Origin: Phycicoccus sp. Root101
GTDB taxonomy: Bacteria > Actinomycetota > Actinomycetes > Actinomycetales > Dermatophilaceae
Reading direction: 5' to 3'
DNA length: 64,000 nucleotides
Assembly: GCF_001426245.1 (NCBI RefSeq)
Contig: NZ_LMCM01000010.1
Span: 62,001 to 126,000, forward strand
Shown: positions 1 to 64,000 of the stretch, one piece after another
Numbering within the stretch: position 1 is the first letter of the stretch
How the letters are laid out: each line of letters begins with the position of its first letter
The notes under the pieces: model-generated
What the model saw: only the letters and a program-made list of their open reading frames with translations
Databases searched by the model: none
Told to the model about the DNA's origin: nothing
Made by a program: the position numbers and the translations under genes

Positions 1-800
1 AGGAGGCCGGCGCGGCGAGCGGCAAGCTCGTCTACACCGAGAAGGCCGGGGTGAACTCGATCGTCGTCGACTCGACCGACGACCTGCGCGGTGTCCTCGG
101 CAACCTGGCGTTCTCGCTCACGCTCTACTCCGGCCAGATGTGCACGACCCCGCAGAACCTGTACGTGCCGCGCGACGGCATCAGCACCGACGAGGGACCG
201 GTGTCGTTCGCGGAGTTCGGTGAGAAGCTCGCGGCCGCGGTCGGGAGGCTGACCGGCGACGACGCCAAGGCGGTCGAGCTGCTCGGTGCCACCGTCAACG
301 ACGGCGTCCGCGAGAACGCGGGCGGTCTGGCCGACCTCGCCGCGGAGGCCGGCGGCACGGTGGTGCTGGACTCCCGAGCCGTCACCCACCCGACCTGGCC
401 CGACGCCGTGGTCCGCGCCCCGGGGCTGGTCAGCCTCGACGCGAGCCGCGAGGACGTCTACACCCAGGAGTGCTTCGGACCGGTCACGTTCCTCATCGCG
501 ACCTCGGGCACCGACCAGTCGCTGGCGCAGTTCCGCGACACCGTGCGCGAGCACGGTGCCATGACGGCTGCGGTCTACTCGACCGACGAGGCCGTCCTCG
601 AGGCGGCCCGGGACGCTGCAGCCGACGCCGGGGTCGCCCTCTCGGAGAACCTCACCGGCCAGGTCTTCGTCAACCAGACGGCGGCCTTCTCCGACTTCCA
701 CGGCACCGGCGCCAACCCGGCGGCGAACGCGGCCTACACGGACGCCGCGTTCGTGGCGAGCCGCTTCCGCGTCGTCACCAGCCGACGGCACGTGGCCTGA
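1..800 (+). CDS. paaN: PaaN-type aldehyde dehydrogenase, C-terminal part
   Basis: This is the 3' end of a gene whose start lies before the window; the frame is open from base 3, giving 265 visible residues. The product looks like PaaN, the aldehyde dehydrogenase family protein of phenylacetate degradation in actinobacteria. The segment around SGQMCTTPQNLYV carries the expected catalytic cysteine of the ALDH fold, followed by the TQECFGPVTFL stretch typical of the oligomerisation and cofactor region and the AFSDFHGTGANP motif near the end. Known family role: oxidation of the ring-opened aldehyde intermediate. No other paa gene is inside the window, so the pathway assignment rests on this sequence alone. 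The GTG at base 51 is an internal codon, not the start. Confidence 0.8.
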   Translation, partial: EAGAASGKLVYTEKAGVNSIVVDSTDDLRGVLGNLAFSLTLYSGQMCTTPQNLYVPRDGISTDEGPVSFAEFGEKLAAAVGRLTGDDAKAVELLGATVNDGVRENAGGLADLAAEAGGTVVLDSRAVTHPTWPDAVVRAPGLVSLDASREDVYTQECFGPVTFLIATSGTDQSLAQFRDTVREHGAMTAAVYSTDEAVLEAARDAAADAGVALSENLTGQVFVNQTAAFSDFHGTGANPAANAAYTDAAFVASRFRVVTSRRHVA

Positions 801-817
801 TCTGGAAGGATCGAGCC

Positions 818-1201
818 ATGAACTTCATCATCAAGGTCGCGGTCAACGCGGTCGCCCTCTGGGTGGCGGCGTGGCTGCTCCCCGGCATCTCCTTCGGCGA
901 CGGCAAGTTCGGGTCCAAGTTCGCGACCGTGCTGCTCGTGGCGGTCGTGTTCGGCATCGTCAACGCCATCGTCAAGCCCGTCGCGAAGTTCCTGAGCTTC
1001 CCGTTCATCATCCTGACGCTGGGGCTGTTCACGTTCATCGTCAACGCCTTCATGCTCCAGCTCACCGAGTGGATCGCCGACCCGCTCGGCCTGAGCTTCA
1101 CGATCAACGAGTTCTTCTGGGACGCGGTCCTGGGTGCCCTCGTGGTCACGGTCGTCTCGATGGTCCTCAACTGGGTCCTGCCCGACGGCGACGACGACTG
1201 A
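818..1201 (+). CDS. Phage holin family (DUF/PF04020-like) small membrane protein
   Basis: The protein has 127 residues with four hydrophobic segments (about residues 5-25, 35-55, 65-85 and 100-122) and an acidic tail ending in DGDDD. The pattern, with LPGI after the first helix and IVNAIVKP in the second, matches the phage_holin_4_2 (YvlD-like) family of small four-helix membrane proteins. These are widespread chromosomal genes; a true lysis role is unproven. An AAGGA Shine-Dalgarno sequence seven bases before the ATG decides the start. It lies 17 bases after the paaN stop and may be read through from it. A strong hairpin follows directly. Confidence 0.8.
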   Translation: MNFIIKVAVNAVALWVAAWLLPGISFGDGKFGSKFATVLLVAVVFGIVNAIVKPVAKFLSFPFIILTLGLFTFIVNAFMLQLTEWIADPLGLSFTINEFFWDAVLGALVVTVVSMVLNWVLPDGDDD

Positions 1202-1220
1202 CGCCGGCGCCACCACGACG

Positions 1221-1255
1221 ACGAGGCCGCACCCCTTGGAGGGGTGCGGCCTCGT
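1221..1255 (+). terminator. Intrinsic terminator-like hairpin after the holin-like gene
   Basis: A perfect 15-bp stem (arms 1221-1235 and 1241-1255) closes on a 5-base loop TTGGA, 19 bases after the stop codon. There is no clear T run, which is usual in high-GC actinobacteria. Confidence 0.75.
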
Positions 1256-1428
1256 GACGTGTGCGGACCCGCCACCTGCCCCTGCACGGAAGTGGTCTGC
1301 GGGTCCCCGACGACATCCGTCCCCCCGGAGGAAGTCGCCGAGGCAAACTCTGACAGGACGATCTCGCCCGTGCCAGCCGACCGCGCTCCTTTTGCGTGAA
1401 CACGCAACTGCGGGACCGATCGCCCCGT

Positions 1429-2163
1429 TCAGGCGCGGGCGCGTCCCCTGCGCAGGATGAGGACGGCGTCGACGCGGCTGTTGGCACCGAGCCGCGCGAC
1501 CAGCTGGGCGATCTCCGACACGACGGTGCGCACGGAGACACCGAGCTCGCGGGCGATGCTGGCGTCCTTGGCCCCGCGGGCCAGCAGGATCGCGGTCTGC
1601 ACCTGGCGCGGGGTGAACGGTGGGGCCTCACCCTCGGCCAGGGCGGGGCGCGAATCCGCCAGCACGAGGTCCCACAGCTCGAGGGCCGGGTCGACCACGT
1701 CCGGTGTCGTCGCTCTGTAGAGGGTCGGGGAGCCGTCGAGCTCGAGCGGGCCGGGCAGCACGACGCAGGAGCGGTCGATGACCCACATCGTGGTGACGGC
1801 GTGGCCCACCCGGGCGGTGGGGTCCAGCGAGGTCAGGAGCGGGTTCACGCGGAAGGCCCGCTCGCTGAAGATCGAGATCAGCTCGATCCCACGGTCACGC
1901 GACCGCCGGTCCAGCTCTGGTCCCGTGTCCCACGGTTCGAAGGGGATCACGGGCATGAGGCTGCCCATCTGCGTCGTGCAGGAGGCCTCGAGCGCGGCGA
2001 AACCGGCGTCGACCTGCTGAAGCCCGGTGCCCATCAAGCGGAAGCCCGGGGTGGGCTGGCCGATGGCGACCTCGATCGCCAGCTCGTTCACCATCGTCGT
2101 GAGGCGGGCCGCCCGCCGAGCCAGGTCGAGCCGGAGGTCGTCCTCCGTGTCGCCCGTTGCCAC
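1429..2163 (-). CDS. LuxR-type HTH transcriptional regulator
   Basis: With the GTG start at 2163 the product has 244 residues. The C-terminal region (about residues 180-240) reads [15 protein letters not shown]...[13 protein letters not shown], a GerE/LuxR helix-turn-helix, so it most likely binds DNA. The N-terminal part has no receiver domain or ATPase; it resembles the sensor region of TrmB-like or orphan LuxR regulators, and a ligand cannot be named. The frame stays open to 2337, but that extension is Arg-rich and would overlap the divergent aminotransferase, so the GTG preceded by GAGG was chosen. It is divergently arranged with the hisC/pat gene, separated by about 150 bases that must hold both promoters. 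Confidence 0.75.
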
Positions 2164-2314
2164 CGTCCTCGACCCCCGATCGTGTCCTCGTCGCGGCCCC
2201 CGCCGCGACCGAATGATCACACAGGTCGGGCCCGTCCGCGCGCAGCGAACCACCCTTCGGCGCCGGACGCGACTCGCCGTCACCCGGTCCGGGACGCCAC
2301 CTACAGTGGAGGCC

Positions 2315-3418
2315 ATGAGCGACACCGCCCGTGACACCGACGTCCAGCTGCGCAGCGCCCTCGACCAGGTCCCTGCCTACGTCCCCGGGAAGCCCGCGTC
2401 GGCCCCCGACGGGGTCGCGGCATACAAGGTGTCGTCGAACGAGAACCCGTTCCCCCCGCTGCCCTCCGTGCTCGAGGTGATCACCGAGGCGGCCGGCAAC
2501 GTCAACCGGTACCCCGACATGGCCGTCACCGACCTCACCGACGCCCTCGCCCAGAGCCTGGGCGTCCCGATCGAGCACATCGCCACCGGCACGGGCTCGG
2601 TCGGCGTCCTCGGCCAGGTGATCGCTGCCACCTGCGACCCGGGCGACGAGGTGGTCCACGCCTGGCGCTCCTTCGAGGCGTACCCGATCGTCACGGCGCT
2701 CGCCGGTGCCACGTCCGTCAAGGTCGGGCTCGACGACCACGAGCGGCACCGCCTCGACGCGATGCTCGCCGCGATCACCGACCGCACGAAGGTCGTCATC
2801 GTCTGCACGCCCAACAACCCGACCGGTCCGATGGTGACCCACACCGAGCTCGAGCAGTTCCTCGAGCAGGTCCCGTCGAGGGTGCTCGTCGTCATCGACG
2901 AGGCGTACGTCGAGTTCGTCACCGGCGCCGACGCGCCGCGCTCCCTGGAGCTCTACCGCGACCGGCCGAACGTCATGGTGCTGCGCACCTTCTCCAAGGC
3001 CTACGGCCTCGCCGGGCTCCGCGTCGGGTATGCCGTGGCGCACCCGTCCGTGGCCGGTGCCCTGCGCAAGACCGCGACGCCGTTCGGCGTGAACTCGATC
3101 GCCCAGGCGGCGGCGATCGCGTCGCTGCGGGCGTTCGACGAGCTCCAGGAGCGGGTCGACCAGCTCGTCTCCGAGCGGGAGCGGGTGGTCGGCGCCCTGC
3201 GCGGCCAGGGCTGGTTCATCGCCGACACCGAGGCGAACTTCGTGTGGTTCGGCCTCGGCACGCGGTCCGGCGACTTCGCCGCCGCCGCCCAGGCCGCAGG
3301 GCTGACCCTGCGCCAGTACGGCGACGACGGGGTCCGCGCCACCATCGGCGAGACCGAGGCGAACGACGTCCTCATCCGCGTGGCCGGGGACTTCCTCGCC
3401 GACCAGCCCGCCGACTGA
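2315..3418 (+). CDS. hisC: Histidinol-phosphate / aromatic amino acid aminotransferase
   Basis: The 367-residue protein is a fold-type I, PLP-dependent aminotransferase. Visible signatures are SSNENPF near residue 40, CTPNNPTGP (about 167-175), DEAYVEF, and [15 protein letters not shown] with the PLP-binding lysine at residue 228. These are the hallmarks of HisC and of the actinobacterial aromatic aminotransferase Pat, which cannot be told apart with certainty here. The family transfers an amino group from glutamate to imidazole-acetol phosphate or to aryl-pyruvates. The ATG follows GTGGAGGCC, a good ribosome-binding site. No other his gene is nearby, which favours a Pat-like or second HisC role. 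Confidence 0.85.
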
Positions 3419-3571
3419 CACCCAAACACCGGCAAACGGCCCTTCGACCGCCCTGACCGGGAGTCTTGGGACAACCTTTACCTTTCGGGCGGGAGCAACA
3501 CCGTGTCCACCGGGCGAGACTGACCCGGATCGCCCGCCACCCGTGGGCGTCGGAGGGAAGGGGAATCCCAC

Positions 3572-6500
3572 GTGACCGCACGACACACGAGGCGCCGCGG
3601 ACTCACGATCGTTGCCGGGATGGCCGTGGCGGGGGTGGTCGCAGCAACCGTTGCGTCCGTCGCGTCGGCCGACCAGGGCAGCGGCGTGGGCTCGGCACCC
3701 GCGGCGAGGGCCGAGAAGGACCAGGTCAAGAAGGTCCAGAAGAAGGACAAGCTGGGCCAGCACGACCGCCAGCTGCTCAGCGCGGCCCAGCAGAAGGGGA
3801 CCAAGCGGGTCACCCTGATGCTGGCCACCGAGAAGGGCGCCACGAAGGACGTCGTCAAGGCGGTCAAGGCGCAGGGTGGCTGGACCGGCATGGTCAACGA
3901 CCGCATCGGGTACGTCCGGGCCAGCGTCCCGACCACCAAGGTGGACAAGGTGGCCGGCATCCTCAAGGTGATCGCCGTCGACCTCGACGAGTCGATCCCG
4001 CTGCCCAACCCTGCCGTCGAGCGCAGCAGCAAGACGGCCGCGGCAGCCGCCGTCGCCGCGCCGGGCAAGGGCACCCCCGACTCCAACCCCTACATGCCGA
4101 CCCGCGACCAGGGGGCGACCGACTTCAAGACGAAGAACCCCGCCTGGGACGGCCGCGGCGTGACCATCGGCATCCTCGACTCCGGTGTCGACCTCGACCA
4201 CCCGGCGCTGAAGACCACCTCGACCGGCGAGCGCAAGATCGTCGACTGGGTGACGGCCACCGACCCGATCTTCGACAACGACTTCACCTGGCGCCGGATG
4301 ACCACCATGGTCACGGCTGCCCCGACGTTCACCTACGCGGGCTCGACCTGGACGGCCCCGGCGTCCGGCGACTACGCGGTCAGCCGCTTCTCCGAGGCCA
4401 TCACCGAGGGCAGCGAGCCCGAGGGCGACGTCAACCGTGACGGAGACACCACCGACCAGTTCGGCGTGCTCTACGACTACGCCACGAACAACATCTGGGT
4501 CGACGCCAACCAGGACAAGGTGTTCACGGCCGACGAGTTCATGCGCCCCTACAAGGAGCGCTTCGACGTCCACCACTTCGGCACCGACGACCCCAAGACC
4601 GCCGTCGTCGAGCAGATGCCCTTCACGGTCGAGTTCCGCAAGGGTGTCGACCTCTCCCCGTACCAGGACCCGTCGCTGCCGCCGACCGCCGACTTCGTCA
4701 ACATCGGCATCGTCGAGGACGCGCACGCCTCGCACGTCACGGGCATCGCCGCCGGGCACAGCCTCTTCGGCGGCAAGATGGACGGCGAGGCGCCCGGCGC
4801 CAAGATCGTCTCGTCCCGTGGCTGCACCTGGGGTGGTGGCTGCACCGCCGCGGCCCTCACCGACGGCATGGTCGACCTCGTCGCCAACCGTCACGTCGAC
4901 GTGGTCAACATGTCGATCGGTGGCCTGCCCGCGCTCAACGACGGCAACAACGCCCGTTCGGCGCTCTACAACCGCCTGATCGACGAGTACGGCGTCCAGC
5001 TGTTCATCTCGGCCGGCAACAGCGGCCCTGGCGTCAACACCATCGGTGACCCGTCCGTGGCGACCGACGTCGTCAGCGTGGCGTCCTCCATCACCAAGGA
5101 GACCTGGCTGGCCAACTACGGGTCGACCGTGTCGACTCCGCTCACGCTGCACAACTACTCCTCGCGCGGACCGCGTGAGGACGGCGGCTTCAAGCCGAAC
5201 ATCATGGCCGCCGGCTCCGCGATCTCGACCGTCCCGCGGTGGCTCAAGCAGCCGGACGTGGCCGAGACCGGGTACACGCTCCCGGTGGGCTACGCCATGT
5301 TCAACGGCACGTCCATGGCCTCCCCGCAGGCCGCCGGTGGCGCCGCACTGCTCCTGTCCGCCGCTTTCGCGACGGGCACCGACACCTCGCCGGCACAGCT
5401 GCGGAACTCGATCTACTCCTCGGCGAAGTTCGTCAAGGGGCTCGAGGCCATCGGTCAGGGTGCCGGGCAGATGAACGTCCCTGCAGCGTGGACGCTGATC
5501 AAGAAGCGTCCGATGACCCAGGGCTACACCGTCTCGGCCCCGGTCTGCACCCCGATCTCGGACTTCCTCGCGACGCCCGACGTCGGCACCGGTGTCTACA
5601 ACCGGTGTGGCAGCAACGAGGGTGGCCAGGTCGCGGGTGTCGCGAAGACCTACACGGTCTCGGCGACCCGCACGAGTGGTCGTGCGGGCGCGGCGCTGCA
5701 CCAGCTGCGGCTGGTCGGCAACGACGGCACGTTCACCCTCGGGGCCACCAAGGCCCAGATGGCCAAGGGCACCAAGGTCAGCATCCCGGTCACGGCGAAG
5801 ACGTCCACCCAGGGCGCGCACTCGGCGATCCTCGAGATCGACGACCCCGCCACCCCGGTGGTCGACCACCGCGTGCTCCTGACCGTGGTCCTCGCCAAGG
5901 AGCTGGCCAAGCCGTCCTACGCCACGTCGACCAGCGACAAGGTGGGCCGCAACCTCACCAAGAAGCTCTTCGTCAACGTCCCGGCGGGCACCAAGGCCCT
6001 CCAGGTCAACCTCGCCGGCACGGCGACCAAGAGCCAGGTGCGCTTCATCGGGATCAACCCGTATGGCGTGCCGGTCGAGTCGACCTCCTCGCTGGAGTGC
6101 TACACGAACTTCAGCGACCCGAGCACGTGCAAGCCGACGTCGCGCAACTACGCCAACCCGCTGCCCGGCATCTGGGAGTTCGAGGTCGAGGCCCGGCGCA
6201 CGTCGCCGTTCCTGGACAACCCGTTCCGCCTGACGGCTGCGGCGCAGGGCGTCGTGGTGAACCCCGAGACGCAGACCCTGCCGTCGGTGACGGCGGGTGA
6301 GCCGAGCCCGGTGAGCTGGAGGGTCAGCAACTCCTTCGGGCCGGTCACGGTGACGCCGAAGGGTGGGTCGCTGGGCAGCTCCTCGTCCAGCCGCAAGACC
6401 ATCGCCGACGGTGACCAGCAGACGTTCGAGGTGGTCGTGCCCGCGGGTGCCGAGCGCCTCGACGTGGCCATCGGGAACACCTCCGACCTCGGGGCCGACC

Positions 6501-6874
6501 TCGACCTCACGGTCAAGAACGCTGCCGGGGCCGTCGTCGGCTCCTCGGCCGACGGTGACTCGGAGGAGTCGGTGAGCCTCGCCGCCCCGGCGGCCGGCAC
6601 CTACACGGTCGTGGTCGACGGCTACTCGGTGCCGGCAGGCACCACGCAGTACGACTACCTCGATGTGTTCTTCTCGCCGGCCCTGGGCACACTCGACGTG
6701 CCCGGCACCGCGATCGACCTGCCTGCGGGCGGCTCGACCACGGTGACCGGTCAGGTCACGGCCCAGCAGGCTCCGGCCTCGGGTCGCCGCCTGTTCGGCG
6801 AGATGAACGTCGTGTCCTCCGAGGGCGCGGTGCTCGGCACCGGGTCCGTGGTGATCGGCGCCGTCACGCAGTAG
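3572..6874 (+). CDS. Secreted S8 (subtilisin-family) serine protease
   Basis: The product has 1100 residues. A Sec-type signal peptide is visible at residues 1-33 (Arg-rich start, hydrophobic core, cleavage near ASA-DQ). A lysine-rich propeptide follows. The subtilase triad is intact: D203 in ILDSGVDLDH, H385 in HASHVTGIAAG, and S581 in NGTSMASPQAAGG, with the oxyanion Asn in SAGNSGPG. The long insert between Asp and His resembles large secreted streptomycete-type subtilases (tripeptidyl-peptidase or SSI-like groups). After the catalytic domain come beta-rich C-terminal modules, the last (about residues 960-1040) similar to a PPC domain. GGAGGGAAGGGG just before the GTG supports the start. 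It stands alone between two gaps and ends at a strong terminator. Confidence 0.9.
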   Translation: MTARHTRRRGLTIVAGMAVAGVVAATVASVASADQGSGVGSAPAARAEKDQVKKVQKKDKLGQHDRQLLSAAQQKGTKRVTLMLATEKGATKDVVKAVKAQGGWTGMVNDRIGYVRASVPTTKVDKVAGILKVIAVDLDESIPLPNPAVERSSKTAAAAAVAAPGKGTPDSNPYMPTRDQGATDFKTKNPAWDGRGVTIGILDSGVDLDHPALKTTSTGERKIVDWVTATDPIFDNDFTWRRMTTMVTAAPTFTYAGSTWTAPASGDYAVSRFSEAITEGSEPEGDVNRDGDTTDQFGVLYDYATNNIWVDANQDKVFTADEFMRPYKERFDVHHFGTDDPKTAVVEQMPFTVEFRKGVDLSPYQDPSLPPTADFVNIGIVEDAHASHVTGIAAGHSLFGGKMDGEAPGAKIVSSRGCTWGGGCTAAALTDGMVDLVANRHVDVVNMSIGGLPALNDGNNARSALYNRLIDEYGVQLFISAGNSGPGVNTIGDPSVATDVVSVASSITKETWLANYGSTVSTPLTLHNYSSRGPREDGGFKPNIMAAGSAISTVPRWLKQPDVAETGYTLPVGYAMFNGTSMASPQAAGGAALLLSAAFATGTDTSPAQLRNSIYSSAKFVKGLEAIGQGAGQMNVPAAWTLIKKRPMTQGYTVSAPVCTPISDFLATPDVGTGVYNRCGSNEGGQVAGVAKTYTVSATRTSGRAGAALHQLRLVGNDGTFTLGATKAQMAKGTKVSIPVTAKTSTQGAHSAILEIDDPATPVVDHRVLLTVVLAKELAKPSYATSTSDKVGRNLTKKLFVNVPAGTKALQVNLAGTATKSQVRFIGINPYGVPVESTSSLECYTNFSDPSTCKPTSRNYANPLPGIWEFEVEARRTSPFLDNPFRLTAAAQGVVVNPETQTLPSVTAGEPSPVSWRVSNSFGPVTVTPKGGSLGSSSSSRKTIADGDQQTFEVVVPAGAERLDVAIGNTSDLGADLDLTVKNAAGAVVGSSADGDSEESVSLAAPAAGTYTVVVDGYSVPAGTTQYDYLDVFFSPALGTLDVPGTAIDLPAGGSTTVTGQVTAQQAPASGRRLFGEMNVVSSEGAVLGTGSVVIGAVTQ

Positions 6875-6889
6875 TCGGCACGCACAGGA

Positions 6890-6928
6890 CACCGGACCCC
6901 GCGAGCACCACGCCCGCGGGGTCCGGTG
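6890..6928 (+). terminator. Terminator hairpin after the secreted subtilase
   Basis: A perfect 14-bp stem (6890-6903 with 6915-6928) and an 11-base loop lie 15 bases after the protease stop. It could also serve the convergent lipoprotein gene that ends at 6982. Confidence 0.75.
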
Positions 6929-6981
6929 CGTCCGGCCCCGGGGCCAGGTGTCCTCGCTCCCCGGGTCCGGTGCCTCCGGCG

Positions 6982-7422
6982 TCAGCCCGTGACGACGGCC
7001 TCGACGCGGAACGGCCGCCCCTGCTGGCACGTGCTGGCCATGTCCTCGACGCGGTACCCGCGCACGGTCACCTGCTGGCCAGCAGCGATCCCCGCGACCT
7101 TGCCGATGAGCAGCCACGGTCCGTTGGGGTCGGTCGGGATCGGGGTGAGCAGCAGGCAGCCCGCCTCGACACCGTCGGACACCGACCCGGTGACGGTGAC
7201 GAGCCGCACCTTGCTGCCGGGGCGGGCAGGCACGCTCGGGTTCTCGGGATCGGGTGATGTCGTGGTGTCGGAGGTGGGCGGGGTCGCTCCGCCCGAGGTG
7301 CTCGACCCGGTCGTGCCACCGCCGGTCGTCGCGCCGGTCCCGCCGGTCGTCCCTGCGCCCGTCCCGCACGCGCCGAGCAGGGTGACGGCGGACAGGGCCA
7401 GGATCGGGCGAACGGGTCTCAT
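6982..7422 (-). CDS. Putative lipoprotein with OB-like C-terminal domain
   Basis: The 146-residue product starts with MRPVRPILALSAVTLLGAC, a signal peptide ending in a lipobox, so it is probably lipid-anchored outside the membrane. A low-complexity Gly/Thr/Ser linker follows (about residues 20-60). The C-terminal 85 residues contain VRLVTVTGSVSDG and GQQVTVRGYRVED, the kind of beta pattern seen in OB-fold domains, and two cysteines that could pair. Function is unknown. The ATG at 7422 is chosen because the longer frame, open to 7512, puts a non-signal sequence before the lipoprotein leader. It is convergent with the subtilase and divergent from the aldo/keto reductase. Confidence 0.7.
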   Translation of the reverse strand: MRPVRPILALSAVTLLGACGTGAGTTGGTGATTGGGTTGSSTSGGATPPTSDTTTSPDPENPSVPARPGSKVRLVTVTGSVSDGVEAGCLLLTPIPTDPNGPWLLIGKVAGIAAGQQVTVRGYRVEDMASTCQQGRPFRVEAVVTG

Positions 7423-7501
7423 CCACCCATCCTCACCCGGCGGTGACGCGGCGCGCCATACCCCGCTGGTCGCGGGAGGTCGCCCACGACAGACTGGGGG
7501 C

Positions 7502-8548
7502 ATGGTCGACACCTGGCTCCCCGCCTACCTCCCCAGCCCTGACCGCTACGGCCCCATGCCCTACCGCAAGGTGGGCCAGAGCGGCCTGCACCTACCCGCC
7601 GTCTCCCTCGGGATGTGGCACAACTTCGGTGACGACAAGCCGTTCGACGTGCAGCGCGCGATCCTGCGCCGAGCCTTCGACATCGGCATCACCCACTTCG
7701 ACCTCGCGAACAACTACGGCCCGCCCTACGGCTCGGCCGAGAAGAACTTCGGCCGCCACTTCGCCGCCGACTTCAGGCCCTACCGCGACGAGCTCGTCAT
7801 CTCCTCCAAGGCGGGGTACGACATGTGGCCCGGGCCGTACGGCATCGGCGGCTCGCGCAAGTACCTGCTCGCCAGCCTCGACCAGAGCCTGCAGCGGATG
7901 GGCCTGGACTACGTCGACATCTTCTACAGCCACTGCCCCGACGAGGACACCCCGCTCGAGGAGACCATGGGCGCGCTCGCGACCGCGGTCAAGCAGGGCA
8001 AGGCGCTGTATGCCGGCATCTCCAGCTACTCCCCGGAGCGCACCGAGCGCGCGGCCGAGGTCCTCGCCGACCTGGGCGTGCCGCTGCTCATCCACCAGCC
8101 GAGCTACTCGATGCTCAACCGCTGGGTCGAGGGCGGCCTGCTCGACACCCTGGGTGAGAAGGGCATCGGCTGCATCGCGTTCAGCCCGCTGGCGCAGGGG
8201 ATGCTGACGAACAAGTACCTCGGCGGCGTCCCGGAGGGCTCCCGGGCCTCGCAGGGCAAGTCCCTGTCGCCCGACCTGCTCACCGACGAGTCGCTGACGC
8301 ACGTCCGCAAGCTCAACGACCTCGCCTCGGAGCGCGGGCAGTCGCTCGCGCAGATGGCGCTGGCCTGGGCGCTGCGCGACGAGCGGGTCACCTCGGTCCT
8401 CATCGGGGCGTCCTCGGTCGAGCAGCTCGAGGACTCGGCCGCTGCCGTGGCGAACCTGCGGTTCAGCGACCGCGAGCTCGCCGAGATCGACGCCGACGCC
8501 GTGGAGGCCGGGATCGACCTCTGGCGCGGCAAGTCCGAGATCAGCTGA
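7502..8548 (+). CDS. Aldo/keto reductase, YghZ/Gpr (L-glyceraldehyde 3-phosphate reductase) type
   Basis: The 348-residue protein is a TIM-barrel aldo/keto reductase. The tetrad is visible as Asp in DLANNYGPPYGSAE with its Tyr, Lys in ISSKAGYDMWPGPYG, and His in FYSHCPDEDTP. These motifs match the YghZ/Gpr subfamily (AKR14), known to reduce L-glyceraldehyde 3-phosphate and other small aldehydes with NADPH, a detoxifying role. The C-terminal LIGASSVEQLEDS segment is the NADPH-binding region. The ATG at 7502 is taken because earlier in-frame codons lie inside the divergent lipoprotein's promoter. It appears monocistronic; a large inverted repeat follows. Confidence 0.85.
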   Translation: MVDTWLPAYLPSPDRYGPMPYRKVGQSGLHLPAVSLGMWHNFGDDKPFDVQRAILRRAFDIGITHFDLANNYGPPYGSAEKNFGRHFAADFRPYRDELVISSKAGYDMWPGPYGIGGSRKYLLASLDQSLQRMGLDYVDIFYSHCPDEDTPLEETMGALATAVKQGKALYAGISSYSPERTERAAEVLADLGVPLLIHQPSYSMLNRWVEGGLLDTLGEKGIGCIAFSPLAQGMLTNKYLGGVPEGSRASQGKSLSPDLLTDESLTHVRKLNDLASERGQSLAQMALAWALRDERVTSVLIGASSVEQLEDSAAAVANLRFSDRELAEIDADAVEAGIDLWRGKSEIS

Positions 8549-8560
8549 CCTGCGCCCCAC

Positions 8561-8629
8561 GCAAGACGCTGGTTGCGCGGCATACCGCGGGAAAGCAACG
8601 CGACCTTTGCCGCGCAACCAGCGTTTTGC
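8561..8629. repeat. Long imperfect inverted repeat / large hairpin
   Basis: Two 22-base arms (8561-8582 and 8608-8629) pair with only one G-T wobble around a 25-base centre. It begins 12 bases after the aldo/keto reductase stop and may act as its terminator, but it is longer than other terminators here and carries GGCATAC at 8579. The rest of the gap to 8825 holds the likely promoter of the 2-oxoacid dehydrogenase operon; nothing else is evident. Confidence 0.7.
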
Positions 8630-8825
8630 CGGGGTTGGGGAGTCCGGATTCTGAGATTTCCCGGGGTCCGGTTATCTTTGGCCTCAGCAAGGCCCTATGT
8701 GAGCGCCGCCACAACCGGTGCAACCAGCCTGCCGCGCAACGCCAGCAGCGGTGACCCCGCGGGGGTTGCCGTGGCCCGAGCCGAAGGTCCCGCCATGAGT
8801 GGGGCCGGAGGAAGAAGGAGTGCCT

Positions 8826-10037
8826 GTGAGCGACAACGCTGTCGCCAGTACCGGTGAGAAGGCCGGCACCACCCCCCACGAGGAGGAGGTGCTCGCCGAG
8901 CTGACCGCCCCCGTCCCGGAGGTGGGTGACGGTGGACCCGAGATGGTCCAGCTGCTCACCCCCGAGGGCCAGCGCGTCGAGAACGTCGAGTACGACGAGT
9001 ACGTCAAGGACCTGAGCGACGAGGACCTGCGCGGCTTCTACCGCGACCTCGTGCTCATCCGCCGGGTCGACGCCGAGGCCACGGCACTCCAGCGCCAGGG
9101 CGAGCTGGGCATCTGGGCCAGCCTGCTCGGCCAGGAGGCGGCCCAGGTCGGCTCCGGTCGCGCGATGCGCCCGCAGGACTACGCCTTCCCGACCTACCGC
9201 GAGCACGGCGTCGCCTGGTGCCGCGGGGTCGACCCGCTCAACCTCCTCGGCCTGTTCCGTGGCGTCAACCACGGTGGCTGGGACCCGAACGAGAAGAACT
9301 TCCACCTCTACACGATCGTCATCGGCGCGCAGACGCTGCACGCGACCGGGTACGCCATGGGCATCCAGCGTGACGGCGACGTGGGCACCGGCGACCAGGA
9401 CCGTGACGCGGCCGTCATCGCCTACTTCGGCGACGGCGCGACCGCGCAGGGCGACGTGAACGAGTCGTTCGTGTACGCCGCGGTCAACAACGCCCCCGTG
9501 GTGTTCTTCTGCCAGAACAACCAGTGGGCCATCTCCGAGCCCAACGAGCGCCAGACCCGTATCCCGCTCTACCAGCGGGCGCGCGGGTTCGGCTTCCCCG
9601 GTGTGCGGGTCGACGGCAACGACGTCCTCGCGGTCTACGCCGTGACGCAGCAGGCGCTCAACGCGGCCCGCAGCGGCAACGGCCCGACCTTCATCGAGGC
9701 CTACACCTACCGCATGGGTGCGCACACGACCTCGGACGACCCCACCAAGTACCGCGTCTCCGCCGAGGTCGAGGTGTGGAAGCACCGCGACCCGATCGAG
9801 CGCCTCAAGTCCTACCTCGTGCACACGCAGAAGGCCGACCAGGACTTCTTCGACGCCGTCGAGGCCGAGGGCGACGAGCTGGCCGTCACCGTCCGTGAGG
9901 GCTGCCTGAACATGGCCGACCCGACGCCCGACTCGATGTTCGACCACATCTACGTCGAGGAGCACCCGGTCGTCGAGGCCGAGCGCAAGGAGTTCGCCGC
10001 CTACCACGCCGGCTTCGAGGGTGAGGGGAGCCACTGA
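8826..10037 (+). CDS. 2-oxoacid dehydrogenase E1 component, alpha subunit (branched-chain or pyruvate)
   Basis: This 403-residue protein is the thiamine-diphosphate-binding E1 alpha subunit. The ThDP motif begins at GDGATAQGDVNESF (about residue 202) and ends with the conserved NN of FFCQNNQWAIS. The substrate-channel sequence YRMGAHTTSDDPTKYR is typical. The complex decarboxylates a 2-oxoacid and passes the acyl group to lipoylated E2. Actinobacteria usually use a homodimeric AceE for pyruvate, so a branched-chain 2-oxoacid is more likely here; that is inference. A GAAGAAGGAG ribosome-binding site precedes the GTG. It is the first gene of a three-gene operon without an E3 gene, and overlaps the next gene by one base (TGATG). 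Confidence 0.87.
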   Translation: MSDNAVASTGEKAGTTPHEEEVLAELTAPVPEVGDGGPEMVQLLTPEGQRVENVEYDEYVKDLSDEDLRGFYRDLVLIRRVDAEATALQRQGELGIWASLLGQEAAQVGSGRAMRPQDYAFPTYREHGVAWCRGVDPLNLLGLFRGVNHGGWDPNEKNFHLYTIVIGAQTLHATGYAMGIQRDGDVGTGDQDRDAAVIAYFGDGATAQGDVNESFVYAAVNNAPVVFFCQNNQWAISEPNERQTRIPLYQRARGFGFPGVRVDGNDVLAVYAVTQQALNAARSGNGPTFIEAYTYRMGAHTTSDDPTKYRVSAEVEVWKHRDPIERLKSYLVHTQKADQDFFDAVEAEGDELAVTVREGCLNMADPTPDSMFDHIYVEEHPVVEAERKEFAAYHAGFEGEGSH

Positions 10038-11011
10038 TGGGCACCATGACGATCGCCAAGGGCATCAACAACGGCCTGCGCGCCGCCATGGAGCGCGACC
10101 CGAAGGTCGTGCTCATGGGTGAGGACATCGGCAAGCTCGGTGGCGTCTTCCGCGTCACCGACGGCCTCCAGAAGGACTTCGGCGAGGACCGGGTCATCGA
10201 CACCCCGCTCGCCGAGGCCGGCATCGTCGGCACCGCGATCGGTATGGCGCTGCGCGGCTACCGCCCGGTGGTGGAGATCCAGTTCGACGGCTTCATCTAC
10301 CCCGCGTTCGACCACATCGTCAGCCAGGTCGCCAAGATGCGCGCGCGCTCCCTCGGCAAGATCAAGCTGCCGATGGTCATCCGCATCCCCGTCGGCGGCG
10401 GCATCGGTGCCGTCGAGCACCACTCGGAGTCCAACGAGGCCTACTTCGCCCACACCGCGGGCCTGAAGGTCGTCTGCTGCTCCAACGCCGAGGACGCCTA
10501 CTGGATGATCCAGCAGGCCATCGAGTCCGACGACCCGGTGCTGTTCTACGAACCCAAGCGTCGCTACTGGGACAAGGGTGAGGTGGACGAGTCGGCCGCG
10601 CCGCGCCCGCTGCTCAAGGCCCAGGTCGTCCGCGAGGGCACCGACGCCACGCTCGTCGCCTACGGGCCGATGGTGAAGACCTGCCTGCAGGCCGCCGAGG
10701 CCGCCGCCGCCGAGGGCAAGAACCTCGAGGTCATCGACCTGCGCACGCTGAGCCCGCTGGACCTCGACACCGTCGCGGCCTCGGTCGAGAAGACCGGTCG
10801 CACGATCGTCGTCCACGAGGCCTCGACGTTCCTCGGCCTCGGCGCCGAGGTCGCCGCGGCACTGCAGCAGCGCTGCTTCTACCACCTCGAGGCCCCGGTG
10901 CTCCGTGTCGGCGGCTACAACCTGCCCTACCCGCCGAGCAAGCTCGAGGAAGAGTTCCTTCCCGACCTCGACCGCGTCCTCGACGCCGTCGACCGCTCGC
11001 TGGCCTTCTGA
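10037..11011 (+). CDS. 2-oxoacid dehydrogenase E1 component, beta subunit
   Basis: The 324-residue product carries the transketolase-like pyrimidine-binding domain (MGEDIGKLGGVFRVT, EAGIVGTAIGMALRGYRPV) and the C-terminal transketolase domain (EVIDLRTLSPLDLDTV, with VVHEAS). It forms the alpha2-beta2 E1 heterotetramer with the preceding gene and contributes half of the ThDP site. The start codon overlaps the upstream stop by one base, so translation is coupled and the subunits should be made in equal amounts. The E2 gene follows after 22 bases. Confidence 0.9.
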   Translation: MGTMTIAKGINNGLRAAMERDPKVVLMGEDIGKLGGVFRVTDGLQKDFGEDRVIDTPLAEAGIVGTAIGMALRGYRPVVEIQFDGFIYPAFDHIVSQVAKMRARSLGKIKLPMVIRIPVGGGIGAVEHHSESNEAYFAHTAGLKVVCCSNAEDAYWMIQQAIESDDPVLFYEPKRRYWDKGEVDESAAPRPLLKAQVVREGTDATLVAYGPMVKTCLQAAEAAAAEGKNLEVIDLRTLSPLDLDTVAASVEKTGRTIVVHEASTFLGLGAEVAAALQQRCFYHLEAPVLRVGGYNLPYPPSKLEEEFLPDLDRVLDAVDRSLAF

Positions 11012-11033
11012 GAACCCCGAGGGATGACAGCCT

Positions 11034-12560
11034 GTGTCCGTTAAAGAGTTCAAGCTTCCCGACCCCGGTGAGGGTCTGACCGAGGCCGAGATCGTCACCT
11101 GGAACGTCAAGGTCGGCGACACGGTCAAGGTCAACGACATCGTCGTCGAGATCGAGACGGCGAAGTCGCTCGTCGAGCTGCCCGTGCCGTTCGCCGGCAC
11201 GGTCACCGCGCTGCACGTCTCCGAGGGCGACACGGTCGAGGTCGGCACGCCGATCATCTCCGTCGAGACCGCGGGCGGCGCCGCCCCGGTGCAGGACGCC
11301 CCGGCCGCTGGTGCGGTCGAGCCCGGCATCGAGGGTTCCCCGGCTCCGAAGATGGCTGCCGCCGCTGCGGCCGCCGAGGAGGAGGAGATCGAGGAGGGCA
11401 AGATCGGTGGCACCACGTCGACCGGTCGCACCGCCGTCCTCGTCGGGTACGGCGTGAAGCAGACCGAGGCCGTCCGTCGTCCCCGCAAGGGAGCGCCGGC
11501 AGCGGCGGCCCCCGCAGCGACGGCTCCTGCGGCGGCCCCGGCAGCGGTGGCTCCGGCCGCCCAGCCGAAGTTCACCCCGCCCGCCCAGGAGCGGGTGGCT
11601 CCGGTCGTCCGCGAGGGGGGCGCCCGTGCGCTGGCCAAGCCGCCGGTGCGCAAGTACGCGAAGGACCTCGGCGTCGACCTCGCCGCGGTCGCCGGGTCCG
11701 GTGAGGGCGGCATCATCAGCCGGGCCGACGTCGACGCCCACGCCAACGGGGCGGCCGCAGCCACCGAGGCGCCCTCCTCGGCGACGTCCGGCACCCGGGC
11801 CGCACCGGCGGCATACCAGGCTCCGGTGTTCACCCGTGGCGGGGAGCGCGAGACCCGCGTCCCCATCAAGGGGGTCCGCAAGATGACCGCCCAGGCGATG
11901 GTCGGCAGCGCGTTCACGGCGCCGCACGTCACCGAGTGGGTCACCATCGACGCGACCGCCACCATGGAGCTCGTCGAGCGGCTCAAGAAGGATCGCGAGT
12001 TCAAGGACGTCAAGGTCACACCGCTGCTCGTGCTGGCCAAGGCGATGGCCGTGGCCATCCGCCGCCACCCCGAGATCAACGCGACGTGGGACGAGGCCGC
12101 CCAGGAGATCGTGGTCAAGCACTACGTGAACCTCGGCATCGCCGCCGCCACCCCGCGCGGCCTGATCGTCCCGAACATCAAGGACGCCGACCAGATGTCG
12201 ATGCTCCAGCTCGCCGAGGCCATCGGCGCGCTGACCGCCACGGCACGCGAGGGACGCACCCAGCCGGCCGACATGTCCGGTGGGACGATCACCATCACCA
12301 ACGTCGGCGTCTTCGGCGTCGACACGGGCACCCCGATCATCAACCCCGGTGAGTCGGCGATCATGGCGTTCGGTGCCATCCGTCGCCAGCCGTGGGTGGT
12401 CACCGCGGCCGACGGCACGGAGACGATCGAGCCGCGCTGGGTCACCCAGCTGGCCCTGTCGTTCGACCACCGCCTGGTCGACGGCGAGCTCGGCAGCAAG
12501 TTCATCGCCGACGTGGGCGCGATCCTCGCCGATCCCGCGCGCGGCCTCGTCTGGGGCTGA
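11034..12560 (+). CDS. 2-oxoacid dehydrogenase E2 (dihydrolipoamide acyltransferase)
   Basis: The 508-residue protein shows the full E2 layout. One lipoyl domain lies at residues 1-80, with the lipoylated lysine K44 in EIETAKSLVE. An Ala/Pro-rich flexible linker follows, then the peripheral-subunit-binding domain (about 200-240, KPPVRKYAKDLGVDL), which docks E1 and E3. The catalytic acyltransferase core ends in SFDHRLVDGEL, holding the catalytic His. E2 transfers the acyl group from lipoate to CoA. It uses an external E3 since none is encoded here. The start is GTG at 11034, with only a weak GAGGG some ten bases before it. A 19-bp hairpin ends the operon. Confidence 0.9.
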   Translation: MSVKEFKLPDPGEGLTEAEIVTWNVKVGDTVKVNDIVVEIETAKSLVELPVPFAGTVTALHVSEGDTVEVGTPIISVETAGGAAPVQDAPAAGAVEPGIEGSPAPKMAAAAAAAEEEEIEEGKIGGTTSTGRTAVLVGYGVKQTEAVRRPRKGAPAAAAPAATAPAAAPAAVAPAAQPKFTPPAQERVAPVVREGGARALAKPPVRKYAKDLGVDLAAVAGSGEGGIISRADVDAHANGAAAATEAPSSATSGTRAAPAAYQAPVFTRGGERETRVPIKGVRKMTAQAMVGSAFTAPHVTEWVTIDATATMELVERLKKDREFKDVKVTPLLVLAKAMAVAIRRHPEINATWDEAAQEIVVKHYVNLGIAAATPRGLIVPNIKDADQMSMLQLAEAIGALTATAREGRTQPADMSGGTITITNVGVFGVDTGTPIINPGESAIMAFGAIRRQPWVVTAADGTETIEPRWVTQLALSFDHRLVDGELGSKFIADVGAILADPARGLVWG

Positions 12561-12574
12561 GCCACCGCCCGGAC

Positions 12575-12616
12575 ATGACGAGGGCCCGCACCGTCACCGG
12601 TGCGGGCCCTCGTCAT
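12575..12616. terminator. Bidirectional terminator hairpin
   Basis: A perfect 19-bp stem (12575-12593 and 12598-12616) with a 4-base loop sits between two convergent transcription units, 14 bases after the E2 stop and 21 bases before the end of the ABC permease gene. Confidence 0.85.
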
Positions 12617-12637
12617 GCGGCAGGAGCCGGCAGTCGC

Positions 12638-13348
12638 CTACTCGTCGCCGCGCAGGGTGAACGAGCGCAGCCGGTCGCCGGTGAACCACAGCCCGAAGGC
12701 GCTCAGGACGACGGACGCGACCACGGCGTACCCGAGGCCCAGCCCCGGTGCGGGGACCAACGAGCTGATCGACGAGGCGACCTCGCGCCCCCAGGCGCCG
12801 ACGGCCACCCAGCGGATGCCGTCGAGGACGTTGCCGAGCACGCCCTCCCACAGCAGCGAGAACAGCAGCCCGATGACCACCGCGTGCCGGGTCAGGGCAG
12901 CCATCGCGAGGAACAGTGCGGTGTAGGCCGTCCCGGCCACCGCCGCGCCGGCGCCCCAGGCGACGGCGCGCCTCGGGTCGGACACGTCGAGGACGAGACC
13001 GGTCACGAGCACCGGCAGGGCGCCGAGGGCCATGGTGGCCGCCCAGGCGACGACGTACTTGCTGGTGGCGATGACGTGGCGGCTGACCGGCTTGGACAGG
13101 AGGTACACGATCGACCCGTCGTCGACCTCGGGGCCAAGGACGGCCGTGGCCGCGAGCAGGGCGACCAGGGGCAGGGCGAGGCTGAACCCGAGGTCGGTCA
13201 CCGCCTGGTAGCCGACCGAGGCGTCGCTCGTCAGGGCCCGGACCACCACGGCCAGCACCAGCAGCACGAGGGGGATCAGGCCGAGCACCAGTCCGCGGCG
13301 GCGACCCAGCAGCGCCTGGGCCGACAGGCGCAGGATCGTGGGGTTCAC
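12638..13348 (-). CDS. ABC exporter permease (ABC-2 type)
   Basis: This 236-residue membrane protein has about six hydrophobic segments and the ABC-2 permease signature region EVDDGSIVYLLSKPVSR between the second and third helices. It would form the channel for the ATPase encoded just upstream; its GTG start overlaps that gene's stop by four bases. The substrate is unknown. It is the last gene of a four-gene string of ATPase, permease, ATPase, permease on the minus strand. Confidence 0.82.
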   Translation of the reverse strand: MNPTILRLSAQALLGRRRGLVLGLIPLVLLVLAVVVRALTSDASVGYQAVTDLGFSLALPLVALLAATAVLGPEVDDGSIVYLLSKPVSRHVIATSKYVVAWAATMALGALPVLVTGLVLDVSDPRRAVAWGAGAAVAGTAYTALFLAMAALTRHAVVIGLLFSLLWEGVLGNVLDGIRWVAVGAWGREVASSISSLVPAPGLGLGYAVVASVVLSAFGLWFTGDRLRSFTLRGDE

Positions 13349-14265
13349 CGGTCGCCCCCGACCAGGTAGGAGAAGACACTCTCGAGCGACTCGTCCGTGG
13401 GGGTGAGCTCGAGGACCCGTATGCCGTGCTGCCGCGCCACCCGGGGCAGGCGGACCGTGAAGGCGCCGAAGTCGCTGACCGCGACGTCCACCCCACCGGA
13501 CGGACGCAGTGCGACCGAGACCACCGAGGGTTCCGCGATCAGGGCGCTGGCGAGGCCGCGGTCGTCGTCGCCCACGACGACGTACTGCACGGGCCGGTCG
13601 GTCATCAGCCGCCTGATCTGGCCGAAGTCGCCCGAGGCCGCGTGCCGACCGGAGACGACCACCTCGATCTGGCGGGCGACCTGCTCGACCTCCTCGAGGA
13701 TGTGGGAGCTGAACAGGACGGTGCGGCCCTCCGAACCCATCTGGCGCAGCAGCGTCATCAGGTGCAGGCGCTGGCGGGGGTCGACGCCGTTGAAGGGTTC
13801 GTCGAGCAGGACCACCGACGGGTCGTGGACGAGCGCGGAGGCGAGCTTCACGCGCTGGCGCATCCCCTTGGAGTAGGTACCGATCCGACGGGTGGCGGGC
13901 TCGGTCATCTCGACCACGGCCAGGGCCCGCTCGGCGGCCGCACCGGGGTCGGCCAGCCCGTGTAGCTCCGCGTTCGCGACGACGAACTGTCGGCCGGTGA
14001 GGTAGCCGAAGCTGAGCTCCCGCTCGGGGACGAGCCCGATGGTGCGGTAGGCGTCCGTGTGCCGCCAGATCTGCTCGCCGTCGAGGGTGACGCTGCCTGC
14101 CGACGGTGCGAGGAAGCCCGACATGAGGGCGATGAGGGTGGTCTTGCCGGCTCCGTTGGGCCCGAGCAGACCGGTGACCCCGGGCCGCACCGTCATCGAG
14201 ATGCCGTTGACGGCGACGACGTTGCCGTACCAGCGCGAGGCCTTGTCGATGGTGACGATGCTCAT
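13345..14265 (-). CDS. ABC transporter ATP-binding protein
   Basis: The 306-residue protein carries Walker A (LLGPNGAGKTTLIALM, about residue 40), the signature YSKGMRQRVKLASAL, Walker B VVLLDEPFNGVDP and the H-loop LFSSHILEE, the standard set of a drug- or antibiotic-type ABC exporter ATPase. A C-terminal extension of about 80 residues beyond the ATPase core probably contacts the permease. The ATG at 14265 is preceded by GGGGGCG; the longer frame adds nine Arg-rich residues only. It starts 13 bases after the stop of the upstream permease and is coupled to the downstream permease by overlap. Confidence 0.88.
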   Translation of the reverse strand: MSIVTIDKASRWYGNVVAVNGISMTVRPGVTGLLGPNGAGKTTLIALMSGFLAPSAGSVTLDGEQIWRHTDAYRTIGLVPERELSFGYLTGRQFVVANAELHGLADPGAAAERALAVVEMTEPATRRIGTYSKGMRQRVKLASALVHDPSVVLLDEPFNGVDPRQRLHLMTLLRQMGSEGRTVLFSSHILEEVEQVARQIEVVVSGRHAASGDFGQIRRLMTDRPVQYVVVGDDDRGLASALIAEPSVVSVALRPSGGVDVAVSDFGAFTVRLPRVARQHGIRVLELTPTDESLESVFSYLVGGDR

Positions 14266-14278
14266 CGGACGCCCCCGC

Positions 14279-15190
14279 TCATGCCGTCGCAACCTTCCGG
14301 TAGCGCCAGACCAGGCCGCCGACGCACGCCGCCGACAGGGCGACCAGGACCACCAGGTAGGCGGCCTGCATCGCGGTCCCGGTAGGGGGTGTGGGCCCGT
14401 CGGTGTCGGTCCAGGTCGACATCAGCCCGCGGTACAGCGAGTACGGCGAGAAGAGTCCGGCGACCTCGCCCACGCGTGGATGGCCTTCCTCACCGGAGAT
14501 CCCCTGGATCGCGGTCACGATGCCGTTGCCGATGAGCAGCAGGGCGATGGTGGCGACGACGGCGAACCCGCGCCGGGTCGACCAGGAGGCGACCAGGCCG
14601 GCGACCCCGGTGAGCGACAGGGCGAGCAGGACGGCGAGGGCCACCGCGACCGCGGCGTCACCGGTCTGCGTGCCGAAGTCGAGCTCACCGAGCAGCGCCA
14701 CGGCATACAGGAGCAGGATCGGGAGCAGCAGGAACACCAGGGTTGCCCCGAGCAGCGAGGCCCAGCGGGCCAGGGCGTAGGTCCGGGAGGGGAGCGGACG
14801 GGCGAGGTACAACGAGATGGTGCCGTGGCGCAGGTCGCGGGAGAAGAGCACGGGGGCCTGCGACGCGACGAAGATCCCGAGCAGGACCTGGGTCGTGGAG
14901 GCGTACTGCGCGTAGCCGATCGGCAGCTCCTTGAGCCCGACGAACACCATCACCCCGCCGATCACGAGGGCGGGCATGAGGTTGATGCCCAGCAGGATGA
15001 AGGGCAGCACCTTCGACTTGCCGGAGCGGCCCAGGCCGAAGGCGTTGCGGAAGCCGGTGACGACCAGGGCCCGGGCGATGGCGGCGGGCCCGAGGCGGGG
15101 CCCGGTGTAGGGCCGGTACCCGAGGTCGTGGATGACGCTGGCGCCCGCCGGGGTCGCGGCCGTCGGGTCGGTCGAGGGCTGCTCAGCCAC
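14279..15190 (-). CDS. ABC exporter permease
   Basis: The 303-residue product starts at GTG 15190, eight bases inside the end of the upstream ATPase gene. An N-terminal soluble stretch ends in IHDLGYRPYTGPRLG, typical of ABC-2 permeases of this actinobacterial group. Six to seven membrane segments follow, including GINLMPALVIGGVMVFVG and the coupling region SRDLRHGTISLYLARPLPS. It is the membrane partner of the ATPase at 15183. The substrate is not evident. Confidence 0.82.
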   Translation of the reverse strand: MAEQPSTDPTAATPAGASVIHDLGYRPYTGPRLGPAAIARALVVTGFRNAFGLGRSGKSKVLPFILLGINLMPALVIGGVMVFVGLKELPIGYAQYASTTQVLLGIFVASQAPVLFSRDLRHGTISLYLARPLPSRTYALARWASLLGATLVFLLLPILLLYAVALLGELDFGTQTGDAAVAVALAVLLALSLTGVAGLVASWSTRRGFAVVATIALLLIGNGIVTAIQGISGEEGHPRVGEVAGLFSPYSLYRGLMSTWTDTDGPTPPTGTAMQAAYLVVLVALSAACVGGLVWRYRKVATA

Positions 15191-16118
15191 GGAGCACCTC
15201 GCCGTCGGCGAAGACGTCCTCGATCCGGCGGTGGTCGACCTGCAGCCGGACCAGTCCCAGGCCGAGGTCGCCGGCCGTGTCGCGGATGAGGTCGTGCACG
15301 TCGGTCTCCCCGGACGTCCGCGCGGCCGCGTCGACCGTGAGCATCCGGCCCCGCGGGACGGTGGCCACGCCCGCACGGTTCAGGGCGTCGGCCATCCGGG
15401 CCTGTGCGTCCTCGCCGAGGACCTCGACGAGCAGGACTCCGGTGGCGTCGAGGAACTCGTCGGTCCGGGAGGCGCGCAGGAGCCGGCCACCGTCGAGCAC
15501 GACGACGTGGTCGCTCACGCGCTCGAGCTCGCCGAGCAGGTGCGAGGTCACGATCACCGCGATCCCGAAGTCGCGCCCGATCCGCTGGACCAGCCCCAGC
15601 ATCTCCTCGCGTGCGGCCGGGTCGAGCCCGTTGGTCGGCTCGTCCAGCAGCACCAGCCGCGGGTCGTGGGCCAGGGCCTGGGCGAGCTTGGCCTTCTGCT
15701 TCATGCCGGTCGAGTAGCCACCCATCGGCCGGTACCGCTCCTCGGCGAGCCCCACGTGGCGCAGCACCTCGGCGGCCCGCTCGCGGGCGGCCACCCGGGG
15801 CAGGCCCGACATCATCGCCAGGTGGACCACGAAGTCGCTCGCGCTCACGTCGGGTGGCAGGCAGTCGTGCTCCGGCAGGTACCCGACCAGTCCGCGGATC
15901 GCCGGCCCCTCGGTGGCGATGTCGTGCCCCAGGACCCGGGCGCCGCCCCCGGTCGGGGGGACGAGGCCGAGCAGGATCTTGAGCAGCGTGGACTTGCCGG
16001 CCCCGTTGGCCCCGACCAGGCCCGTGGTGCCGGCGCCGATCTCGAGGTCGAGCGAGTCCAGCGCGAGGACCGGACCGTAGTCCTTGGTCAGTCCCCGGGT
16101 CTGCACGACGGTGTCCAC
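15183..16118 (-). CDS. ABC transporter ATP-binding protein
   Basis: The protein (about 311 residues) has Walker A (VGANGAGKSTLLKILLG), signature YSTGMKQKAKLAQAL, Walker B LVLLDEPTNGLDP and H-loop VIVTSHLLGE. It is the first gene of the four-gene exporter operon. The exact start is uncertain: GTG codons at 16136, 16127 and 16118 are all in frame with little Shine-Dalgarno support, and the last was taken because the family usually begins just before the QTRGLTKDYG strand. Two ATPase/permease pairs in one operon may form two related exporters or one heteromeric system. Confidence 0.85.
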   Translation of the reverse strand: MDTVVQTRGLTKDYGPVLALDSLDLEIGAGTTGLVGANGAGKSTLLKILLGLVPPTGGGARVLGHDIATEGPAIRGLVGYLPEHDCLPPDVSASDFVVHLAMMSGLPRVAARERAAEVLRHVGLAEERYRPMGGYSTGMKQKAKLAQALAHDPRLVLLDEPTNGLDPAAREEMLGLVQRIGRDFGIAVIVTSHLLGELERVSDHVVVLDGGRLLRASRTDEFLDATGVLLVEVLGEDAQARMADALNRAGVATVPRGRMLTVDAAARTSGETDVHDLIRDTAGDLGLGLVRLQVDHRRIEDVFADGEVLRG

Positions 16119-16226
16119 ACGGGTCACAGTAACCACGAACCCCGGGGGGGCCGATGGGCTCACCCGGGGTTCAGGGGACGTTTCGGGGTCAGGTCAGGGT
16201 GGACCCCCACGGTCGGGGTATGGCGC

Positions 16227-16261
16227 GGGGTGTGGCGCGGCCTCGCCCCGCGCCACACCCC
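16227..16261 (-). terminator. Terminator hairpin after the MFS gene
   Basis: A perfect 14-bp stem (16227-16240 and 16248-16261) with a 7-base loop lies six bases beyond the stop of the DHA2 transporter on the minus strand. Confidence 0.7.
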
Positions 16262-16267
16262 ACCCGG

Positions 16268-17962
16268 TCAGTGACCGACGGCAGGCGGAGCAGCTGCAGC
16301 AGCCGCTTCGTCGGCCCTGTCCTCCGCGCCGCGCTCGGAGTACGCCGAACCGCCCCGCAGCTCGACGTGCGGCAGGAACAGCATCACGAGGAACCCGATG
16401 ACCATGACCGAGCCACCGACGAGGAACACGGTGTCCATCGCCTGGGAGAAGCCCTCGAGGAACGGCTTGGCCAGTCGTGGGTCGAGCTGGTTGAGGAACG
16501 ACGAGTCCTTCAGCACGCCACCGGCGGCCCCGCCGCCACCGGCCTGCTGAGAGGCGGCCATCGACTTGGCGAACTCGGCGTTCGCCGGGTCGGCGAGCGC
16601 GGCCTTGAACTCCGACGTGCCCTGCGCCTTCTGCAGTGCCGTGGCGATCTTGTCGGGGACCGTCGAGAACAGGATGGACAGGAACACCGCGGTGCCGAGC
16701 GTTCCACCGATCTGGCGGGTGAAGGTGGCCGAGGACGTCGCGACACCGATGAGGCGTGGCGACACGGCGTTCTGCACGGCGAGGGTCAGCGGCTGGAAGT
16801 TGAACCCGAGCCCGAGCCCGAAGAAGACCATGACGATCATCGTCTGCCACAGCGGGGTGTCCGCCTTGACGAAGTGGAAGACGAACAGGGCCACGGCGAG
16901 CAGGGCGGAGCCGACGATCGGGAACAGGCGGTACTTGCCCGTGCGGCTGATGATCTGGCCCGAGAGGATCGAGCCGAACATGATGCCCAGGGTGAGTGGC
17001 AGGAGCAGCAGCCCGGCCTTGGTCGGCGACGCGCCCTTGACGATCTGCAGGTAGAGCGGGAGCGACGCGAGGCCACCGAACATCGCCATGCCGATGAGGA
17101 CGGAAGCCGCGGAGGCCACGCCGACGGTGCGGTTCTGGAACAACGTGAGCGGCAGCAGCGCCTCGTCCTTCATGGCGCGCTCGACGAGCAGGAAGGCGAT
17201 CACGCCCACCCCGCCGATGACGTAGCAGGCGATCGAGCGACCCGAGCCCCAGCCCCAGTCGCGGCCCTGCTCGGCGACGAGCAGCAGCGGCACCAGGCCC
17301 AGGGTCAGGGTGGCGGCGCCCCACCAGTCGATCCGGTGGTCCAGGCGCGTGTGGTGCAGGTGCAGGGTGCGTGAGACGACGAGGAGGGCGGCGATGCCGA
17401 TCGGGACGTTCACGAGGAAGACCCAGCGCCAGCCGTCGATGCCGAGCAGCGAGCTCTGGCCGGCGAAGAAGCCGCCGATGACCGGGCCGAGGACGCTAGA
17501 GGTGCCGAACACCGCAAGGAAGTAGCCCTGGTACTTGGCGCGCTCCCGCGGCGGGACGATGTCGCCGATGATCGCGAGGGCGAGCGAGAAGAGACCACCG
17601 GCGCCGAGGCCCTGGACCGCGCGGTAGAACGCGAGCTGGAGCATCGACTGCGACAGGGTGCACAGCACCGAGCCGACGATGAAGATCGTGATCGCGGTCG
17701 AGAAGAACTTCTTGCGACCGTAGATGTCCGAGAGCTTGCCGTAGAGCGGGGTGACGATCGTCGAGGTGATGAGGTAGGCGGTGGTCGCCCAGGCCTGCTG
17801 GTCCAGACCCTTGAGGTCGTCGGCGATCGTCCGGATCGCGGTGGCGACGATCGTCTGGTCGAGGGCGGCGAGGAACATCCCCATCATCAGGCCGATCAGG
17901 ATCGTGACGATCTGTCGGTGGGTCAGGGGGCCATCGGGCCGCGCGGGGGCGGTGGCTGCCAT
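16268..17962 (-). CDS. DHA2-family MFS multidrug efflux transporter
   Basis: The 564-residue protein has 14 predicted membrane helices, as in EmrB/QacA transporters. The family motif LDQTIVATAIRTIADDL is in the first helix region and YGKLSDIYGRKKFF matches motif A of the loop after helix 2. A large loop with low-complexity sequence (QQAGGGGAAGG) precedes the last helix. It probably exports toxic compounds with proton exchange. It starts one base after the marR stop (TGACATG), so regulator and pump form an operon, and it ends at a hairpin. Confidence 0.88.
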   Translation of the reverse strand: MAATAPARPDGPLTHRQIVTILIGLMMGMFLAALDQTIVATAIRTIADDLKGLDQQAWATTAYLITSTIVTPLYGKLSDIYGRKKFFSTAITIFIVGSVLCTLSQSMLQLAFYRAVQGLGAGGLFSLALAIIGDIVPPRERAKYQGYFLAVFGTSSVLGPVIGGFFAGQSSLLGIDGWRWVFLVNVPIGIAALLVVSRTLHLHHTRLDHRIDWWGAATLTLGLVPLLLVAEQGRDWGWGSGRSIACYVIGGVGVIAFLLVERAMKDEALLPLTLFQNRTVGVASAASVLIGMAMFGGLASLPLYLQIVKGASPTKAGLLLLPLTLGIMFGSILSGQIISRTGKYRLFPIVGSALLAVALFVFHFVKADTPLWQTMIVMVFFGLGLGFNFQPLTLAVQNAVSPRLIGVATSSATFTRQIGGTLGTAVFLSILFSTVPDKIATALQKAQGTSEFKAALADPANAEFAKSMAASQQAGGGGAAGGVLKDSSFLNQLDPRLAKPFLEGFSQAMDTVFLVGGSVMVIGFLVMLFLPHVELRGGSAYSERGAEDRADEAAAAAAPPAVGH

Positions 17963-17963
17963 G

Positions 17964-18500
17964 TCAGTTCTCCGTGGTGCTGGTGTCGCCGGTGTCGGCG
18001 ACAGGTGTGGGATGGGGTGCGCGGCGGCGCAGGAGGCTCTCCCGGTTGGTCTCCAGGGCGGAGCCGAAACGTTCGAGGTGGGCGGCGAAGTCACTCGCCT
18101 GGTCGGGGGTCCAGTCGTCCATCAGCTCGCGGAACCACTCGTTGCGCTGCCGCTGGATGTCCTTGAGCAGGGCGACCCCCTCGTCGCTGAGGCGGACCAC
18201 CTGCACCCGGCCGTCCTCCGGGTCGCTGACCTTGTCGAGCAGACCGTGGCCGACGAGGGTGCTCACCTGGCGGCTCACGGTGGAGACGTCCGAGTGGATG
18301 GCCTCGGCGAGGGCCGACACCCGGCGGGGTTCGGCGAGGAGGTTGAACAGGAGCGGGTACGCCGTGGCGTCGACTGCCGGGTGGAGCCGTGGGGCGTGCA
18401 GCTTCATGGACTGGAGGAGCTTCATGAGGCGGACGAGGCCCAGGCTCACCCGGTCCGCGGTCTCCCGGTCGAGGTGGTGCGAGGGGTCGTGCTCAGGCAT
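17964..18500 (-). CDS. MarR-family transcriptional regulator
   Basis: The 178-residue product has the winged-helix pattern of MarR: AEAIHSDVSTVSRQVSTLVGHG is the recognition helix region, followed by DPEDGRVQVVRLSDEG, the wing with the conserved DxRxxxxxLT-like segment. MarR proteins repress their own operon and release DNA upon binding phenolic or drug ligands. The gene is directly upstream of the DHA2 pump and a TTGTGC-G-GCACAA palindrome lies 55-67 bases before its ATG, which fits autorepression. The ATG at 18500 with AGGTCAC before it is preferred to the GTG-type extension. Confidence 0.85.
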   Translation of the reverse strand: MPEHDPSHHLDRETADRVSLGLVRLMKLLQSMKLHAPRLHPAVDATAYPLLFNLLAEPRRVSALAEAIHSDVSTVSRQVSTLVGHGLLDKVSDPEDGRVQVVRLSDEGVALLKDIQRQRNEWFRELMDDWTPDQASDFAAHLERFGSALETNRESLLRRRAPHPTPVADTGDTSTTEN

Positions 18501-18554
18501 GGGGTGACCTAGGGGACGGAAGGTTGCTTGCGGCATACAAGTATCACGAGATAG

Positions 18555-18567
18555 TTGTGCGGCACAA
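18555..18567. promoter_or_regulatory. Candidate MarR operator palindrome
   Basis: TTGTGC-G-GCACAA is an almost perfect 6+1+6 palindrome in an AT-richer stretch (ATAGTTGTGCGGCACAATCA) upstream of marR and the pump. Position and symmetry fit a MarR-type operator; binding is inferred. Confidence 0.5.
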
Positions 18568-18642
18568 TCAGTTGTCCGCTTCTGAGCACGACGGTGCTAC
18601 GGGAACCAGCCGTTCGGACGAGCAGGAGGGGTCGCGCGCGCC

Positions 18643-19497
18643 TCAGGGGACCAGGACGAGGTGCTCCAGGACGCGGTGGGCGACGGCTTCGTCCCCGACC
18701 ACGCTGAAGTGGATGTCGTCGAGCCCGCCCCGGCCTGCGGCCCGGCGGGTCAGGCAGTCGGTCGAGAGCGTGATGGTCGTGAACACGTCCTCCGGGTCGC
18801 CGTCGTGGGCGATCCCCGAGAAGAGCGGTATGCCGCGCGCCTTGCCCTCGTCGCCGGGCTCCACCCAGACGCCGGCGCGCCCCATCACGGGCCCGGTGGA
18901 GTCGATGATGACGACGTTGCCGGGTTCGATCCCGGCCTCCTTGGCGACCAGCCGCGGCAGGGCGGCGAACAGCAGGTCCATGAACACCGCGGCCCCGCCG
19001 GAGTCGAGGTTGCCGGGGCGGCCGAGGGCATGGCGCAGGTCCTGCTCGTGGGTCCAGATGTCGAGGATCCGGCGCCGGAGCGTCTCGCCGACGGGCGCGG
19101 GGCCCCATGGACCGCGGACGACGGTCTCGAGGGTGACCTCGGGTGCGGAGAACTCTGCCACCCGTCGGGCCGCGACGGTCTCGAGCTCGTCGACGATCTT
19201 CTGGCCGACCATCGGGCGGCGCAGCTCGACCGACTTCTCGATGAACTGCCCTGCGTCGTTCCTGATGTGGCCGTAGGCGGGCACGTCCACCCGGGGCACC
19301 TCACCGGTGTGCAGCCAGGACTCCAGGCCCACGACGTGCGAGATCTGGTCCTTGACGGTCCAGCCCGGGCAGGCGGTCTCCTTGGCGAAGTCGGCCTCGG
19401 TGCAGGACCGACCCAGGTCGACGATGGCCTGGGTGGTCGCCTGGTAGGCCGAGACGAGTCCGGCCAGGTCTTCGGGTGCTGCCGGATGCAGGGGCAT
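18643..19497 (-). CDS. Maleylpyruvate isomerase family mycothiol-dependent enzyme
   Basis: The 284-residue protein has the MDMPI N-terminal DinB-like fold: CPGWTVKDQISHVVGLE near residue 45 supplies one His of the metal site and DIWTHEQDLRHALG near residue 150 the other residues. A C-terminal SCP2-like domain follows. Proteins of this family use mycothiol, the actinobacterial thiol, but only a few have known substrates, so the maleylpyruvate reaction should not be assumed. The gene is divergent from the CopD-CtaG fusion, with starts 27 bases apart. Confidence 0.82.
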   Translation of the reverse strand: MPLHPAAPEDLAGLVSAYQATTQAIVDLGRSCTEADFAKETACPGWTVKDQISHVVGLESWLHTGEVPRVDVPAYGHIRNDAGQFIEKSVELRRPMVGQKIVDELETVAARRVAEFSAPEVTLETVVRGPWGPAPVGETLRRRILDIWTHEQDLRHALGRPGNLDSGGAAVFMDLLFAALPRLVAKEAGIEPGNVVIIDSTGPVMGRAGVWVEPGDEGKARGIPLFSGIAHDGDPEDVFTTITLSTDCLTRRAAGRGGLDDIHFSVVGDEAVAHRVLEHLVLVP

Positions 19498-19523
19498 GCC
19501 CCCACCCTACTTAGGCTGGGGGC

Positions 19524-21563
19524 ATGACCTCACCTGCCGCGGTGTCCGTGAGACCGCAGGCGGCCACCCCCGCGCGGCTGCCGGGCGTCGCCCTGGTCGT
19601 CGCCGTGCTGCTCGCGCTGCCCCTCGCCGCGGCAGTCGGCCAGGCCGCCGTCGCCCCCGTCGTGGGCGACCCGGGCGGGGTCGTCCGCTGGGGCGTCCTC
19701 TACGCCCGCGTGCTGCACGACGTCGCCGCCGCGGTCACCGTCGGCCTGCTCGTGCTCGCCGCCTTCCTGGTCCCGGAGACCACCCGGACGCGACGCCGGA
19801 TCACCGCGACCCGCCTGGCCGGCGTCGCCGCCGGCGTCTGGGCCGTGGCCGGGGCGGTCGGCGCCGTGTTCGGCATGGCCACCCTCATCGGGATCCCGGT
19901 GCGCGACCCGGGCTTCGCCCAGCAGTTCACGACGTTCGCGTGGCAGCTCCTGCCGATCCGGGAGGTGCTCCTCACGAGCGGCCTCGCGGCCCTGGTGTGC
20001 ATCGGCGCCCTCGTGGCCACCACCAGGGCGGGCATGGCGTGGCTGGCGACGATCGCCGTGGTCGCCCTGCTGCCCCTGGCTCTCGCCGGGCACGCGGCCG
20101 GCGCCACCGACCACGGCACGGCCGTCAACGCCCTCGCCGTCCACCTCGTCGCCGTCACCGTCTGGGTCGGCGGCCTGCTCGCGCTCGCCGTGCTGCGGCC
20201 GCTGCTGGCCGGCTCCGACCTCGCCGCCACCGCGCAGCGCTTCTCCGTCCTCGCCGGCTGGTGCTTCGCGGCGGTGGCCGCCTCGGGCGTGCAGAGCGCG
20301 TTCCTGCGGGTCGGCACGTGGTCCGACCTCGGCACCCGCTACGGCGCGCTCGTCATCGTCAAGACCCTGGCCCTGGTCCTGCTCGGCGTCGCCGGGTACC
20401 TGCACCGCCGCAGCCTCCTGTCCCGCCTGCGGGGTGCCTCGCCCGGCACGGCGTTCGCCCGCCTCGTCGTCGCCGAGCTCGTGGTCATGGGGATCGCCAT
20501 GGGCACCGCGGTCGCCATGGCCCGCAGCGCACCGCCCGTCTCCGAGGCGCCGGTCGCCGACGCGACCCCTGCCTACAACCTCACCGGGTACCCCGAGCCG
20601 GTTCCGCTCACCGGTTCGAGCTGGTTCACGACGTGGACCACCGACTGGTTCTGGCTCGCCGTGGCCCTGGTCGCCGTCGGCCTCTACGTCGCCGGGGTCG
20701 TCCGCCTGCGCCGCCGCGGCGACGCCTGGCCGGTCCACCGCACCATCGTGTGGGTGCTCGGCTGGGCGGTCCTGCTGTATGCCGTGTGCGGCGCCCCCGG
20801 CGTGTACGGCCGGGTGCTCTTCTCGATGCACATGGTCATGCACATGGTCGTCGCGATGCTCGTGCCGCTGTTCCTCGTCCCGGCCGCGCCGATCCTGCTG
20901 GCGCTGCGCACCCTGCCGTCGCGCCCCGACAAGACGTGGGGCCCGCGGGAGGTGGTGCTCCAGGTCGTGCACTCCCGCGTCTTCCGGGCGATCGCCAACC
21001 CCGTCGTGGCCGCGGCGCTGTTCTTCTTCAGCCTGGCGATCTTCTACTACTCGCCGTTGTTCGAGCTGGCGCTGCGCACCCACACCGGGCACATGCTGAT
21101 GATGTTCCACTTCCTGCTCAGCGGGTACCTGTTCGTCTGGGTGCTGGTCGGCATCGACCCGGGCCCGAAGAAGTGGTCGCCCCTCATGCTGCTCGTCATC
21201 CTCTTCGCCACGATGAGCTTCCACGCGTTCTTCGGGGTCGTCATGACGGGGAGCACGACCATCCTCGCGCCCGACTTCTTCGAGGTCGTCAAGCTGCCGT
21301 GGATGACCGACCCCCTGCAGGACCAGAAGGAGGCCGGGGCCGTGGCGTGGGGGATCGGCGAGGCGCCGACCCTCGCCCTGACCCTCATGGTCGCCGTCGC
21401 CTGGGTCCGTTCCGACCGCGACGAGACCCGTCGGAAGGACCGCCAGGCGGACCGTGACGGGGATGCCGAGCTCGCGGCATACAACGCCCACCTGGCGGAG
21501 CTGCGACGCCGCGAGGAGCGGCAACGTCGCCGGGAGCAGGGCGACCAGGGCGACGGGAGATGA
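19524..21563 (+). CDS. CopD / CtaG (caa3-type assembly) fusion membrane protein
   Basis: The 679-residue protein joins two membrane modules. The first half (about residues 1-320) is a CopD-like copper import domain with about eight helices and HAAGATDHGTAVNALAVHLV. The second half (about 340-620) is CtaG/caa3_CtaG, with SMHMVMHMVVAMLVPLFLV and HTGHMLMMFHFLLSG providing many Met and His residues suited to copper. The fusion is known in actinobacteria and is thought to supply copper to cytochrome c oxidase. The C-terminus is a charged cytoplasmic tail. It is followed after seven bases by a nitrilase-type hydrolase. Confidence 0.87.
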   Translation: MTSPAAVSVRPQAATPARLPGVALVVAVLLALPLAAAVGQAAVAPVVGDPGGVVRWGVLYARVLHDVAAAVTVGLLVLAAFLVPETTRTRRRITATRLAGVAAGVWAVAGAVGAVFGMATLIGIPVRDPGFAQQFTTFAWQLLPIREVLLTSGLAALVCIGALVATTRAGMAWLATIAVVALLPLALAGHAAGATDHGTAVNALAVHLVAVTVWVGGLLALAVLRPLLAGSDLAATAQRFSVLAGWCFAAVAASGVQSAFLRVGTWSDLGTRYGALVIVKTLALVLLGVAGYLHRRSLLSRLRGASPGTAFARLVVAELVVMGIAMGTAVAMARSAPPVSEAPVADATPAYNLTGYPEPVPLTGSSWFTTWTTDWFWLAVALVAVGLYVAGVVRLRRRGDAWPVHRTIVWVLGWAVLLYAVCGAPGVYGRVLFSMHMVMHMVVAMLVPLFLVPAAPILLALRTLPSRPDKTWGPREVVLQVVHSRVFRAIANPVVAAALFFFSLAIFYYSPLFELALRTHTGHMLMMFHFLLSGYLFVWVLVGIDPGPKKWSPLMLLVILFATMSFHAFFGVVMTGSTTILAPDFFEVVKLPWMTDPLQDQKEAGAVAWGIGEAPTLALTLMVAVAWVRSDRDETRRKDRQADRDGDAELAAYNAHLAELRRREERQRRREQGDQGDGR

Positions 21564-21570
21564 TGGGCCG

Positions 21571-22371
21571 ATGAGAGTCGCGGTGCTGCAGGTCGCCTAC
21601 GGCGACGACGAACCCATGGACGACCGCGTCGAGCGGGTCGCGGCCCTGGTCCGCGAGCAGCAGGGCCACGACCTCGTGGTCCTGCCCGAGCTCTGGGCCC
21701 CCGGTGGCTTCTCCTACCGCGAGTGGGCCGGACGGGCCCAGCCCGTCGACGGCCCGATCGGCACCGCGATGGCCGCGGCGGCCCGCGACGCCGGGGTCAT
21801 GCTGCACGCCGGGTCCATCGTCGAACGGCCCGGCGACGGCGAGACCGGTCCGGAGGGACGTGGGCTCTGGAACACCTCCTTGGTCTACGCCGCGGACGGC
21901 AGCCTCGTCGCGACGTACCGCAAGATCCACCGGTTCGGGTTCGGTGCCGGTGAGCCCAGGCTCATGGACGCCGGTGAGGACGTCGTCCTCGTCGACCTGC
22001 CGGGCGGGGCAGGGCGAGCGGGCCTGTCCACCTGCTACGACCTGCGCTTCCCCGAGCTCTACCGACGCCAGCTCGACGCCGGGGCGACCGCCTTCGTGGT
22101 CCCTGCCGCCTGGCCGGCCGCCCGCGTGCGGCACTGGACCCTGCTGGCGCATGCCAGAGCGATCGAGGACCAGTGCGTCGTCATCGCCTGCAACACGGCC
22201 GGCACCCACGCCGGCACCGAGATGGGTGGCCACTCGCAGGTCATCTCGGCCACGGGCGAGGCGCTCGCCATGGCCGGGACTAGCGAGGAGGTGCTCAGTG
22301 TTGAGGTCGACATGGATGCCGTGACGACCTGGCGTGAGCAGTTCCCCGTGCTGCAGGACCGGCGGCTGTGA
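21571..22371 (+). CDS. Carbon-nitrogen hydrolase (nitrilase superfamily)
   Basis: The 266-residue protein has the complete nitrilase triad: E40 in VVLPELW, K118 in RKIHRFGFG and C155 in STCYDLRFPELYR. It belongs to the amidase group (Nit1/Nit2 or omega-amidase-like branch) that cleaves C-N bonds of small amides such as deaminated glutathione or 2-oxoglutaramate; the true substrate is unknown. The ATG at 21571 follows GGGAGATGATGGGCCG. Its end overlaps the next gene by four bases (GTGA), so the two are coupled. Confidence 0.85.
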   Translation: MRVAVLQVAYGDDEPMDDRVERVAALVREQQGHDLVVLPELWAPGGFSYREWAGRAQPVDGPIGTAMAAAARDAGVMLHAGSIVERPGDGETGPEGRGLWNTSLVYAADGSLVATYRKIHRFGFGAGEPRLMDAGEDVVLVDLPGGAGRAGLSTCYDLRFPELYRRQLDAGATAFVVPAAWPAARVRHWTLLAHARAIEDQCVVIACNTAGTHAGTEMGGHSQVISATGEALAMAGTSEEVLSVEVDMDAVTTWREQFPVLQDRRL

Positions 22372-24227
22372 CGCCCCAGCTCGCGTCGCCCCGTGCGGCC
22401 ACCCGCCTCCGTGCGCCCGAGCTCTCAGGTCGCGGCTGGCTCAACACCGGCGGGGCGGACCTCTCGCTCGCCGAGCTCCGCGGCCGGATCGTCGTCCTCG
22501 ACTTCTGGACGTTCTGCTGCGTGAACTGCCTGCACGTCCTGGACGAGCTGCGCCCGCTCGAGGAGAAGTACGCCGACTCCCTCGTCCTCATCGGCGTCCA
22601 CTCACCGAAGTTCGAGCACGAGGCCGACCCCGACGCGCTGGTCGCCGCCGTGGAGCGGTATGCCGTGCACCACCCGGTCCTCGACGACCCCGACCTCGTG
22701 ACGTGGCAGGCCTACACCGCACGAGCCTGGCCGACCCTGGTCGTCATCGACCCCGAGGGGTACATCGTCGCCTCGATGTCCGGCGAGGGCCACGCCCACG
22801 GCCTGGCCGTCCTCGTCGAGGAGCTCATCGCCGAGCACAGCGCCAAGGGCACGCTCCGCCAGGGCGATTCGCCGTATGCCGCGCCCGAGCCCGCGGAGAC
22901 CGCGCTGCGGTTCCCCGGCAAGGTCGCCGGGTTGCCCGACGGCTCCTTCGTCGTCTCCGACACCACGCACCACGAGATCGTCTGGCTCGAGCCCGACCTG
23001 GTCACCGAGCGTGGCAGGTTCCGCGGGGCGGAGGTCGGCGACCTCGCCGAGCCGCAGGGCGTCCTCGTCCTTCCGGCGGCCACTGCGCAGCGAGTCGGCT
23101 ATGACGTCGTGGTCGCCGACTCGGTGAACCACCGGGTCCTCGGCTTGCGCCTGTCCGACGGCACCTGGACCGTGCTGGCCGGCACGGGGGAGCAGCTGCG
23201 CGAACGTTCCGGCAGCGGCCCGGCCCTCCGGCAGCCGCTCTCGACCCCGTGGGACCTCGCCTGGTTCATCGACCGGGTCGTCATCGCCATGGCCGGCGTC
23301 CACCAGCTCTGGGCCCTGCACCTGGCCACCGACCCGGCCGACAACACGGTCGCCGTCCTCGGCGGGACCTCGGCCGAGGGGGTGCGTGACGGCGCTGCGG
23401 ACGAGGCGTGGTTCGCCCAGCCCTCGGGCCTCGCGGTCTCGGCTGACGGCACCCGCCTCTGGGTCGCCGACTCCGAGACCTCGGCCCTGCGTTCGCTCGA
23501 CGTGACCGACGAGGGGTTCGTCGTGACGACCCACGTCGGGAAGGGGCTCTTCGACTTCGGTCACCGCGACGGCGCAGCAGACCAGGCGCTCTTCCAGCAC
23601 CCCCTGGGGGTCACCGTGCTGCCGGACGGGTCGGTCGCCGTCTCCGACACGTACAACGGGGCCATCCGACGGTTCGACCCGGTCGCGGGAGAGGTGAGCA
23701 CGCTCGCCAGCGGCCTGCGCGAGCCCTCCGACGCCCTCGTCGAGAGCAGCGACTCGGGGACGAGCCTGCTCGTGGTGGAGTCGGCAGCGCACCAGCTCGT
23801 GCGGATCCCGTTGCCGGACAAGGCGACCCGCGTGGACGGCCTCGCCCGCCAGACGCAGCGGCCCCGGACCAGCATCGCGGCGGGCGAGGTGCGCCTCGAG
23901 GTCACCTTCACCCCGCCCACCGGCCAGAAGCTCGACCATCGTTGGGGCGACCCGACGCGACTGGTCGTGTCGGCCACCCCGGAGCACCTGCTGCGCTCCG
24001 GGGGCGGGAGCGCCCAGGGCCTCACCAGGGTGCTCGACCTCGACCCCTCGGTCGGCGACGGCGTCCTGCACATCTCCGTGCAGGCAGCCTCGTGCGACGG
24101 CGACCCGGTCACCGGCGAGGTGCCCGAGCACGCCGCCTGCCACCTCTACCAGCAGGACTGGGGCATCCCCGTCGTGCTCGTCGCCGACGCCCCCGCCGAG
24201 CTCACCCTCGACCTGCGCGGCGTCTGA
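22368..24227 (+). CDS. NHL-repeat protein with N-terminal thioredoxin domain (NHLRC2-like)
   Basis: The 619-residue product begins with a thioredoxin/TlpA-like domain (about residues 20-165) carrying DFWTFCCVNCLHV, the CCxxC form of the active site typical of NHLRC2-like proteins. From about residue 175 to 480 it has NHL beta-propeller repeats (FPGKVAGLPDGSFVVSD, HPLGVTVLPDGSVAVSD). A C-terminal beta domain follows. No signal peptide is seen, so it is probably cytoplasmic. The function in bacteria is unknown; a thiol redox role with a protein-binding propeller is plausible. It is coupled to the nitrilase gene. Confidence 0.82.
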   Translation: MTPQLASPRAATRLRAPELSGRGWLNTGGADLSLAELRGRIVVLDFWTFCCVNCLHVLDELRPLEEKYADSLVLIGVHSPKFEHEADPDALVAAVERYAVHHPVLDDPDLVTWQAYTARAWPTLVVIDPEGYIVASMSGEGHAHGLAVLVEELIAEHSAKGTLRQGDSPYAAPEPAETALRFPGKVAGLPDGSFVVSDTTHHEIVWLEPDLVTERGRFRGAEVGDLAEPQGVLVLPAATAQRVGYDVVVADSVNHRVLGLRLSDGTWTVLAGTGEQLRERSGSGPALRQPLSTPWDLAWFIDRVVIAMAGVHQLWALHLATDPADNTVAVLGGTSAEGVRDGAADEAWFAQPSGLAVSADGTRLWVADSETSALRSLDVTDEGFVVTTHVGKGLFDFGHRDGAADQALFQHPLGVTVLPDGSVAVSDTYNGAIRRFDPVAGEVSTLASGLREPSDALVESSDSGTSLLVVESAAHQLVRIPLPDKATRVDGLARQTQRPRTSIAAGEVRLEVTFTPPTGQKLDHRWGDPTRLVVSATPEHLLRSGGGSAQGLTRVLDLDPSVGDGVLHISVQAASCDGDPVTGEVPEHAACHLYQQDWGIPVVLVADAPAELTLDLRGV

Positions 24228-24357
24228 CGAGACGTCTCACGTCACGTCGGACGGCACACGTCTGCTCCCGCCCTGCCTAGACCTGCCGACGCGCATGCCA
24301 CCTTCCCTGGACAGCGCCGGCCACCTCACGCCCTCCCACGGCGTCTGAGGGCACCCG

Positions 24358-25683
24358 TCACCTCCGGAGGGCGAAGGTGACGGTCTTCCTCCCCTGGACG
24401 TCGGTGACGACGTGGTGCGAGTAGCGGCCGTCGTGGGCTCGGCGGTGGTGGTGCCCGCACAAGGGCACTGCCTTGGCGAGATCGGTCCGGCCGCCACGTG
24501 ACCACGGGTCCTCGTGGTGCAGCTCGGACCACGCATAGGGCCGATCACATCCGTGCGCCGCACACGAGTCGTACCTCGTGGCGAGGGCCGTGCGCTGCGC
24601 CTCGGTGAAGAACCGCTCCTGCCGCCCCAGGTCGAGCGGCACCGATCGTCCGCCCAGGACGGCTGGCAGGATCCCGGCGTTGCATGCCAGGCGTCGCACC
24701 TCTCCGGCCGAGAGGTCCTGACCGGTGTCGAGGTGGGCAGCTCCCACGGCGGCCTCGAGGCGGTCGTGGTCGATGGTCACCACGACGGTCGCCGCCACCT
24801 TGCCGGACAACGAGTCGGTGGGCAGGTGCTCGAGCAGCTCGACGAAGGCCTTGCCGTAGCGGTGGGCCCAGTCGCCGTCCGCCGTCCGGAAGGCGTCCCA
24901 CGTGGCCACCTCGACCTCGGCTCGCGTGCCGGCGCCAGCCGCCTTCGCCACCGTGGCTGCCCTCTGGGCGAACCGGCGCGGTGAGGCGATCTGCTGGACG
25001 GTCTTGGCCAGGATCGCCGCAGCCAACGACGGCAGGGTGAAGTGCCCGGTCGTCGTCCCGTCGCCGTTGTGGTGCCAGGTCAGTCGCGACTTCGCGAGGG
25101 CGGCCTCCTCCTCGGCACGGAGCACGTGGTCCTCGTGCGCGTCGACCTCGGCCCGGGAACGCTCTGTCGCCGACAGGATCCGCCGCCCCTCCTTGCGCAG
25201 GGTGGCCGGGTCGACGAGACGGGCGCGGCGCACCAGGTCGCCCTCGATGGCGGCGCGCTCGTGCAGGCTCAGACCGTCGGGCAGCTGTGCCGTCGCCCTC
25301 GCGATGACGTGGGCGTGCTCGGTCGACACGTCCCCGGCCGCCAGCGCCGCACGGGTGGCCGGCAGGTCACTGTCCAGGGCAGCTGCCAACCGCACGTCAC
25401 GCGCAGCCTGTCCCCCATCCCTGCGGGTGCTGAGGGCCAACCAGGCAGAGGTACCCGTCAGCCCGGACCCCGAGGCGATCTCCGAGCGGTCTGCCTCGGC
25501 GACCAGGGACAGGCGCACGGACTGCAGCCGCGCGATGAGCCGATCGACCTCTCCGAGGCTGAGCGCGGCTGCGGCCCCACCTCGGACGTCACCGGTGTCG
25601 AGGCGGTCCAGCAGTCCGTCGATGCGGCGCAGCGTCTCGACCGTCCCCAGCGGGGCGGTGCGGACGGTGGCGATCGCGGCCAT
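24358..25683 (-). CDS. DUF222 domain HNH endonuclease-like protein
   Basis: The 441-residue product has the DUF222 (13E12 repeat) region in its first 330 residues and an HNH nuclease motif at the end: a Cys pair in CAAHGCDRPYAWSELHHEDPW is followed by VPLCGHHHRRAHDGRYS. Such genes occur in many copies in actinobacterial genomes and behave like mobile or rapidly multiplying genes, though their target is unknown. ATG at 25683 is preferred over 25704, which adds seven residues. There is no linked gene. The 130 bases after its stop, up to the NHL gene, show no clear feature. Confidence 0.8.
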   Translation of the reverse strand: MAAIATVRTAPLGTVETLRRIDGLLDRLDTGDVRGGAAAALSLGEVDRLIARLQSVRLSLVAEADRSEIASGSGLTGTSAWLALSTRRDGGQAARDVRLAAALDSDLPATRAALAAGDVSTEHAHVIARATAQLPDGLSLHERAAIEGDLVRRARLVDPATLRKEGRRILSATERSRAEVDAHEDHVLRAEEEAALAKSRLTWHHNGDGTTTGHFTLPSLAAAILAKTVQQIASPRRFAQRAATVAKAAGAGTRAEVEVATWDAFRTADGDWAHRYGKAFVELLEHLPTDSLSGKVAATVVVTIDHDRLEAAVGAAHLDTGQDLSAGEVRRLACNAGILPAVLGGRSVPLDLGRQERFFTEAQRTALATRYDSCAAHGCDRPYAWSELHHEDPWSRGGRTDLAKAVPLCGHHHRRAHDGRYSHHVVTDVQGRKTVTFALRR

Positions 25684-25812
25684 GCGACCAGTGTATTCGA
25701 ACACCTGTTCGAACTCAAGGGGGTTGGTTCAGCACGTTTCGCACCGTTCACCGTGGCCGCGGCCTAGTCTCGAGTCCTCGGCCCTGTCGGGGCCACGGAG
25801 AGGTGGGGAACC

Positions 25813-25986
25813 ATGCTCAAGCTGATCCTGCTCCTGCTCATCGTCATCGCGGTCCTGGCGTTCCTGCTCAACCGGCGCGGTGCGACTTTCGAGAAGAAGG
25901 GCGACAACCCCTACCAGGGCCGCTCGGCCGAGGAGCACCGCATCACCGGCAACGGCCCGACCGGCGGCATGGGCCCGGGGGCCTGA
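25813..25986 (+). CDS. Small membrane protein of 57 residues
   Basis: This short gene has an ATG at 25813 preceded by GAGAGGTGGGG and ends with TGA at 25984-25986. The product starts with a single membrane helix (MLKLILLLLIVIAVLAFLL) followed by a polar tail with GDNPYQG and a Gly-rich end. GC-rich third positions support real coding. The family is unknown. It lies divergent from the DUF222 gene and 128 bases before another small membrane protein. Confidence 0.6.
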   Translation: MLKLILLLLIVIAVLAFLLNRRGATFEKKGDNPYQGRSAEEHRITGNGPTGGMGPGA

Positions 25987-26114
25987 GCGCCCCACCTTCG
26001 CCGGGCGTCATGCTTTCGGCTGTCCCTGCGCGCCATTCCTGCAGGTCAGGCGCGCCGGGTCTACGCTCGCACCCACTGGGTGCAGCCTGCGCCCGCGACC
26101 TTCCAGGAGTGAAC

Positions 26115-26378
26115 ATGTACATCGGACTGGGCATCTTCCTCATCGTCGTCGGCGCCGTCCTGACGTTCGCCCTCAACGCTTCGGTGTCCGGGATCGACCT
26201 CGCCACGGTGGGGTGGATCTGCATGGCTGCCGGAGTGCTCGCCATCCTGCTGTCCCTCGTCGTGACGCGTCGGGCCACGACCGGAGGCGGCTACTCGGCC
26301 CGTCGGGTCAGCCACACCGACCCGGCCACGGGCACCCGCGTCGACGAGGTCGACGTCGACCGCGACCGCGGCATCTGA
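26115..26378 (+). CDS. DUF6458 family small membrane protein
   Basis: The 87-residue product has two membrane helices (about residues 2-21 and 30-50) with the family sequence MYIGLGIFLIVVGAVLTFA and SGIDLATVGWICMAAGV, then a charged tail with VDEVDVDRDRGI. This matches DUF6458, an actinobacterial family of unknown function. The AGGAGTGAAC before the ATG sets the start. A 16-bp hairpin follows 16 bases after the stop. Confidence 0.8.
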   Translation: MYIGLGIFLIVVGAVLTFALNASVSGIDLATVGWICMAAGVLAILLSLVVTRRATTGGGYSARRVSHTDPATGTRVDEVDVDRDRGI

Positions 26379-26394
26379 GCACGACGATGCACCA

Positions 26395-26430
26395 CTGAGG
26401 GCGGGCCGCTCGTGAGCGGCCCGCCCTCAG
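26395..26430 (+). terminator. Terminator hairpin after the DUF6458 gene
   Basis: A perfect 16-bp stem (26395-26410 and 26415-26430) closes on CGTG, directly downstream of the small membrane protein gene. Confidence 0.8.
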
Positions 26431-26599
26431 TCATGTGCGGATCCGTGTCAGGCCCGGGGGTGACCAATCCGTTCACGGGGGTGGGTCCGAAGAGCATGCA
26501 GAGGTCGTGGTTCCGTCGCGCACGGGGGTGCCGAGGGGGTGCGACCGCAGGGGCGTCGAAGGGCTGGATCCGCAGGGGGATGCCAGCCCTTCGCACGCG

Positions 26600-26632
26600 C
26601 CGGGAGCGGACGGCATACCCGTCCGCTCCCGG
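26600..26632 (-). terminator. Terminator-like hairpin after fadE
   Basis: A perfect 14-bp stem (26600-26613 and 26619-26632) closes on the loop CATAC, 46 bases beyond the fadE stop on the minus strand. GGCATAC spans the end of the first arm and the loop. The rest of 26431-26678 shows no gene. Confidence 0.65.
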
Positions 26633-26678
26633 TGGCCACCCGCTGGTGGCCCCAGCGTCGGTCGCGGGGCCGCGTGGC

Positions 26679-28556
26679 TCAGAAGGCCGACTCGGGCACG
26701 TCCATGAGGGCGTTGTCGGTGGCCTCGGCGATCGCGCGCTCGGCGGCGATCTTCGGCAGGATCGTGCGGGCGAAGAATGACGCGGCGGCGACCTTGCCCT
26801 GGTAGAAGTCGCGGTCCTTCGCGGACGCGGTGCCGGACTCGAGGGCCTGGTGCGCGACCTCGGCCTGGCGCAGGAGCAGCCAGCCGATGACGAGGTCGCC
26901 GGCGGCGAGCAGCAGCCGGGAGGTGTTCTGGCCGACCTTGTAGAGGTTGGTGACGTCTCCACCGTCCTGGCGCGGGTCGGACTTCATCAGCTCGCCGACC
27001 ATGAACCCGAGGATCCCCTGGACGTCCTCGAGCCCCTTGCCGAGCAGCTCGCGTTCGCGGTCCAGGGTGCCGCCGATGCTCCCGAGGTCCTTGGCGAACT
27101 CCTGGATCTGCATCGCGAGGTAGGACAGGGCCTGAGCCTTGTCCTTGATGATCTTGCGGAAGAAGAAGTCGAGGCCCTGGATCGCCGTCGTGCCTTCGTA
27201 GAGCGTGTCGATCTTGGCGTCGCGGATGTACTGCTCGATCGGGTAGTCCTGCAGGAACCCCGAACCGCCGAGCGTCTGGAGCGACTCGGTGCCGAGGAGG
27301 ACCCAGGCGCGCTCGGACCCGACGCCCTTGACGATCGGCAGCAGCAGGTCGTTGACGCGGCGGGCCGTGTCGGCCGGCGAGTCGGGGGCGATCTCCTCCG
27401 AGCCGCTCTCGAGGAACGCCTGGTCGACGATGTCCTGCTGGGTCGCCGTGTACACGACGAGCGCGCGCAGGCCCTCGGCGTACGCCTTCTGCGTCATGAG
27501 GGAACGGCGCACGTCGGGGTGGTGCGTGATCGTGACGCGAGGCGCGGACTTGTCGGCCTGCTGCGTGAGGTCGGCACCCTGGACGCGCTGCTTCGCGTAG
27601 TCGAGGGCGTTGAGGTAGGCCGTCGACAGGGTCGAGATCGCCTTGGTGCCGACCATCATGCGGGCGTGCTCGATGACACGGAACATCTGGGCGATGCCGT
27701 CGTGGATGTCACCGGTGAGGGTGCCGACCGCCGGCTCCTTCTCGCCGAAGGTGACCTCGCAGGTGGTGGAGACCTTGAGGCCCATCTTGTGCTCGAGGTT
27801 GGTGACGTAGGCGCCGTTGCGCTCGCCCAGCTCCCCGGTCTCGAGGTCCACGTGGAACTTCGGGACGATGAACAGGCTCAGGCCCTTGGTGCCGGGTCCG
27901 GCGCCCTCGGGACGGGCGAGCACGAAGTGGATGACGTTCTCGACCATGTCGGACTCGGCCGAGGTGATGAACCGCTTGACGCCGGTGACGTTCCACGTGC
28001 CGTCACCGTTGTCGGTGGCCTTGGTGCGACCGGCGCCCACGTCGGAACCGGCATCGGGCTCGGTGAGCACCATGGTGCAGTGCCACCCCTTCTCGACGAT
28101 CCACCGGGCGAGCTTCTTCTGCTCGTCGTTGCCGAGGATGTGCAGGAGCTTGGCGAAGGAGTAGGACGCGGCGAACATTGCGATCGCGGGGTTCGCGCCG
28201 AGCACCATCTCGTTCATGGCCCACTTGAGCGACGGCGGGACGACCGTGCCGTCGAGCTCGCCCGGGACGTCGACGGCCCAGAAGCCGGAGTCCGTGTAGG
28301 CGGCGTACGACTTCTTGAAGCTCTCGGGCATCGTCACCGAGAAGGTCTTCGGGTCGTAGACCGGGGGGTTGCGGTCGGCGTCGGTGAAGGACGCGGCGAG
28401 CTCGTTCTCGGACAGCCGCGAGACCTCCTTGAGCATCTCGCGGGCGGTGTCCTCGTCCACCTCGGCGTAGGGGCCGTGGCCCAGGACGTCCTGGCGGCCG
28501 AAGACCTCGAAGAGGTTAAACTCCAGGTCTCGCAGGTTGCTCTTGTAGTGGCCCAT
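26679..28556 (-). CDS. Acyl-CoA dehydrogenase, FadE5-like
   Basis: The 625-residue protein has the acyl-CoA dehydrogenase core plus the extra C-terminal domain of the long FadE5/AidB-like group. It starts [20 protein letters not shown], the usual start of this actinobacterial subfamily. The FAD/substrate signature [19 protein letters not shown] is in the middle domain, and the catalytic glutamate is E454 in [15 protein letters not shown]. It catalyses the first step of fatty acid beta-oxidation for broad chain lengths and delivers electrons to ETF, and so finally to the EtfD-like protein at 46203. It is divergent from the DUF6584-like gene, with a 17-bp palindrome in the shared intergenic region. 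Confidence 0.88.
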
Positions 28557-28592
28557 CGCGGGCACCTCCGCACGGTGTCGAACAGCGTTGTC

Positions 28593-28609
28593 CCGACCGT
28601 ACTGGTCGG
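28593..28609. promoter_or_regulatory. Candidate TetR-type operator upstream of fadE
   Basis: CCGACC-GTACT-GGTCGG is a 6+5+6 palindrome 37 bases upstream of the fadE ATG. Size and symmetry resemble operators of TetR-family fatty acid regulators. No regulator gene is adjacent, so the binding protein is unknown. Confidence 0.45.
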
Positions 28610-28704
28610 TAACTTCCATGGTGCTACTGGCGGGTAATGATTGCAACCCCCTGTGGCGAACCCCACCAGAACGGACGATCCGCCGGACGCGGCATACTCG
28701 CGGT

Positions 28705-29232
28705 GTGACTGACCAGAGCCCGACCGAAAGCCGCAGCAGCGCCGCCGATGCTGTCGTGACCAGCGCGCGGGCCGACCTCGAGGCCGGACGGGAGTGGAAG
28801 GCCCGGGACGTGCTCGTCGGTCACGTGGCTGGCACCTACGACCCTGAGGCCCTCGCCCTGCTCGGTGACGTCCACGCAGCGATGCGGGACCTGCCGTCGG
28901 CCGGCGCCGCCTGGTTCGGCACCAACCGTCGTGGTGCCGATGTCGACGCCGCCGTGGACGCCTGGCGCGACCGGCACGCCGACAACTTCGTGCAGATGTG
29001 GCACAGCCTGCCGCGGTCCGTCCGCGACCACGAGGGCAACAAGCGGGTCGACGCGCTGCGCCGCCGCGTCGAGAAGGACCAGCCTGCCGCCGGTCTCGAT
29101 GCCGCCGAGGGGGACAGCGAGGGCGGCGTCGACACCGCCGTGATCATCGCCGTCGCCGTGGGCATCCTGTTCGTCATCTGCGCGGTGATCGGGTTCGTGA
29201 CGCTGCTGAGCTGGCTCGTCCCCGGTGTCTGA
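28705..29232 (+). CDS. DUF6584-like protein with C-terminal membrane helix
   Basis: The 175-residue product has a helical N-terminal domain ([20 protein letters not shown]..., about residues 15-110) resembling DUF6584, where the sequence [20 protein letters not shown] looks like a TPR-type helix pair. A Gly/Asp linker leads to one C-terminal transmembrane helix ([20 protein letters not shown]). It is therefore probably a cytoplasmic domain anchored by its tail. The function is unknown. The GTG at 28705 is chosen because upstream codons lie in the fadE promoter. Its end overlaps the next gene by eight bases. Confidence 0.65.
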
Positions 29233-29947
29233 GCCGGTCCGCCCCGGCCCGCCCGGTTCGCTCGGTTCGCTCGGCGAGCAGGAGTATGGCGCCCGCGCCG
29301 CCCTCGTCGCGAAGGTGGCCTCCCTCGTGCCCCAGCCCGTGGGCGACGACTGCGTCAGGGTGGGCGTGGACGGGGTCGATGGAGCGGGGAAGACGGTCTT
29401 CGCCGCCGAGCTGGCCGGTGCCCTGCGCGACCTCGGTCGGCCTGTGGTTGAGCTCTCCGTCGACGGCTGGCACCGGGTGCGGGCGGAGCGTTACCGCCGT
29501 GGCAGGACGTCACCCGAGGGGTTCTGGCTCGACTCGTTCGACTATCACCGGCTGCTCGCCGAGGCGCTGGTCCCGTTGGGCCGCAACGGTTCTCGTCAGT
29601 ATCGACCAGCCGGGCACGACGTCGTGACCGACGAGGTCCTGCAGGGTCCGCTCCACGTGGCGCCGGCTGGTGCCGTCGCCGTGGTCGACGGGCTGTTCCT
29701 GCACCGGGACGAGCTCGAGGGCGCCTTCGACTTCACGATCTTTGTCGAGGTGCCGTTCGAGGTGTCGGCGGCGCGGATGGCGGTGCGCGACGGGTCGCCC
29801 CCCGACCCGGCGCACCCGGAGCTGCGCCGCTACGTCGAGGCCCAGCGCACCTACTTCGCGCAGCGTTCTCCGTGGGAACGCGCTGACCTCGTGGTCGACA
29901 ACAGCGACCTCGAGCACCCGGTGCTCGTCGAGTCAGCCCGCGACTGA
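29225..29947 (+). CDS. Uridine kinase-like P-loop NTPase
   Basis: The 240-residue product has Walker A GVDGAGKT near residue 55, followed by LSVDGWHRVRAERY and FDYHRLLAEALVPLG, the layout of the uridine kinase/phosphoribulokinase-like group in actinobacteria. VVDGLFLHRDEL is the Walker B-like strand. It may phosphorylate a nucleoside or sugar; the substrate is not certain. The GTG start overlaps the DUF6584-like stop, so both are co-translated. Its 3' end overlaps the convergent DUF3626 gene by 15 bases. Confidence 0.75.
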   Translation: MSEPVRPGPPGSLGSLGEQEYGARAALVAKVASLVPQPVGDDCVRVGVDGVDGAGKTVFAAELAGALRDLGRPVVELSVDGWHRVRAERYRRGRTSPEGFWLDSFDYHRLLAEALVPLGRNGSRQYRPAGHDVVTDEVLQGPLHVAPAGAVAVVDGLFLHRDELEGAFDFTIFVEVPFEVSAARMAVRDGSPPDPAHPELRRYVEAQRTYFAQRSPWERADLVVDNSDLEHPVLVESARD

Positions 29948-30808
29948 GGGCCCTGCGTCGGCGGAGTCAGGGGCGCCGAATCGAGCGAGGTGGTGCCACA
30001 CCTGCTTGAGCGCCTGCCGGTCGTGCCGTTCGGTCGCCGCCGCGTGACCGATGACGTCGGGGGTGAGCCACCCTTCGACGGCGACCCGCTCGGCGAGCGC
30101 GACGACGTGCTCGCCGCGGTACTCCGGACGGGCGCGGACGACGTCGAGGCCCAGCCGGAAACCGTCGTGCCACTCGACCGTGAGCGGAAGGTCCCTCGCC
30201 GCCGACTCGACCGCGGTCCCCCGGAACGACGGGTCGAGCACCAGTGCGTCGACGTCCCGGGCGAGGTCCACGACGCCGTGCACGTGCGCCTCGACATAGC
30301 TGTCGAGGTCGTCGGTCATCCCGCTCGCAAGGTCGGCGTCCGCACGAGTCGCCAGGTCGAAGTGGTCGGCGGTCGCGAAGAGGTCGGGCTCGAAGACGGA
30401 GTCCGGGTAGCAGAACGTGGTCCGGGCCAACGATTCCCGGGTCAGGCGCAGGTGGGCCGATCCGAACCGGGGAGCTCCGCCGACCGCCCGCCGACGATGG
30501 TTGAGCGCGCCATACCTGGGCCGCTCGCGGTCCGGTGCCTCGGCGTACGCGCCGCCGAAGATGCGCTGCTCCCAGCGCCAGCGGGCGCCTCCCGGGTGGG
30601 CGGTGAGGCCGCCGTTGCCCGTGCCCGTCTCGAACTGGGAGCGGTAGGTGCCGGCAGCGGCCATCGCCCGCAGGATCGGCGTGCCGCGGAAGTCGCGGTC
30701 CGGGTGGAAGTTGAGGGTGACCCGGAGCTCGGTGTCGAGCGGCTCGCCCACCGCCGAACGCTCCACGTGGGCGACGGCAGCCGCTGCCCACCGCGACAGC
30801 CCGGTCAT
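29933..30808 (-). CDS. DUF3626 domain-containing protein
   Basis: The 291-residue protein matches DUF3626 by its characteristic stretches LRVTLNFHPDRDF near residue 30, YRSQFETGTGNGGLTAHPGG near 55, and GSAHLRLTRESLARTTFCYPDS near 115. The conserved His, Asp and Arg residues suggest an enzyme, possibly ADP-ribosyltransferase-like as proposed for some related families, but the reaction is unknown. It begins one base after the lipoprotein stop (TAA then ATG), so the two form an operon. It is convergent with the kinase. Confidence 0.78.
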   Translation of the reverse strand: MTGLSRWAAAAVAHVERSAVGEPLDTELRVTLNFHPDRDFRGTPILRAMAAAGTYRSQFETGTGNGGLTAHPGGARWRWEQRIFGGAYAEAPDRERPRYGALNHRRRAVGGAPRFGSAHLRLTRESLARTTFCYPDSVFEPDLFATADHFDLATRADADLASGMTDDLDSYVEAHVHGVVDLARDVDALVLDPSFRGTAVESAARDLPLTVEWHDGFRLGLDVVRARPEYRGEHVVALAERVAVEGWLTPDVIGHAAATERHDRQALKQVWHHLARFGAPDSADAGPSVAG

Positions 30809-31312
30809 TTAGCTCGGGTCGGGCAGGCAGACGACGACCGGCGCGTAGGCGGGGTCGTACGCGATGTCGTGGGCGGGTTCGGCGGTGGACCACTGGGAGG
30901 CGGCGCCGTCGACCGCCAGGACGGGGGAGGCGAAGTCCGCGGCGCGAGGATCCTGCGCTGTCGCCCAGATGCCGAGGGCTCCTTCGCCTGTTCCCGCAGG
31001 CCCGCCGAAGGCGCCCACCACGAGCCACATCCCGGAGTCCACGTCCCGCTGCGCGCCGGCCCGGGTCACGGTGTTGTTCTCGCCCTTGTCTCGGACGACG
31101 CGGTCGACAGCCTTCAGAGCAGCCTTCGACACGGTGACGCAGGGTTCCGCCGGTGCGGGTGGAGTGCTCGTGGTGGAGGCGGTGGGGCTGGCTACCGGGT
31201 GGCTCCCGGCGTTCGCGGATGCATCGAGGTCGATGACCTCCGCTCCGAACGCCGAGCACCCGCTCAGGACCAGAACTGCAGTCGCCCCCGCGACCCACCC
31301 CCATGTGCGCAT
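30809..31312 (-). CDS. Putative lipoprotein
   Basis: The 167-residue product starts with a signal peptide ending in the lipobox LSGC (residues 16-19), followed by a Ser/Thr/Pro linker and a domain of about 110 residues with two cysteines (PCVTVSKAALKAV and VVVCLPDPS) likely forming a disulphide. It is probably anchored to the outer face of the membrane. No family is recognised. It is the first gene of a two-gene unit with DUF3626, the stop and next start being directly adjacent. Confidence 0.7.
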   Translation of the reverse strand: MRTWGWVAGATAVLVLSGCSAFGAEVIDLDASANAGSHPVASPTASTTSTPPAPAEPCVTVSKAALKAVDRVVRDKGENNTVTRAGAQRDVDSGMWLVVGAFGGPAGTGEGALGIWATAQDPRAADFASPVLAVDGAASQWSTAEPAHDIAYDPAYAPVVVCLPDPS

Positions 31313-31457
31313 GTCTGGAGGTTACCGATTGACCCGGTGGAGCGTGGTCGTCCGCGCATCGGCCCGTTCGGGGGAGGTCGTGCAGGGCCAGGCGCTGGAA
31401 GGATCTGCGCCGGATCGGCCCGAGGGGGTCCGACCGCGACAGACCCGAAGGAACGAC

Positions 31458-31763
31458 ATGCCCCTGCCACGCCCGACGCCCTCGACGTCGCCCAGGATCG
31501 AGCCAACGTGGTGGGCTCCGATCGCCCTGATCTGCGTGTTCGGCTTCTACGCCCCCATCGTGGTCCTCGAGGCCACCCAGCGCGGGACCATCCTCGAGCC
31601 TTGGGTCTGCGTCGTCGGTCTCGGAGCGGCGGTGATGGCGATTCGTCACGAGCGTCGCCCCGGTTGGAAGGTGGTGGCGATCCTGGCAGGGCTGTTCCAC
31701 GTGGTCGTCGTGGGCGTCTTCCTCTTCCTCGGCGCCCTCATGCGTGGATGGGTCTCGCCCTGA
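31458..31763 (+). CDS. Small membrane protein of 101 residues
   Basis: The product has three hydrophobic segments (about residues 19-40, 48-62 and 70-95) after a Pro-rich start. GAAGGAACGAC before the ATG at 31458 supports this start over in-frame codons further upstream. No family is recognised. It stands between a divergent lipoprotein gene and succinate-semialdehyde dehydrogenase; the 100 bases after it hold a small 6-bp hairpin at 31829-31846 and the likely promoter of the dehydrogenase. Confidence 0.6.
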   Translation: MPLPRPTPSTSPRIEPTWWAPIALICVFGFYAPIVVLEATQRGTILEPWVCVVGLGAAVMAIRHERRPGWKVVAILAGLFHVVVVGVFLFLGALMRGWVSP

Positions 31764-31863
31764 TCAGTGGCCGGGGCGCCTCGGCACGATCCGGGCACCT
31801 CGGCAGGGCACGGCCCGAGGAGATAGTTTCGGGAGGAGAGTCCCGAGCAACAGGAGAAGTGCG

Positions 31864-33258
31864 ATGAGCGACACCCAGACCTCCCCCACCTACGCGATCA
31901 CCAACCCGGCCACCGGTGAGGTGGAGAAGACGTTTGACACGGCGACCGACGAGCAGGTCGAGGCTGCGCTCGCCGCCGCCCACGCGGCATACACGTCGTG
32001 GAAGGACGTGCCGATCGAGGAGCGGGCCAAGGTCGTGCACCGGATCGCGGAGCTGTTCGTCGAGCGCAAGGACGAGCTGGGCGCGATCGCCACCCGCGAG
32101 ATGGGCAAGCCGCTGAGCGAGGCCATCGGCGAGGCGGAGTTCTGCGGGGAGATCTTCGACTACTTCGCGAACGAGGGCCCGACCCTGGCCGCGGACCAGC
32201 CGATCAAGACGTTCTCCGGCGGCAAGGCGGTCGTGCAGAAGCTCCCGATCGGAGCGCTGCTCGGGATCATGCCGTGGAACTACCCCTTCTACCAGATCGC
32301 CCGGTTCGCGGCCCCGAACCTGATGCTGGGCAACACGATCATCCTCAAGCACGCCGAGTCGGTGCCCGGTTCCGCGCTCGCCGTCGAGCAGATCATGAAG
32401 GACGCAGGACTGCCCGAGGGTGCCTACGTCAACGTGTTCGCGGACCACGGGCAGATCGAGACGATCATCGCCGACCCGCGGATCGCGGGCGTCTCGCTGA
32501 CGGGATCGGAGCGTGCGGGCGCGGTCGTCGCCTCGATCGCGGGCAAGAACCTCAAGAAGTGCGTGCTCGAGCTCGGTGGCTCGGACCCGTACGTCATCCT
32601 CGACACCGACGACGCGGCTGCTGCGGCCGACACCGCGTGGGAGACCCGGATCAGCAACACCGGCCAGGCCTGCAACTCCAACAAGCGGATGATCGTCATG
32701 GACGACGTGTTCGACGACTTCGTGGCCCGGCTCACGGAGCACGCGATCGACCTCCGCCCCGGCGACCCGGCGGCCGAGGAGGAGGGGACGTTCGCGCCGC
32801 TCTCGTCGCGCAAGGCCGCCGAGACCCTCGCCGAGCAGGTCAAGGACGCGGTCGACAAGGGCGCCACCCTGCACGCCGGCGGCGTCCTGAGCGACGGTCC
32901 CGCGGCGTACTACTCGCCCGCCGTCCTCACCGGCATCACCAAGGAGATGCGCGCCTACCGCGAGGAGCTCTTCGGCCCGGTCGCGGTCGTCTACAAGGTG
33001 ACCGGCGACGAGGAGGCCCTCGAGCTCGCCAACGACACGCAGTACGGCCTCGGCGGCGCGGTGTTCAGCAAGGACCCGGAGCGTGCCATGAAGATCGCGC
33101 AGCGTCTCGAGGTCGGCATGTCCAACGTCAACACCCCGGCCGGTGAGGGCGCCGAGGTGCCGTTCGGCGGGGTCAAGCGCAGCGGCTTCGGTCGCGAGCT
33201 CGGCCCGCTCGGCATGGAGGAGTTCGTCAACAAGCGGATGTTCTACGTCGCCGACTGA
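31864..33258 (+). CDS. gabD: NAD(P)-dependent succinate-semialdehyde dehydrogenase
   Basis: The 464-residue protein is a soluble aldehyde dehydrogenase. It has the cofactor region GIMPWNYPFYQIARFAAPN, the general base E236 in LELGGSDP and the nucleophile C270 in TGQACNSNKR, followed by EELFGPVAVVYKV. The lack of an N-terminal extension, the short length and the KRSGFGRELGPLGMEEFVN end fit the succinate-semialdehyde dehydrogenase group (GabD2/Sad). It converts succinate semialdehyde to succinate in GABA breakdown. GGAGAAGTGCG precedes the ATG. The next gene starts one base after its stop. Confidence 0.82.
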   Translation: MSDTQTSPTYAITNPATGEVEKTFDTATDEQVEAALAAAHAAYTSWKDVPIEERAKVVHRIAELFVERKDELGAIATREMGKPLSEAIGEAEFCGEIFDYFANEGPTLAADQPIKTFSGGKAVVQKLPIGALLGIMPWNYPFYQIARFAAPNLMLGNTIILKHAESVPGSALAVEQIMKDAGLPEGAYVNVFADHGQIETIIADPRIAGVSLTGSERAGAVVASIAGKNLKKCVLELGGSDPYVILDTDDAAAAADTAWETRISNTGQACNSNKRMIVMDDVFDDFVARLTEHAIDLRPGDPAAEEEGTFAPLSSRKAAETLAEQVKDAVDKGATLHAGGVLSDGPAAYYSPAVLTGITKEMRAYREELFGPVAVVYKVTGDEEALELANDTQYGLGGAVFSKDPERAMKIAQRLEVGMSNVNTPAGEGAEVPFGGVKRSGFGRELGPLGMEEFVNKRMFYVAD

Positions 33259-33259
33259 C

Positions 33260-33775
33260 GTGATCCTCCCGTCGGTCAGGGATCCCCGCTTCGTCACCAT
33301 CCGGCGAGGCGGGACCCTGACCGACGAGCACCACCACCTGCTGGCGCTGTGGGCGGCTGACTGCGCGGAGCATGTGCTCCCGCTGTTCGAGTCGCAGTTA
33401 CCGGACGACCCCAGACCGCGGGCGGCCATCGAGGCCGCCCGCGCCTGGGCGCGCGGGGAGCTGCCGATGATGAGGACCCGCGCTGTGGGCGGCCACGCGA
33501 TGGGAGCCGCCCGGCCCCTCGTCGGGGCACCACGCTTCGCCGCGTATGCCGCCGGGCAGGCGGCCGTCGTCGCCCACGTCGCCGAGCACGACCTCGGGGC
33601 AGCGGCCTACGCGATCAAGGCCGTTCGGGCGTCGGTGCCTGCCGGGTCGGCCGACGAGGCAGGTTGGCGCGAGTGCGCGTGGCAGCGCGAGCGGCTGCCG
33701 TCGGCGATCCGGGGGCTCGTCCTCGAGGACCAGGCTCGGCGCAACGAGATCTGCTGGAACGTGTTCGTCGACTGA
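33260..33775 (+). CDS. Imm-5-like putative immunity protein
   Basis: The 171-residue protein resembles the Imm-5-like family: HHHLLALWAADCAEHVLPLF near residue 24, RAAIEAARAWARGEL near 55 and GHAMGAARPLVGAPRFAAYAAGQAAV near 75 give the all-helical pattern with conserved Ala-Ala-Arg segments. Family members were predicted as immunity proteins of polymorphic toxin systems, yet no toxin gene is near, so the role here is open. The GTG at 33260 follows the dehydrogenase stop with only one base between, pointing to co-transcription. It ends 24 bases before the MOSC gene. Confidence 0.7.
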   Translation: MILPSVRDPRFVTIRRGGTLTDEHHHLLALWAADCAEHVLPLFESQLPDDPRPRAAIEAARAWARGELPMMRTRAVGGHAMGAARPLVGAPRFAAYAAGQAAVVAHVAEHDLGAAAYAIKAVRASVPAGSADEAGWRECAWQRERLPSAIRGLVLEDQARRNEICWNVFVD

Positions 33776-33799
33776 CCCCGGCCGTGCGAGGGTGCACAG

Positions 33800-34546
33800 A
33801 TGCGTGTCCAACGGGTCGGTTTCGCCGCCATCAAGGGGACCCGTCACCTGACCCGGTCGTCGGTCCACCTGACGGCCGACGGTGCCGAGGGCGACCGCAG
33901 GTTCGCGATCGTCGACCCGGCCACCCACCACGTGCTGCGGACCGTGGCCCACCCGTCGCTCGCCCGGGTCGAGGCTCGGGTGGACGCAGATCTGCTCACC
34001 CTGCAGTTCCCTGACGGCACAGCGTTCTCGGGCTCGACGGATCGGACCGGGGCGCCCGTTACTGGTGACTACTGGGGTCGCCCTGTGCTGCTCCACCCCC
34101 TCGACGGGGCGCTGGCCGCGTGCCTCTCCTCAGCCCTGGGGCGCCCAGCCACGCTGTGTGCCTCCGATCCCGGTCAGGTCGTGTGGGGCGCACCCGTCTC
34201 CGTCGTCACGACCGGCGCCCTCCACCAGCTCGAGCACGCCCTTCGAGCAGCTGGCCAGGACGTCCCGACGGACCTGGCCGAACGGTTCAGGGCGACCATG
34301 ACGCTCGAGGCGGCCTCGGATCCAATGCCGGGGAGTCGCCTGCAGGTCGGTGCGGCGGTGATCGAGATCGTCGGCGCGATCGACCGGTGCGCCGTCGTGG
34401 ACGCAGATCCGCGGACCGGCCTACGCGCTGGCGGTCTACTGGCAGCGCTGGCCCGCCCCGACGGGCCGCCGCTGTTCGGCCTCGGTGCGCGGGTCGTCGA
34501 GCCCGGGACGGTCGTCCCGGGCGACCGGGTCGTCGTGATGCCCTGA
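33800..34546 (+). CDS. MOSC domain-containing protein
   Basis: The 248-residue product has an N-terminal beta-barrel region (MRVQRVGFAAIKGTRHL, EGDRRFAIVD) and a C-terminal MOSC domain with SVVTTGALHQLE and GAAVIEIVGAIDRCAVVDAD, where the Cys is the expected molybdenum ligand. It would bind molybdenum cofactor and may act like mARC/YcbX-type reductases on N-oxygenated compounds or base analogues. The match is clear for the domain but not for the substrate. A tRNA gene on the other strand follows directly. Confidence 0.8.
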   Translation: MRVQRVGFAAIKGTRHLTRSSVHLTADGAEGDRRFAIVDPATHHVLRTVAHPSLARVEARVDADLLTLQFPDGTAFSGSTDRTGAPVTGDYWGRPVLLHPLDGALAACLSSALGRPATLCASDPGQVVWGAPVSVVTTGALHQLEHALRAAGQDVPTDLAERFRATMTLEAASDPMPGSRLQVGAAVIEIVGAIDRCAVVDADPRTGLRAGGLLAALARPDGPPLFGLGARVVEPGTVVPGDRVVVMP

Positions 34547-34550
34547 CGCG

Positions 34551-34624
34551 TGGAGCCGGTGACGAGAATCGAACTCGCGTGTCCAGCTTGGGAAGCTGGC
34601 GCTCTACCATTGAGCTACACCGGC
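34551..34624 (-). tRNA. tRNA-Gly(CCC)
   Basis: The reverse strand folds into a full cloverleaf: acceptor GCCGGTG/CACCGGC, D-arm TAGCTCAATGGTAGAGC, anticodon stem CCAGC/GCTGG with loop TTCCCAA (anticodon CCC at 34590-34592), and the T arm GTTCGATTC. The discriminator is U and the 3' CCA is encoded in the genome. Confidence 0.93.
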
Positions 34625-34718
34625 GCACGCCGCCCCGAAAGGGCGACGCGGCAGGCAGTCTAACCGACGCCACGCGGCATACCGGACACCCCGTCGCCGG
34701 GGGTCGTACGCTCCACTC

Positions 34719-35966
34719 GTGAGCGCCCTCAACCTCATCCCGCTGGTCCGCCGCATGGGACCGCGGGACCCGCACGAGGCGCACCGCGTCGCCTCGCCGC
34801 TCGAGCTGTTCTTCGACCTCGTGTTCGTCGTCGCCATCGCGAGCGCAGCCGCCGAGCTGCACCACGGGCTGTCGGCGGCGCACTACGAGGCGATCCCGGG
34901 CTTCGTCCTCGTCTTCTTCGCGATCTGGTGGGCGTGGATGAACTACGCCTGGTTCGCCTCGGCCTACGACTGCGACGACGTGGTCTACCGCCTGCTCACC
35001 TTCGCGATCATGGCCGGCTCGCTGCTGCTGGCGGCGGGGGTGCCGGACCTGTTCGACGACGGGCAGTCGGTCGCCGTCGTGACGGGGTATGCCGTGATGC
35101 GCCTCGCGATGGTCGCGCTCTGGCTGCGCGTGGCCAGGGGCGACACCCCCCACCGAACCACCGCCATGACGTACGCCGTCGGTATCACCGTCGTCCAGGT
35201 CCTGTGGATCGCGCGGCTCGCCCTGCACGGCGACGGCGTGCTCTACCTGACGTTCGGTCTGCTCGTCCTCGCCGAGATCACCGTCCCGGTGGTCGCCGAA
35301 CAGCGAGGTGGGGCAACGCCGTTCCACCCGCACCACATCGCCGAGCGGTACGGCCTGTTCACGATCATCGTCCTCGGCGAGGTCATCCTCGCCAGCGTCC
35401 AGGCGATCCAGGGCGTCCTCGCCAAGCCCGTCGTCGAGGGCAGCAACGCCGGCCACGCGGTCGGGCCGGCCGCGGAGGGTGGAGGTGGTCAGGGGCTGAC
35501 CCCGGGGCTGGTGATGCTCGCGGTCGGAGGACTGCTCATCGTGTTCTCCCTGTGGTGGCTGTACTTCAAGCGCGAGCACGTCGACCTCATCGGCCAGGGC
35601 CGCACGATGACGTGGGTCTTCTCCTACGCCCACGTGTTCGTCTTCGCGGCAGTCGCGGCCGTGGGTGCGGGTCTGGCAGCGGCGGTCGACGTCGTGGAGC
35701 ACGATGCCGTCGCGTCGTCGCGGGCGATCGCCTTCGCCCTCGCCGTGCCCATCGCCGTCTACGCCATGGTCCTCGCGGCCCTCCACGCCGGAGCCGACCA
35801 CGACCCGCGCACCGCGGTGCCGGCCGTCGCGCTGTCGGTCGTCGTCCTCGGGGTCGCCGTCGTCGGGCCCGACATGCCGCTGGCCGTCCTCCTCATCGGC
35901 CTGGCCATGGCCGGTGCAGTCGCCCAGCACGTCGTCGTCGCCCAGCGCCGCCTCGCCGCGGCCTGA
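34719..35966 (+). CDS. ltrA: Low temperature requirement protein A (LtrA) family membrane protein
   Basis: The 415-residue protein has about ten to twelve membrane helices and the LtrA signatures SPLELFFDLVFVVAIA near residue 26, ERYGLFTIIVLGEVILA near residue 208 and LWWLYFKREH near 280. The name comes from Listeria, where a mutant grew poorly in the cold; the molecular role is not known. It begins with GTG at 34719 and appears monocistronic, between a tRNA gene and dcd. Confidence 0.85.
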   Translation: MSALNLIPLVRRMGPRDPHEAHRVASPLELFFDLVFVVAIASAAAELHHGLSAAHYEAIPGFVLVFFAIWWAWMNYAWFASAYDCDDVVYRLLTFAIMAGSLLLAAGVPDLFDDGQSVAVVTGYAVMRLAMVALWLRVARGDTPHRTTAMTYAVGITVVQVLWIARLALHGDGVLYLTFGLLVLAEITVPVVAEQRGGATPFHPHHIAERYGLFTIIVLGEVILASVQAIQGVLAKPVVEGSNAGHAVGPAAEGGGGQGLTPGLVMLAVGGLLIVFSLWWLYFKREHVDLIGQGRTMTWVFSYAHVFVFAAVAAVGAGLAAAVDVVEHDAVASSRAIAFALAVPIAVYAMVLAALHAGADHDPRTAVPAVALSVVVLGVAVVGPDMPLAVLLIGLAMAGAVAQHVVVAQRRLAAA

Positions 35967-36065
35967 CCACCCCGCCTTGCCGCGGCCTGCCAACCGGCAG
36001 CGCTGGGGCCGCCGCGGGCTGGCGAACCCGGCCACGCGCCATACCTCGGGCGTTAGTCTCTCCCC

Positions 36066-36641
36066 GTGCTGCTCAGCGACCGTGACATCAAGGCCGAGAT
36101 CGACTCCGGACGGGTGGTCCTCGACCCGTGGGACCCCGAGATGGTCCAGCCGTCGAGCGTGGACGTGCGGCTCGACCGGTTCTTCCGGTTGTTCGACAAC
36201 CACAAGTACCCCTACATCGACCCGGCGGAGGACCAGCCCGACCTGACCCGCCTCGTCGAGGTGGAGAAGGGTGAGCCGTTCGTGCTGCACCCGGGGGAGT
36301 TCGTCCTCGGCTCGATCTACGAGGCCGTCACCCTCCCCGACGACGTCGCCGCCCGCGTCGAGGGCAAGTCCAGCCTGGGTCGCCTCGGCCTGCTGACCCA
36401 CGCGACGGCCGGGTTCGTCGACCCCGGGTTCACCGGCCACGTCACGCTGGAGCTGAGCAACGTCGCCACCCTGCCGATCAAGCTGTGGCCGGGGATGAAG
36501 ATCGGCCAGCTCTGCTTCTTCCGCCTCTCCTCGCCGGTCGAGAACATGTACGGCAGCGCCAAGTACGGGTCGCACTACCAGGGCCAGCGCGGGCCGACGG
36601 CGAGCCGTTCGTTCCAGAGCTTCCGCACCACCGACGTCTGA
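36066..36641 (+). CDS. dcd: dCTP deaminase
   Basis: The 191-residue protein has the dCTP deaminase signature: [12 protein letters not shown] at the start, [16 protein letters not shown], then [19 protein letters not shown] with the catalytic Glu and Arg residues, and [14 protein letters not shown]. The C-terminal [11 protein letters not shown] segment closes over the nucleotide. It deaminates dCTP toward dUMP synthesis for thymidylate; in actinobacteria such as Mycobacterium the enzyme is bifunctional with dUTPase activity, which may hold here. The GTG start at 36066 matches the usual family start. Confidence 0.92.
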
Positions 36642-36799
36642 GCGCAGGCGGGCGGCGCCCGGACGCGGGCGGGCTGTGTCCGAGCGCACGGCATAGTCGC
36701 GCGGGTCCGGGCGTTGAACCGCACGATGCCCTCGAGCCATCCGGGGGCGCCCCGGCGTCGAACACCAGACGTCGTCCCTGTTCGAGGAGAACCACGCCC

Positions 36800-37468
36800 A
36801 TGCCCGCCGCACGCCTGCTCTGGCCCACCGAGGTCGAGAACCCCCGCGCGATCGTCCTGGTCCTGCACGGCGGCCGTTCCAAGGGTCGCGGCCCCGTGCG
36901 CCCGTGGCAGGGAGCGGTGCTGCGCATGCGACCCTTCGCGGCCGCCGTGGCGCGTGCCGGTGAGGGGGAGGTCGCCGTGGCCGAGCTCCGGTATGCCGTG
37001 CGTGGCTGGAACGGTGCCGAGGCCAGTCCCCTCGCGGACACCCGACTGGCGCTCGAGCAGATCGCCGCGAAGTACCCCGGTGTCCCGATCGGCCTGCTCG
37101 GCCACTCGATGGGCGGCCGGGTGGCGCTGCACCTCGCCGACGACGAGCGCATCCACGCCATCGTGGCCCTGGCGCCCTGGGTGGAGGGACCGGACCAGCC
37201 GCGCTGGCACCCCGACCTGCACCTGCTCGTCATGCACGGGTCGCTGGACCGGATGACCTCCGCGAAGGCCTCCCGCGCGATGGCGACGGCGATGGAACGG
37301 CTCGGTGCCGACGTCACCTACGAGCGCGTCGACAACGACACCCACGCGATGCTCCGCCGAGCGGGGCACTGGCACGAGCGGTCGGCCGACTACCTCGTGC
37401 AGCACCTGCTCGTGGAGCCCTACCGGGCCGACACCCGGGTCGGACAGGACGAGCACCGGTCCCGCTAG
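36800..37468 (+). CDS. Alpha/beta hydrolase
   Basis: The 222-residue protein has the alpha/beta hydrolase nucleophile elbow GHSMGGRVAL (Ser about residue 101), the oxyanion strand VLVLHGGRSKGRG, an acid in HGSLDRMTS and a His in DNDTHAMLRRAG. The substrate is unknown; dienelactone hydrolase-like and lysophospholipase-like folds are both possible. GAGGAGAACCACGCCC precedes the ATG at 36800. Its stop codon TAG overlaps the stop codon of the convergent ammonia-lyase family gene (shared CTAG at 37465-37468). Confidence 0.78.
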   Translation: MPAARLLWPTEVENPRAIVLVLHGGRSKGRGPVRPWQGAVLRMRPFAAAVARAGEGEVAVAELRYAVRGWNGAEASPLADTRLALEQIAAKYPGVPIGLLGHSMGGRVALHLADDERIHAIVALAPWVEGPDQPRWHPDLHLLVMHGSLDRMTSAKASRAMATAMERLGADVTYERVDNDTHAMLRRAGHWHERSADYLVQHLLVEPYRADTRVGQDEHRSR

Positions 37469-38922
37469 CGCTCCTGTGGGGTGTTGACGGCATACCCCTC
37501 GACGATGCGTTCGGCGACGACGAGCTCGGGGGACAGGTCCCGGTCCTCGAAGCCCGAGGGGAGCTGCGCACACTTCGCGAGCGCGGCGGCGAGCTCACCG
37601 ACCGGGGCGACGCCGCGCATCCGGAGCGCCCGCACGGCACACACGAGCTCGACCGCGAGCATCCGGCGGTAGGCGGCGGTCGCCTCGCCGAGTCGCACCG
37701 CTGCCATGCCGGCGAAGGACGCGTCGTCCTCGATGCCCGCCGACACCCCGGCGGTCTGGACGCTGGAGGGAGTGGAGGCGTGCCCACGGATCGTCGAGAG
37801 TGCCGACGCGGCAACGTATTCCGCGATCAGCACACCCGACGAGCCGGCCGTGGCGTCCGACAGGAACAGCGGCAGGCCGCTCGCCGAGTCGGTGAGCACG
37901 TGGCTCACCCGTGACTGGACCGCCTGCGCCGAGCGCGTGAGCGCCAGCAGGGCGGAGTCCACAGCCAGGACGAGGTATGCCGCGTGGAAGCCACCGTGGT
38001 GGGTGACCCGCCCGCCGTCCTCGCTCACCGTGAAGAGCGGGTTCTCCGAGGCCGTGTTGGCCGCGGTCTCGACCACCGCCTTGAGGTCGGTGACCGTGTC
38101 GAGGACCGGGCCGTGGACCTGCGGCCACGTGCGCAGGCCGAAGAAGTCCTGCAGGTGCGCGGGTTCGCCCGGCTGGCCGTCGAGGAGCTCGCGCAGGACG
38201 CGGGCGACCTCGCGGGCGCCGTGGAACGGGGTCGCGTCGGCGGCGGTGGTGCTGACGGCCTCGGGGTTGCCGCGCAGGGCGACGAAGCTGAGGGCGCAGA
38301 CGGTGTCGGCGGCCCGGGCCAGCGCGTGCAGCGACGCGGCATGGAGGCCGGTCTCTGCGATCGCGAACGCGTTCGAGGACATCAACGGCAGGGCGTCGGC
38401 CGAGCTGAGGGCGAGGTCGGCACGACGGTGCCCCCCGACCCGGTCGCGTTCGCCGATGAGCGCCAGGCCGACCTCGGCCAGCGACGTGAGGTCGCCGGTG
38501 CCCAGCGACCCGTACCGGTGGACGACGGGGAGGTCGGCGGACGGTGCACCGACGAGGGCGGCCAGCGCGCTCGCGAGCTCCGGGCTGGCGCCGCTCCCAC
38601 CCGCCAGGAGCTGGTTGGCGCGCACCGCGAGGGCTGCCCGGACGACGTGGTCCGGGACGACCGCGCCCCAGCCGGCGGCGTGCGAGCGCAGCAGCCTCAA
38701 GCCGTGGTCCACGGCGGAGTCCGTGCTCTCCTCGCGGGCTGCGCCGACACCGGTGGTGCGGCCGTACACCGGGCGCTCGGCGCTGATGGTCGCGGCCAGC
38801 TCGTGCGAGGCGGCGGCCCGCGCCAGGGCCACCGGTTCGGCCGTGGTGAAGGTGCCCGCAGCCGCGAGGAGGAGGCCGTCGAGGTCGAGGCTGCTGCCGT
38901 CGAGCGCCAGGGTGTGGTCCAC
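37465..38922 (-). CDS. Histidine/aromatic ammonia-lyase family protein with altered MIO motif
   Basis: The 485-residue protein matches the HAL/PAL lyase fold: VYGRTTGVGAARE near residue 50 (Tyr of the lid loop), ALPLMSSNAFAIAETGLH near 175, LQDFFGLRTWPQVHGP, and ASENPLFTVSEDGG. These enzymes need the MIO cofactor formed from an internal Ala-Ser-Gly. Here that site reads YGSLGTGDLTSLAE, so the triad at residues 141-143 is Gly-Thr-Gly. It may therefore be inactive as an ammonia lyase or work differently. The GTG start at 38922 follows a Gly/Arg-rich upstream frame that overlaps the divergent importer's promoter and is not coding. Function is uncertain. Confidence 0.72.
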   Translation of the reverse strand: MDHTLALDGSSLDLDGLLLAAAGTFTTAEPVALARAAASHELAATISAERPVYGRTTGVGAAREESTDSAVDHGLRLLRSHAAGWGAVVPDHVVRAALAVRANQLLAGGSGASPELASALAALVGAPSADLPVVHRYGSLGTGDLTSLAEVGLALIGERDRVGGHRRADLALSSADALPLMSSNAFAIAETGLHAASLHALARAADTVCALSFVALRGNPEAVSTTAADATPFHGAREVARVLRELLDGQPGEPAHLQDFFGLRTWPQVHGPVLDTVTDLKAVVETAANTASENPLFTVSEDGGRVTHHGGFHAAYLVLAVDSALLALTRSAQAVQSRVSHVLTDSASGLPLFLSDATAGSSGVLIAEYVAASALSTIRGHASTPSSVQTAGVSAGIEDDASFAGMAAVRLGEATAAYRRMLAVELVCAVRALRMRGVAPVGELAAALAKCAQLPSGFEDRDLSPELVVAERIVEGYAVNTPQER

Positions 38923-39010
38923 CGCGCCAGTATCGCGCGAGGGGCCGGCAGGTCTCGGTCCGGTCTCAGGAGGACTGCGCTGGTCAGTGCCCTGCATTAG
39001 GTTGGCACGC

Positions 39011-40150
39011 ATGATCGTCTTCGACGGGGTGACCAAGAGGTATCCGGATGGCACCGTGGCCGTCGACGAGCTGAGCCTCGAGGCACCCACGGGCCAGATC
39101 ACGGTGCTCGTCGGCCCCTCGGGCTGCGGCAAGACCACCTCCCTGCGCATGATCAACCGGATGATCGAGCCCACCTCCGGCACGATCACGTTGGACGGCA
39201 AGGACACGAAGCGGATGAAGGAGGCCGAGCTGCGACGCGGCATCGGCTACGTCATCCAGCACGCGGGCCTCTTCCCGCACCGCACCGTCCTCGACAACGT
39301 CGGCACCGTGCCCCGCCTGCTCGGGATGGACCGTCGCGAGACCGAGAAGCGCTCGATGGAGCTGCTCGAGCGCGTCGGCCTCGACCCGGCGTTCGCGAAG
39401 CGGTACCCCGCCCAGCTGTCCGGTGGGCAGCAGCAGCGCGTCGGCGTCGCCCGTGCGCTCGCGGCGGACCCGCCGGTGATGCTCATGGACGAGCCGTTCA
39501 GCGCTGTCGACCCCGTCGTGCGGGAGCAGCTGCAGGACGAGTTCCTGCGCCTGCAGGGGGATCTCGGCAAGACGATCGTGTTCGTCACGCACGACATCGA
39601 CGAGGCGATCAAGCTCGGTGACCAGGTCGCGGTGCTGCGCGTCGGGGGCAAGCTCGCCCAGATCGCCGAGCCCGCCTACCTGCTGTCCCACCCGGTCGAC
39701 GACTTCATCGCCGACTTCGTGGGCCGTGACCGCGGCTACCGCGCGCTGTCGTTCCAGCAGACTCCGCGACTGCCGCTCGCGTCCGAGCGCACCGTGGCCA
39801 TGGGCGAGTCGGTCAAGGACATCGACGCCGACTGGGTGCTGGTCGTCGACGACGGCAACCGCCCGCTGGGCTGGGTCGAGCCCAAGCGGGTCGCCGGTGA
39901 CGTCACCACCGAGGTGCTGCACCGCGGTGGCACCGTCGCGCGGGCCAGCGGTCCGCTGCGCGCCTCCCTCGACGCGGCCCTGTCGAGCCCGAGCCGCCGC
40001 GGCGTGATCGTCGACGACGCGGGCGCGCTGGTCGGCACGGTCCGCGCGCACGAGGTGCTCACCGCCATCGAGGAGACCGACCGCCCGGAGCTCGAGGACC
40101 CCCAGCGCCCGGGTGCCGCCCAGGCGGCCCCGCGGACGTCGGGCGCCTGA
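39011..40150 (+). CDS. opuCA: Osmolyte ABC importer ATP-binding protein (OpuCA/ProV-like)
   Basis: The 379-residue ATPase has Walker A VGPSGCGKTTSLRMIN, signature QLSGGQQQRVGVARAL, Walker B VMLMDEPFSAVDP and the H-loop VFVTHDIDEAIKLGD. After the core (about residue 240) a C-terminal CBS-type regulatory region follows (about 260-350), as in OpuA/OpuC, which can sense ionic strength. It drives uptake of glycine betaine, choline or carnitine together with the next three genes. The first permease begins nine bases after its stop. Confidence 0.88.
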   Translation: MIVFDGVTKRYPDGTVAVDELSLEAPTGQITVLVGPSGCGKTTSLRMINRMIEPTSGTITLDGKDTKRMKEAELRRGIGYVIQHAGLFPHRTVLDNVGTVPRLLGMDRRETEKRSMELLERVGLDPAFAKRYPAQLSGGQQQRVGVARALAADPPVMLMDEPFSAVDPVVREQLQDEFLRLQGDLGKTIVFVTHDIDEAIKLGDQVAVLRVGGKLAQIAEPAYLLSHPVDDFIADFVGRDRGYRALSFQQTPRLPLASERTVAMGESVKDIDADWVLVVDDGNRPLGWVEPKRVAGDVTTEVLHRGGTVARASGPLRASLDAALSSPSRRGVIVDDAGALVGTVRAHEVLTAIEETDRPELEDPQRPGAAQAAPRTSGA

Positions 40151-40159
40151 GGCGTTGCC

Positions 40160-40807
40160 ATGACCTGGTTCATCGACCACCTCGACCTGGTGTGGACACG
40201 CACCCTCCAGCACGCCTACCTCGCCGGCCTGCCGCTGGTGATCGGCCTGCTGCTCGCGCTCCCGCTCGGGTGGCTGGCGCGTCGTTACCGCCCGCTCTTC
40301 GTGCCACTCATCGCCGGGTTCGGGCTCCTCTACACGATCCCCAGCCTCGCGCTCTTCGTGCTCATGCCGGCCATCATCGGCACCCAGATCATCTCCCCGA
40401 CGAACGTCATCGTCGGCCTGACGCTCTACACCCTGGCCCTGCTCGTGCGCACCGTCGCCGACGGCCTGGGTGCGGTGCCGGAGTCGGTCAAGCAGTCGGC
40501 CACGGCGATGGGCTACACGCCGGTCAAGCGGTTCTTCGCGGTCGACCTGCCGCTGGCCGTCCCCGTGATCTCGGCCGGGCTGCGGGTCGCTGCGGTCAGC
40601 AACGTGAGCATCGCCAGCGTCGCGACCATCATCGGCATCCCCCAGCTCGGGTTGTTCTTCTCCGACGGTTTCAGCCGTGACTTCTACGACCCGCTCATCG
40701 TCGGGATCGTCGGTTGCGTGGTGCTCGCCCTCGTCTTCGACGGCGTGATCCTGCTTCTCACCCGGGCCTTCACGCCCTGGGTCCGGGCGACGGGGAGCCG
40801 CGCATGA
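40160..40807 (+). CDS. opuCB: Osmolyte ABC importer permease 1 (OpuCB-like)
   Basis: The 215-residue permease has five to six membrane helices and the BPD_transp_1 coupling motif around VPESVKQSATAMGYTPVKRFFAVDLPLAVPVI. The IPSLALFVLMPAIIG segment is typical for OpuCB/OpuBB. It forms a heterodimeric channel with the following permease, whose ATG overlaps its stop by four bases. Confidence 0.88.
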   Translation: MTWFIDHLDLVWTRTLQHAYLAGLPLVIGLLLALPLGWLARRYRPLFVPLIAGFGLLYTIPSLALFVLMPAIIGTQIISPTNVIVGLTLYTLALLVRTVADGLGAVPESVKQSATAMGYTPVKRFFAVDLPLAVPVISAGLRVAAVSNVSIASVATIIGIPQLGLFFSDGFSRDFYDPLIVGIVGCVVLALVFDGVILLLTRAFTPWVRATGSRA

Positions 40808-41595
40808 TTCCCAACATCCTCGGCTGGCTGTTCGACCCGGCCCACTGGTCGGGCTCGGACGGCATCGCGTCGCGCATCGTCGAGCACCTCTGGTACTCCG
40901 CCCTGGCGATGGTGCTCGCCTGCCTCATCGCCATCCCGGCGGGCCTGGCCATCGGGCACACCGGCCGCGGCCGGTTCCTGGCCGTGAACCTCGCGGGTGC
41001 GGCCCGCGCCATACCCAGCCTCGGCCTGCTCTACCTCATGGTGCTCTGGCTGTTCCCGAAGCTCGCGGGGGACTCCGCGTTCCTCGTGCCGGCGATCATC
41101 GTGCTCGTGGTGCTCGCGATCCCACCGATCATGGCCGGCGCCTACTCCGGGGTGGAGGGTGTCGACCCGGGAGCCCGCGACGCGGCCAAGGGCATGGGGA
41201 TGACGGGGATGCAGGTGCTTCGGCAGGTGGAGGTGCCCTGCGCCCTGCCCCTGATCTTCTCCGGGGTCCGCTCCGCCATCCTCCAGGTCATCGCGACCGC
41301 GACCCTGGCGGCCGTCGCCGGCACCGGGGGGCTCGGCCGGTTCATCATCGACGGCCAGAAGGTCCACGAGTTCGCGCAGATGGCCTCCGGCGCGATCCTC
41401 GTCGCCGTGCTGGCCCTGGTCATCGACCTGCTCATGTCCCTGGTGCAGCGATCGGTCGTCTCACCCGGCCTCGGCGCCGGCCCGGCCACCTCCGGGAGGG
41501 CGGGGCGCCGATCGCGGACAGCCCCTTCCGGGAATACCCCTGTCGATGTAGAGATTGACTCCTCCGGGCGTACCGTTGACGCTCCGGCCCGTTGA
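40804..41595 (+). CDS. opuCD: Osmolyte ABC importer permease 2 (OpuCD-like)
   Basis: The 263-residue product has about six helices and the EAA-like loop GVDPGARDAAKGMGMTGMQVLRQVEVP, pairing with OpuCB. IPSLGLLYLMVLWLFPK resembles the same region of its partner. A hydrophilic tail of about 45 residues after the last helix is longer than usual. The start overlaps the previous gene; the substrate-binding protein gene follows after 49 bases. Confidence 0.87.
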   Translation: MIPNILGWLFDPAHWSGSDGIASRIVEHLWYSALAMVLACLIAIPAGLAIGHTGRGRFLAVNLAGAARAIPSLGLLYLMVLWLFPKLAGDSAFLVPAIIVLVVLAIPPIMAGAYSGVEGVDPGARDAAKGMGMTGMQVLRQVEVPCALPLIFSGVRSAILQVIATATLAAVAGTGGLGRFIIDGQKVHEFAQMASGAILVAVLALVIDLLMSLVQRSVVSPGLGAGPATSGRAGRRSRTAPSGNTPVDVEIDSSGRTVDAPAR

Positions 41596-41644
41596 CCACC
41601 GAGTTCATCGATTCGTCGAAGTCACCACACTGAGGAGCAGGACC

Positions 41645-42574
41645 GTGAAGCTGAGTCGCATCACCCTGACCATCGCCACCGCTGCGGCCCTGATGGCCAC
41701 CGCGGCGTGCGGCAACTCCGGGGGCGACCCGCTCGCCTCCACGAGCAGCTCGTCGTCGGGCAGCGCGGCAGCCGGGGGCATCACCGTCGGCTCGGCCGAC
41801 TTCCCCGAGAGCGCCCTGCTGGCCGAGATCTATGCCGGAGCCCTCGAGGCCAAGGGCGTCAAGGTCACCAAGAAGCTCAACATCGGTGCCCGTGAGGCCT
41901 ACATCCCGGCGCTCCAGGACGGGTCGATCGACCTGATCCCGGAGTACACCGGCGTGCTCCGTGACTACTTCAAGAAGGGCCAGACCGGCACCGACGCCGA
42001 CGCGGTCTACACCGAGCTCAAGTCCTCGGTACCGGCTGCCCTCACCGTCCTGGACAAGTCGGCCGCCGAGGACAAGGACGCGCTGGTGATGAAGAAGTCC
42101 CGCGCGGACGAGCTCGGCGTGAAGTCGATCGCCGACCTCAAGGGCAAGAGCCAGGACCTCACCGTCGGTGGTCCCCCGGAGTGGAAGACCCGCGACACGG
42201 GCATCCCCGGGTTCAAGAAGATCTACGGCCTGGAGTTCAAGCAGTTCCGTCCGCTCGACGCCGGCGGCCCGCTGACCCTTCAGGCGCTCAAGAACGGCCA
42301 GATCGACGCCGGTGACCTGTTCACCACCGACCCGAGCATCGCCGAGAACGACCTCGTGGCCCTCGAGGACCCCAAGAACATGTATGCCGCGCAGAACGTC
42401 GTGCCGCTCATCACCAAGAGCAAGAGCAACCCCACCGTCGAGGGTGCGCTCAACGCGGTGTCCGCCAAGCTCGACACCACGACCCTGGCGGCCCTCCTCA
42501 AGGAGGTCGTGAGCGACAAGAAGGACCCCGACGCGGTGGCCAAGGAGTTCCTCTCCAAGAACGGCCTCGGCTGA
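41645..42574 (+). CDS. opuCC: Osmolyte ABC importer substrate-binding lipoprotein (OpuCC-like)
   Basis: The 309-residue protein begins with a lipoprotein signal peptide ending in ATAAC (Cys about residue 23) and a Ser-rich spacer. The binding domain has VGSADFPESALLAEIYAGALEA and DGSIDLIPEYTGVLRDYF, the characteristic sequences of OpuAC-type receptors for quaternary amines. It captures the osmolyte outside the membrane and delivers it to the OpuCB/OpuCD channel. GTG at 41645 is preceded by GAGGAGCAGGACC. A hairpin ends the operon. Confidence 0.88.
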   Translation: MKLSRITLTIATAAALMATAACGNSGGDPLASTSSSSSGSAAAGGITVGSADFPESALLAEIYAGALEAKGVKVTKKLNIGAREAYIPALQDGSIDLIPEYTGVLRDYFKKGQTGTDADAVYTELKSSVPAALTVLDKSAAEDKDALVMKKSRADELGVKSIADLKGKSQDLTVGGPPEWKTRDTGIPGFKKIYGLEFKQFRPLDAGGPLTLQALKNGQIDAGDLFTTDPSIAENDLVALEDPKNMYAAQNVVPLITKSKSNPTVEGALNAVSAKLDTTTLAALLKEVVSDKKDPDAVAKEFLSKNGLG

Positions 42575-42654
42575 CCGCCCCGTCCATCGGCGGCCGCCTG
42601 ACGGCGCCGGACGCGCGCGGACGGACGCCTGACCGCGTCTGACGGGCCCGGACG

Positions 42655-42704
42655 TGACAACGGCCGAGAGAGGATCCCCCCGGAACCTCACTCGGCCGTT
42701 GTCA
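42655..42704 (+). terminator. Hairpin terminator after the osmolyte importer operon
   Basis: A perfect 14-bp stem (42655-42668 and 42691-42704) with a 22-base loop lies 80 bases after opuCC. Confidence 0.6.
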
Positions 42705-42824
42705 TCGGGTCCCCCGACCCACATGAGCCGGGTCCGTGGCCGCCGGACACGCCCCTCCACGTCTCCCGTGGCCACAGGTCCTGCTCGTGTCGGGTCCAGC
42801 CTGTCGGCGGCCGCCCGGGAGGGC

Positions 42825-42842
42825 ATCGGTAAAACCACCGAT
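42825..42842. promoter_or_regulatory. Palindrome in the leader of the LuxR-type ATPase gene
   Basis: ATCGGT-AAAACC-ACCGAT is a 6+6+6 inverted repeat, 31-48 bases before the GTG of the regulator gene, in an AT-rich patch that probably contains the -10 region. It may be an operator. No other feature is seen between 42705 and 42872. Confidence 0.35.
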
Positions 42843-42872
42843 ATTGGCCGGGTGTCTGGGTAGCCTGATTGG

Positions 42873-45302
42873 GTGCTGACACCGTGCGTGGGGCGCGATG
42901 ACGTTCTCGATCGCCTCCGCCTACTCCTCGGGAGCCACCGGTGGGTGACCCTGACCGGCGCCCCGGGCTGCGGCAAGACCCTGGTCGCCCGGCACGTGGC
43001 GGCATCGGCCGCGGCCAGCGCCTGGGTGAGTGGGCACACGAACCCCACCGCCGACACCCTCGTCACCGCCTGCCTGGACGCGCTCGGCGCGGAGGTCGCC
43101 CCCGGGGACTCGGCGGCGATGGCCCTCAAACGAGCCCTCGACGGGCGCGACCTCCTGCTCGTCCTCGACGGGGTCGACTCGATTGACGGGCTGGGCGAGA
43201 TCGTCAACGACCTCGTCGAGGACGCTGCGGCGTTCCGCCTCCTGTGCACGGCGACGACGGTGGCGGGACGCACCCACGAGAACGTCCTGCGGATCCAGCC
43301 CCTGCCGGTCCCCACCGCGTCGCAGCCCCTCGAGGGAGCCGCGGTCGAGCTCCTCCTAGCCCGCGTCGCCGCAGCAGGCGGGCACACGGTGGACGTCGTC
43401 CAGCACGACCGCACCCTGCGTCGGCTGCTGCGGGCCAGTGGTGGCCTGCCGTCCCTGATCGAACAGCTCGCGGTGCAGATCGCCCTGATCGGCGTGAGCG
43501 ACGTGGCCCCCGTCGGGACGATGGGTGAGGCCGTCCGCGGTTCCTACGACCTCCTTGACGAGGACCAACGCAGGTGCTTCCGTCGCCTCGCGGTCGTCGG
43601 TCGACCGGTCGGCCTCGATGCGCTGGCCGACCTGTGCGAGGTGTCCCGGCCCGCGGCGGTCCAGCTCGCCTCGGCCCTGGCCCGCCGCAGCCTCGTGGAG
43701 GTGCAGTCCGACGGACGGTTCGACATGCTCCCGCCGCTGCGCGAGGTGGGACGGGAGCTCGCTCGGGCGACCGCGGACGAGCAGGAGGCGATGGACGGCC
43801 TCCTGCGCTGGGCCGACCGGGCCATCCCGGAGGGCTACAACACCGGAGCCGCTGATGCGCCGTGGCTCGCCGAGGTGCCGCTGGTCGCCGCCGCCGTCCG
43901 GCATGCCGCGGCCGACGACGCTCGACGCCCGGAGGCGTACGACCTCGCCAACCGTGCCTTCTCCTCGCTCTACACCGCGATGCGCGCCCGCGACGCGGTG
44001 GACCTGCTCGAGTCGGTCCTCGACAGCGGTGACGGCCCGGCGACCATCGGCTCGCAGCTCGCCCGGCGGGCCGGGATCTGTGCCTCCGAGGTTCGCGGCA
44101 CGTACGAGGGCCTGCGCCTGCTCGACCGGGCGGAGCAGCACGCCTCGGGTCTCGAGGACGGAGCGCGCAGCCTGGAGTTCGCCCGCAACGCCGCGATCCG
44201 CGCCGAGATGCACCTCGACGCCGGCAACCTCGCGCAGGCACGCGCCGACGCCGAGCGGACCCTCCTGCTCGGCCAGCACGACCCGTACGTCGTCCGCCAG
44301 GTGCGTCGGACCCTCATGGACGTGTGCGTCGCCAGCGGTGACCTGGCGGAGGCCGAGCGGCTCGGTGCCCTGATCGTCGACGCCCCACCTGCCGACGAGC
44401 GGTGGATCGCCCTGTCGGCGCGCACCCTGCAGGCCAAGGTCGCCTGGGAGCAGGGTCGACTGGTCGAGGCGGAGTCGTTGGCGCTGTACGCCCTCGCCCA
44501 GGCCCAGGAGCTCCACGAGGACCGCATCGCCTTGCTCGCCGACACCGTCGTGCGGCTGGTGACCGGCCGGCCGGGTGCCGAGCTCGACGTCGACATCGAG
44601 AACCTCCCGTGGGCCGTGCGCGTCGTCGTCCAGCTCCAGGACGCCCGCGACCTGCTCGCCGCCGGTGACCTCGGCCGCGCCGCCGGCCGGGCGGCGGACA
44701 CGGTGGTCCTCGCCGACAGCAGCCGGCTCGGCCGCGACGGCGTGGAGGGCCGGCTGCTCGTCGCCGACGCCCTCATGGCCACCGGCGACCCCACCCAGGC
44801 CCGCCCGTCCTACCTGTCCGCCCTGCGTCGGGCCACTGACATCCCCATGCCCCTGCGCGCGGCCGATGCGCTCGACGGCCTCGCCGCGGCCGCGGAGCCG
44901 GGCACGGCGGCATACCGGCAGCTGGCGGGAGCTGCGGCAGCGCTGCGGGCGCCGCGCGGGGCGGCCGGCCGCACCCGCCCCGGTGTCCCGTATGCCGCGG
45001 GCTCACCGCGCGACTGCCCGTCGAGCTGGGTGTCCGGTGGTCACCTCACCCCCGCCGGGCTGGCGGCCGTGACCGACCTCGCGACCGGCGACGAGCCCGA
45101 GGTCGTCTCGGCGCTGGGGGTGCTGACCCGGGCGGAGCGGGCGGTGGCCGAGCTCGTGGCCGAGGGCCTGACCAGCCGGCAGATCGGCGAGCAGCTGTTC
45201 GTGTCGCCGCGCACTGTGGACGCGCACCTGTCGCACATCTTCCGCAAGCTCGAGATCAGCACCAGGGCCAAGCTGGCCGCGCTGATGGCCGAGGTGGCGT
45301 GA
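42873..45302 (+). CDS. Large ATP-binding LuxR-family transcriptional regulator (LAL-like)
   Basis: The 809-residue protein has an N-terminal P-loop ATPase region (Walker A TGAPGCGKTLVARH, about residue 30, and LLLVLDGVDSIDGL as Walker B), a helical TPR-like middle (about residues 330-700), and a C-terminal GerE helix-turn-helix LTRAERAVAELVAEGLTSRQ...VSPRTVDAHLSHIF. This is the STAND/LAL arrangement of MalT-type activators, which switch upon ATP and ligand binding. The ligand is unknown. It starts with GTG, follows the importer terminator, and is followed by an acyltransferase gene after 30 bases. Confidence 0.83.
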   Translation: MLTPCVGRDDVLDRLRLLLGSHRWVTLTGAPGCGKTLVARHVAASAAASAWVSGHTNPTADTLVTACLDALGAEVAPGDSAAMALKRALDGRDLLLVLDGVDSIDGLGEIVNDLVEDAAAFRLLCTATTVAGRTHENVLRIQPLPVPTASQPLEGAAVELLLARVAAAGGHTVDVVQHDRTLRRLLRASGGLPSLIEQLAVQIALIGVSDVAPVGTMGEAVRGSYDLLDEDQRRCFRRLAVVGRPVGLDALADLCEVSRPAAVQLASALARRSLVEVQSDGRFDMLPPLREVGRELARATADEQEAMDGLLRWADRAIPEGYNTGAADAPWLAEVPLVAAAVRHAAADDARRPEAYDLANRAFSSLYTAMRARDAVDLLESVLDSGDGPATIGSQLARRAGICASEVRGTYEGLRLLDRAEQHASGLEDGARSLEFARNAAIRAEMHLDAGNLAQARADAERTLLLGQHDPYVVRQVRRTLMDVCVASGDLAEAERLGALIVDAPPADERWIALSARTLQAKVAWEQGRLVEAESLALYALAQAQELHEDRIALLADTVVRLVTGRPGAELDVDIENLPWAVRVVVQLQDARDLLAAGDLGRAAGRAADTVVLADSSRLGRDGVEGRLLVADALMATGDPTQARPSYLSALRRATDIPMPLRAADALDGLAAAAEPGTAAYRQLAGAAAALRAPRGAAGRTRPGVPYAAGSPRDCPSSWVSGGHLTPAGLAAVTDLATGDEPEVVSALGVLTRAERAVAELVAEGLTSRQIGEQLFVSPRTVDAHLSHIFRKLEISTRAKLAALMAEVA

Positions 45303-45332
45303 GGGTCCAACCGTGAGCGGCGTCGGCTCCGA

Positions 45333-46109
45333 ATGACCGGCGTGCCCGACCTGACCTACCGACTCGTGATCCGCGCCTGCCACGTCCTGTTCCGGGCGCT
45401 GGGGCTGCGGATCGACGTCCGGGGTGCGTACCGCCTGCCGCAGACCGGACCGGTCATCGTCGCGGCCAACCACAGCAGCTTCATCGACTTCATGTTCGTC
45501 GGGCTGGTGGCGACGGCCAGGGGGCGGCTGGTGCGGTTCATGGCCAAGAAGTCGGTGTTCGACGCACCGGTCTCCGGTCAGCTGCTGCGCGGGATGCACC
45601 ACATCCCGGTCGACCGCGCCCACGGCGAGACGGCGGCCCGTGCGGCGTACCGCGCCCTGCTCGCCGGCGAGGTCGTCGGCATCTACCCGGAGGCGACGAT
45701 CGGTCGGGCGTTCGTCGTCAAGGACCGGGTGGACGTCAAGCGCGGCGCCGCCTACCTGGCCCTGCGGACCGGGGCGCCGATCGTGCCGGTCGCGCACTGG
45801 GGGGTGCACCGCATCTTCACCGTCGGGGGACGCTGGAGCCTGCGCCGGGGCACCGCCGTCCAGGTGCTCGTCGGCGACCCGATCACGCCGATGCCGGGCG
45901 AGGACGCCGAGGCGCTGACGACGCGGGTGCACGACGTGCTCGTGGGGATGGTCGAGCGGCTCGTGGACGCCTACCCCCAGAAGCCGGCGCAGCCGCATAC
46001 CGCGTGGTGGTGGCCGGCCACGCGCGGTGGCGCGGCCCCCGCAGCAGACGAGGCGCGCCACCTCGACGAGGAAGCGCGCCTCAAGGCCGACGCCGGCCGC
46101 CGCGGCTGA
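45333..46109 (+). CDS. 1-acyl-sn-glycerol-3-phosphate acyltransferase (PlsC family)
   Basis: The 258-residue protein has the PlsC motif I as NHSSFID near residue 47 (NHxxxxD) and a motif III variant IYPEAT near residue 118, where the usual EG is EA. AKKSVFDAPVSGQLLRGMHHIPVDR is motif II. It most likely acylates lysophosphatidate or a related lipid at the membrane. Its C-terminal tail is hydrophilic and Ala/Arg-rich. It is convergent with the EtfD-like gene. Confidence 0.82.
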   Translation: MTGVPDLTYRLVIRACHVLFRALGLRIDVRGAYRLPQTGPVIVAANHSSFIDFMFVGLVATARGRLVRFMAKKSVFDAPVSGQLLRGMHHIPVDRAHGETAARAAYRALLAGEVVGIYPEATIGRAFVVKDRVDVKRGAAYLALRTGAPIVPVAHWGVHRIFTVGGRWSLRRGTAVQVLVGDPITPMPGEDAEALTTRVHDVLVGMVERLVDAYPQKPAQPHTAWWWPATRGGAAPAADEARHLDEEARLKADAGRRG

Positions 46110-46133
46110 CGGGTCCGGACGACCCCGACCCTC

Positions 46134-46183
46134 GCTTTGGGTGCCCAAGTGGTCGGAAATCCGACCGTCTGGACACCCAAAGC
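46134..46183. repeat. Imperfect inverted repeat between convergent genes
   Basis: Outer arms GCTTTGGGTG (46134-46143) and CACCCAAAGC (46174-46183) pair perfectly, and an inner GGTCGG/CCGACC pair closes on a short AAAT loop, with mismatches between. It sits between the acyltransferase and etfD stops and may be a bidirectional terminator. Confidence 0.6.
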
Positions 46184-46202
46184 CGGGGTGGGGGGCGAGG
46201 GG

Positions 46203-48500
46203 TCAGACGGGGGCGGGCTCGCTCGTCGCGGCCTCGGTGGGCACGTCGTCGCCGGGGCGCTTCACCGCGGCGAGCAGCATCTGCGCGACGTCGACGACCT
46301 CGACCTCTTCGGCCTTGCCCTCGGACTGGGCCGCGGTGAGGCCGTCGGACAGCATCACCCGGCAGAACGGGCAGCCGATGGCGATCCGCTCCGCCCCGGT
46401 GGCGATCGCCTCCTCGGTGCGGTTGGTGTTGATCCGCGTGCCGAGCTTCTCCTCCATCCACATGCGGGCGCCGCCGGCGCCGCAGCAGAACGACTTCTCC
46501 TTCGTGCGCTCCATCTCCTTGAGCTCGACACCCGGCAGGGCGCCGATGAGCTCGCGGGGCGGGGCGTAGACGCCGTTGTGGCGACCGAGGTAGCAGGGGT
46601 CGTGGTAGGTCACGGTCTCCGCGGTCGAGGCCACGTTCTTCAGGGTCGACTTGCCGGGGGCGTCAGCAGGCCGGGCCACCGGGACGAGCTTCTTCTCGCG
46701 CACGAGGCGGTTGAGCAGCTGGGTGTGGTGGACGACCTCGTACTTGCCGCCGAGCTGCGGGTACTCGTTCTTGATCGTGTTGAAGCAGTGCGCGCAGGTG
46801 ACGACGATCTTGGTCGCTCCCACCTCGTTGAGCGTCTCGACGTTCTGCTGGGCGAGCATCTGGAAGAGGAACTCGTTGCCGGCGCGGCGTGCGGAGTCAC
46901 CGGTGCACGACTCGCCGTCACCGAGGATCGCGAACGAGACGCCGGCTTGGTCGAGCAGCTCGGCCACGGCGCGGGTCGTCTTCTTGGCGCGGTCCTCGTA
47001 GGCGCCGGCGCAGCCGACCCAGAACAGGTAGTCCACGTCGTCGGCAGAGTCCACGTCCTGGCCGAGGATCTTCACCGGGAAGGGCAGGTCCTTGGCCCAG
47101 TCGAGGCGGGCGCGGGCGGCCATGCCCCACGGGTTGCCCTTGTTCTCGAGGTTCTTGAACAGGCCTCCGAGCTCGTTGGGGAACGCGCTCTCGATGAGGT
47201 TCTGGTACCGCCGCATGTCGACGATCGCGTCCACGTGCTCGATGTCGACGGGGCACTGCTCGACGCAGGCACCGCAGGTGGTGCACGACCACAGGACGTC
47301 CTGGTCGATGACGGCGTCGGGGCCGTGCGGGTTGTAGGCCGCGAGCGGGTCGGTGATCGAGTAGCCGGTGTCGCCGATGAGCGGCACCTCGGCGAGGGCG
47401 GCCGCGCCCTCACCCAGACCCTCGCGCTCCGACTCCGACGCCAGCAGCCACGGCGCCTTGGCGTTGGCGTGGTCGCGCAACGTCATGATGAGCATCTTGG
47501 GGGACAGCGGCTTCTCGGTGTTCCACGCCGGGCACTGCGACTGGCAGCGGCCGCACTCGGTGCAGGTGGAGAAGTCGAGCAGGCCCTTCCAGGTGAAGTC
47601 CTCGACCTTGCCGACGCCGAGCGCCGCGTCCTCGTCGAGCTCCTCGATGTTCTCGAAGTCGACCGGCGCCCCGCCGACCATGAGCGGCTGGAGCTCGCCC
47701 AGCGACGTGCGTCCGTCGGCGTGACGCTTGAAGAAGATGTTGAAGAACGCGAGGAACCGGTGCCACGCGACCCCCATGGTCGGCGTGAGCGAGATGGTGA
47801 TCATCCACGCGAACGAGATGAGGATCTTCACCGCGGCGACCACGACGATCACGGTCTCGAGCGTCGACGCCGACCCGCCGAACCCGGCACCCAGCCAGGC
47901 GGTCAGCGGGTAGTGCAGGGCCGTCGCGTGCTCGTCGCCGGTGGCCTGGCCCAGGGCGTACTCCAGGGCCCGCAGGCTGATGATGCAGATCGTGACGCCG
48001 AGGATGGTGAGCTCGACGTAGTAGGCCTGCCAGAAGTTCGAGCCGAAGAACCGCGAGCGCCGCCCGCCCTCGCCGGCGGCGCTGCGCGGGTGGTTCTTCT
48101 GCCGGATCGCCATGAGGGTGAGGATGCCGACCAGGCCGGTCCACGCGAAGAACTCGGTGACCCACTCGTAGGGGAAGAAGTGCCCGATGAGGGGGAGCGC
48201 GAAGTCCGGCTTGGCCAGCTGCCCGAAGGCGTTCACCAGCGTCAGGAACAGCACGCCGAAGCTGATCATCGTGAACCAGTGCGCCACCGCGACGACCGGG
48301 AGCCGCGACATGCGGGTGTGCCCGAGGAACTCGCGCAGCAGCGTCACGGTGCGCGTGCCCTTGTCCCCGGTGCGGGTCGCGTCCGGCGAGCCGAGGCGGA
48401 ACACGGACAGGAAGTGGCGGATCACGCGGGCGAAGAGGGCGATGGCCACGAGCGTGACCACGCCGCAGACGACGAGCGCGACGATCTGGAGGGCAGACAT
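46203..48500 (-). CDS. etfD: Membrane Fe-S protein, EtfD-like (ETF:menaquinone oxidoreductase candidate)
   Basis: The 765-residue protein has five to six N-terminal membrane helices (about residues 5-255) of nitrate-reductase-gamma type, which bind haem and quinone. Two 4Fe-4S motifs follow, CTECGRCQSQCP and CTTCGACVEQCP, and then two cysteine-rich CCG domains (GCAGAYEDR with CAHCFN, and HDPCYLGRHN with FCCGAGGARMW). This matches Mycobacterium Rv0338c (EtfD), shown to accept electrons from ETF during fatty acid beta-oxidation and pass them to menaquinone. An alternative ATG is at 48509. The fadE gene in this window fits the pathway. A palindrome lies 20 bases upstream of the start. Confidence 0.83.
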   Translation of the reverse strand: MSALQIVALVVCGVVTLVAIALFARVIRHFLSVFRLGSPDATRTGDKGTRTVTLLREFLGHTRMSRLPVVAVAHWFTMISFGVLFLTLVNAFGQLAKPDFALPLIGHFFPYEWVTEFFAWTGLVGILTLMAIRQKNHPRSAAGEGGRRSRFFGSNFWQAYYVELTILGVTICIISLRALEYALGQATGDEHATALHYPLTAWLGAGFGGSASTLETVIVVVAAVKILISFAWMITISLTPTMGVAWHRFLAFFNIFFKRHADGRTSLGELQPLMVGGAPVDFENIEELDEDAALGVGKVEDFTWKGLLDFSTCTECGRCQSQCPAWNTEKPLSPKMLIMTLRDHANAKAPWLLASESEREGLGEGAAALAEVPLIGDTGYSITDPLAAYNPHGPDAVIDQDVLWSCTTCGACVEQCPVDIEHVDAIVDMRRYQNLIESAFPNELGGLFKNLENKGNPWGMAARARLDWAKDLPFPVKILGQDVDSADDVDYLFWVGCAGAYEDRAKKTTRAVAELLDQAGVSFAILGDGESCTGDSARRAGNEFLFQMLAQQNVETLNEVGATKIVVTCAHCFNTIKNEYPQLGGKYEVVHHTQLLNRLVREKKLVPVARPADAPGKSTLKNVASTAETVTYHDPCYLGRHNGVYAPPRELIGALPGVELKEMERTKEKSFCCGAGGARMWMEEKLGTRINTNRTEEAIATGAERIAIGCPFCRVMLSDGLTAAQSEGKAEEVEVVDVAQMLLAAVKRPGDDVPTEAATSEPAPV

Positions 48501-48519
48501 GGCGGTCATGCTACCCGCG

Positions 48520-48537
48520 GGTAAGCGTCCGCTTACC
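48520..48537. promoter_or_regulatory. Candidate operator palindrome upstream of etfD
   Basis: GGTAAGCG-TC-CGCTTACC is a perfect 8+2+8 palindrome, 20 bases before the etfD start. Its form fits a TetR-family operator, the regulator class that often controls fatty acid genes. Beyond it, 48600-48749 holds an AT-rich promoter-like patch (about 48630-48665) that likely drives cysK. Confidence 0.5.
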
Positions 48538-48749
48538 GGTTTGTGACCCGGCTCAACCGCGTGGCGTCGGACCGGTCCCCGTGCCGGTACCGGACCCGTA
48601 GCGGCCGGGGCGCGGACGGCCGTTGCACCCGTCATAACGATCTGTTGGAATATCCATAACGCGTTCTTCGCTTGCCTGAGAGAAGGACACGACAGCCTGC
48701 CCAACGCCGCGCTCGAGGTGAGCCCGCGGCATACCGAAAGTAGAGGCGC

Positions 48750-49676
48750 ATGCCGATCCACGACGACGTGACCCAGCTCATCGGCAACACCCCGCTGGTG
48801 CGCATCAACCGCCTCATCGACAGCGACGCGACCGTCGCCGCGAAGCTGGAGTTCTACAACCCGGCCTCCTCGGTCAAGGACCGCATCGGCGTCTCGATCA
48901 TCAACGCCGCCGAGGCGTCCGGCCAGCTCGAGCCCGGTGGCACGATCGTCGAGGCGACGTCCGGCAACACCGGCATCGCGCTCGCGATGGTGGGCGCCGC
49001 ACGCGGGTACAAGGTCGTGCTGACCATGCCCGAGACCATGTCCAAGGAGCGCCGGGCCCTGCTGCGCGCCTACGGTGCCGAGCTCGTCCTCACCGAGGGA
49101 GCCCTCGGTATGAAGGGTGCGGTCACGAAGTCCGAGGAGATCGCCGCCGAGCGTGGCGGCGTCCTCGCGCGCCAGTTCGCCAACGAGGCCAACCCGGAGA
49201 TCCACCGCAAGACCACGGCGGAGGAGATCTGGAAGGACACCGACGGCGAGGTCGACATCGTCGTGGCCGGCATCGGCACCGGTGGCACGATCACCGGCAT
49301 CGGCCAGGTGCTCAAGCCCCGCAAGCCCGGTCTGCAGATGATCGCCGTGGAGCCGGAGGAGTCGCCGATCCTCAACGGCGGCCAGCCCGGCCCGCACAAG
49401 ATCCAGGGAATCGGCGCCAACTTCGTGCCCGAGATCCTCGACCGCGACATCTACGACGAGGTCATCGACATCAACGCCGAGACCTCCGTCGAGTGGGCTC
49501 GGCGAGCCGCTCGCGAGGAGGGCCTGCTCGTCGGCCTGTCCTCCGGCGCGGCGCTCGCTGCCGCCGACCAGGTCGCCCGTCGCCCCGAGAACGCCGGGAA
49601 GACGATCGTCGTGATCATCCCGTCGTTCGGCGAGCGCTACCTGTCGACCATCCTCTTCTCCGACCTCCTCGACTGA
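48750..49676 (+). CDS. cysK: Cysteine synthase A
   Basis: The 308-residue protein is a PLP enzyme with [11 protein letters not shown] near residue 10, the PLP lysine in [11 protein letters not shown] (about residue 44), [12 protein letters not shown] and [12 protein letters not shown]. These are the hallmarks of O-acetylserine sulfhydrylase. It makes cysteine from O-acetylserine and sulphide. AGTAGAGGCGC precedes the ATG. It heads an operon with cysE, 17 bases downstream, whose product forms the regulatory complex with CysK in other bacteria. Confidence 0.93.
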
Positions 49677-49693
49677 CCGGCGGCGCACCCCTC

Positions 49694-50293
49694 GTGACCC
49701 TTGCCCTGTACGCGCGGCGCGCGCGGAGCCGCATCGTCGACGACCTCGACGCGGCCATCGCGCGCGACCCCGCGGCGGCCTCCCGGCTCGACCTGGCGCT
49801 CAACTCCCCGGGGTTGCACGCGATCTGGGCGTACCGCGCGGCGCACCGGCTGTGGTTGCGCGGGGGTGCGGCCAAGCCGTTCGCCCGGCTGCTGTCGACA
49901 GTGGTGCGGTCACTGACCGGCGTGGAGATCCACCCCGGTGCCACCATCGGCCGTCGCTTCTTCATCGACCACGGCATGGGGGTCGTCATCGGCGAGACCG
50001 CAGAGGTCGGCGATGACGTCATGCTCTACCACGGGGTCACGCTCGGCGGCCGGTCGATGCAGAAGGTCAAGCGCCACCCGACCGTCGGCAGCCGCGTGAC
50101 CATCGGCGCCGGTGCCCGCGTCCTGGGCCCGGTCGACATCGGTGACGACGTCCAGATCGGCGCCAACTCGGTCGTCGTCAAGGACGTCCCCACCGGCGCG
50201 ATCGCGACGGGGATCCCCGCCGTGATCCGCTTCCCGGAGGGTCGCGAGGACCCCTACGAGCTCATGTTCAAGGACCCGGCCATCTGGATCTGA
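49694..50293 (+). CDS. cysE: Serine O-acetyltransferase
   Basis: The 199-residue protein has a short N-terminal helical part and a left-handed beta-helix of hexapeptide repeats ([46 protein letters not shown]). The catalytic His lies in [11 protein letters not shown]. The form without the long N-terminal domain is the EpsC/CysE type of Gram-positives. It acetylates serine with acetyl-CoA. The GTG start lies 18 bases after the cysK stop. It ends in DPAIWI, a Ile C-terminus that suits docking into CysK. It is convergent with the CHAT operon. Confidence 0.92.
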
Positions 50294-50345
50294 CGCCCTT
50301 CCGTGGCCTGGGGCAGGGTCAGTTCTCCTTGTGCCAGAACGGGAT

Positions 50346-52922
50346 TCAGGCCGGCGTATGCGGTGCAGCCCAGTCCGCGCCGTACAGGCAGAACGCGCGG
50401 GCTCCCGGGTGCTCGGCCACGGTGACCGCGAGGGCCCGGGCGGCGGGGACCCCGCTGCTGAGCCGGCGGTGGTAGTCGACCATCGCGACCGCGGCCACCT
50501 CGTCACCCACCGGTGCCACCGCCGCCACGACGGAGCGCGCACCGAGCGAGAGCAGCGCTGCGGTGAGGCCGAACGGTTCGTCGCCGGGGCGCAGGTCCGA
50601 CTGCCCGACGTCGCACGCCGACAGCACGACGTGCCGTGACCGCAACGGCCTGGGCAGCTCGTGCGCGAAGACCGGGCCGTCGGCGAGGTGCAACGAGGAG
50701 AAGAACGGGTTCTGGCGCTCGTGCGTCCCGTGCGCGGCCACGTGCACCACGGTGTCGGTGGCCAGGGCGGTGACGAGTCGCTTGCTGTCCTGGGTGCCCC
50801 CGTGGTCGGCGCCGCTGCCCGAACCCCAGACCGCGGCCACGTCTGCTGCCTCGGCGACCGCCCTGCGCAGGCTCGGGCCGGCGAGCGAGGTCACGGTGGT
50901 CGGGCCCTCGGCCGGGGGTTCGGGGGTGGCCCAGCGGGTCAGCGACGCGGCCACGGTGACGGGGCGGCCCGCGGCACCTGGCAGGGCGGTCCACGGCACG
51001 CTGGCCAGGGCGCGGCTCGGTGCCACGACCACCCCGCACCCGTCGGGGAGCCGGAGGTCGCCGAACACGACCCGGTCGAGCTCGGCGAGCGAGGCGTCGA
51101 CGGCCCGTCCGACCGCTGCGGCCAGCGCGGGGTTCGTCGCGGCGAACGCCTGTGCGCGCAGGTCGCGGACCAGCCGGTCGGCCAGGGTGGTCACCGTGGC
51201 GACCGTCCCGAGGTGGCGCACCCGGCTCCGACGGTGCGCCCCGACCTCGAGGACGTACTGCTGACCCGCGTGTGCGAACAGCACGAGGGCGACCTCGTCA
51301 CGCTCGCCGAGGGCGGCCCGCGTGCCGGTGAACCCCGCCGCCTCACCCGGGGTCCGTCCTGACGCGGTGCCCGCCACCGGCGCCGGCTCGTCCTGGGTTG
51401 CGTTCCGCTCGCTACGACCGGACGTCGACCAGTCGCGCTCGGCGATGCGCCCCTCCAACGAGGCCACCTGCGAACGCAGGGAGGCCTCCTCCTCGCCCGG
51501 CGCGGTGCTCCCGAGGCGCAGCCTGGCCTGCCGCAGGTGCGCCATGAGCTCGGCCGTCTCCGCGTCGGGCGGGGCGGACACCGGCGGCAGCCGGTGGGAC
51601 ACGGCACGCCACCGCTCGACGCTGTCGAAGATGCGGCGGGCGGACCCGCTGGAGAGGGCGTCACCGAGGTCGAACTCGCTGAGCCGCCTACCGTGCAGGG
51701 CGAGGGCGGCTCGCACCTCCAGGCTCTGGGTGGGCGCCGCCCGCCGTCCGAGCCGACGTGCGGAGGCGTGCACCTCGCGTCGAGCGCTGCGCGAGTCGCC
51801 CTGTGCCGCAGCAACCTTGGCGAACAGCAACCGGTCGTGCATGTCCCCGGCGAGGCCCTGGTGGGCCGCGCCACGGAGCCGCTGGGCGGCATCTGCGGCT
51901 CCGTCGACGTCGCCGCGCAGCAGCAGGGTCTCGACGTGGACGCGGGCCGCGAGCCGCTCCTCGGCGGTGACGGGGCGACCGGTCTGCAACCACGGCACGA
52001 GGAGGTCGTCGACGCCGCGCGGCACCCGGCCGCTGCCGAGGTCGACGGCCGCCCGGAGCAGCAGGGTGCTGCGTTGGCGACCCTCGGCTCCCCGAGCGCG
52101 GTAGATGCGGATCGCAGCCCCCAGCTCGTTGCGCGCGCTCGTGGCGTCGCCCTCGACGAGCGCGCAGGCGGCCAGGTCGAGCCGGATGTCGGCCTCCTCG
52201 AGGGCGAGGTGCTCGGTGCGGGCCTCCGCGAGGGCGCCGTGGAGCGTGTCGCGGGCCTGGGTGAGCAGCCCGGACTCGAGCAGCACCTGGGCCAGGTCCT
52301 GCTTGGCCCGGGCCCGGGCGACCGGTACCTCGACGTCGTCCGCGGCCCGCATGAGGGAGATCGCCTCGGGGAGGTTGCCGGCGTAGAACTCCAGGCACCC
52401 GAGGTTGTGGCGGGCCTTGAACTCCTGCTCGACCACCCCGCCCTCGACCGCGAGGGCGAGCGCCTCGTGCAGCTCGGCCCGGGCCTCGCCGAGCTCGAGC
52501 AGCGAGAGGTGGGACAGGCCGCCGTTGAGGAGCGCCGAGGTGCGTTCGCGTGGGGCGAGCAGCTGCATCGAGGCGTCGTCGACGTGCGCCAGGGCCGCGA
52601 GCGCGGACCGCCAGTCGGCCAGGGACACGTGGACCACGGCCTCCTGCACCCAGGTCAGCGCGTGCAGCCGGGGCGAGTCGGTGAGAGCGCGCACCTCCTC
52701 GAGCAGGGCCAGCGCCTCGTCCCGGCCGTGCAGCGCCACCGTGGTCCAGGCCAACGTGATGAGGATGCGCGACCGCGCCGTCACGGACCCACGCGTGGGC
52801 GACGAGGCGTCGAGGCGCAGTGCCCTGTGCAGTGCTGCCTCCGCCTCCCGGAAGCGCCCGATCCCGTTGAGGTGGCGTGCCCGGGTGAACAGCTCCTCGA
52901 CCGCCGGGTCGACGACCTCGAT
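50346..52922 (-). CDS. TPR-CHAT protease-like protein (caspase-like)
   Basis: The frame encodes a helical TPR-like region for about the first 500 residues (for example FREAEAALHRALRLD near the start) and a C-terminal CHAT domain with the caspase-type dyad: His in VHVAAHGTHE (about residue 731) and Cys in VVLSACDVGQ (about residue 770), counting from the start proposed here. CHAT domains are C14-like peptidases. The first canonical start is GTG 52784, but TPR-like sequence continues upstream to about 52920 with no ATG, GTG or TTG. ATC at 52922 is preceded by AGGGG at proper spacing, so it is taken as tentative start. It is the last gene of a four-gene operon with subtilase and sigma factor. 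Confidence 0.82.
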   Translation of the reverse strand: MEVVDPAVEELFTRARHLNGIGRFREAEAALHRALRLDASSPTRGSVTARSRILITLAWTTVALHGRDEALALLEEVRALTDSPRLHALTWVQEAVVHVSLADWRSALAALAHVDDASMQLLAPRERTSALLNGGLSHLSLLELGEARAELHEALALAVEGGVVEQEFKARHNLGCLEFYAGNLPEAISLMRAADDVEVPVARARAKQDLAQVLLESGLLTQARDTLHGALAEARTEHLALEEADIRLDLAACALVEGDATSARNELGAAIRIYRARGAEGRQRSTLLLRAAVDLGSGRVPRGVDDLLVPWLQTGRPVTAEERLAARVHVETLLLRGDVDGAADAAQRLRGAAHQGLAGDMHDRLLFAKVAAAQGDSRSARREVHASARRLGRRAAPTQSLEVRAALALHGRRLSEFDLGDALSSGSARRIFDSVERWRAVSHRLPPVSAPPDAETAELMAHLRQARLRLGSTAPGEEEASLRSQVASLEGRIAERDWSTSGRSERNATQDEPAPVAGTASGRTPGEAAGFTGTRAALGERDEVALVLFAHAGQQYVLEVGAHRRSRVRHLGTVATVTTLADRLVRDLRAQAFAATNPALAAAVGRAVDASLAELDRVVFGDLRLPDGCGVVVAPSRALASVPWTALPGAAGRPVTVAASLTRWATPEPPAEGPTTVTSLAGPSLRRAVAEAADVAAVWGSGSGADHGGTQDSKRLVTALATDTVVHVAAHGTHERQNPFFSSLHLADGPVFAHELPRPLRSRHVVLSACDVGQSDLRPGDEPFGLTAALLSLGARSVVAAVAPVGDEVAAVAMVDYHRRLSSGVPAARALAVTVAEHPGARAFCLYGADWAAPHTPA

Positions 52923-52930
52923 GGCGTCCC

Positions 52931-53485
52931 CTAGATCTCGATGGCCGGGGTGATGACCGGCCTGCTGTCGGGCAGGTCCAGTCGTCGCAGGAGCAGGTGC
53001 ACGAGCCCACGCTCGACCTTGGCGAAGCTGAACCGTCCCTCGGCGTCGGTCTCGGTGCTCTGGGTGCGCGAGCGTTCGCGCAGCTCGACGGCCGTGGGCC
53101 CGTTGCTCACCCAGCCGCTGAGCCGGGCGTGGACCCCGTCGATGGACTCGATGGTGATCATCGCGCTCAGGGTGTCGGTCGAGAACGTCACCGTGGCCGC
53201 CCGGTCGTAGACCTTGGCCCGGACCCCCACCGCCTCGGCGCTGGTCTGCATGATCTGCGCGACCTCGGCCTCGAGCGCCGCCACGGTCATCGCGAACTTG
53301 GCCCGCTCGGCCAGCCCCGGCGGCACGGGGTCGCTCGCGGCGAAGATGCTGCGGACGGTGGCCAGCGCCCGGAGGTCCTGTGCGTCCAGGGGTTCGGCCG
53401 CAAGACGGTCGAGCTCCCGATCGCGCTCCTGATCGCGCTCCTGGTCAAGCTCCCGGTCGTGGCTGCGGTCGGCGGATCCGGTCAT
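52931..53485 (-). CDS. Small protein between sigma factor and CHAT gene, beta-sandwich-like C-terminus
   Basis: The 184-residue product starts with a charged stretch of short repeats (RELDQERDQERDRELDRL), then a helical region LDAQDLRALATVRSIFAASDPVPPGLAERAKFA-like in pattern (about residues 32-75), and a beta-rich C-terminal half (about 85-184) resembling carboxypeptidase regulatory-like domains, with STETDAEGRFSFAKVERG. The helical part lies where anti-sigma domains are found, but no family is certain. Its ATG overlaps the sigma gene stop by four bases (ATGA), and the CHAT frame follows at once. It may regulate the sigma factor or be a protease substrate. Confidence 0.65.
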   Translation of the reverse strand: MTGSADRSHDRELDQERDQERDRELDRLAAEPLDAQDLRALATVRSIFAASDPVPPGLAERAKFAMTVAALEAEVAQIMQTSAEAVGVRAKVYDRAATVTFSTDTLSAMITIESIDGVHARLSGWVSNGPTAVELRERSRTQSTETDAEGRFSFAKVERGLVHLLLRRLDLPDSRPVITPAIEI

Positions 53486-54078
53486 GACGCCACCTCCCAG
53501 GCGGGGTCGTTGGTGAGTCCTGCCCGCAGCTTGGCGAGGCAGCGGCCGCGGGTGGGGCCGATGCTGCCGACGGGCATGCCGAGGGCCTCGGCGACGTGCT
53601 GGTAGTCGGGTCGCTCCGCGAGCGCCACGACGCGCAGCAGCTGCTGGCAGCGTTCGGAGAGGGTGGCGAAGTGCCGCCACAGCACCACCTGGTCCTGTCC
53701 GCGGACCACGACCTGCTCGGGTCCGTCGAGCGGGGCGGGCGTGCCGTCGAGCAGGTCGCCGATCTCTTCGCGCGAGTCCTCGCGACGGGAGCGGCGGGAC
53801 ACGGCCCAGGCCTCGCGGCGGGCGGTGGTGGTGAGCCACTTGAGGACGGCGAGCGGGTCCTGGATGGAGTCCTGGTGCTTGACCAGGGACAGCCAGGTCG
53901 TCTGGACGACGTCCTCGGCCGCCGCGCTGCCCAGGCCCTGGGCGCGGGCGGTGTGCCACAGCAGGGCCGTGGTCGCATCGACCAGGTCGGACATCGCCTC
54001 CGGGTCACCACCGCGGTATGCGGCGAACGCCAGCGCTGCGCGCTCGGCCAGACCTCCCGTGGTCCCGTCGGTCTGCAT
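53482..54078 (-). CDS. ECF-type sigma-70 factor
   Basis: The 198-residue protein has region 2 (LLWHTARAQGLGSAAAEDVVQTTWLSLVKH-like layout, about residues 38-75) and region 4 near the C-terminus (LAERPDYQHVAEALGMPVGSIGPTRGRC, about 150-185), which contacts the -35 element. It lacks regions 1 and 3, as ECF sigma factors do. The ATG overlaps the upstream subtilase stop by one base (TGATG) and GGGGGG lies six bases before it. A GTG three bases earlier is also possible. Its target promoters are not known; autoregulation of this operon is likely by analogy. Confidence 0.85.
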   Translation of the reverse strand: MQTDGTTGGLAERAALAFAAYRGGDPEAMSDLVDATTALLWHTARAQGLGSAAAEDVVQTTWLSLVKHQDSIQDPLAVLKWLTTTARREAWAVSRRSRREDSREEIGDLLDGTPAPLDGPEQVVVRGQDQVVLWRHFATLSERCQQLLRVVALAERPDYQHVAEALGMPVGSIGPTRGRCLAKLRAGLTNDPAWEVAS

Positions 54079-55691
54079 CACGAACCCCCCAGCGTCGTGG
54101 CGACCGCGCCGGCGGCTGCCTTGACGCGGGCCGCACGGTCCGGGCGGTCGAGCCCCTCGTCCGCCCCCTGGCAGCCGACGAGCTGGGCGGCCACGTCACC
54201 GGCGAGCGCGGGAGCGGCGAACGACGTCCCGCTCCACTGCCCGAACCCGCCAGAGTAGTCGTCGAGGTCGATCGAGCCGCGGGCCGGGTTCGTCGAACCG
54301 GGGAGGTTGAGCACGCTGCGGATGCTGCCGTCGAACGTCGTCGGCATGGTGCTGACCACGGCGGTGCCGCAGCGGTAGGCGGTGACCCACGAGCCGGTGT
54401 TCGAGTAGACCGAGACGGTCGGTCCGGTGGGGTTGAGCCCACCCGGGTTGTGTGCGCCGACGCTGACGAGGGGCACGTCGAACCCCGAACCCGTCGCGAA
54501 CGCGGCCGGGAAGAACTCGACGTCGCTCGACCCGTTGCCGGCGGCTGCCACGACCACGACACCGGTCGAGCTGAGGCCACGCAACGCGGTCACCAGCGCG
54601 CCCTCGTCCTCGAAGGTACCCGGGGTCTCGTGGTAGTAGCCCAGTGACATCGACAGCACGTCCACGGCGGGGCCGCGACGGCCGGGGTCTCGCAGGGCGA
54701 GGAGCTGTCGGGCGTAGAGCAGCTGCAGCGCGTCGATGACGTCGGCCTCGTCCGCGACCCCGTCGCCGTACATGATCGGGATGGCCATGATGGTGGCCTC
54801 GGGGCAGTGCTGCCTGACCACCCCGGCGATGAACGTCCCGTGGCCGGCCAGCCGGTCCAGCACACCGTTGACACGGTCGACGGTGACACCGGTGTTCTCC
54901 GGGTCGTCGGCCGGGGTGAAGACCAGCCCGACGGGGACGCCCTCGACCTCGACGTCCTTGATGACGCCTCGCTCGAACCAGGGGTGGGCACCGATGCCGG
55001 TGTCGAGCAGGGCCACGACCGGGCCGTCGGGCAGCTCGGCCGGGCACGGGTCCGGTGCGGCCCAGGTGACCGGGGACCGTCCGGACGGACCGCCACCGGG
55101 CAGGCCGGCCAGCCCCACGCCGTCGCCGTACCCGACGCCGTCGCCGTATCCGACGCCGTCGCCGTACCCGACGCCGTCCCCGTAACCCACACCGTCGCCG
55201 TACCCGACGCCGTCGCCGTAGCCACTGCCCACCATGACGTGGCACAGCTCGACCGCCGACGCGAAGCGCGGGTGCTCGGCACGGAAGTCCTGCAGGATCT
55301 TCCAGGCGTCGGGGGGTTCGACCGACTCACCAGGCAATGGCGCGATGAGGACGCTGGTCGAGCCGACCCGGTCGAGCTCGTCGGACAGCTCGAGGCGCCG
55401 GAACAGGTCACCGAGCCCGGTCTCGCGACGTTCCTCGACGGTGTAGCGACCCTCGAGCTGCTTGCGCAGGGCGCTGATCGGGCCCTCCGCGCGGCCCTCC
55501 AGCTGCCCCCTGACGAGCAGGGTGTCACCGACGTACACGGTGGGGCTGGGCACCGGCTGGTCGCCGAGTCGCTTGCAGGTGGCCGGGTCCAGCGCGCGGG
55601 CTCCGAGGCGGCGGACCGCGCTGCCGGGCACCGAGAGGTGCGGGATGCGGCGGCCGGGTCCCCTGCTGGGCGTGGGGGTCACGTGTGCCAT
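54078..55691 (-). CDS. Cytoplasmic-type S8 serine protease with Gly-rich repeat linker
   Basis: The 537-residue protein has an N-terminal domain (1-156) without signal peptide, a linker of six GYGDGV repeats (157-192) and an S8 subtilase domain with an intact triad: D230 in VALLDTGIGAHPWF, H284 in AGHGTFIAGVV, and S490 in QWSGTSFAAPALAGD. The oxyanion Asn is in VAAAGNGSSDVE. It is therefore probably an active cytoplasmic protease. It is the first gene of the operon and precedes an ECF sigma factor with a one-base overlap. GGAGAGCTC before the ATG sets the start. Its substrate may be the neighbouring proteins. Confident as subtilase, not in role. Confidence 0.87.
   Translation of the reverse strand: MAHVTPTPSRGPGRRIPHLSVPGSAVRRLGARALDPATCKRLGDQPVPSPTVYVGDTLLVRGQLEGRAEGPISALRKQLEGRYTVEERRETGLGDLFRRLELSDELDRVGSTSVLIAPLPGESVEPPDAWKILQDFRAEHPRFASAVELCHVMVGSGYGDGVGYGDGVGYGDGVGYGDGVGYGDGVGYGDGVGLAGLPGGGPSGRSPVTWAAPDPCPAELPDGPVVALLDTGIGAHPWFERGVIKDVEVEGVPVGLVFTPADDPENTGVTVDRVNGVLDRLAGHGTFIAGVVRQHCPEATIMAIPIMYGDGVADEADVIDALQLLYARQLLALRDPGRRGPAVDVLSMSLGYYHETPGTFEDEGALVTALRGLSSTGVVVVAAAGNGSSDVEFFPAAFATGSGFDVPLVSVGAHNPGGLNPTGPTVSVYSNTGSWVTAYRCGTAVVSTMPTTFDGSIRSVLNLPGSTNPARGSIDLDDYSGGFGQWSGTSFAAPALAGDVAAQLVGCQGADEGLDRPDRAARVKAAAGAVATTLGGS
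55116..55223 (-). repeat. Six 18-bp tandem repeats encoding GYGDGV linker
   Basis: Six direct copies of an 18-bp unit lie inside the subtilase gene, coding residues 157-192. Most units are identical; single silent changes (for example GGA, GGG and GGT glycine codons) show some age. They make a flexible Gly/Asp/Tyr linker. Confidence 0.9.
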
Positions 55692-56214
55692 GAGCTCTCC
55701 TGAGGGCGGTGCCGACCCTGGGGGGCGCGGGTGCGTCCACGGTCAGCGTAGTGAGGCGGGTGCGTCACAGACAGGAGTTCGGACGGTTCTTCCTGATACC
55801 TCCCGCGCGGGGCGAGTTCGGCGAAGCCGGTCAAGAGTCGCCCAAGAACGGGGCAAGGACTGGTCACGAAAGTTTCGCGCCGGATGTATCAGCGCGGCGG
55901 TCCCGCGCTCTTCTCCGGTGTCGGGCCCGATTCGGGGGAACGAGCCCGGCGGCAAGGAAAGGAAGACCTCATGTCATGCCGGAAAGACGCACGCCGACGG
56001 CGCCGTTCTGGTGTGGCTGGGGCGCTGGCTCGGGGGTGCCAGCGTGGAAGCCGGTGGTGCGGGGGGTCGCGCTGCGGGTTTGCCCTCAGGGGCACGTCAC
56101 CGGGTCGGCCGGGTCAGAGCAGGTGCTGGTCAGGGGTTTCCGGCACTCGTTCGACCAGGGCCACCCGGTGGCGTCCCTGAAGGTCTTGGCTGAGCCGCAC
56201 GGGGGTGCGCGAAA
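55692..56214. other. Gene-poor interval upstream of the CHAT operon
   Basis: No convincing gene is seen. The promoter of the minus-strand operon should lie near 55700-55790. On the plus strand an AAGGAAAGGAAG ribosome-binding-like sequence precedes ATGs at 55971 (69-residue Arg/Cys-rich frame ending at 56180) and 55976 (a frame with more coding-like third positions but no stop before the hairpin at 56215). Neither product resembles a known protein. It could be a degraded gene or a noncoding RNA ending at the hairpin. Confidence 0.4.
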
Positions 56215-56257
56215 GCCCGCGACGCGGCATACCGATCAGGTATGCCGCGTCGCGGGC
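56215..56257. terminator. 19-bp hairpin containing GGCATACC on both arms
   Basis: A perfect 19-bp stem (56215-56233 and 56239-56257) closes on GATCA, 35 bases beyond the stop of the YtxH-like gene on the minus strand. It may end that gene and any plus-strand transcript from the interval before it. Both arms contain the word GGCATAC/GTATGCC. Confidence 0.7.
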
Positions 56258-56291
56258 CTCGTCGTGTCCGTCGCCCGGCGAGGCGGTCGGC

Positions 56292-56624
56292 TCAGGGGAG
56301 CTTGTCGCCCCCGGGCCCGAAGCCCGAGGTGTCGGCGTGGAGCCGACCGTCGGTGCCGCGGTGGAGGGTCTCGGGCAGGTCCTCGCCGGTGAGGCGCTCC
56401 TTGGCGCTCGCCCCGGCCGTCTTGGCGGCCTCGCCGAGCTTGGCGCCGAGGACGGGCGCCTGTTCCTTGACGGCTTCCTTGACGGTCTCGACCCGGTGCT
56501 GGACCGGTTCGCTGGACCAGACCTGGCTGGCGCGGCCGCGGATCTGCTCGTAACGCTTCTGGCCCGCCTTCGCGCCGAGGACGTAGCCGGCGGCGACGCC
56601 GGCGATGAAGGACAGCTTGCCCAT
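56292..56624 (-). CDS. YtxH-like small protein
   Basis: The 110-residue protein starts with MGKLSFIAGVAAGYVLGAKAG, a short hydrophobic glycine-rich segment as in YtxH-type proteins, then KRYEQIRGRASQVW and a helical tail with alternating charged residues (ETVKEAVKEQAPVLGAKLG). It is probably membrane-associated and stress-related by family analogy only. AAAGGATCCACC precedes the ATG at 56624. It follows the DUF6328 gene on the same strand after 46 bases. Confidence 0.7.
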   Translation of the reverse strand: MGKLSFIAGVAAGYVLGAKAGQKRYEQIRGRASQVWSSEPVQHRVETVKEAVKEQAPVLGAKLGEAAKTAGASAKERLTGEDLPETLHRGTDGRLHADTSGFGPGGDKLP

Positions 56625-56670
56625 GGTGGATCCTTTGGTCGGTGTCCTCCGACAGTAACAAAAGCCCTGC

Positions 56671-57156
56671 TCAGGGGCCTTTCGGGCGGGTGAGGCGGTG
56701 CCGCAGCCCGAGCGGGAAGACCACCCAGGCAGCGACGAACAGCACCGCGCCGACGAGGGCCGCGACCACCCCGGCCCGCTGGCCGAGGACCAGGGCGAAG
56801 GTGAGCGCCATGACGCTGACGACGGCAGCCGCCAGGGTCGCCAGCCCGATGACGGAGACGTGGTGGGCGATGCTGACCAGGGTCTCCTTGCGCTGCTGCC
56901 GGAACAGCCAGCGGTGCACAGCCACCGGCGTGATGAGCAGACAGGTGGCGAGGATGCTCGCGCTGATCGCCACGACGTACGCCGAACGCTCGAAGTGGGT
57001 GATGTCGCGGAACGCAGGCTGGATCGGCAGGGTGAGCAGGAAGCCGGTGAGGATCTGGACGCCGGTCTGTGTGACGCGGAGCTCCTGCAACAGCTCGTCC
57101 CAGTTGCGGTCGAGCCGTTGGGCCTTGGTTTCGCCCTCGCGTTGGTAGCCGTCCAC
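56671..57156 (-). CDS. DUF6328 family membrane protein
   Basis: The 161-residue protein starts with a polar region containing NWDELLQELRVTQTGVQIL, then four membrane helices (about residues 35-60, 65-88, 105-125 and 130-150). FLLTLPIQPAFRD and ATCLLITPVAVHRWLFR match DUF6328, an actinobacterial family of unknown function. The GTG start at 57156 gives the family's usual length. The next gene upstream is a tRNA on the opposite strand. Confidence 0.82.
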   Translation of the reverse strand: MDGYQREGETKAQRLDRNWDELLQELRVTQTGVQILTGFLLTLPIQPAFRDITHFERSAYVVAISASILATCLLITPVAVHRWLFRQQRKETLVSIAHHVSVIGLATLAAAVVSVMALTFALVLGQRAGVVAALVGAVLFVAAWVVFPLGLRHRLTRPKGP

Positions 57157-57207
57157 GACGTGACGATACCGTTGGCCCCGGTCCGGCGGTCGTGTGTCGC
57201 AAGGCCT

Positions 57208-57294
57208 GGAGGGCTCGCATAGTGGCCTAGTGCGGCGGTCTTGAAAACCGCTATGGCGGCAACGTCATCGTGGGTTCGAATCCCACGCCCTCCG
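57208..57294 (+). tRNA. tRNA-Ser(TGA)
   Basis: The 87-base sequence folds as a class II tRNA with acceptor GGAGGGC/GCCCTCC, a long variable arm (TATGGCGGCAACGTCATC), anticodon stem GCGGT/ACCGC with loop CTTGAAA (anticodon TGA at 57242-57244), and the T arm GTGGGTTCGAATCCCAC. The 3' CCA is not encoded; CCG follows the discriminator G. Confidence 0.93.
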
Positions 57295-57426
57295 CCGACC
57301 CTCCGTGGGCACGGAGTCGCCCACCGTCGCCACCACGACCCTCGTTGCGTCAGCGAGCGGACAGAGCCGCAGCAGTTCTGGGACGAGTCTCTGATCATCC
57401 GATCAGCACGCGTCCAGGGAGTTGCG

Positions 57427-59448
57427 ATGAACACACTGACCACCCACCGGTTCCCGTTCCGGCCGCTCGTCCTCGCCCTGGCCCTGGCCACGCCGTTGGC
57501 AGTGGCCGGGACGGCCTCGGCCCAGTCCTCACCGAGCCAGCCGCCCTCGGCCCAAGCACGGTCCACCGCCTCCGGCGGGTCCGCCTCCCACGGCCGACCC
57601 GAGTCCGGACGCCCGGCGAAGGCCGGTACCCACAGCCCGGCCAGACCCGAGCACGCCTGTACCGAGAAGATGCACGTCGTCGAGCACCAGGGCCGGTCCT
57701 GCAAGGTCGCGAACGGCTTGTTCAAGGTCGAGCTCGCCGACGGGTCCTTCACCTACACCCACGGCCCGGACCCGGTCGAGGTCGACCACGACCACCACGA
57801 CCACGGAACGACGACACCCTCCACGAGCGGCCAGACGGGCAACCTCGCCAGCGTCGCCCGGAACCCGGTCTGCTCGTCGGCGAACCCGCACGGCAACTAC
57901 GGGATCCGCGCCGTCATCGCCATGCCGTCCGACGGGTCGCAGACCATCACGGTCGACCAGTTCCGGACCATGCTGAAGACGATCAACGGTGCCATCTACA
58001 AATCGGGCGTCGAGTCCGGGAGCGTCGGCGGGGCGGACCTGGTCTTCGAGTGCGACAGCACCGGGGCGATCCGGGTCGACGTCCAGCGGCTCGCCCACAC
58101 GAACGCCACATCGACCTTCGCCACCATCGTCGGGGACCTCAAGGCCCTCGGCTACACGTCGACCGCCCGCAACTACGCGGTCTACTACACCCACACGGCC
58201 AGCGCCGGCGGCCAAGGCTCCCTGATGAGCGACAGCAGCAACAGCGCCAGCAACGCCAACAACACCGGCGGTCGCTTCGCCATCGACTACGGCATCCCCC
58301 AAGCCGAGACGATGATGCACGAGATCGGCCACAACCTCGGCGCCGTCCAGCCGGGGGCCCCCTACGCGACCGGCACCACCACGACCGCCAGTGCCGGGAA
58401 CTGGGGTCACTGCTGGGAGGGCCAGGACGTCATGTGCTACAACGACAAGGGGTCCACGGACCCCGGCTACATCAGCTGGGTGTGCGCTGACTTCGACCAC
58501 TTCGACTGCGGCCACGACGACTACTTCGACGCCGTGATCGGCGCGGGCCAGGGCGCCACCTCGACGAGCTGGCTCGCGAGCCACTTCAACATCGCGGCCT
58601 GCTACGACGTCTTCGTCGTCAACCGGGCCTGCTCCGTGACGACCGGTGGTGACGTGACACCGCCCGCCGTCTCGGCCCCCACCCAGACCGTCCAGTACCT
58701 CGGACAGGTCAGCAACGGACTCGTCCCGGTGACCTACGCCTGGACGGCGAGCGACGTCAGCGGGGTGACCCAGGAGGACGCCTGGATCAAGGTCAACGGC
58801 ACCTGGCTCCAACTGAGCCTCGCCTCTGCCGCCGTGCGGTCGGGCACGTGGTCGCTCACCCCCGGCTCGACGTACCAGTTCGCGGTGAGGGCCAAGGATG
58901 CCAAGGGCAACTGGAGCGGGTTCGCGATGGGCCCGTTGCTCACGGTGGATGCCTTGCAGGAGAACTCGACGTCCATCAGCTACAGCTCTGGCTGGCTCGC
59001 CTACACGGGCAGCTACTTCGGCGGCCGGCAGTACTCCTCAGGCACCACCGGGGCGACGGCGAAGGTCACCTTCACCGGACGCGGGTTCGCCTGGTACGCG
59101 GCCACCGCGACCAACCGTGGCGTCGCGTACGTCTGGGTCGACGGCGTCTACGCCGGCACCGTCGACACCTACTCGCCCTCGACCTACCTCGCCCGGGGCG
59201 TGCTGACCCGCAACTGGACCACATCCGGGACGCACACGGTCCAGGTTCAGGTGGTCGGGACCACCGGGCGCCCGACCATCGACGTCGACGCATTCGTGGC
59301 GGGGGCGGGGGACGAGCCGGGCGGCTCGTCCCCCGCCCCGCTGTCGTCGCGAGTGTCGTGGATGAGGTGGTTTGCCCACGCCAGCGCAGGAAACCATGTA
59401 CAGCAGTACGCGAATTGCACGATCCTGTCCCTGACCGCCCACGCCTAG
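57427..59448 (+). CDS. Secreted zinc metalloprotease (reprolysin/metzincin-like) with C-terminal modules
   Basis: The 673-residue frame starts with a signal peptide ending near ASAQ (residue 33), a His/Pro-rich propeptide, and a catalytic domain with H298 of HEIGHNLGAVQ. HExxH and the Gly of metzincins are present, but the usual third His is Gln. A Cys-rich loop (HCWEGQDVMCY) and a fibronectin-like/beta C-terminal region (about 430-630, ending with TIDVDAFV) follow. It is probably exported to degrade proteins. The last 35-odd codons pass through a terminator hairpin and look like a read-through extension. The interval 57300-57426 holds a small palindrome CTGATC-ATCC-GATCAG at 57391. Confidence 0.8.
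   Translation: MNTLTTHRFPFRPLVLALALATPLAVAGTASAQSSPSQPPSAQARSTASGGSASHGRPESGRPAKAGTHSPARPEHACTEKMHVVEHQGRSCKVANGLFKVELADGSFTYTHGPDPVEVDHDHHDHGTTTPSTSGQTGNLASVARNPVCSSANPHGNYGIRAVIAMPSDGSQTITVDQFRTMLKTINGAIYKSGVESGSVGGADLVFECDSTGAIRVDVQRLAHTNATSTFATIVGDLKALGYTSTARNYAVYYTHTASAGGQGSLMSDSSNSASNANNTGGRFAIDYGIPQAETMMHEIGHNLGAVQPGAPYATGTTTTASAGNWGHCWEGQDVMCYNDKGSTDPGYISWVCADFDHFDCGHDDYFDAVIGAGQGATSTSWLASHFNIAACYDVFVVNRACSVTTGGDVTPPAVSAPTQTVQYLGQVSNGLVPVTYAWTASDVSGVTQEDAWIKVNGTWLQLSLASAAVRSGTWSLTPGSTYQFAVRAKDAKGNWSGFAMGPLLTVDALQENSTSISYSSGWLAYTGSYFGGRQYSSGTTGATAKVTFTGRGFAWYAATATNRGVAYVWVDGVYAGTVDTYSPSTYLARGVLTRNWTTSGTHTVQVQVVGTTGRPTIDVDAFVAGAGDEPGGSSPAPLSSRVSWMRWFAHASAGNHVQQYANCTILSLTAHA
59302..59339 (+). 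terminator. Terminator-like hairpin inside the 3' end of the metalloprotease frame
   Basis: A perfect 17-bp stem (59302-59318 and 59323-59339) closes on GGGC. It sits 107 bases before the current stop codon, which suggests that the original stop lay just upstream of it. Confidence 0.7.
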
Positions 59449-59491
59449 CGTGGGGTCAGAACCTGTCACAGGGGATTGGACGTCCGCTTTC

Positions 59492-59543
59492 GGGCGGCGG
59501 GCCGGAGGCCGGGCAACCCTGCAGCCCGGCCTTCGTGCCGCCC
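59492..59543 (-). terminator. Nested hairpin after the MocR gene
   Basis: Inner arms 59506-59514/59524-59532 (9 bp) and outer arms GGGCGGC/GCCGCCC (59492-59498 and 59537-59543) form a nested hairpin, 43 bases beyond the MocR stop on the minus strand. Confidence 0.55.
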
Positions 59544-59585
59544 GGATCAGGTGGCGGCAAGCCGGTCAGCGGGCAGCAGGCTGGG

Positions 59586-60947
59586 TCAGCGGGCGCGGCC
59601 GTTCCATCCGCCGGTCGTCGCGGCGTCGGCGAGCGCGTCGGCCAGCGAGTCCAGGGCCGCCTCGTCGCGGACGAGCCCGACCGTGGCGCGCACGTGGCCG
59701 CCGGGTCCGCTCGGCCCGATCCGGAACGGCGTCCCCGGCGCGACGCCGATTCCCTGGCTGGCCAGCCGAACGACCGCGGCCGTCTCGTCCTGGACGGGCA
59801 CCCAGATGTTGATGCCCTCGGTCCCGCCCACCTCGACCCCGCGCTCGCGGAGGCGGTCGACGACGCGGGCTCGCCGCGCGGCATACGTCTGCGCGGCGGT
59901 CTGGACCTGCGCGGTGGCGACGTCGTCGGTGAGCAGTCCGAGCAGCACCTGCTGGAGCAGCCTGCTCGACCAGCCCTGTCCGAGCTGGCGACGACCGTTG
60001 AGGTCGTTCAGGATCCGCGCCGGTGCGCTGAGGGCGGCGAGGCGCAGGTCGGGTCCGTGCGACTTCGAGAACGAGCGGATGTGCACGGTCTGCTCGGGGC
60101 GCCACTGCCCGAGGCTGACGAGCGGTGAGGGGGACAGCCCGGCGGCGGAGTCGTCCTCGACGACCACGGTCGGCGAACCCGACAGCAGGGCGGCGATGCG
60201 CTCAGCACGGCGGGACGTCATCGTCACTCCCGTGGGGTTCTGCGCCCGCGGTTGCAGGACGACCGCCGCCACCGGTTCGCGCAGGGTGGCCTCCAGGGCT
60301 TCGAGGTCCAGGCCCTCCTCGTCGACGGCGACGCCGACGAGCTGCACGCCGACGGACTCGAGCAGGTCGACCAACGGCGGGAACCCCGGGTCCTCCACGA
60401 CCACCCGGTCCCCGAACCGCAGCTGGGTCCGCACGAACAGGTCCATCGCATCCATCGCCCCGTCGACGACGGAGACCTCCTCCACGGCGAACGGCCAGTC
60501 CGCCACGAGGACCTCCGCGAGCGCCGGAAGCACCGGGTCGTCGAGGTAGCTGCCCGTCGTCGGAGCGGTGCGAAGGCCGGCGAGGGCCTGCCCCAGGTCG
60601 GGGAGCAGCTCAGGGTCCGGGACGCCCGTGGACAGGTCGTGGGCGAAGGTCGAGGGCCGTTCGAGGGCGGCGCGGTAGCGGACCGTGCCGCCGGACCGCT
60701 GGTCCAGGACGGTGGTGCCGCGGCGACCGTCGGTGGCCACGGTGCCCGACCGGGCGAGCAGCGCCCAAGCCGCACTCACCGTGGTCGGCGACAGGGCCAG
60801 CTCCGCCGCCACGGTCCGGATCGGGGGCAGGCGGTCGCCGGCGACGAGGAGCCCGTCGCGGATCGTCGCGGACACGGCATGCGCCAGTCCCTTCGCGGAG
60901 GGGGTGTCGAGGCGGGCCTCGAGGGCCGTGAGGGTGACGTGCGGCAT
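59586..60947 (-). CDS. MocR/GabR-type regulator (GntR HTH + aminotransferase fold)
   Basis: The 453-residue protein has an N-terminal winged helix of GntR type (DRLPPIRTVAAELALSPTTVSAAW-like layout, residues 35-70) fused to a fold-type I aminotransferase domain with PLP lysine K295 in RSFSKSHGPDL. MocR proteins bind PLP and an amino-acid ligand to control neighbouring genes; GabR for GABA is the model. It is divergent from mmsA and an aminotransferase gene, which it probably regulates. The ATG at 60947 is 60 bases from the mmsA start, with inverted repeats between. Confidence 0.85.
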   Translation of the reverse strand: MPHVTLTALEARLDTPSAKGLAHAVSATIRDGLLVAGDRLPPIRTVAAELALSPTTVSAAWALLARSGTVATDGRRGTTVLDQRSGGTVRYRAALERPSTFAHDLSTGVPDPELLPDLGQALAGLRTAPTTGSYLDDPVLPALAEVLVADWPFAVEEVSVVDGAMDAMDLFVRTQLRFGDRVVVEDPGFPPLVDLLESVGVQLVGVAVDEEGLDLEALEATLREPVAAVVLQPRAQNPTGVTMTSRRAERIAALLSGSPTVVVEDDSAAGLSPSPLVSLGQWRPEQTVHIRSFSKSHGPDLRLAALSAPARILNDLNGRRQLGQGWSSRLLQQVLLGLLTDDVATAQVQTAAQTYAARRARVVDRLRERGVEVGGTEGINIWVPVQDETAAVVRLASQGIGVAPGTPFRIGPSGPGGHVRATVGLVRDEAALDSLADALADAATTGGWNGRAR

Positions 60948-60952
60948 CTTTG

Positions 60953-61001
60953 CACCATAGCAATACTTCTATTGTGTTACCAGTGGATGGATCGTATGGT
61001 G
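60953..61001. promoter_or_regulatory. Divergent promoter/operator region of MocR and mmsA
   Basis: This AT-rich 49-base segment contains CAATA-CTTC-TATTG (60961-60974) and the wider pair CACCATA (60953-60959) / TATGGTG (60995-61001). It is the only place for both promoters and the operator of the MocR regulator; exact sites are inferred. Confidence 0.5.
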
Positions 61002-61006
61002 TGAGC

Positions 61007-62497
61007 ATGACGACGCGCATTTCCCACTGGATCGACGGCCGGCCCACCGAGGGCACCTCCGGACGCACCTCACCGGTCTACAACCCGGCGACGGGTGCGG
61101 TCACCGGCGAGGTCGACCTCGCCTCGGTCGAGGAGCTCGACGCGGCGGTCGCCAGTGCCGCCGCAGCGGCCAAGGAGTGGCGCCACGCCTCCTTGTCGCA
61201 TCGCAGCGCCGTCCTGTTCGCGTTCCGCGAGCTGCTGCACGCGCGCACCCCGGAGCTCGCCGCGATCATCACCTCAGAGCACGGCAAGGTGCTGTCCGAC
61301 GCTGCCGGCGAGATCGCCCGAGGGCTGGAGAACGTCGAGTTCGCCACCGGTGTCCCGAACCTGCTCAAGGGTGGCTTCACCGAGCAGGCCGCCACCGGGG
61401 TCGACGTCTACAACATCCGCCAGCCGCTCGGTGTCGTCGCCGGCGTCACGCCGTTCAACTTCCCCGCGATGGTGCCGCTGTGGATGTGCGCCAACGCGAT
61501 CGCCTGCGGCAACGCGTTCATCCTCAAGCCCTCCGAGAAGGACCCGTCGGCCGCGCTCTTCCTCGCCCAGCTGTGGAAGGAGGCCGGCCTGCCCGACGGC
61601 CTCTTCACGGTCCTGCACGGTGACAAGGTCGCCGTCGACGCGATCCTCGACCACCCGGGCATCGCGGCGGTGAGCTTCGTGGGCTCGACGCCGATCGCCA
61701 GGTACATCTACGAGCGCGGCACGGCCAACGGCAAGCGCGTCCAGGCCCTCGGCGGCGCCAAGAACCACGCCCTCGTCCTGCCCGACGCGGACGTCGACAT
61801 GGCCGCCGACTCGGTGGTGTCCGCGGCCTACGGCTCCGCGGGCGAGCGCTGCATGGCGCTCTCCGTCGCCGTCGCGGTCGGCGACGTGGCCCAGCCGCTC
61901 GTGGACGCGATCGCGGCCCGCCTGCCCAAGCTCACCGTCGGCAACGGCACCGATCCCGACACCGACATGGGTCCGCTCATCACCGCCGAGCACCGCGACA
62001 AGGTCTCCGGGTACGTCGGGGCCGGCCAGGAGGCCGGGGCCACGGTCGTCGTCGACGGCCGCGAGGGCGACCTGCCGACCGAGGGGTTCTTCCTGGGCAC
62101 CACGCTGCTCGACCACGTCACCCCGGAGATGACCGTCTACACCGACGAGATCTTCGGACCGGTGCTGTCGGTCGTCCGCGTGGACACCTACGAGGAGGGC
62201 CTGGAGCTCATCAACTCCAACCAGTACGCCAACGGCACCGCGATCTTCACGCGGGACGGTGGCGCGGCCCGCCGGTTCCAGTTCGACGTCGAGGTCGGCA
62301 TGGTCGGGATCAACGTGCCGATCCCCGTCCCGGTCGCCTACTACTCCTTCGGCGGTTGGAAGGACTCCCTCTTCGGCGACACCCACATGTACGGTCCCGA
62401 GGGCATCAACTTCTACACCCGCGGCAAGGTCGTGACGCAGCGCTGGCCCGACCCGGCCACGTCGAGCGTCGACCTCGGCTTCCCGCGCACCCGCTGA
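61007..62497 (+). CDS. mmsA: CoA-acylating (methyl)malonate-semialdehyde dehydrogenase
   Basis: The 496-residue protein is an aldehyde dehydrogenase of the MmsA/IolA type: GVTPFNFPAMVPLWMCANAI is the characteristic early motif, and the nucleophile is C282 in GSAGERCMALSV. The usual Glu general base is absent as in CoA-acylating members, and YSFGGWKDSLFGDTHMYG is the specific C-terminal signature. It oxidises malonate or methylmalonate semialdehyde to acetyl- or propionyl-CoA. With the aminotransferase downstream it suggests beta-alanine or 3-aminoisobutyrate breakdown. The ATG at 61007 is preceded by TGGTGTGAGC. Confidence 0.9.
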   Translation: MTTRISHWIDGRPTEGTSGRTSPVYNPATGAVTGEVDLASVEELDAAVASAAAAAKEWRHASLSHRSAVLFAFRELLHARTPELAAIITSEHGKVLSDAAGEIARGLENVEFATGVPNLLKGGFTEQAATGVDVYNIRQPLGVVAGVTPFNFPAMVPLWMCANAIACGNAFILKPSEKDPSAALFLAQLWKEAGLPDGLFTVLHGDKVAVDAILDHPGIAAVSFVGSTPIARYIYERGTANGKRVQALGGAKNHALVLPDADVDMAADSVVSAAYGSAGERCMALSVAVAVGDVAQPLVDAIAARLPKLTVGNGTDPDTDMGPLITAEHRDKVSGYVGAGQEAGATVVVDGREGDLPTEGFFLGTTLLDHVTPEMTVYTDEIFGPVLSVVRVDTYEEGLELINSNQYANGTAIFTRDGGAARRFQFDVEVGMVGINVPIPVPVAYYSFGGWKDSLFGDTHMYGPEGINFYTRGKVVTQRWPDPATSSVDLGFPRTR

Positions 62498-62523
62498 TCC
62501 CCCGAGCCTGCCGAGAGGGCCCC

Positions 62524-63912
62524 ATGACCGACACCACCGTCCAGCAGGGCGTGCTCGACGCCGTCACCGGAGCGACCGAGGAGCAGGTCCGCCGCGACGA
62601 CCGGGGCCACGTGTTCCACTCGTGGTCCGCCCAGGGGCTCATCGACCCCCTGCCGATCGCGTCGGCCCTCGGCTCGTACTTCACCGACTACAGCGGCAAG
62701 CGGTACCTCGACTTCTCGAGCCAGCTGGTCAACGTGAACATCGGGTACCAGCACCCCAAGCTCGTGGCCGCGATCCAGGAGCAGGCCGGTCGCCTCACGA
62801 CGATCAGCCCGGCGTTCGCCAACGACGCCCGCTCCGAGGCCGCGCGCCTCATCACCGAGCTCGCCCCGGGGGACCTCAACCGCGTCTTCTTCACCAACGG
62901 TGGTGCCGAGGCGAACGAGAACGCCCTGCGCATGGCGCGCCTGCACACCGGCCGCCACAAGGTCCTCGCTGCCTACCGGAGCTACCACGGCGCGACCGCG
63001 GGCTCCATCGCCCTGACCGGGGACCCGCGCCGATGGGCCTCCGAGCCCGGTATGCCGGGCGTCGTGCGGTACTGGGGTCCCTACCTCTACCGCTCGGCGT
63101 TCCACGCGACCACCGAGCAGGAGGAGAGCGAGCGCGCGCTGCAGCACCTGCGCGACCTGCTCATGGTGGAGGGGGCCCACACCGTCGCCGCGATCATCCT
63201 CGAGTCGGTCGTCGGCACCAACGGCATCCTCGTCCCGCCACCGGGCTACCTCCAGGGCGTGCGCGACCTGTGCGACGAGTTCGGCATCGTCATGATCGCG
63301 GACGAGGTGATGTCCGGGTTCGCCCGCTGTGGCGAGTGGTTCGCCGTGGACCACTGGGGCGTGGCCCCCGACCTGATCACCTTCGCCAAGGGCGTCAACA
63401 GCGGGTACGTCCCGCTCGGCGGCGTCATCATCTCCGAGCGCGTCGCGCAGTCCTTCGACAGCAAGCCGTTCCCCGGTGGCCTCACCTACTCCGGCCACCC
63501 GCTCGCCTGCGCCTCGGCCGTCGCCTCCATCAACATCTTCAAGGAGGAGGGGGTCGTCGAGCACGCCCGGGCCCTGGGTGAGGACGTCATCGGCCCCGGC
63601 CTGCGGGCGCTCGCCGAGCGCCACCCCAGCATCGGAGAGGTCCGTGGCCTCGGGACGTTCTGGGCGCTGGAGCTCGTCCGTGACCGCGAGACCCGCGAAC
63701 CCCTGGTGCCGTTCAACGCCGGCGGCGCCGACGCCAAGGCGATGAACGAGTTCGCCGCAGCCTGCAAGGCGCGTGGCCTGTGGCCCTTCACCCACTTCAA
63801 CCGCACCCACGTCGTGCCCCCGTGCACGACGACCGTTGACGAGGTGCGCGAAGGGCTGGCCATCCTCGACGAGGCGCTAGAGGTCGCCGACCAGTACTCC
63901 ACCGGCAGCTGA
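62524..63912 (+). CDS. Class III omega-aminotransferase (aspartate aminotransferase family)
   Basis: The 462-residue protein has the class III pattern: HVFHSWSAQGLIDPLPI at the start, TNGGAEANENALRMAR, the PLP aspartate in IADEVMSGFARCGEWF, and lysine K289 in FAKGVNSGYVPLGG. It transfers the amino group of an omega-amino acid such as beta-alanine to pyruvate, giving malonate semialdehyde, the substrate of mmsA 26 bases upstream. Taurine or GABA remain possible substrates. Both genes form an operon controlled by the divergent MocR. Confidence 0.88.
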   Translation: MTDTTVQQGVLDAVTGATEEQVRRDDRGHVFHSWSAQGLIDPLPIASALGSYFTDYSGKRYLDFSSQLVNVNIGYQHPKLVAAIQEQAGRLTTISPAFANDARSEAARLITELAPGDLNRVFFTNGGAEANENALRMARLHTGRHKVLAAYRSYHGATAGSIALTGDPRRWASEPGMPGVVRYWGPYLYRSAFHATTEQEESERALQHLRDLLMVEGAHTVAAIILESVVGTNGILVPPPGYLQGVRDLCDEFGIVMIADEVMSGFARCGEWFAVDHWGVAPDLITFAKGVNSGYVPLGGVIISERVAQSFDSKPFPGGLTYSGHPLACASAVASINIFKEEGVVEHARALGEDVIGPGLRALAERHPSIGEVRGLGTFWALELVRDRETREPLVPFNAGGADAKAMNEFAAACKARGLWPFTHFNRTHVVPPCTTTVDEVREGLAILDEALEVADQYSTGS

Positions 63913-63917
63913 CGGTC

Positions 63918-64000
63918 ATGCCACCCTCCCCGCAGGCAGCGGGGTCGACGGGGACGCCGCGCGGCCCGGCCGCGACCCTTGCCGATGCGGCCCTCGCCGA
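63918..64000 (+). CDS. Possible start of a further gene, cut by the window end
   Basis: An ATG at 63918, five bases after the aminotransferase stop, opens a frame (MPPSPQAAGSTGTPRG...) that runs off the window. Close spacing would fit a third operon gene, but the 27 visible residues are low complexity and the call is weak. Confidence 0.3.
   Translation, partial: MPPSPQAAGSTGTPRGPAATLADAALA

Follow-up and report, generated by a model that had tools for sequence, protein, structure and literature searches.

What might two proteases do in one operon with a sigma factor and a further small protein? The window, a stretch of 64,000 nucleotides from Phycicoccus sp. Root101, carries a minus-strand operon with, in this order, genes for an S8 subtilase (537 aa; 54078..55691) with a D230/H284/S490 catalytic domain, an ECF sigma factor (198 aa; 53482..54078) with sigma-2 and sigma-4 regions and a conserved GSIGPTRGRC stretch, a small protein that we call C (184 aa; 52931..53485), and a TPR-CHAT protease (858 aa from an ATC codon; 50346..52922). 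Pfam scans identified Peptidase_S8 (E=4e-17), Sigma70_r2 (E=1e-7) and CHAT (E=6e-23; PF12770 at 82.1 bits, cut-off 24), and the NCBIfam scan likewise backs the S8, ECF and CHAT assignments, with the sigma-70 ECF family TIGR02937 scoring 58.0 bits against a cut-off of 42.9. While the preliminary description had all four genes joined by short overlaps, this holds for subtilase and ECF (1 nt) and for ECF and C (4 nt) but not for C and CHAT, where 8 nt separate the C stop from the onset of CHAT coding at ATC 52922.

The four-gene operon is real and conserved. Matches to C were present in 50 of 99 family genomes (54 places) when a single query sequence was used, in 104 of 186 family genomes in a profile search, and in 99 of 393 genomes of a class-wide draw. 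Taking 40 of the 54 family places, 40 class places and 40 further family places, and adding the window and three named loci, we assembled 124 loci, or 121 after removal of three duplicates, each as a stretch of 3.7 to 17 kb. As the loci were picked via a C match, the co-occurrence figures are conditional on C: subtilase, ECF, C and TPR-CHAT were found together in 108 of the 121 loci, in six arrangements, and in 119, C directly followed ECF in the order of the four genes. Hence, the four families are kept together across actinobacteria. Relatives retain both the neighbours and the catalytic residues, the loss of either of which the preliminary description had named as a refutation, so that its interpretation passed this check. 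Seven of the 121 loci showed only ECF and C within the fetched stretch (L086 lies at a contig end; L066, L076, L091-L093 and L095 are ECF/C pairs with neither subtilase nor CHAT there), so that C may have other roles as well. Three loci had CHAT without subtilase within the fetched stretch, L046, a locus with masked bases, was without CHAT, and L097 and L104 had no ECF above the threshold used. Pairwise distance correlations of the four proteins lay between 0.82 and 0.92 (32 loci, with eight named rows and rows missing a gene left out), and none of 500 permutations was as high, a congruent divergence as expected for joint inheritance, which vertical descent alone would also yield.

The CHAT protein matched three named relatives, all of them Phycicoccus records. 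All four genes also occur in a faecal scaffold with 74% GC that is recorded as an unverified 'Bacteriophage sp.' (L195; MT838002.1), where the subtilase is cut by the scaffold end; this is probably a mislabelled actinobacterial fragment. A mobile element was considered and rejected, as C matches a single PLSDB record, an 11.85-Mb Nonomuraea replicon. The recognised neighbours in window positions 45003-62497 are metabolic, namely, by Pfam, a PALP enzyme (48750-49676, plus strand), an Fe-S CCG protein (46203-49688, minus strand), a GntR-aminotransferase (59586-60947, minus strand) and an aldehyde dehydrogenase (60950-62497, plus strand); five of nine ORFs scanned had no Pfam family, and the PADLOC scan gave weak matches only.

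The association of these genes is already in print. A passage of a 2022 review (PMC8999054), which cites Casas-Pastor 2021 and Huang 2015 on the ECF54 group, lists carboxypeptidase, subtilase and CHAT neighbours for it and proposes proteolytic control without an anti-sigma factor; judging from that passage, the gene set had appeared as context, without experiment. The operon described here shares with ECF54 an ECF sigma factor accompanied by carboxypeptidase-domain, subtilase and CHAT proteins, as well as the proteolysis proposed. Its genomic context is that of ECF54, with a weak carboxypeptidase likeness of C (CarboxypepD_reg in Pfam, E=0.02), and the Pfam and NCBIfam scans returned no family named ECF54. 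As a catalogue entry the operon is thus ordinary, and it is unusual in its details: new here, as inferred from sequence, are a near-cognate start of the CHAT gene, a zymogen with a hexapeptide array, and a GTATCA-N16-CTCCTG element, of which the start codon is the firmest point. In the excerpts that make up the literature searched, outside which the primary ECF54 classification papers lie, we found neither the near-cognate start nor the arrays nor the promoter mentioned. Together, these three details make the proteolytic control proposed for this ECF group testable by point mutations.

A second known system, the type III-E CRISPR protease switch Csx29-Csx30-CASP-sigma (described in the part of PMC10028731 used here), likewise joins a TPR-CHAT protease with a sigma factor and a small third protein, whereas the present operon adds a subtilase and lies in a genome without a RAMP protein. 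The preliminary description had suggested a CRISPR-free switch, and indeed no RAMP-family Cas protein (PF03787) is present in the genome. Neither are there CRISPR-like direct repeats in window 40-64 kb, where the only close direct repeats are those of the S8 array, and a CRISPR link was therefore rejected. Of the kinship between CHAT and Csx29 that had been suggested, a weak match remained (residues 697-803, E=0.0012), which is confined to the His/Cys active-site stretch, and the NCBIfam Csx29 score of CHAT, at 20.2 bits, falls below the cut-off of 300. C is set apart from Csx30 by NCBIfam and PDB sequence searches rather than by direct comparison. EACC2-caspase systems also contain an ECF sigma factor, together with a DUF1822 TPR protein, but their domains differ and they have no subtilase, a word absent from the text searched of PMC8195603.

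We found the CHAT gene to start, very probably, at a near-cognate ATC codon (52920..52922, minus strand), to which the coding signal and the junctions of relatives both point. The preliminary description had chosen the GTG at 52784 (812 aa), which removes 46 conserved codons of TPR sequence; no ATG, GTG or TTG occurs in the CHAT frame between 53444 and 52784. Within the family, 51 of 75 junctions, counted from the C stop to the first TPR, contained none of these codons (43 of 75 when the search began 60 nt before the C stop, and 49 of 78 with yet other limits), and 39 of the 51 had an in-frame ATC while the other 12 had ACG or CTG. ATC is presumably the usual Ile codon in GC-rich genomes, so its third base alone is no evidence. 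Its frequency at the junctions, however, was 42 in 795 codons, where the 1.49% found in CHAT bodies would give about 12. Furthermore, an SD-like word was present at 35 of the 39 ATC starts (and missing at four) as opposed to 297 of 1290 internal ATCs, and Glu or Asp followed the ATC in 30 of 39. Canonical starts were found in the family loci for 71 of 71 S8, 79 of 79 ECF and 79 of 80 C genes, and for 29 of 78 CHAT genes; outside the family, 24 of 25 CHAT genes had one, the exception being L080.

Upon comparing codons in three groups of 8, 11 and 9 loci, which were picked for having ATC and in which its invariance is hence by choice, we observed that all three codon positions vary 5' of the ATC. 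From the ATC onward, changes gather at third positions in the window's genus and even more so in the g53 group, while the second group, which is more diverged, keeps just the codon following the ATC invariant and shows weak constraint beyond it, partly from length differences. The same position in relatives holds ACG, CTG, GTG or ATG, and of the ten genomes in the window's genus where C was matched, L146 has ATG and L149 has neither a canonical start nor ATC. The faecal scaffold L195 likewise has ATC at this place. In a tree of 92 CHAT proteins built with FastTree, the distribution of canonical and noncanonical starts needs 12 changes (L034 and L042 being scored canonical only via a GTG downstream of the ATC), indicating that the start state is inherited in blocks and yet has changed repeatedly. 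If the non-AUG start were an artefact, CHAT would begin at a downstream GTG or ATG, or its frame would be reached from C by frameshift or readthrough. Such an artefact could draw on the GTG at 52784 and on the canonical start present in 24 of the 75 junctions, but it is largely contradicted already by the onset of third-position-biased conservation at the ATC in the groups compared and by the ACG, CTG, GTG or ATG of relatives at that position, and we consider it highly improbable. A C-CHAT fusion through frameshift or readthrough was rejected, because the frame offset of CHAT relative to C varies among relatives and because, in several loci, a stop codon in the CHAT frame interrupts the stretch from the C stop to the ATC (in L137 and L140, it lies eight codons 5' of the ATC with no canonical start between).

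The rare AUC start may hold CHAT output very low. A well-known precedent for such a start is infC of E. coli, whose AUU, a rare near-cognate start codon, ties synthesis to IF3. We therefore turn to infC itself, in 31 loci comprising that of the window's own genome and 30 from 60 family genomes (59 of the 60 have infC; L160, L165-L194). ATC stood at the expected infC start, after an AGGAG-type site, in 29 of the 31 loci, and two were unmatched by the pattern. Five loci (L169, L170, L172, L174 and L175) have an in-frame stop four codons 5' of the infC ATC with no canonical start between, L192 is a less clear case with an in-frame GTG just 5' of the ATC, and L187 has ATC at infC in a genome whose CHAT (L057) starts canonically. 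Initiation at ATC thus seems to be customary in the family, and CHAT appears to share it with the IF3 gene. The likeness to E. coli infC lies in the rare near-cognate start and the difference in its place on a protease gene; by analogy, CHAT may be under IF3 control. Kept across many family genera and apparently common to infC as well, the near-cognate start would be a rare natural instance of a start codon that seems selected as a throttle on a protease. An extended reading would put CHAT on infC's start-codon discrimination circuit and make the operon a translation-initiation sensor that triggers intracellular proteolysis. A shortage of IF3 relative to 30S subunits, or a lower start fidelity, would raise AUC initiation, CHAT would be made, and the sigma-protease loop would ignite, with the species-specific hexapeptide array of the subtilase as a matched bait or cleavage site tying CHAT to its own subtilase; we hold this to be quite improbable.

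Both proteases appear intact, as the preliminary description had stated: all 42 aligned rows retain D230, H284 and S490 of the subtilase, and 41 of 42 retain His731 and Cys770 of CHAT (ATC-start numbering), the sole exception, L055, being a contig-end fragment. The subtilase was also rightly described as having no signal peptide, since none of 38 subtilases (with 3 rows at contig edges excluded) had a 12-residue stretch with a mean hydropathy of at least 1.6 in its first 40 residues; a 19-residue stretch of such hydropathy occurred anywhere in the protein in 18 of 41. Its structure model (mean pLDDT 78.5, pTM 0.84; low confidence at 444-465 and 475-485) predicts a propeptide-like domain at residues ~22-155, a disordered repeat linker at about 157-209, and then the catalytic domain. 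In Foldseek, it was aligned with unprocessed pro-subtilisin E, PCSK9 and pro-Tk-subtilisin over ~490-530 columns including gaps, at TM-scores of 0.40-0.43 by query length and an rmsd of 7-9 A, values that make a zymogen with a propeptide-like N-terminal domain likely rather than certain. The Pfam scan of the subtilase found no propeptide family.

At residues 157-192 (55116..55223, minus strand), the subtilase carries six identical hexapeptides GYGDGV, whose units all differ in DNA, at synonymous sites only. A motif common to other proteins of the genome was rejected, since the pattern had no match elsewhere in it and its five overlapping matches all lie inside the S8 array, and so was a beta-solenoid or other fold, as the model leaves 158-209 unfolded. 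The units read GYGDGV, GYGSGV or GYGEGV in the window's genus and differ between lineages elsewhere (GYWGGV, GETHGV, NPFMKT, PFTRGA and others). Exact arrays have, by construction, no nonsynonymous difference; their synonymous difference was mostly 0.2-0.8, and edge units raise pN to at most 0.16; L156 (synonymous 0.00) and L157 (0.14) argue against saturation. The serine codons of six GYGSGV arrays are all TCN, consistent with replacement of whole blocks and subsequent selection for unit identity. An array scan found none in many loci, including all listed divergent L096-L114 except L111 and L112, although these absences are to be read in the light of arrays that it missed and another scan finds (L054, L058, L059, L063, L064 and L067). 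Being constant in amino acids, varied silently and differing as a block between species, the array offers a handle on recognition by subtilase or CHAT, and our two favoured guesses are a CHAT-TPR binding site and a tandem cleavage site. It begins directly after a conserved His-Val-x-x-x-x segment. Pro-subtilisins are cut at such a His-Val segment, and the array, lying right behind it, may therefore form the mature N-terminus. Further along the predicted disordered linker, Arg205 of a GR-x-PV motif (codon 55077..55079, minus strand) is near-invariant (38 of 42 rows), as is Pro207, and Arg205 is a candidate processing site.

The gene right after an ECF gene is the usual place of an anti-sigma factor, and this position makes C a candidate anti-sigma factor. 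The zinc anti-sigma (ZAS) motif is HxxxCxxC; the window's C protein has no cysteine in its sequence and, hence, no zinc anti-sigma motif. Its model (mean pLDDT 88.6, pTM 0.52) predicts a helical N-terminal part (helices 6-30, 35-51 and 58-85) and a seven-strand beta domain, for which a Foldseek search against the PDB returned nothing at E<=0.001. C was assigned to no NCBIfam family, and its sequence had no significant match in the PDB. Among its invariant residues are Asp52-Pro53-x-Pro55 and the C-terminal Thr179-Pro180. Despite the 'carboxypeptidase' label, C looks like a non-enzymatic beta-domain protein.

Upstream of the operon, we found a promoter-like element, GTATCA-N16-CTCCTG (55772..55799, minus strand), which we propose as an autoregulated ECF promoter. 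It precedes S8, or ECF where ECF is the first gene, and 17 nt after its CTCCTGT lies a -10-like element, CACTACGCT (55745..55753, minus strand); 25 of 74 S8-first family loci have a CACTA[CG][GT]CT match upstream. Within 350 nt, GTATCA was found in 48 of 70 S8-first and 5 of 7 ECF-first loci of the family, and in 2 of 21 S8-first and 13 of 17 ECF-first loci of other families; it was not found within that distance in 22 S8-first loci of the family and 19 of other families. An inverted TGATAC lies further 5' in 44 of the 48 GTATCA-bearing S8-first family loci. The two-part element occurred in 27 of 110 loci with a subtilase in its exact form and in 34 of 110 with a looser pattern, and 2000 random stretches of the same loci, which can contain the promoters themselves, gave 34 for GTATCA and 11 (exact) and 15 (looser) for the two-part forms. 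This distribution makes the element probably real. In the window's own genome, the exact two-part pattern occurs once, at the operon, and one mismatch adds three more matches, compared to 17 for a reversed control pattern, which suggests that the regulon consists of this one operon, although a looser motif could escape such a search.

We tentatively favour, at somewhat less than even chances, a sigma switch of the ECF54 kind that is cytoplasmic, works by proteolysis and amplifies itself. C would hold the sigma factor inactive, and the TPR part of CHAT would sense a trigger, upon which CHAT would cleave C and/or free the pro-subtilase at its linker (Arg205-x-Pro-Val). The freed sigma factor would drive its own operon via GTATCA-N16-CTCCTG, a positive feedback with more of both proteases as its main output, while the AUC start would hold CHAT at a very low basal level and may couple its synthesis to IF3, as the AUU of infC does in E. 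coli. This switch has to be weighed against a published proposal for ECF54 (PMC8999054, section 3.3, seen as a passage) that proteases keep the sigma factor low, in which subtilase and/or CHAT would degrade ECF directly without an anti-sigma factor and C would be an adaptor or accessory. That C has neither a zinc anti-sigma motif nor a clear structural match agrees with direct degradation. The place of the C gene, which is that usual for an anti-sigma factor in 119 of 121 loci, speaks against it. As the genes overlap or nearly so and share one orientation, a sigma factor that acts on the conserved promoter would also increase the proteases that destroy it, and the resulting negative loop is conceivable but would not make a switch; we regard direct degradation as rather doubtful.

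Alternatively, a two-protease cascade could itself be the output: CHAT would mature the pro-subtilase at the linker and the subtilase would attack many cell proteins, leading to suicide or dormancy, with ECF and C setting expression only. The predicted zymogen architecture, the near-invariant Arg205 and Pro207 in a predicted disordered segment, and the exact promoter pattern at this operon alone in the genome would all suit such a cascade. We nevertheless judge it unlikely, as the pro-subtilase could process itself and 3 of 121 loci have CHAT but no subtilase within the fetched stretch.

The region divergent from the operon holds a divergent, plus-strand copy of the element, GTATCA-N16-CTCTTC (55886..55913). 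A divergent small ORF was considered here and rejected, since the frames found overlap or differ between species and only a hairpin-like stretch is kept in the genus. At gathering thresholds, Rfam found tRNAs only in the window. The hairpin-like stretch, GTGCTGGTCAGGGGTTTCCGGCAC (window 56123-56146, plus strand), lies downstream of the divergent GTATCA, is strongly conserved in eight genus loci, and may be a small RNA or belong to a terminator.
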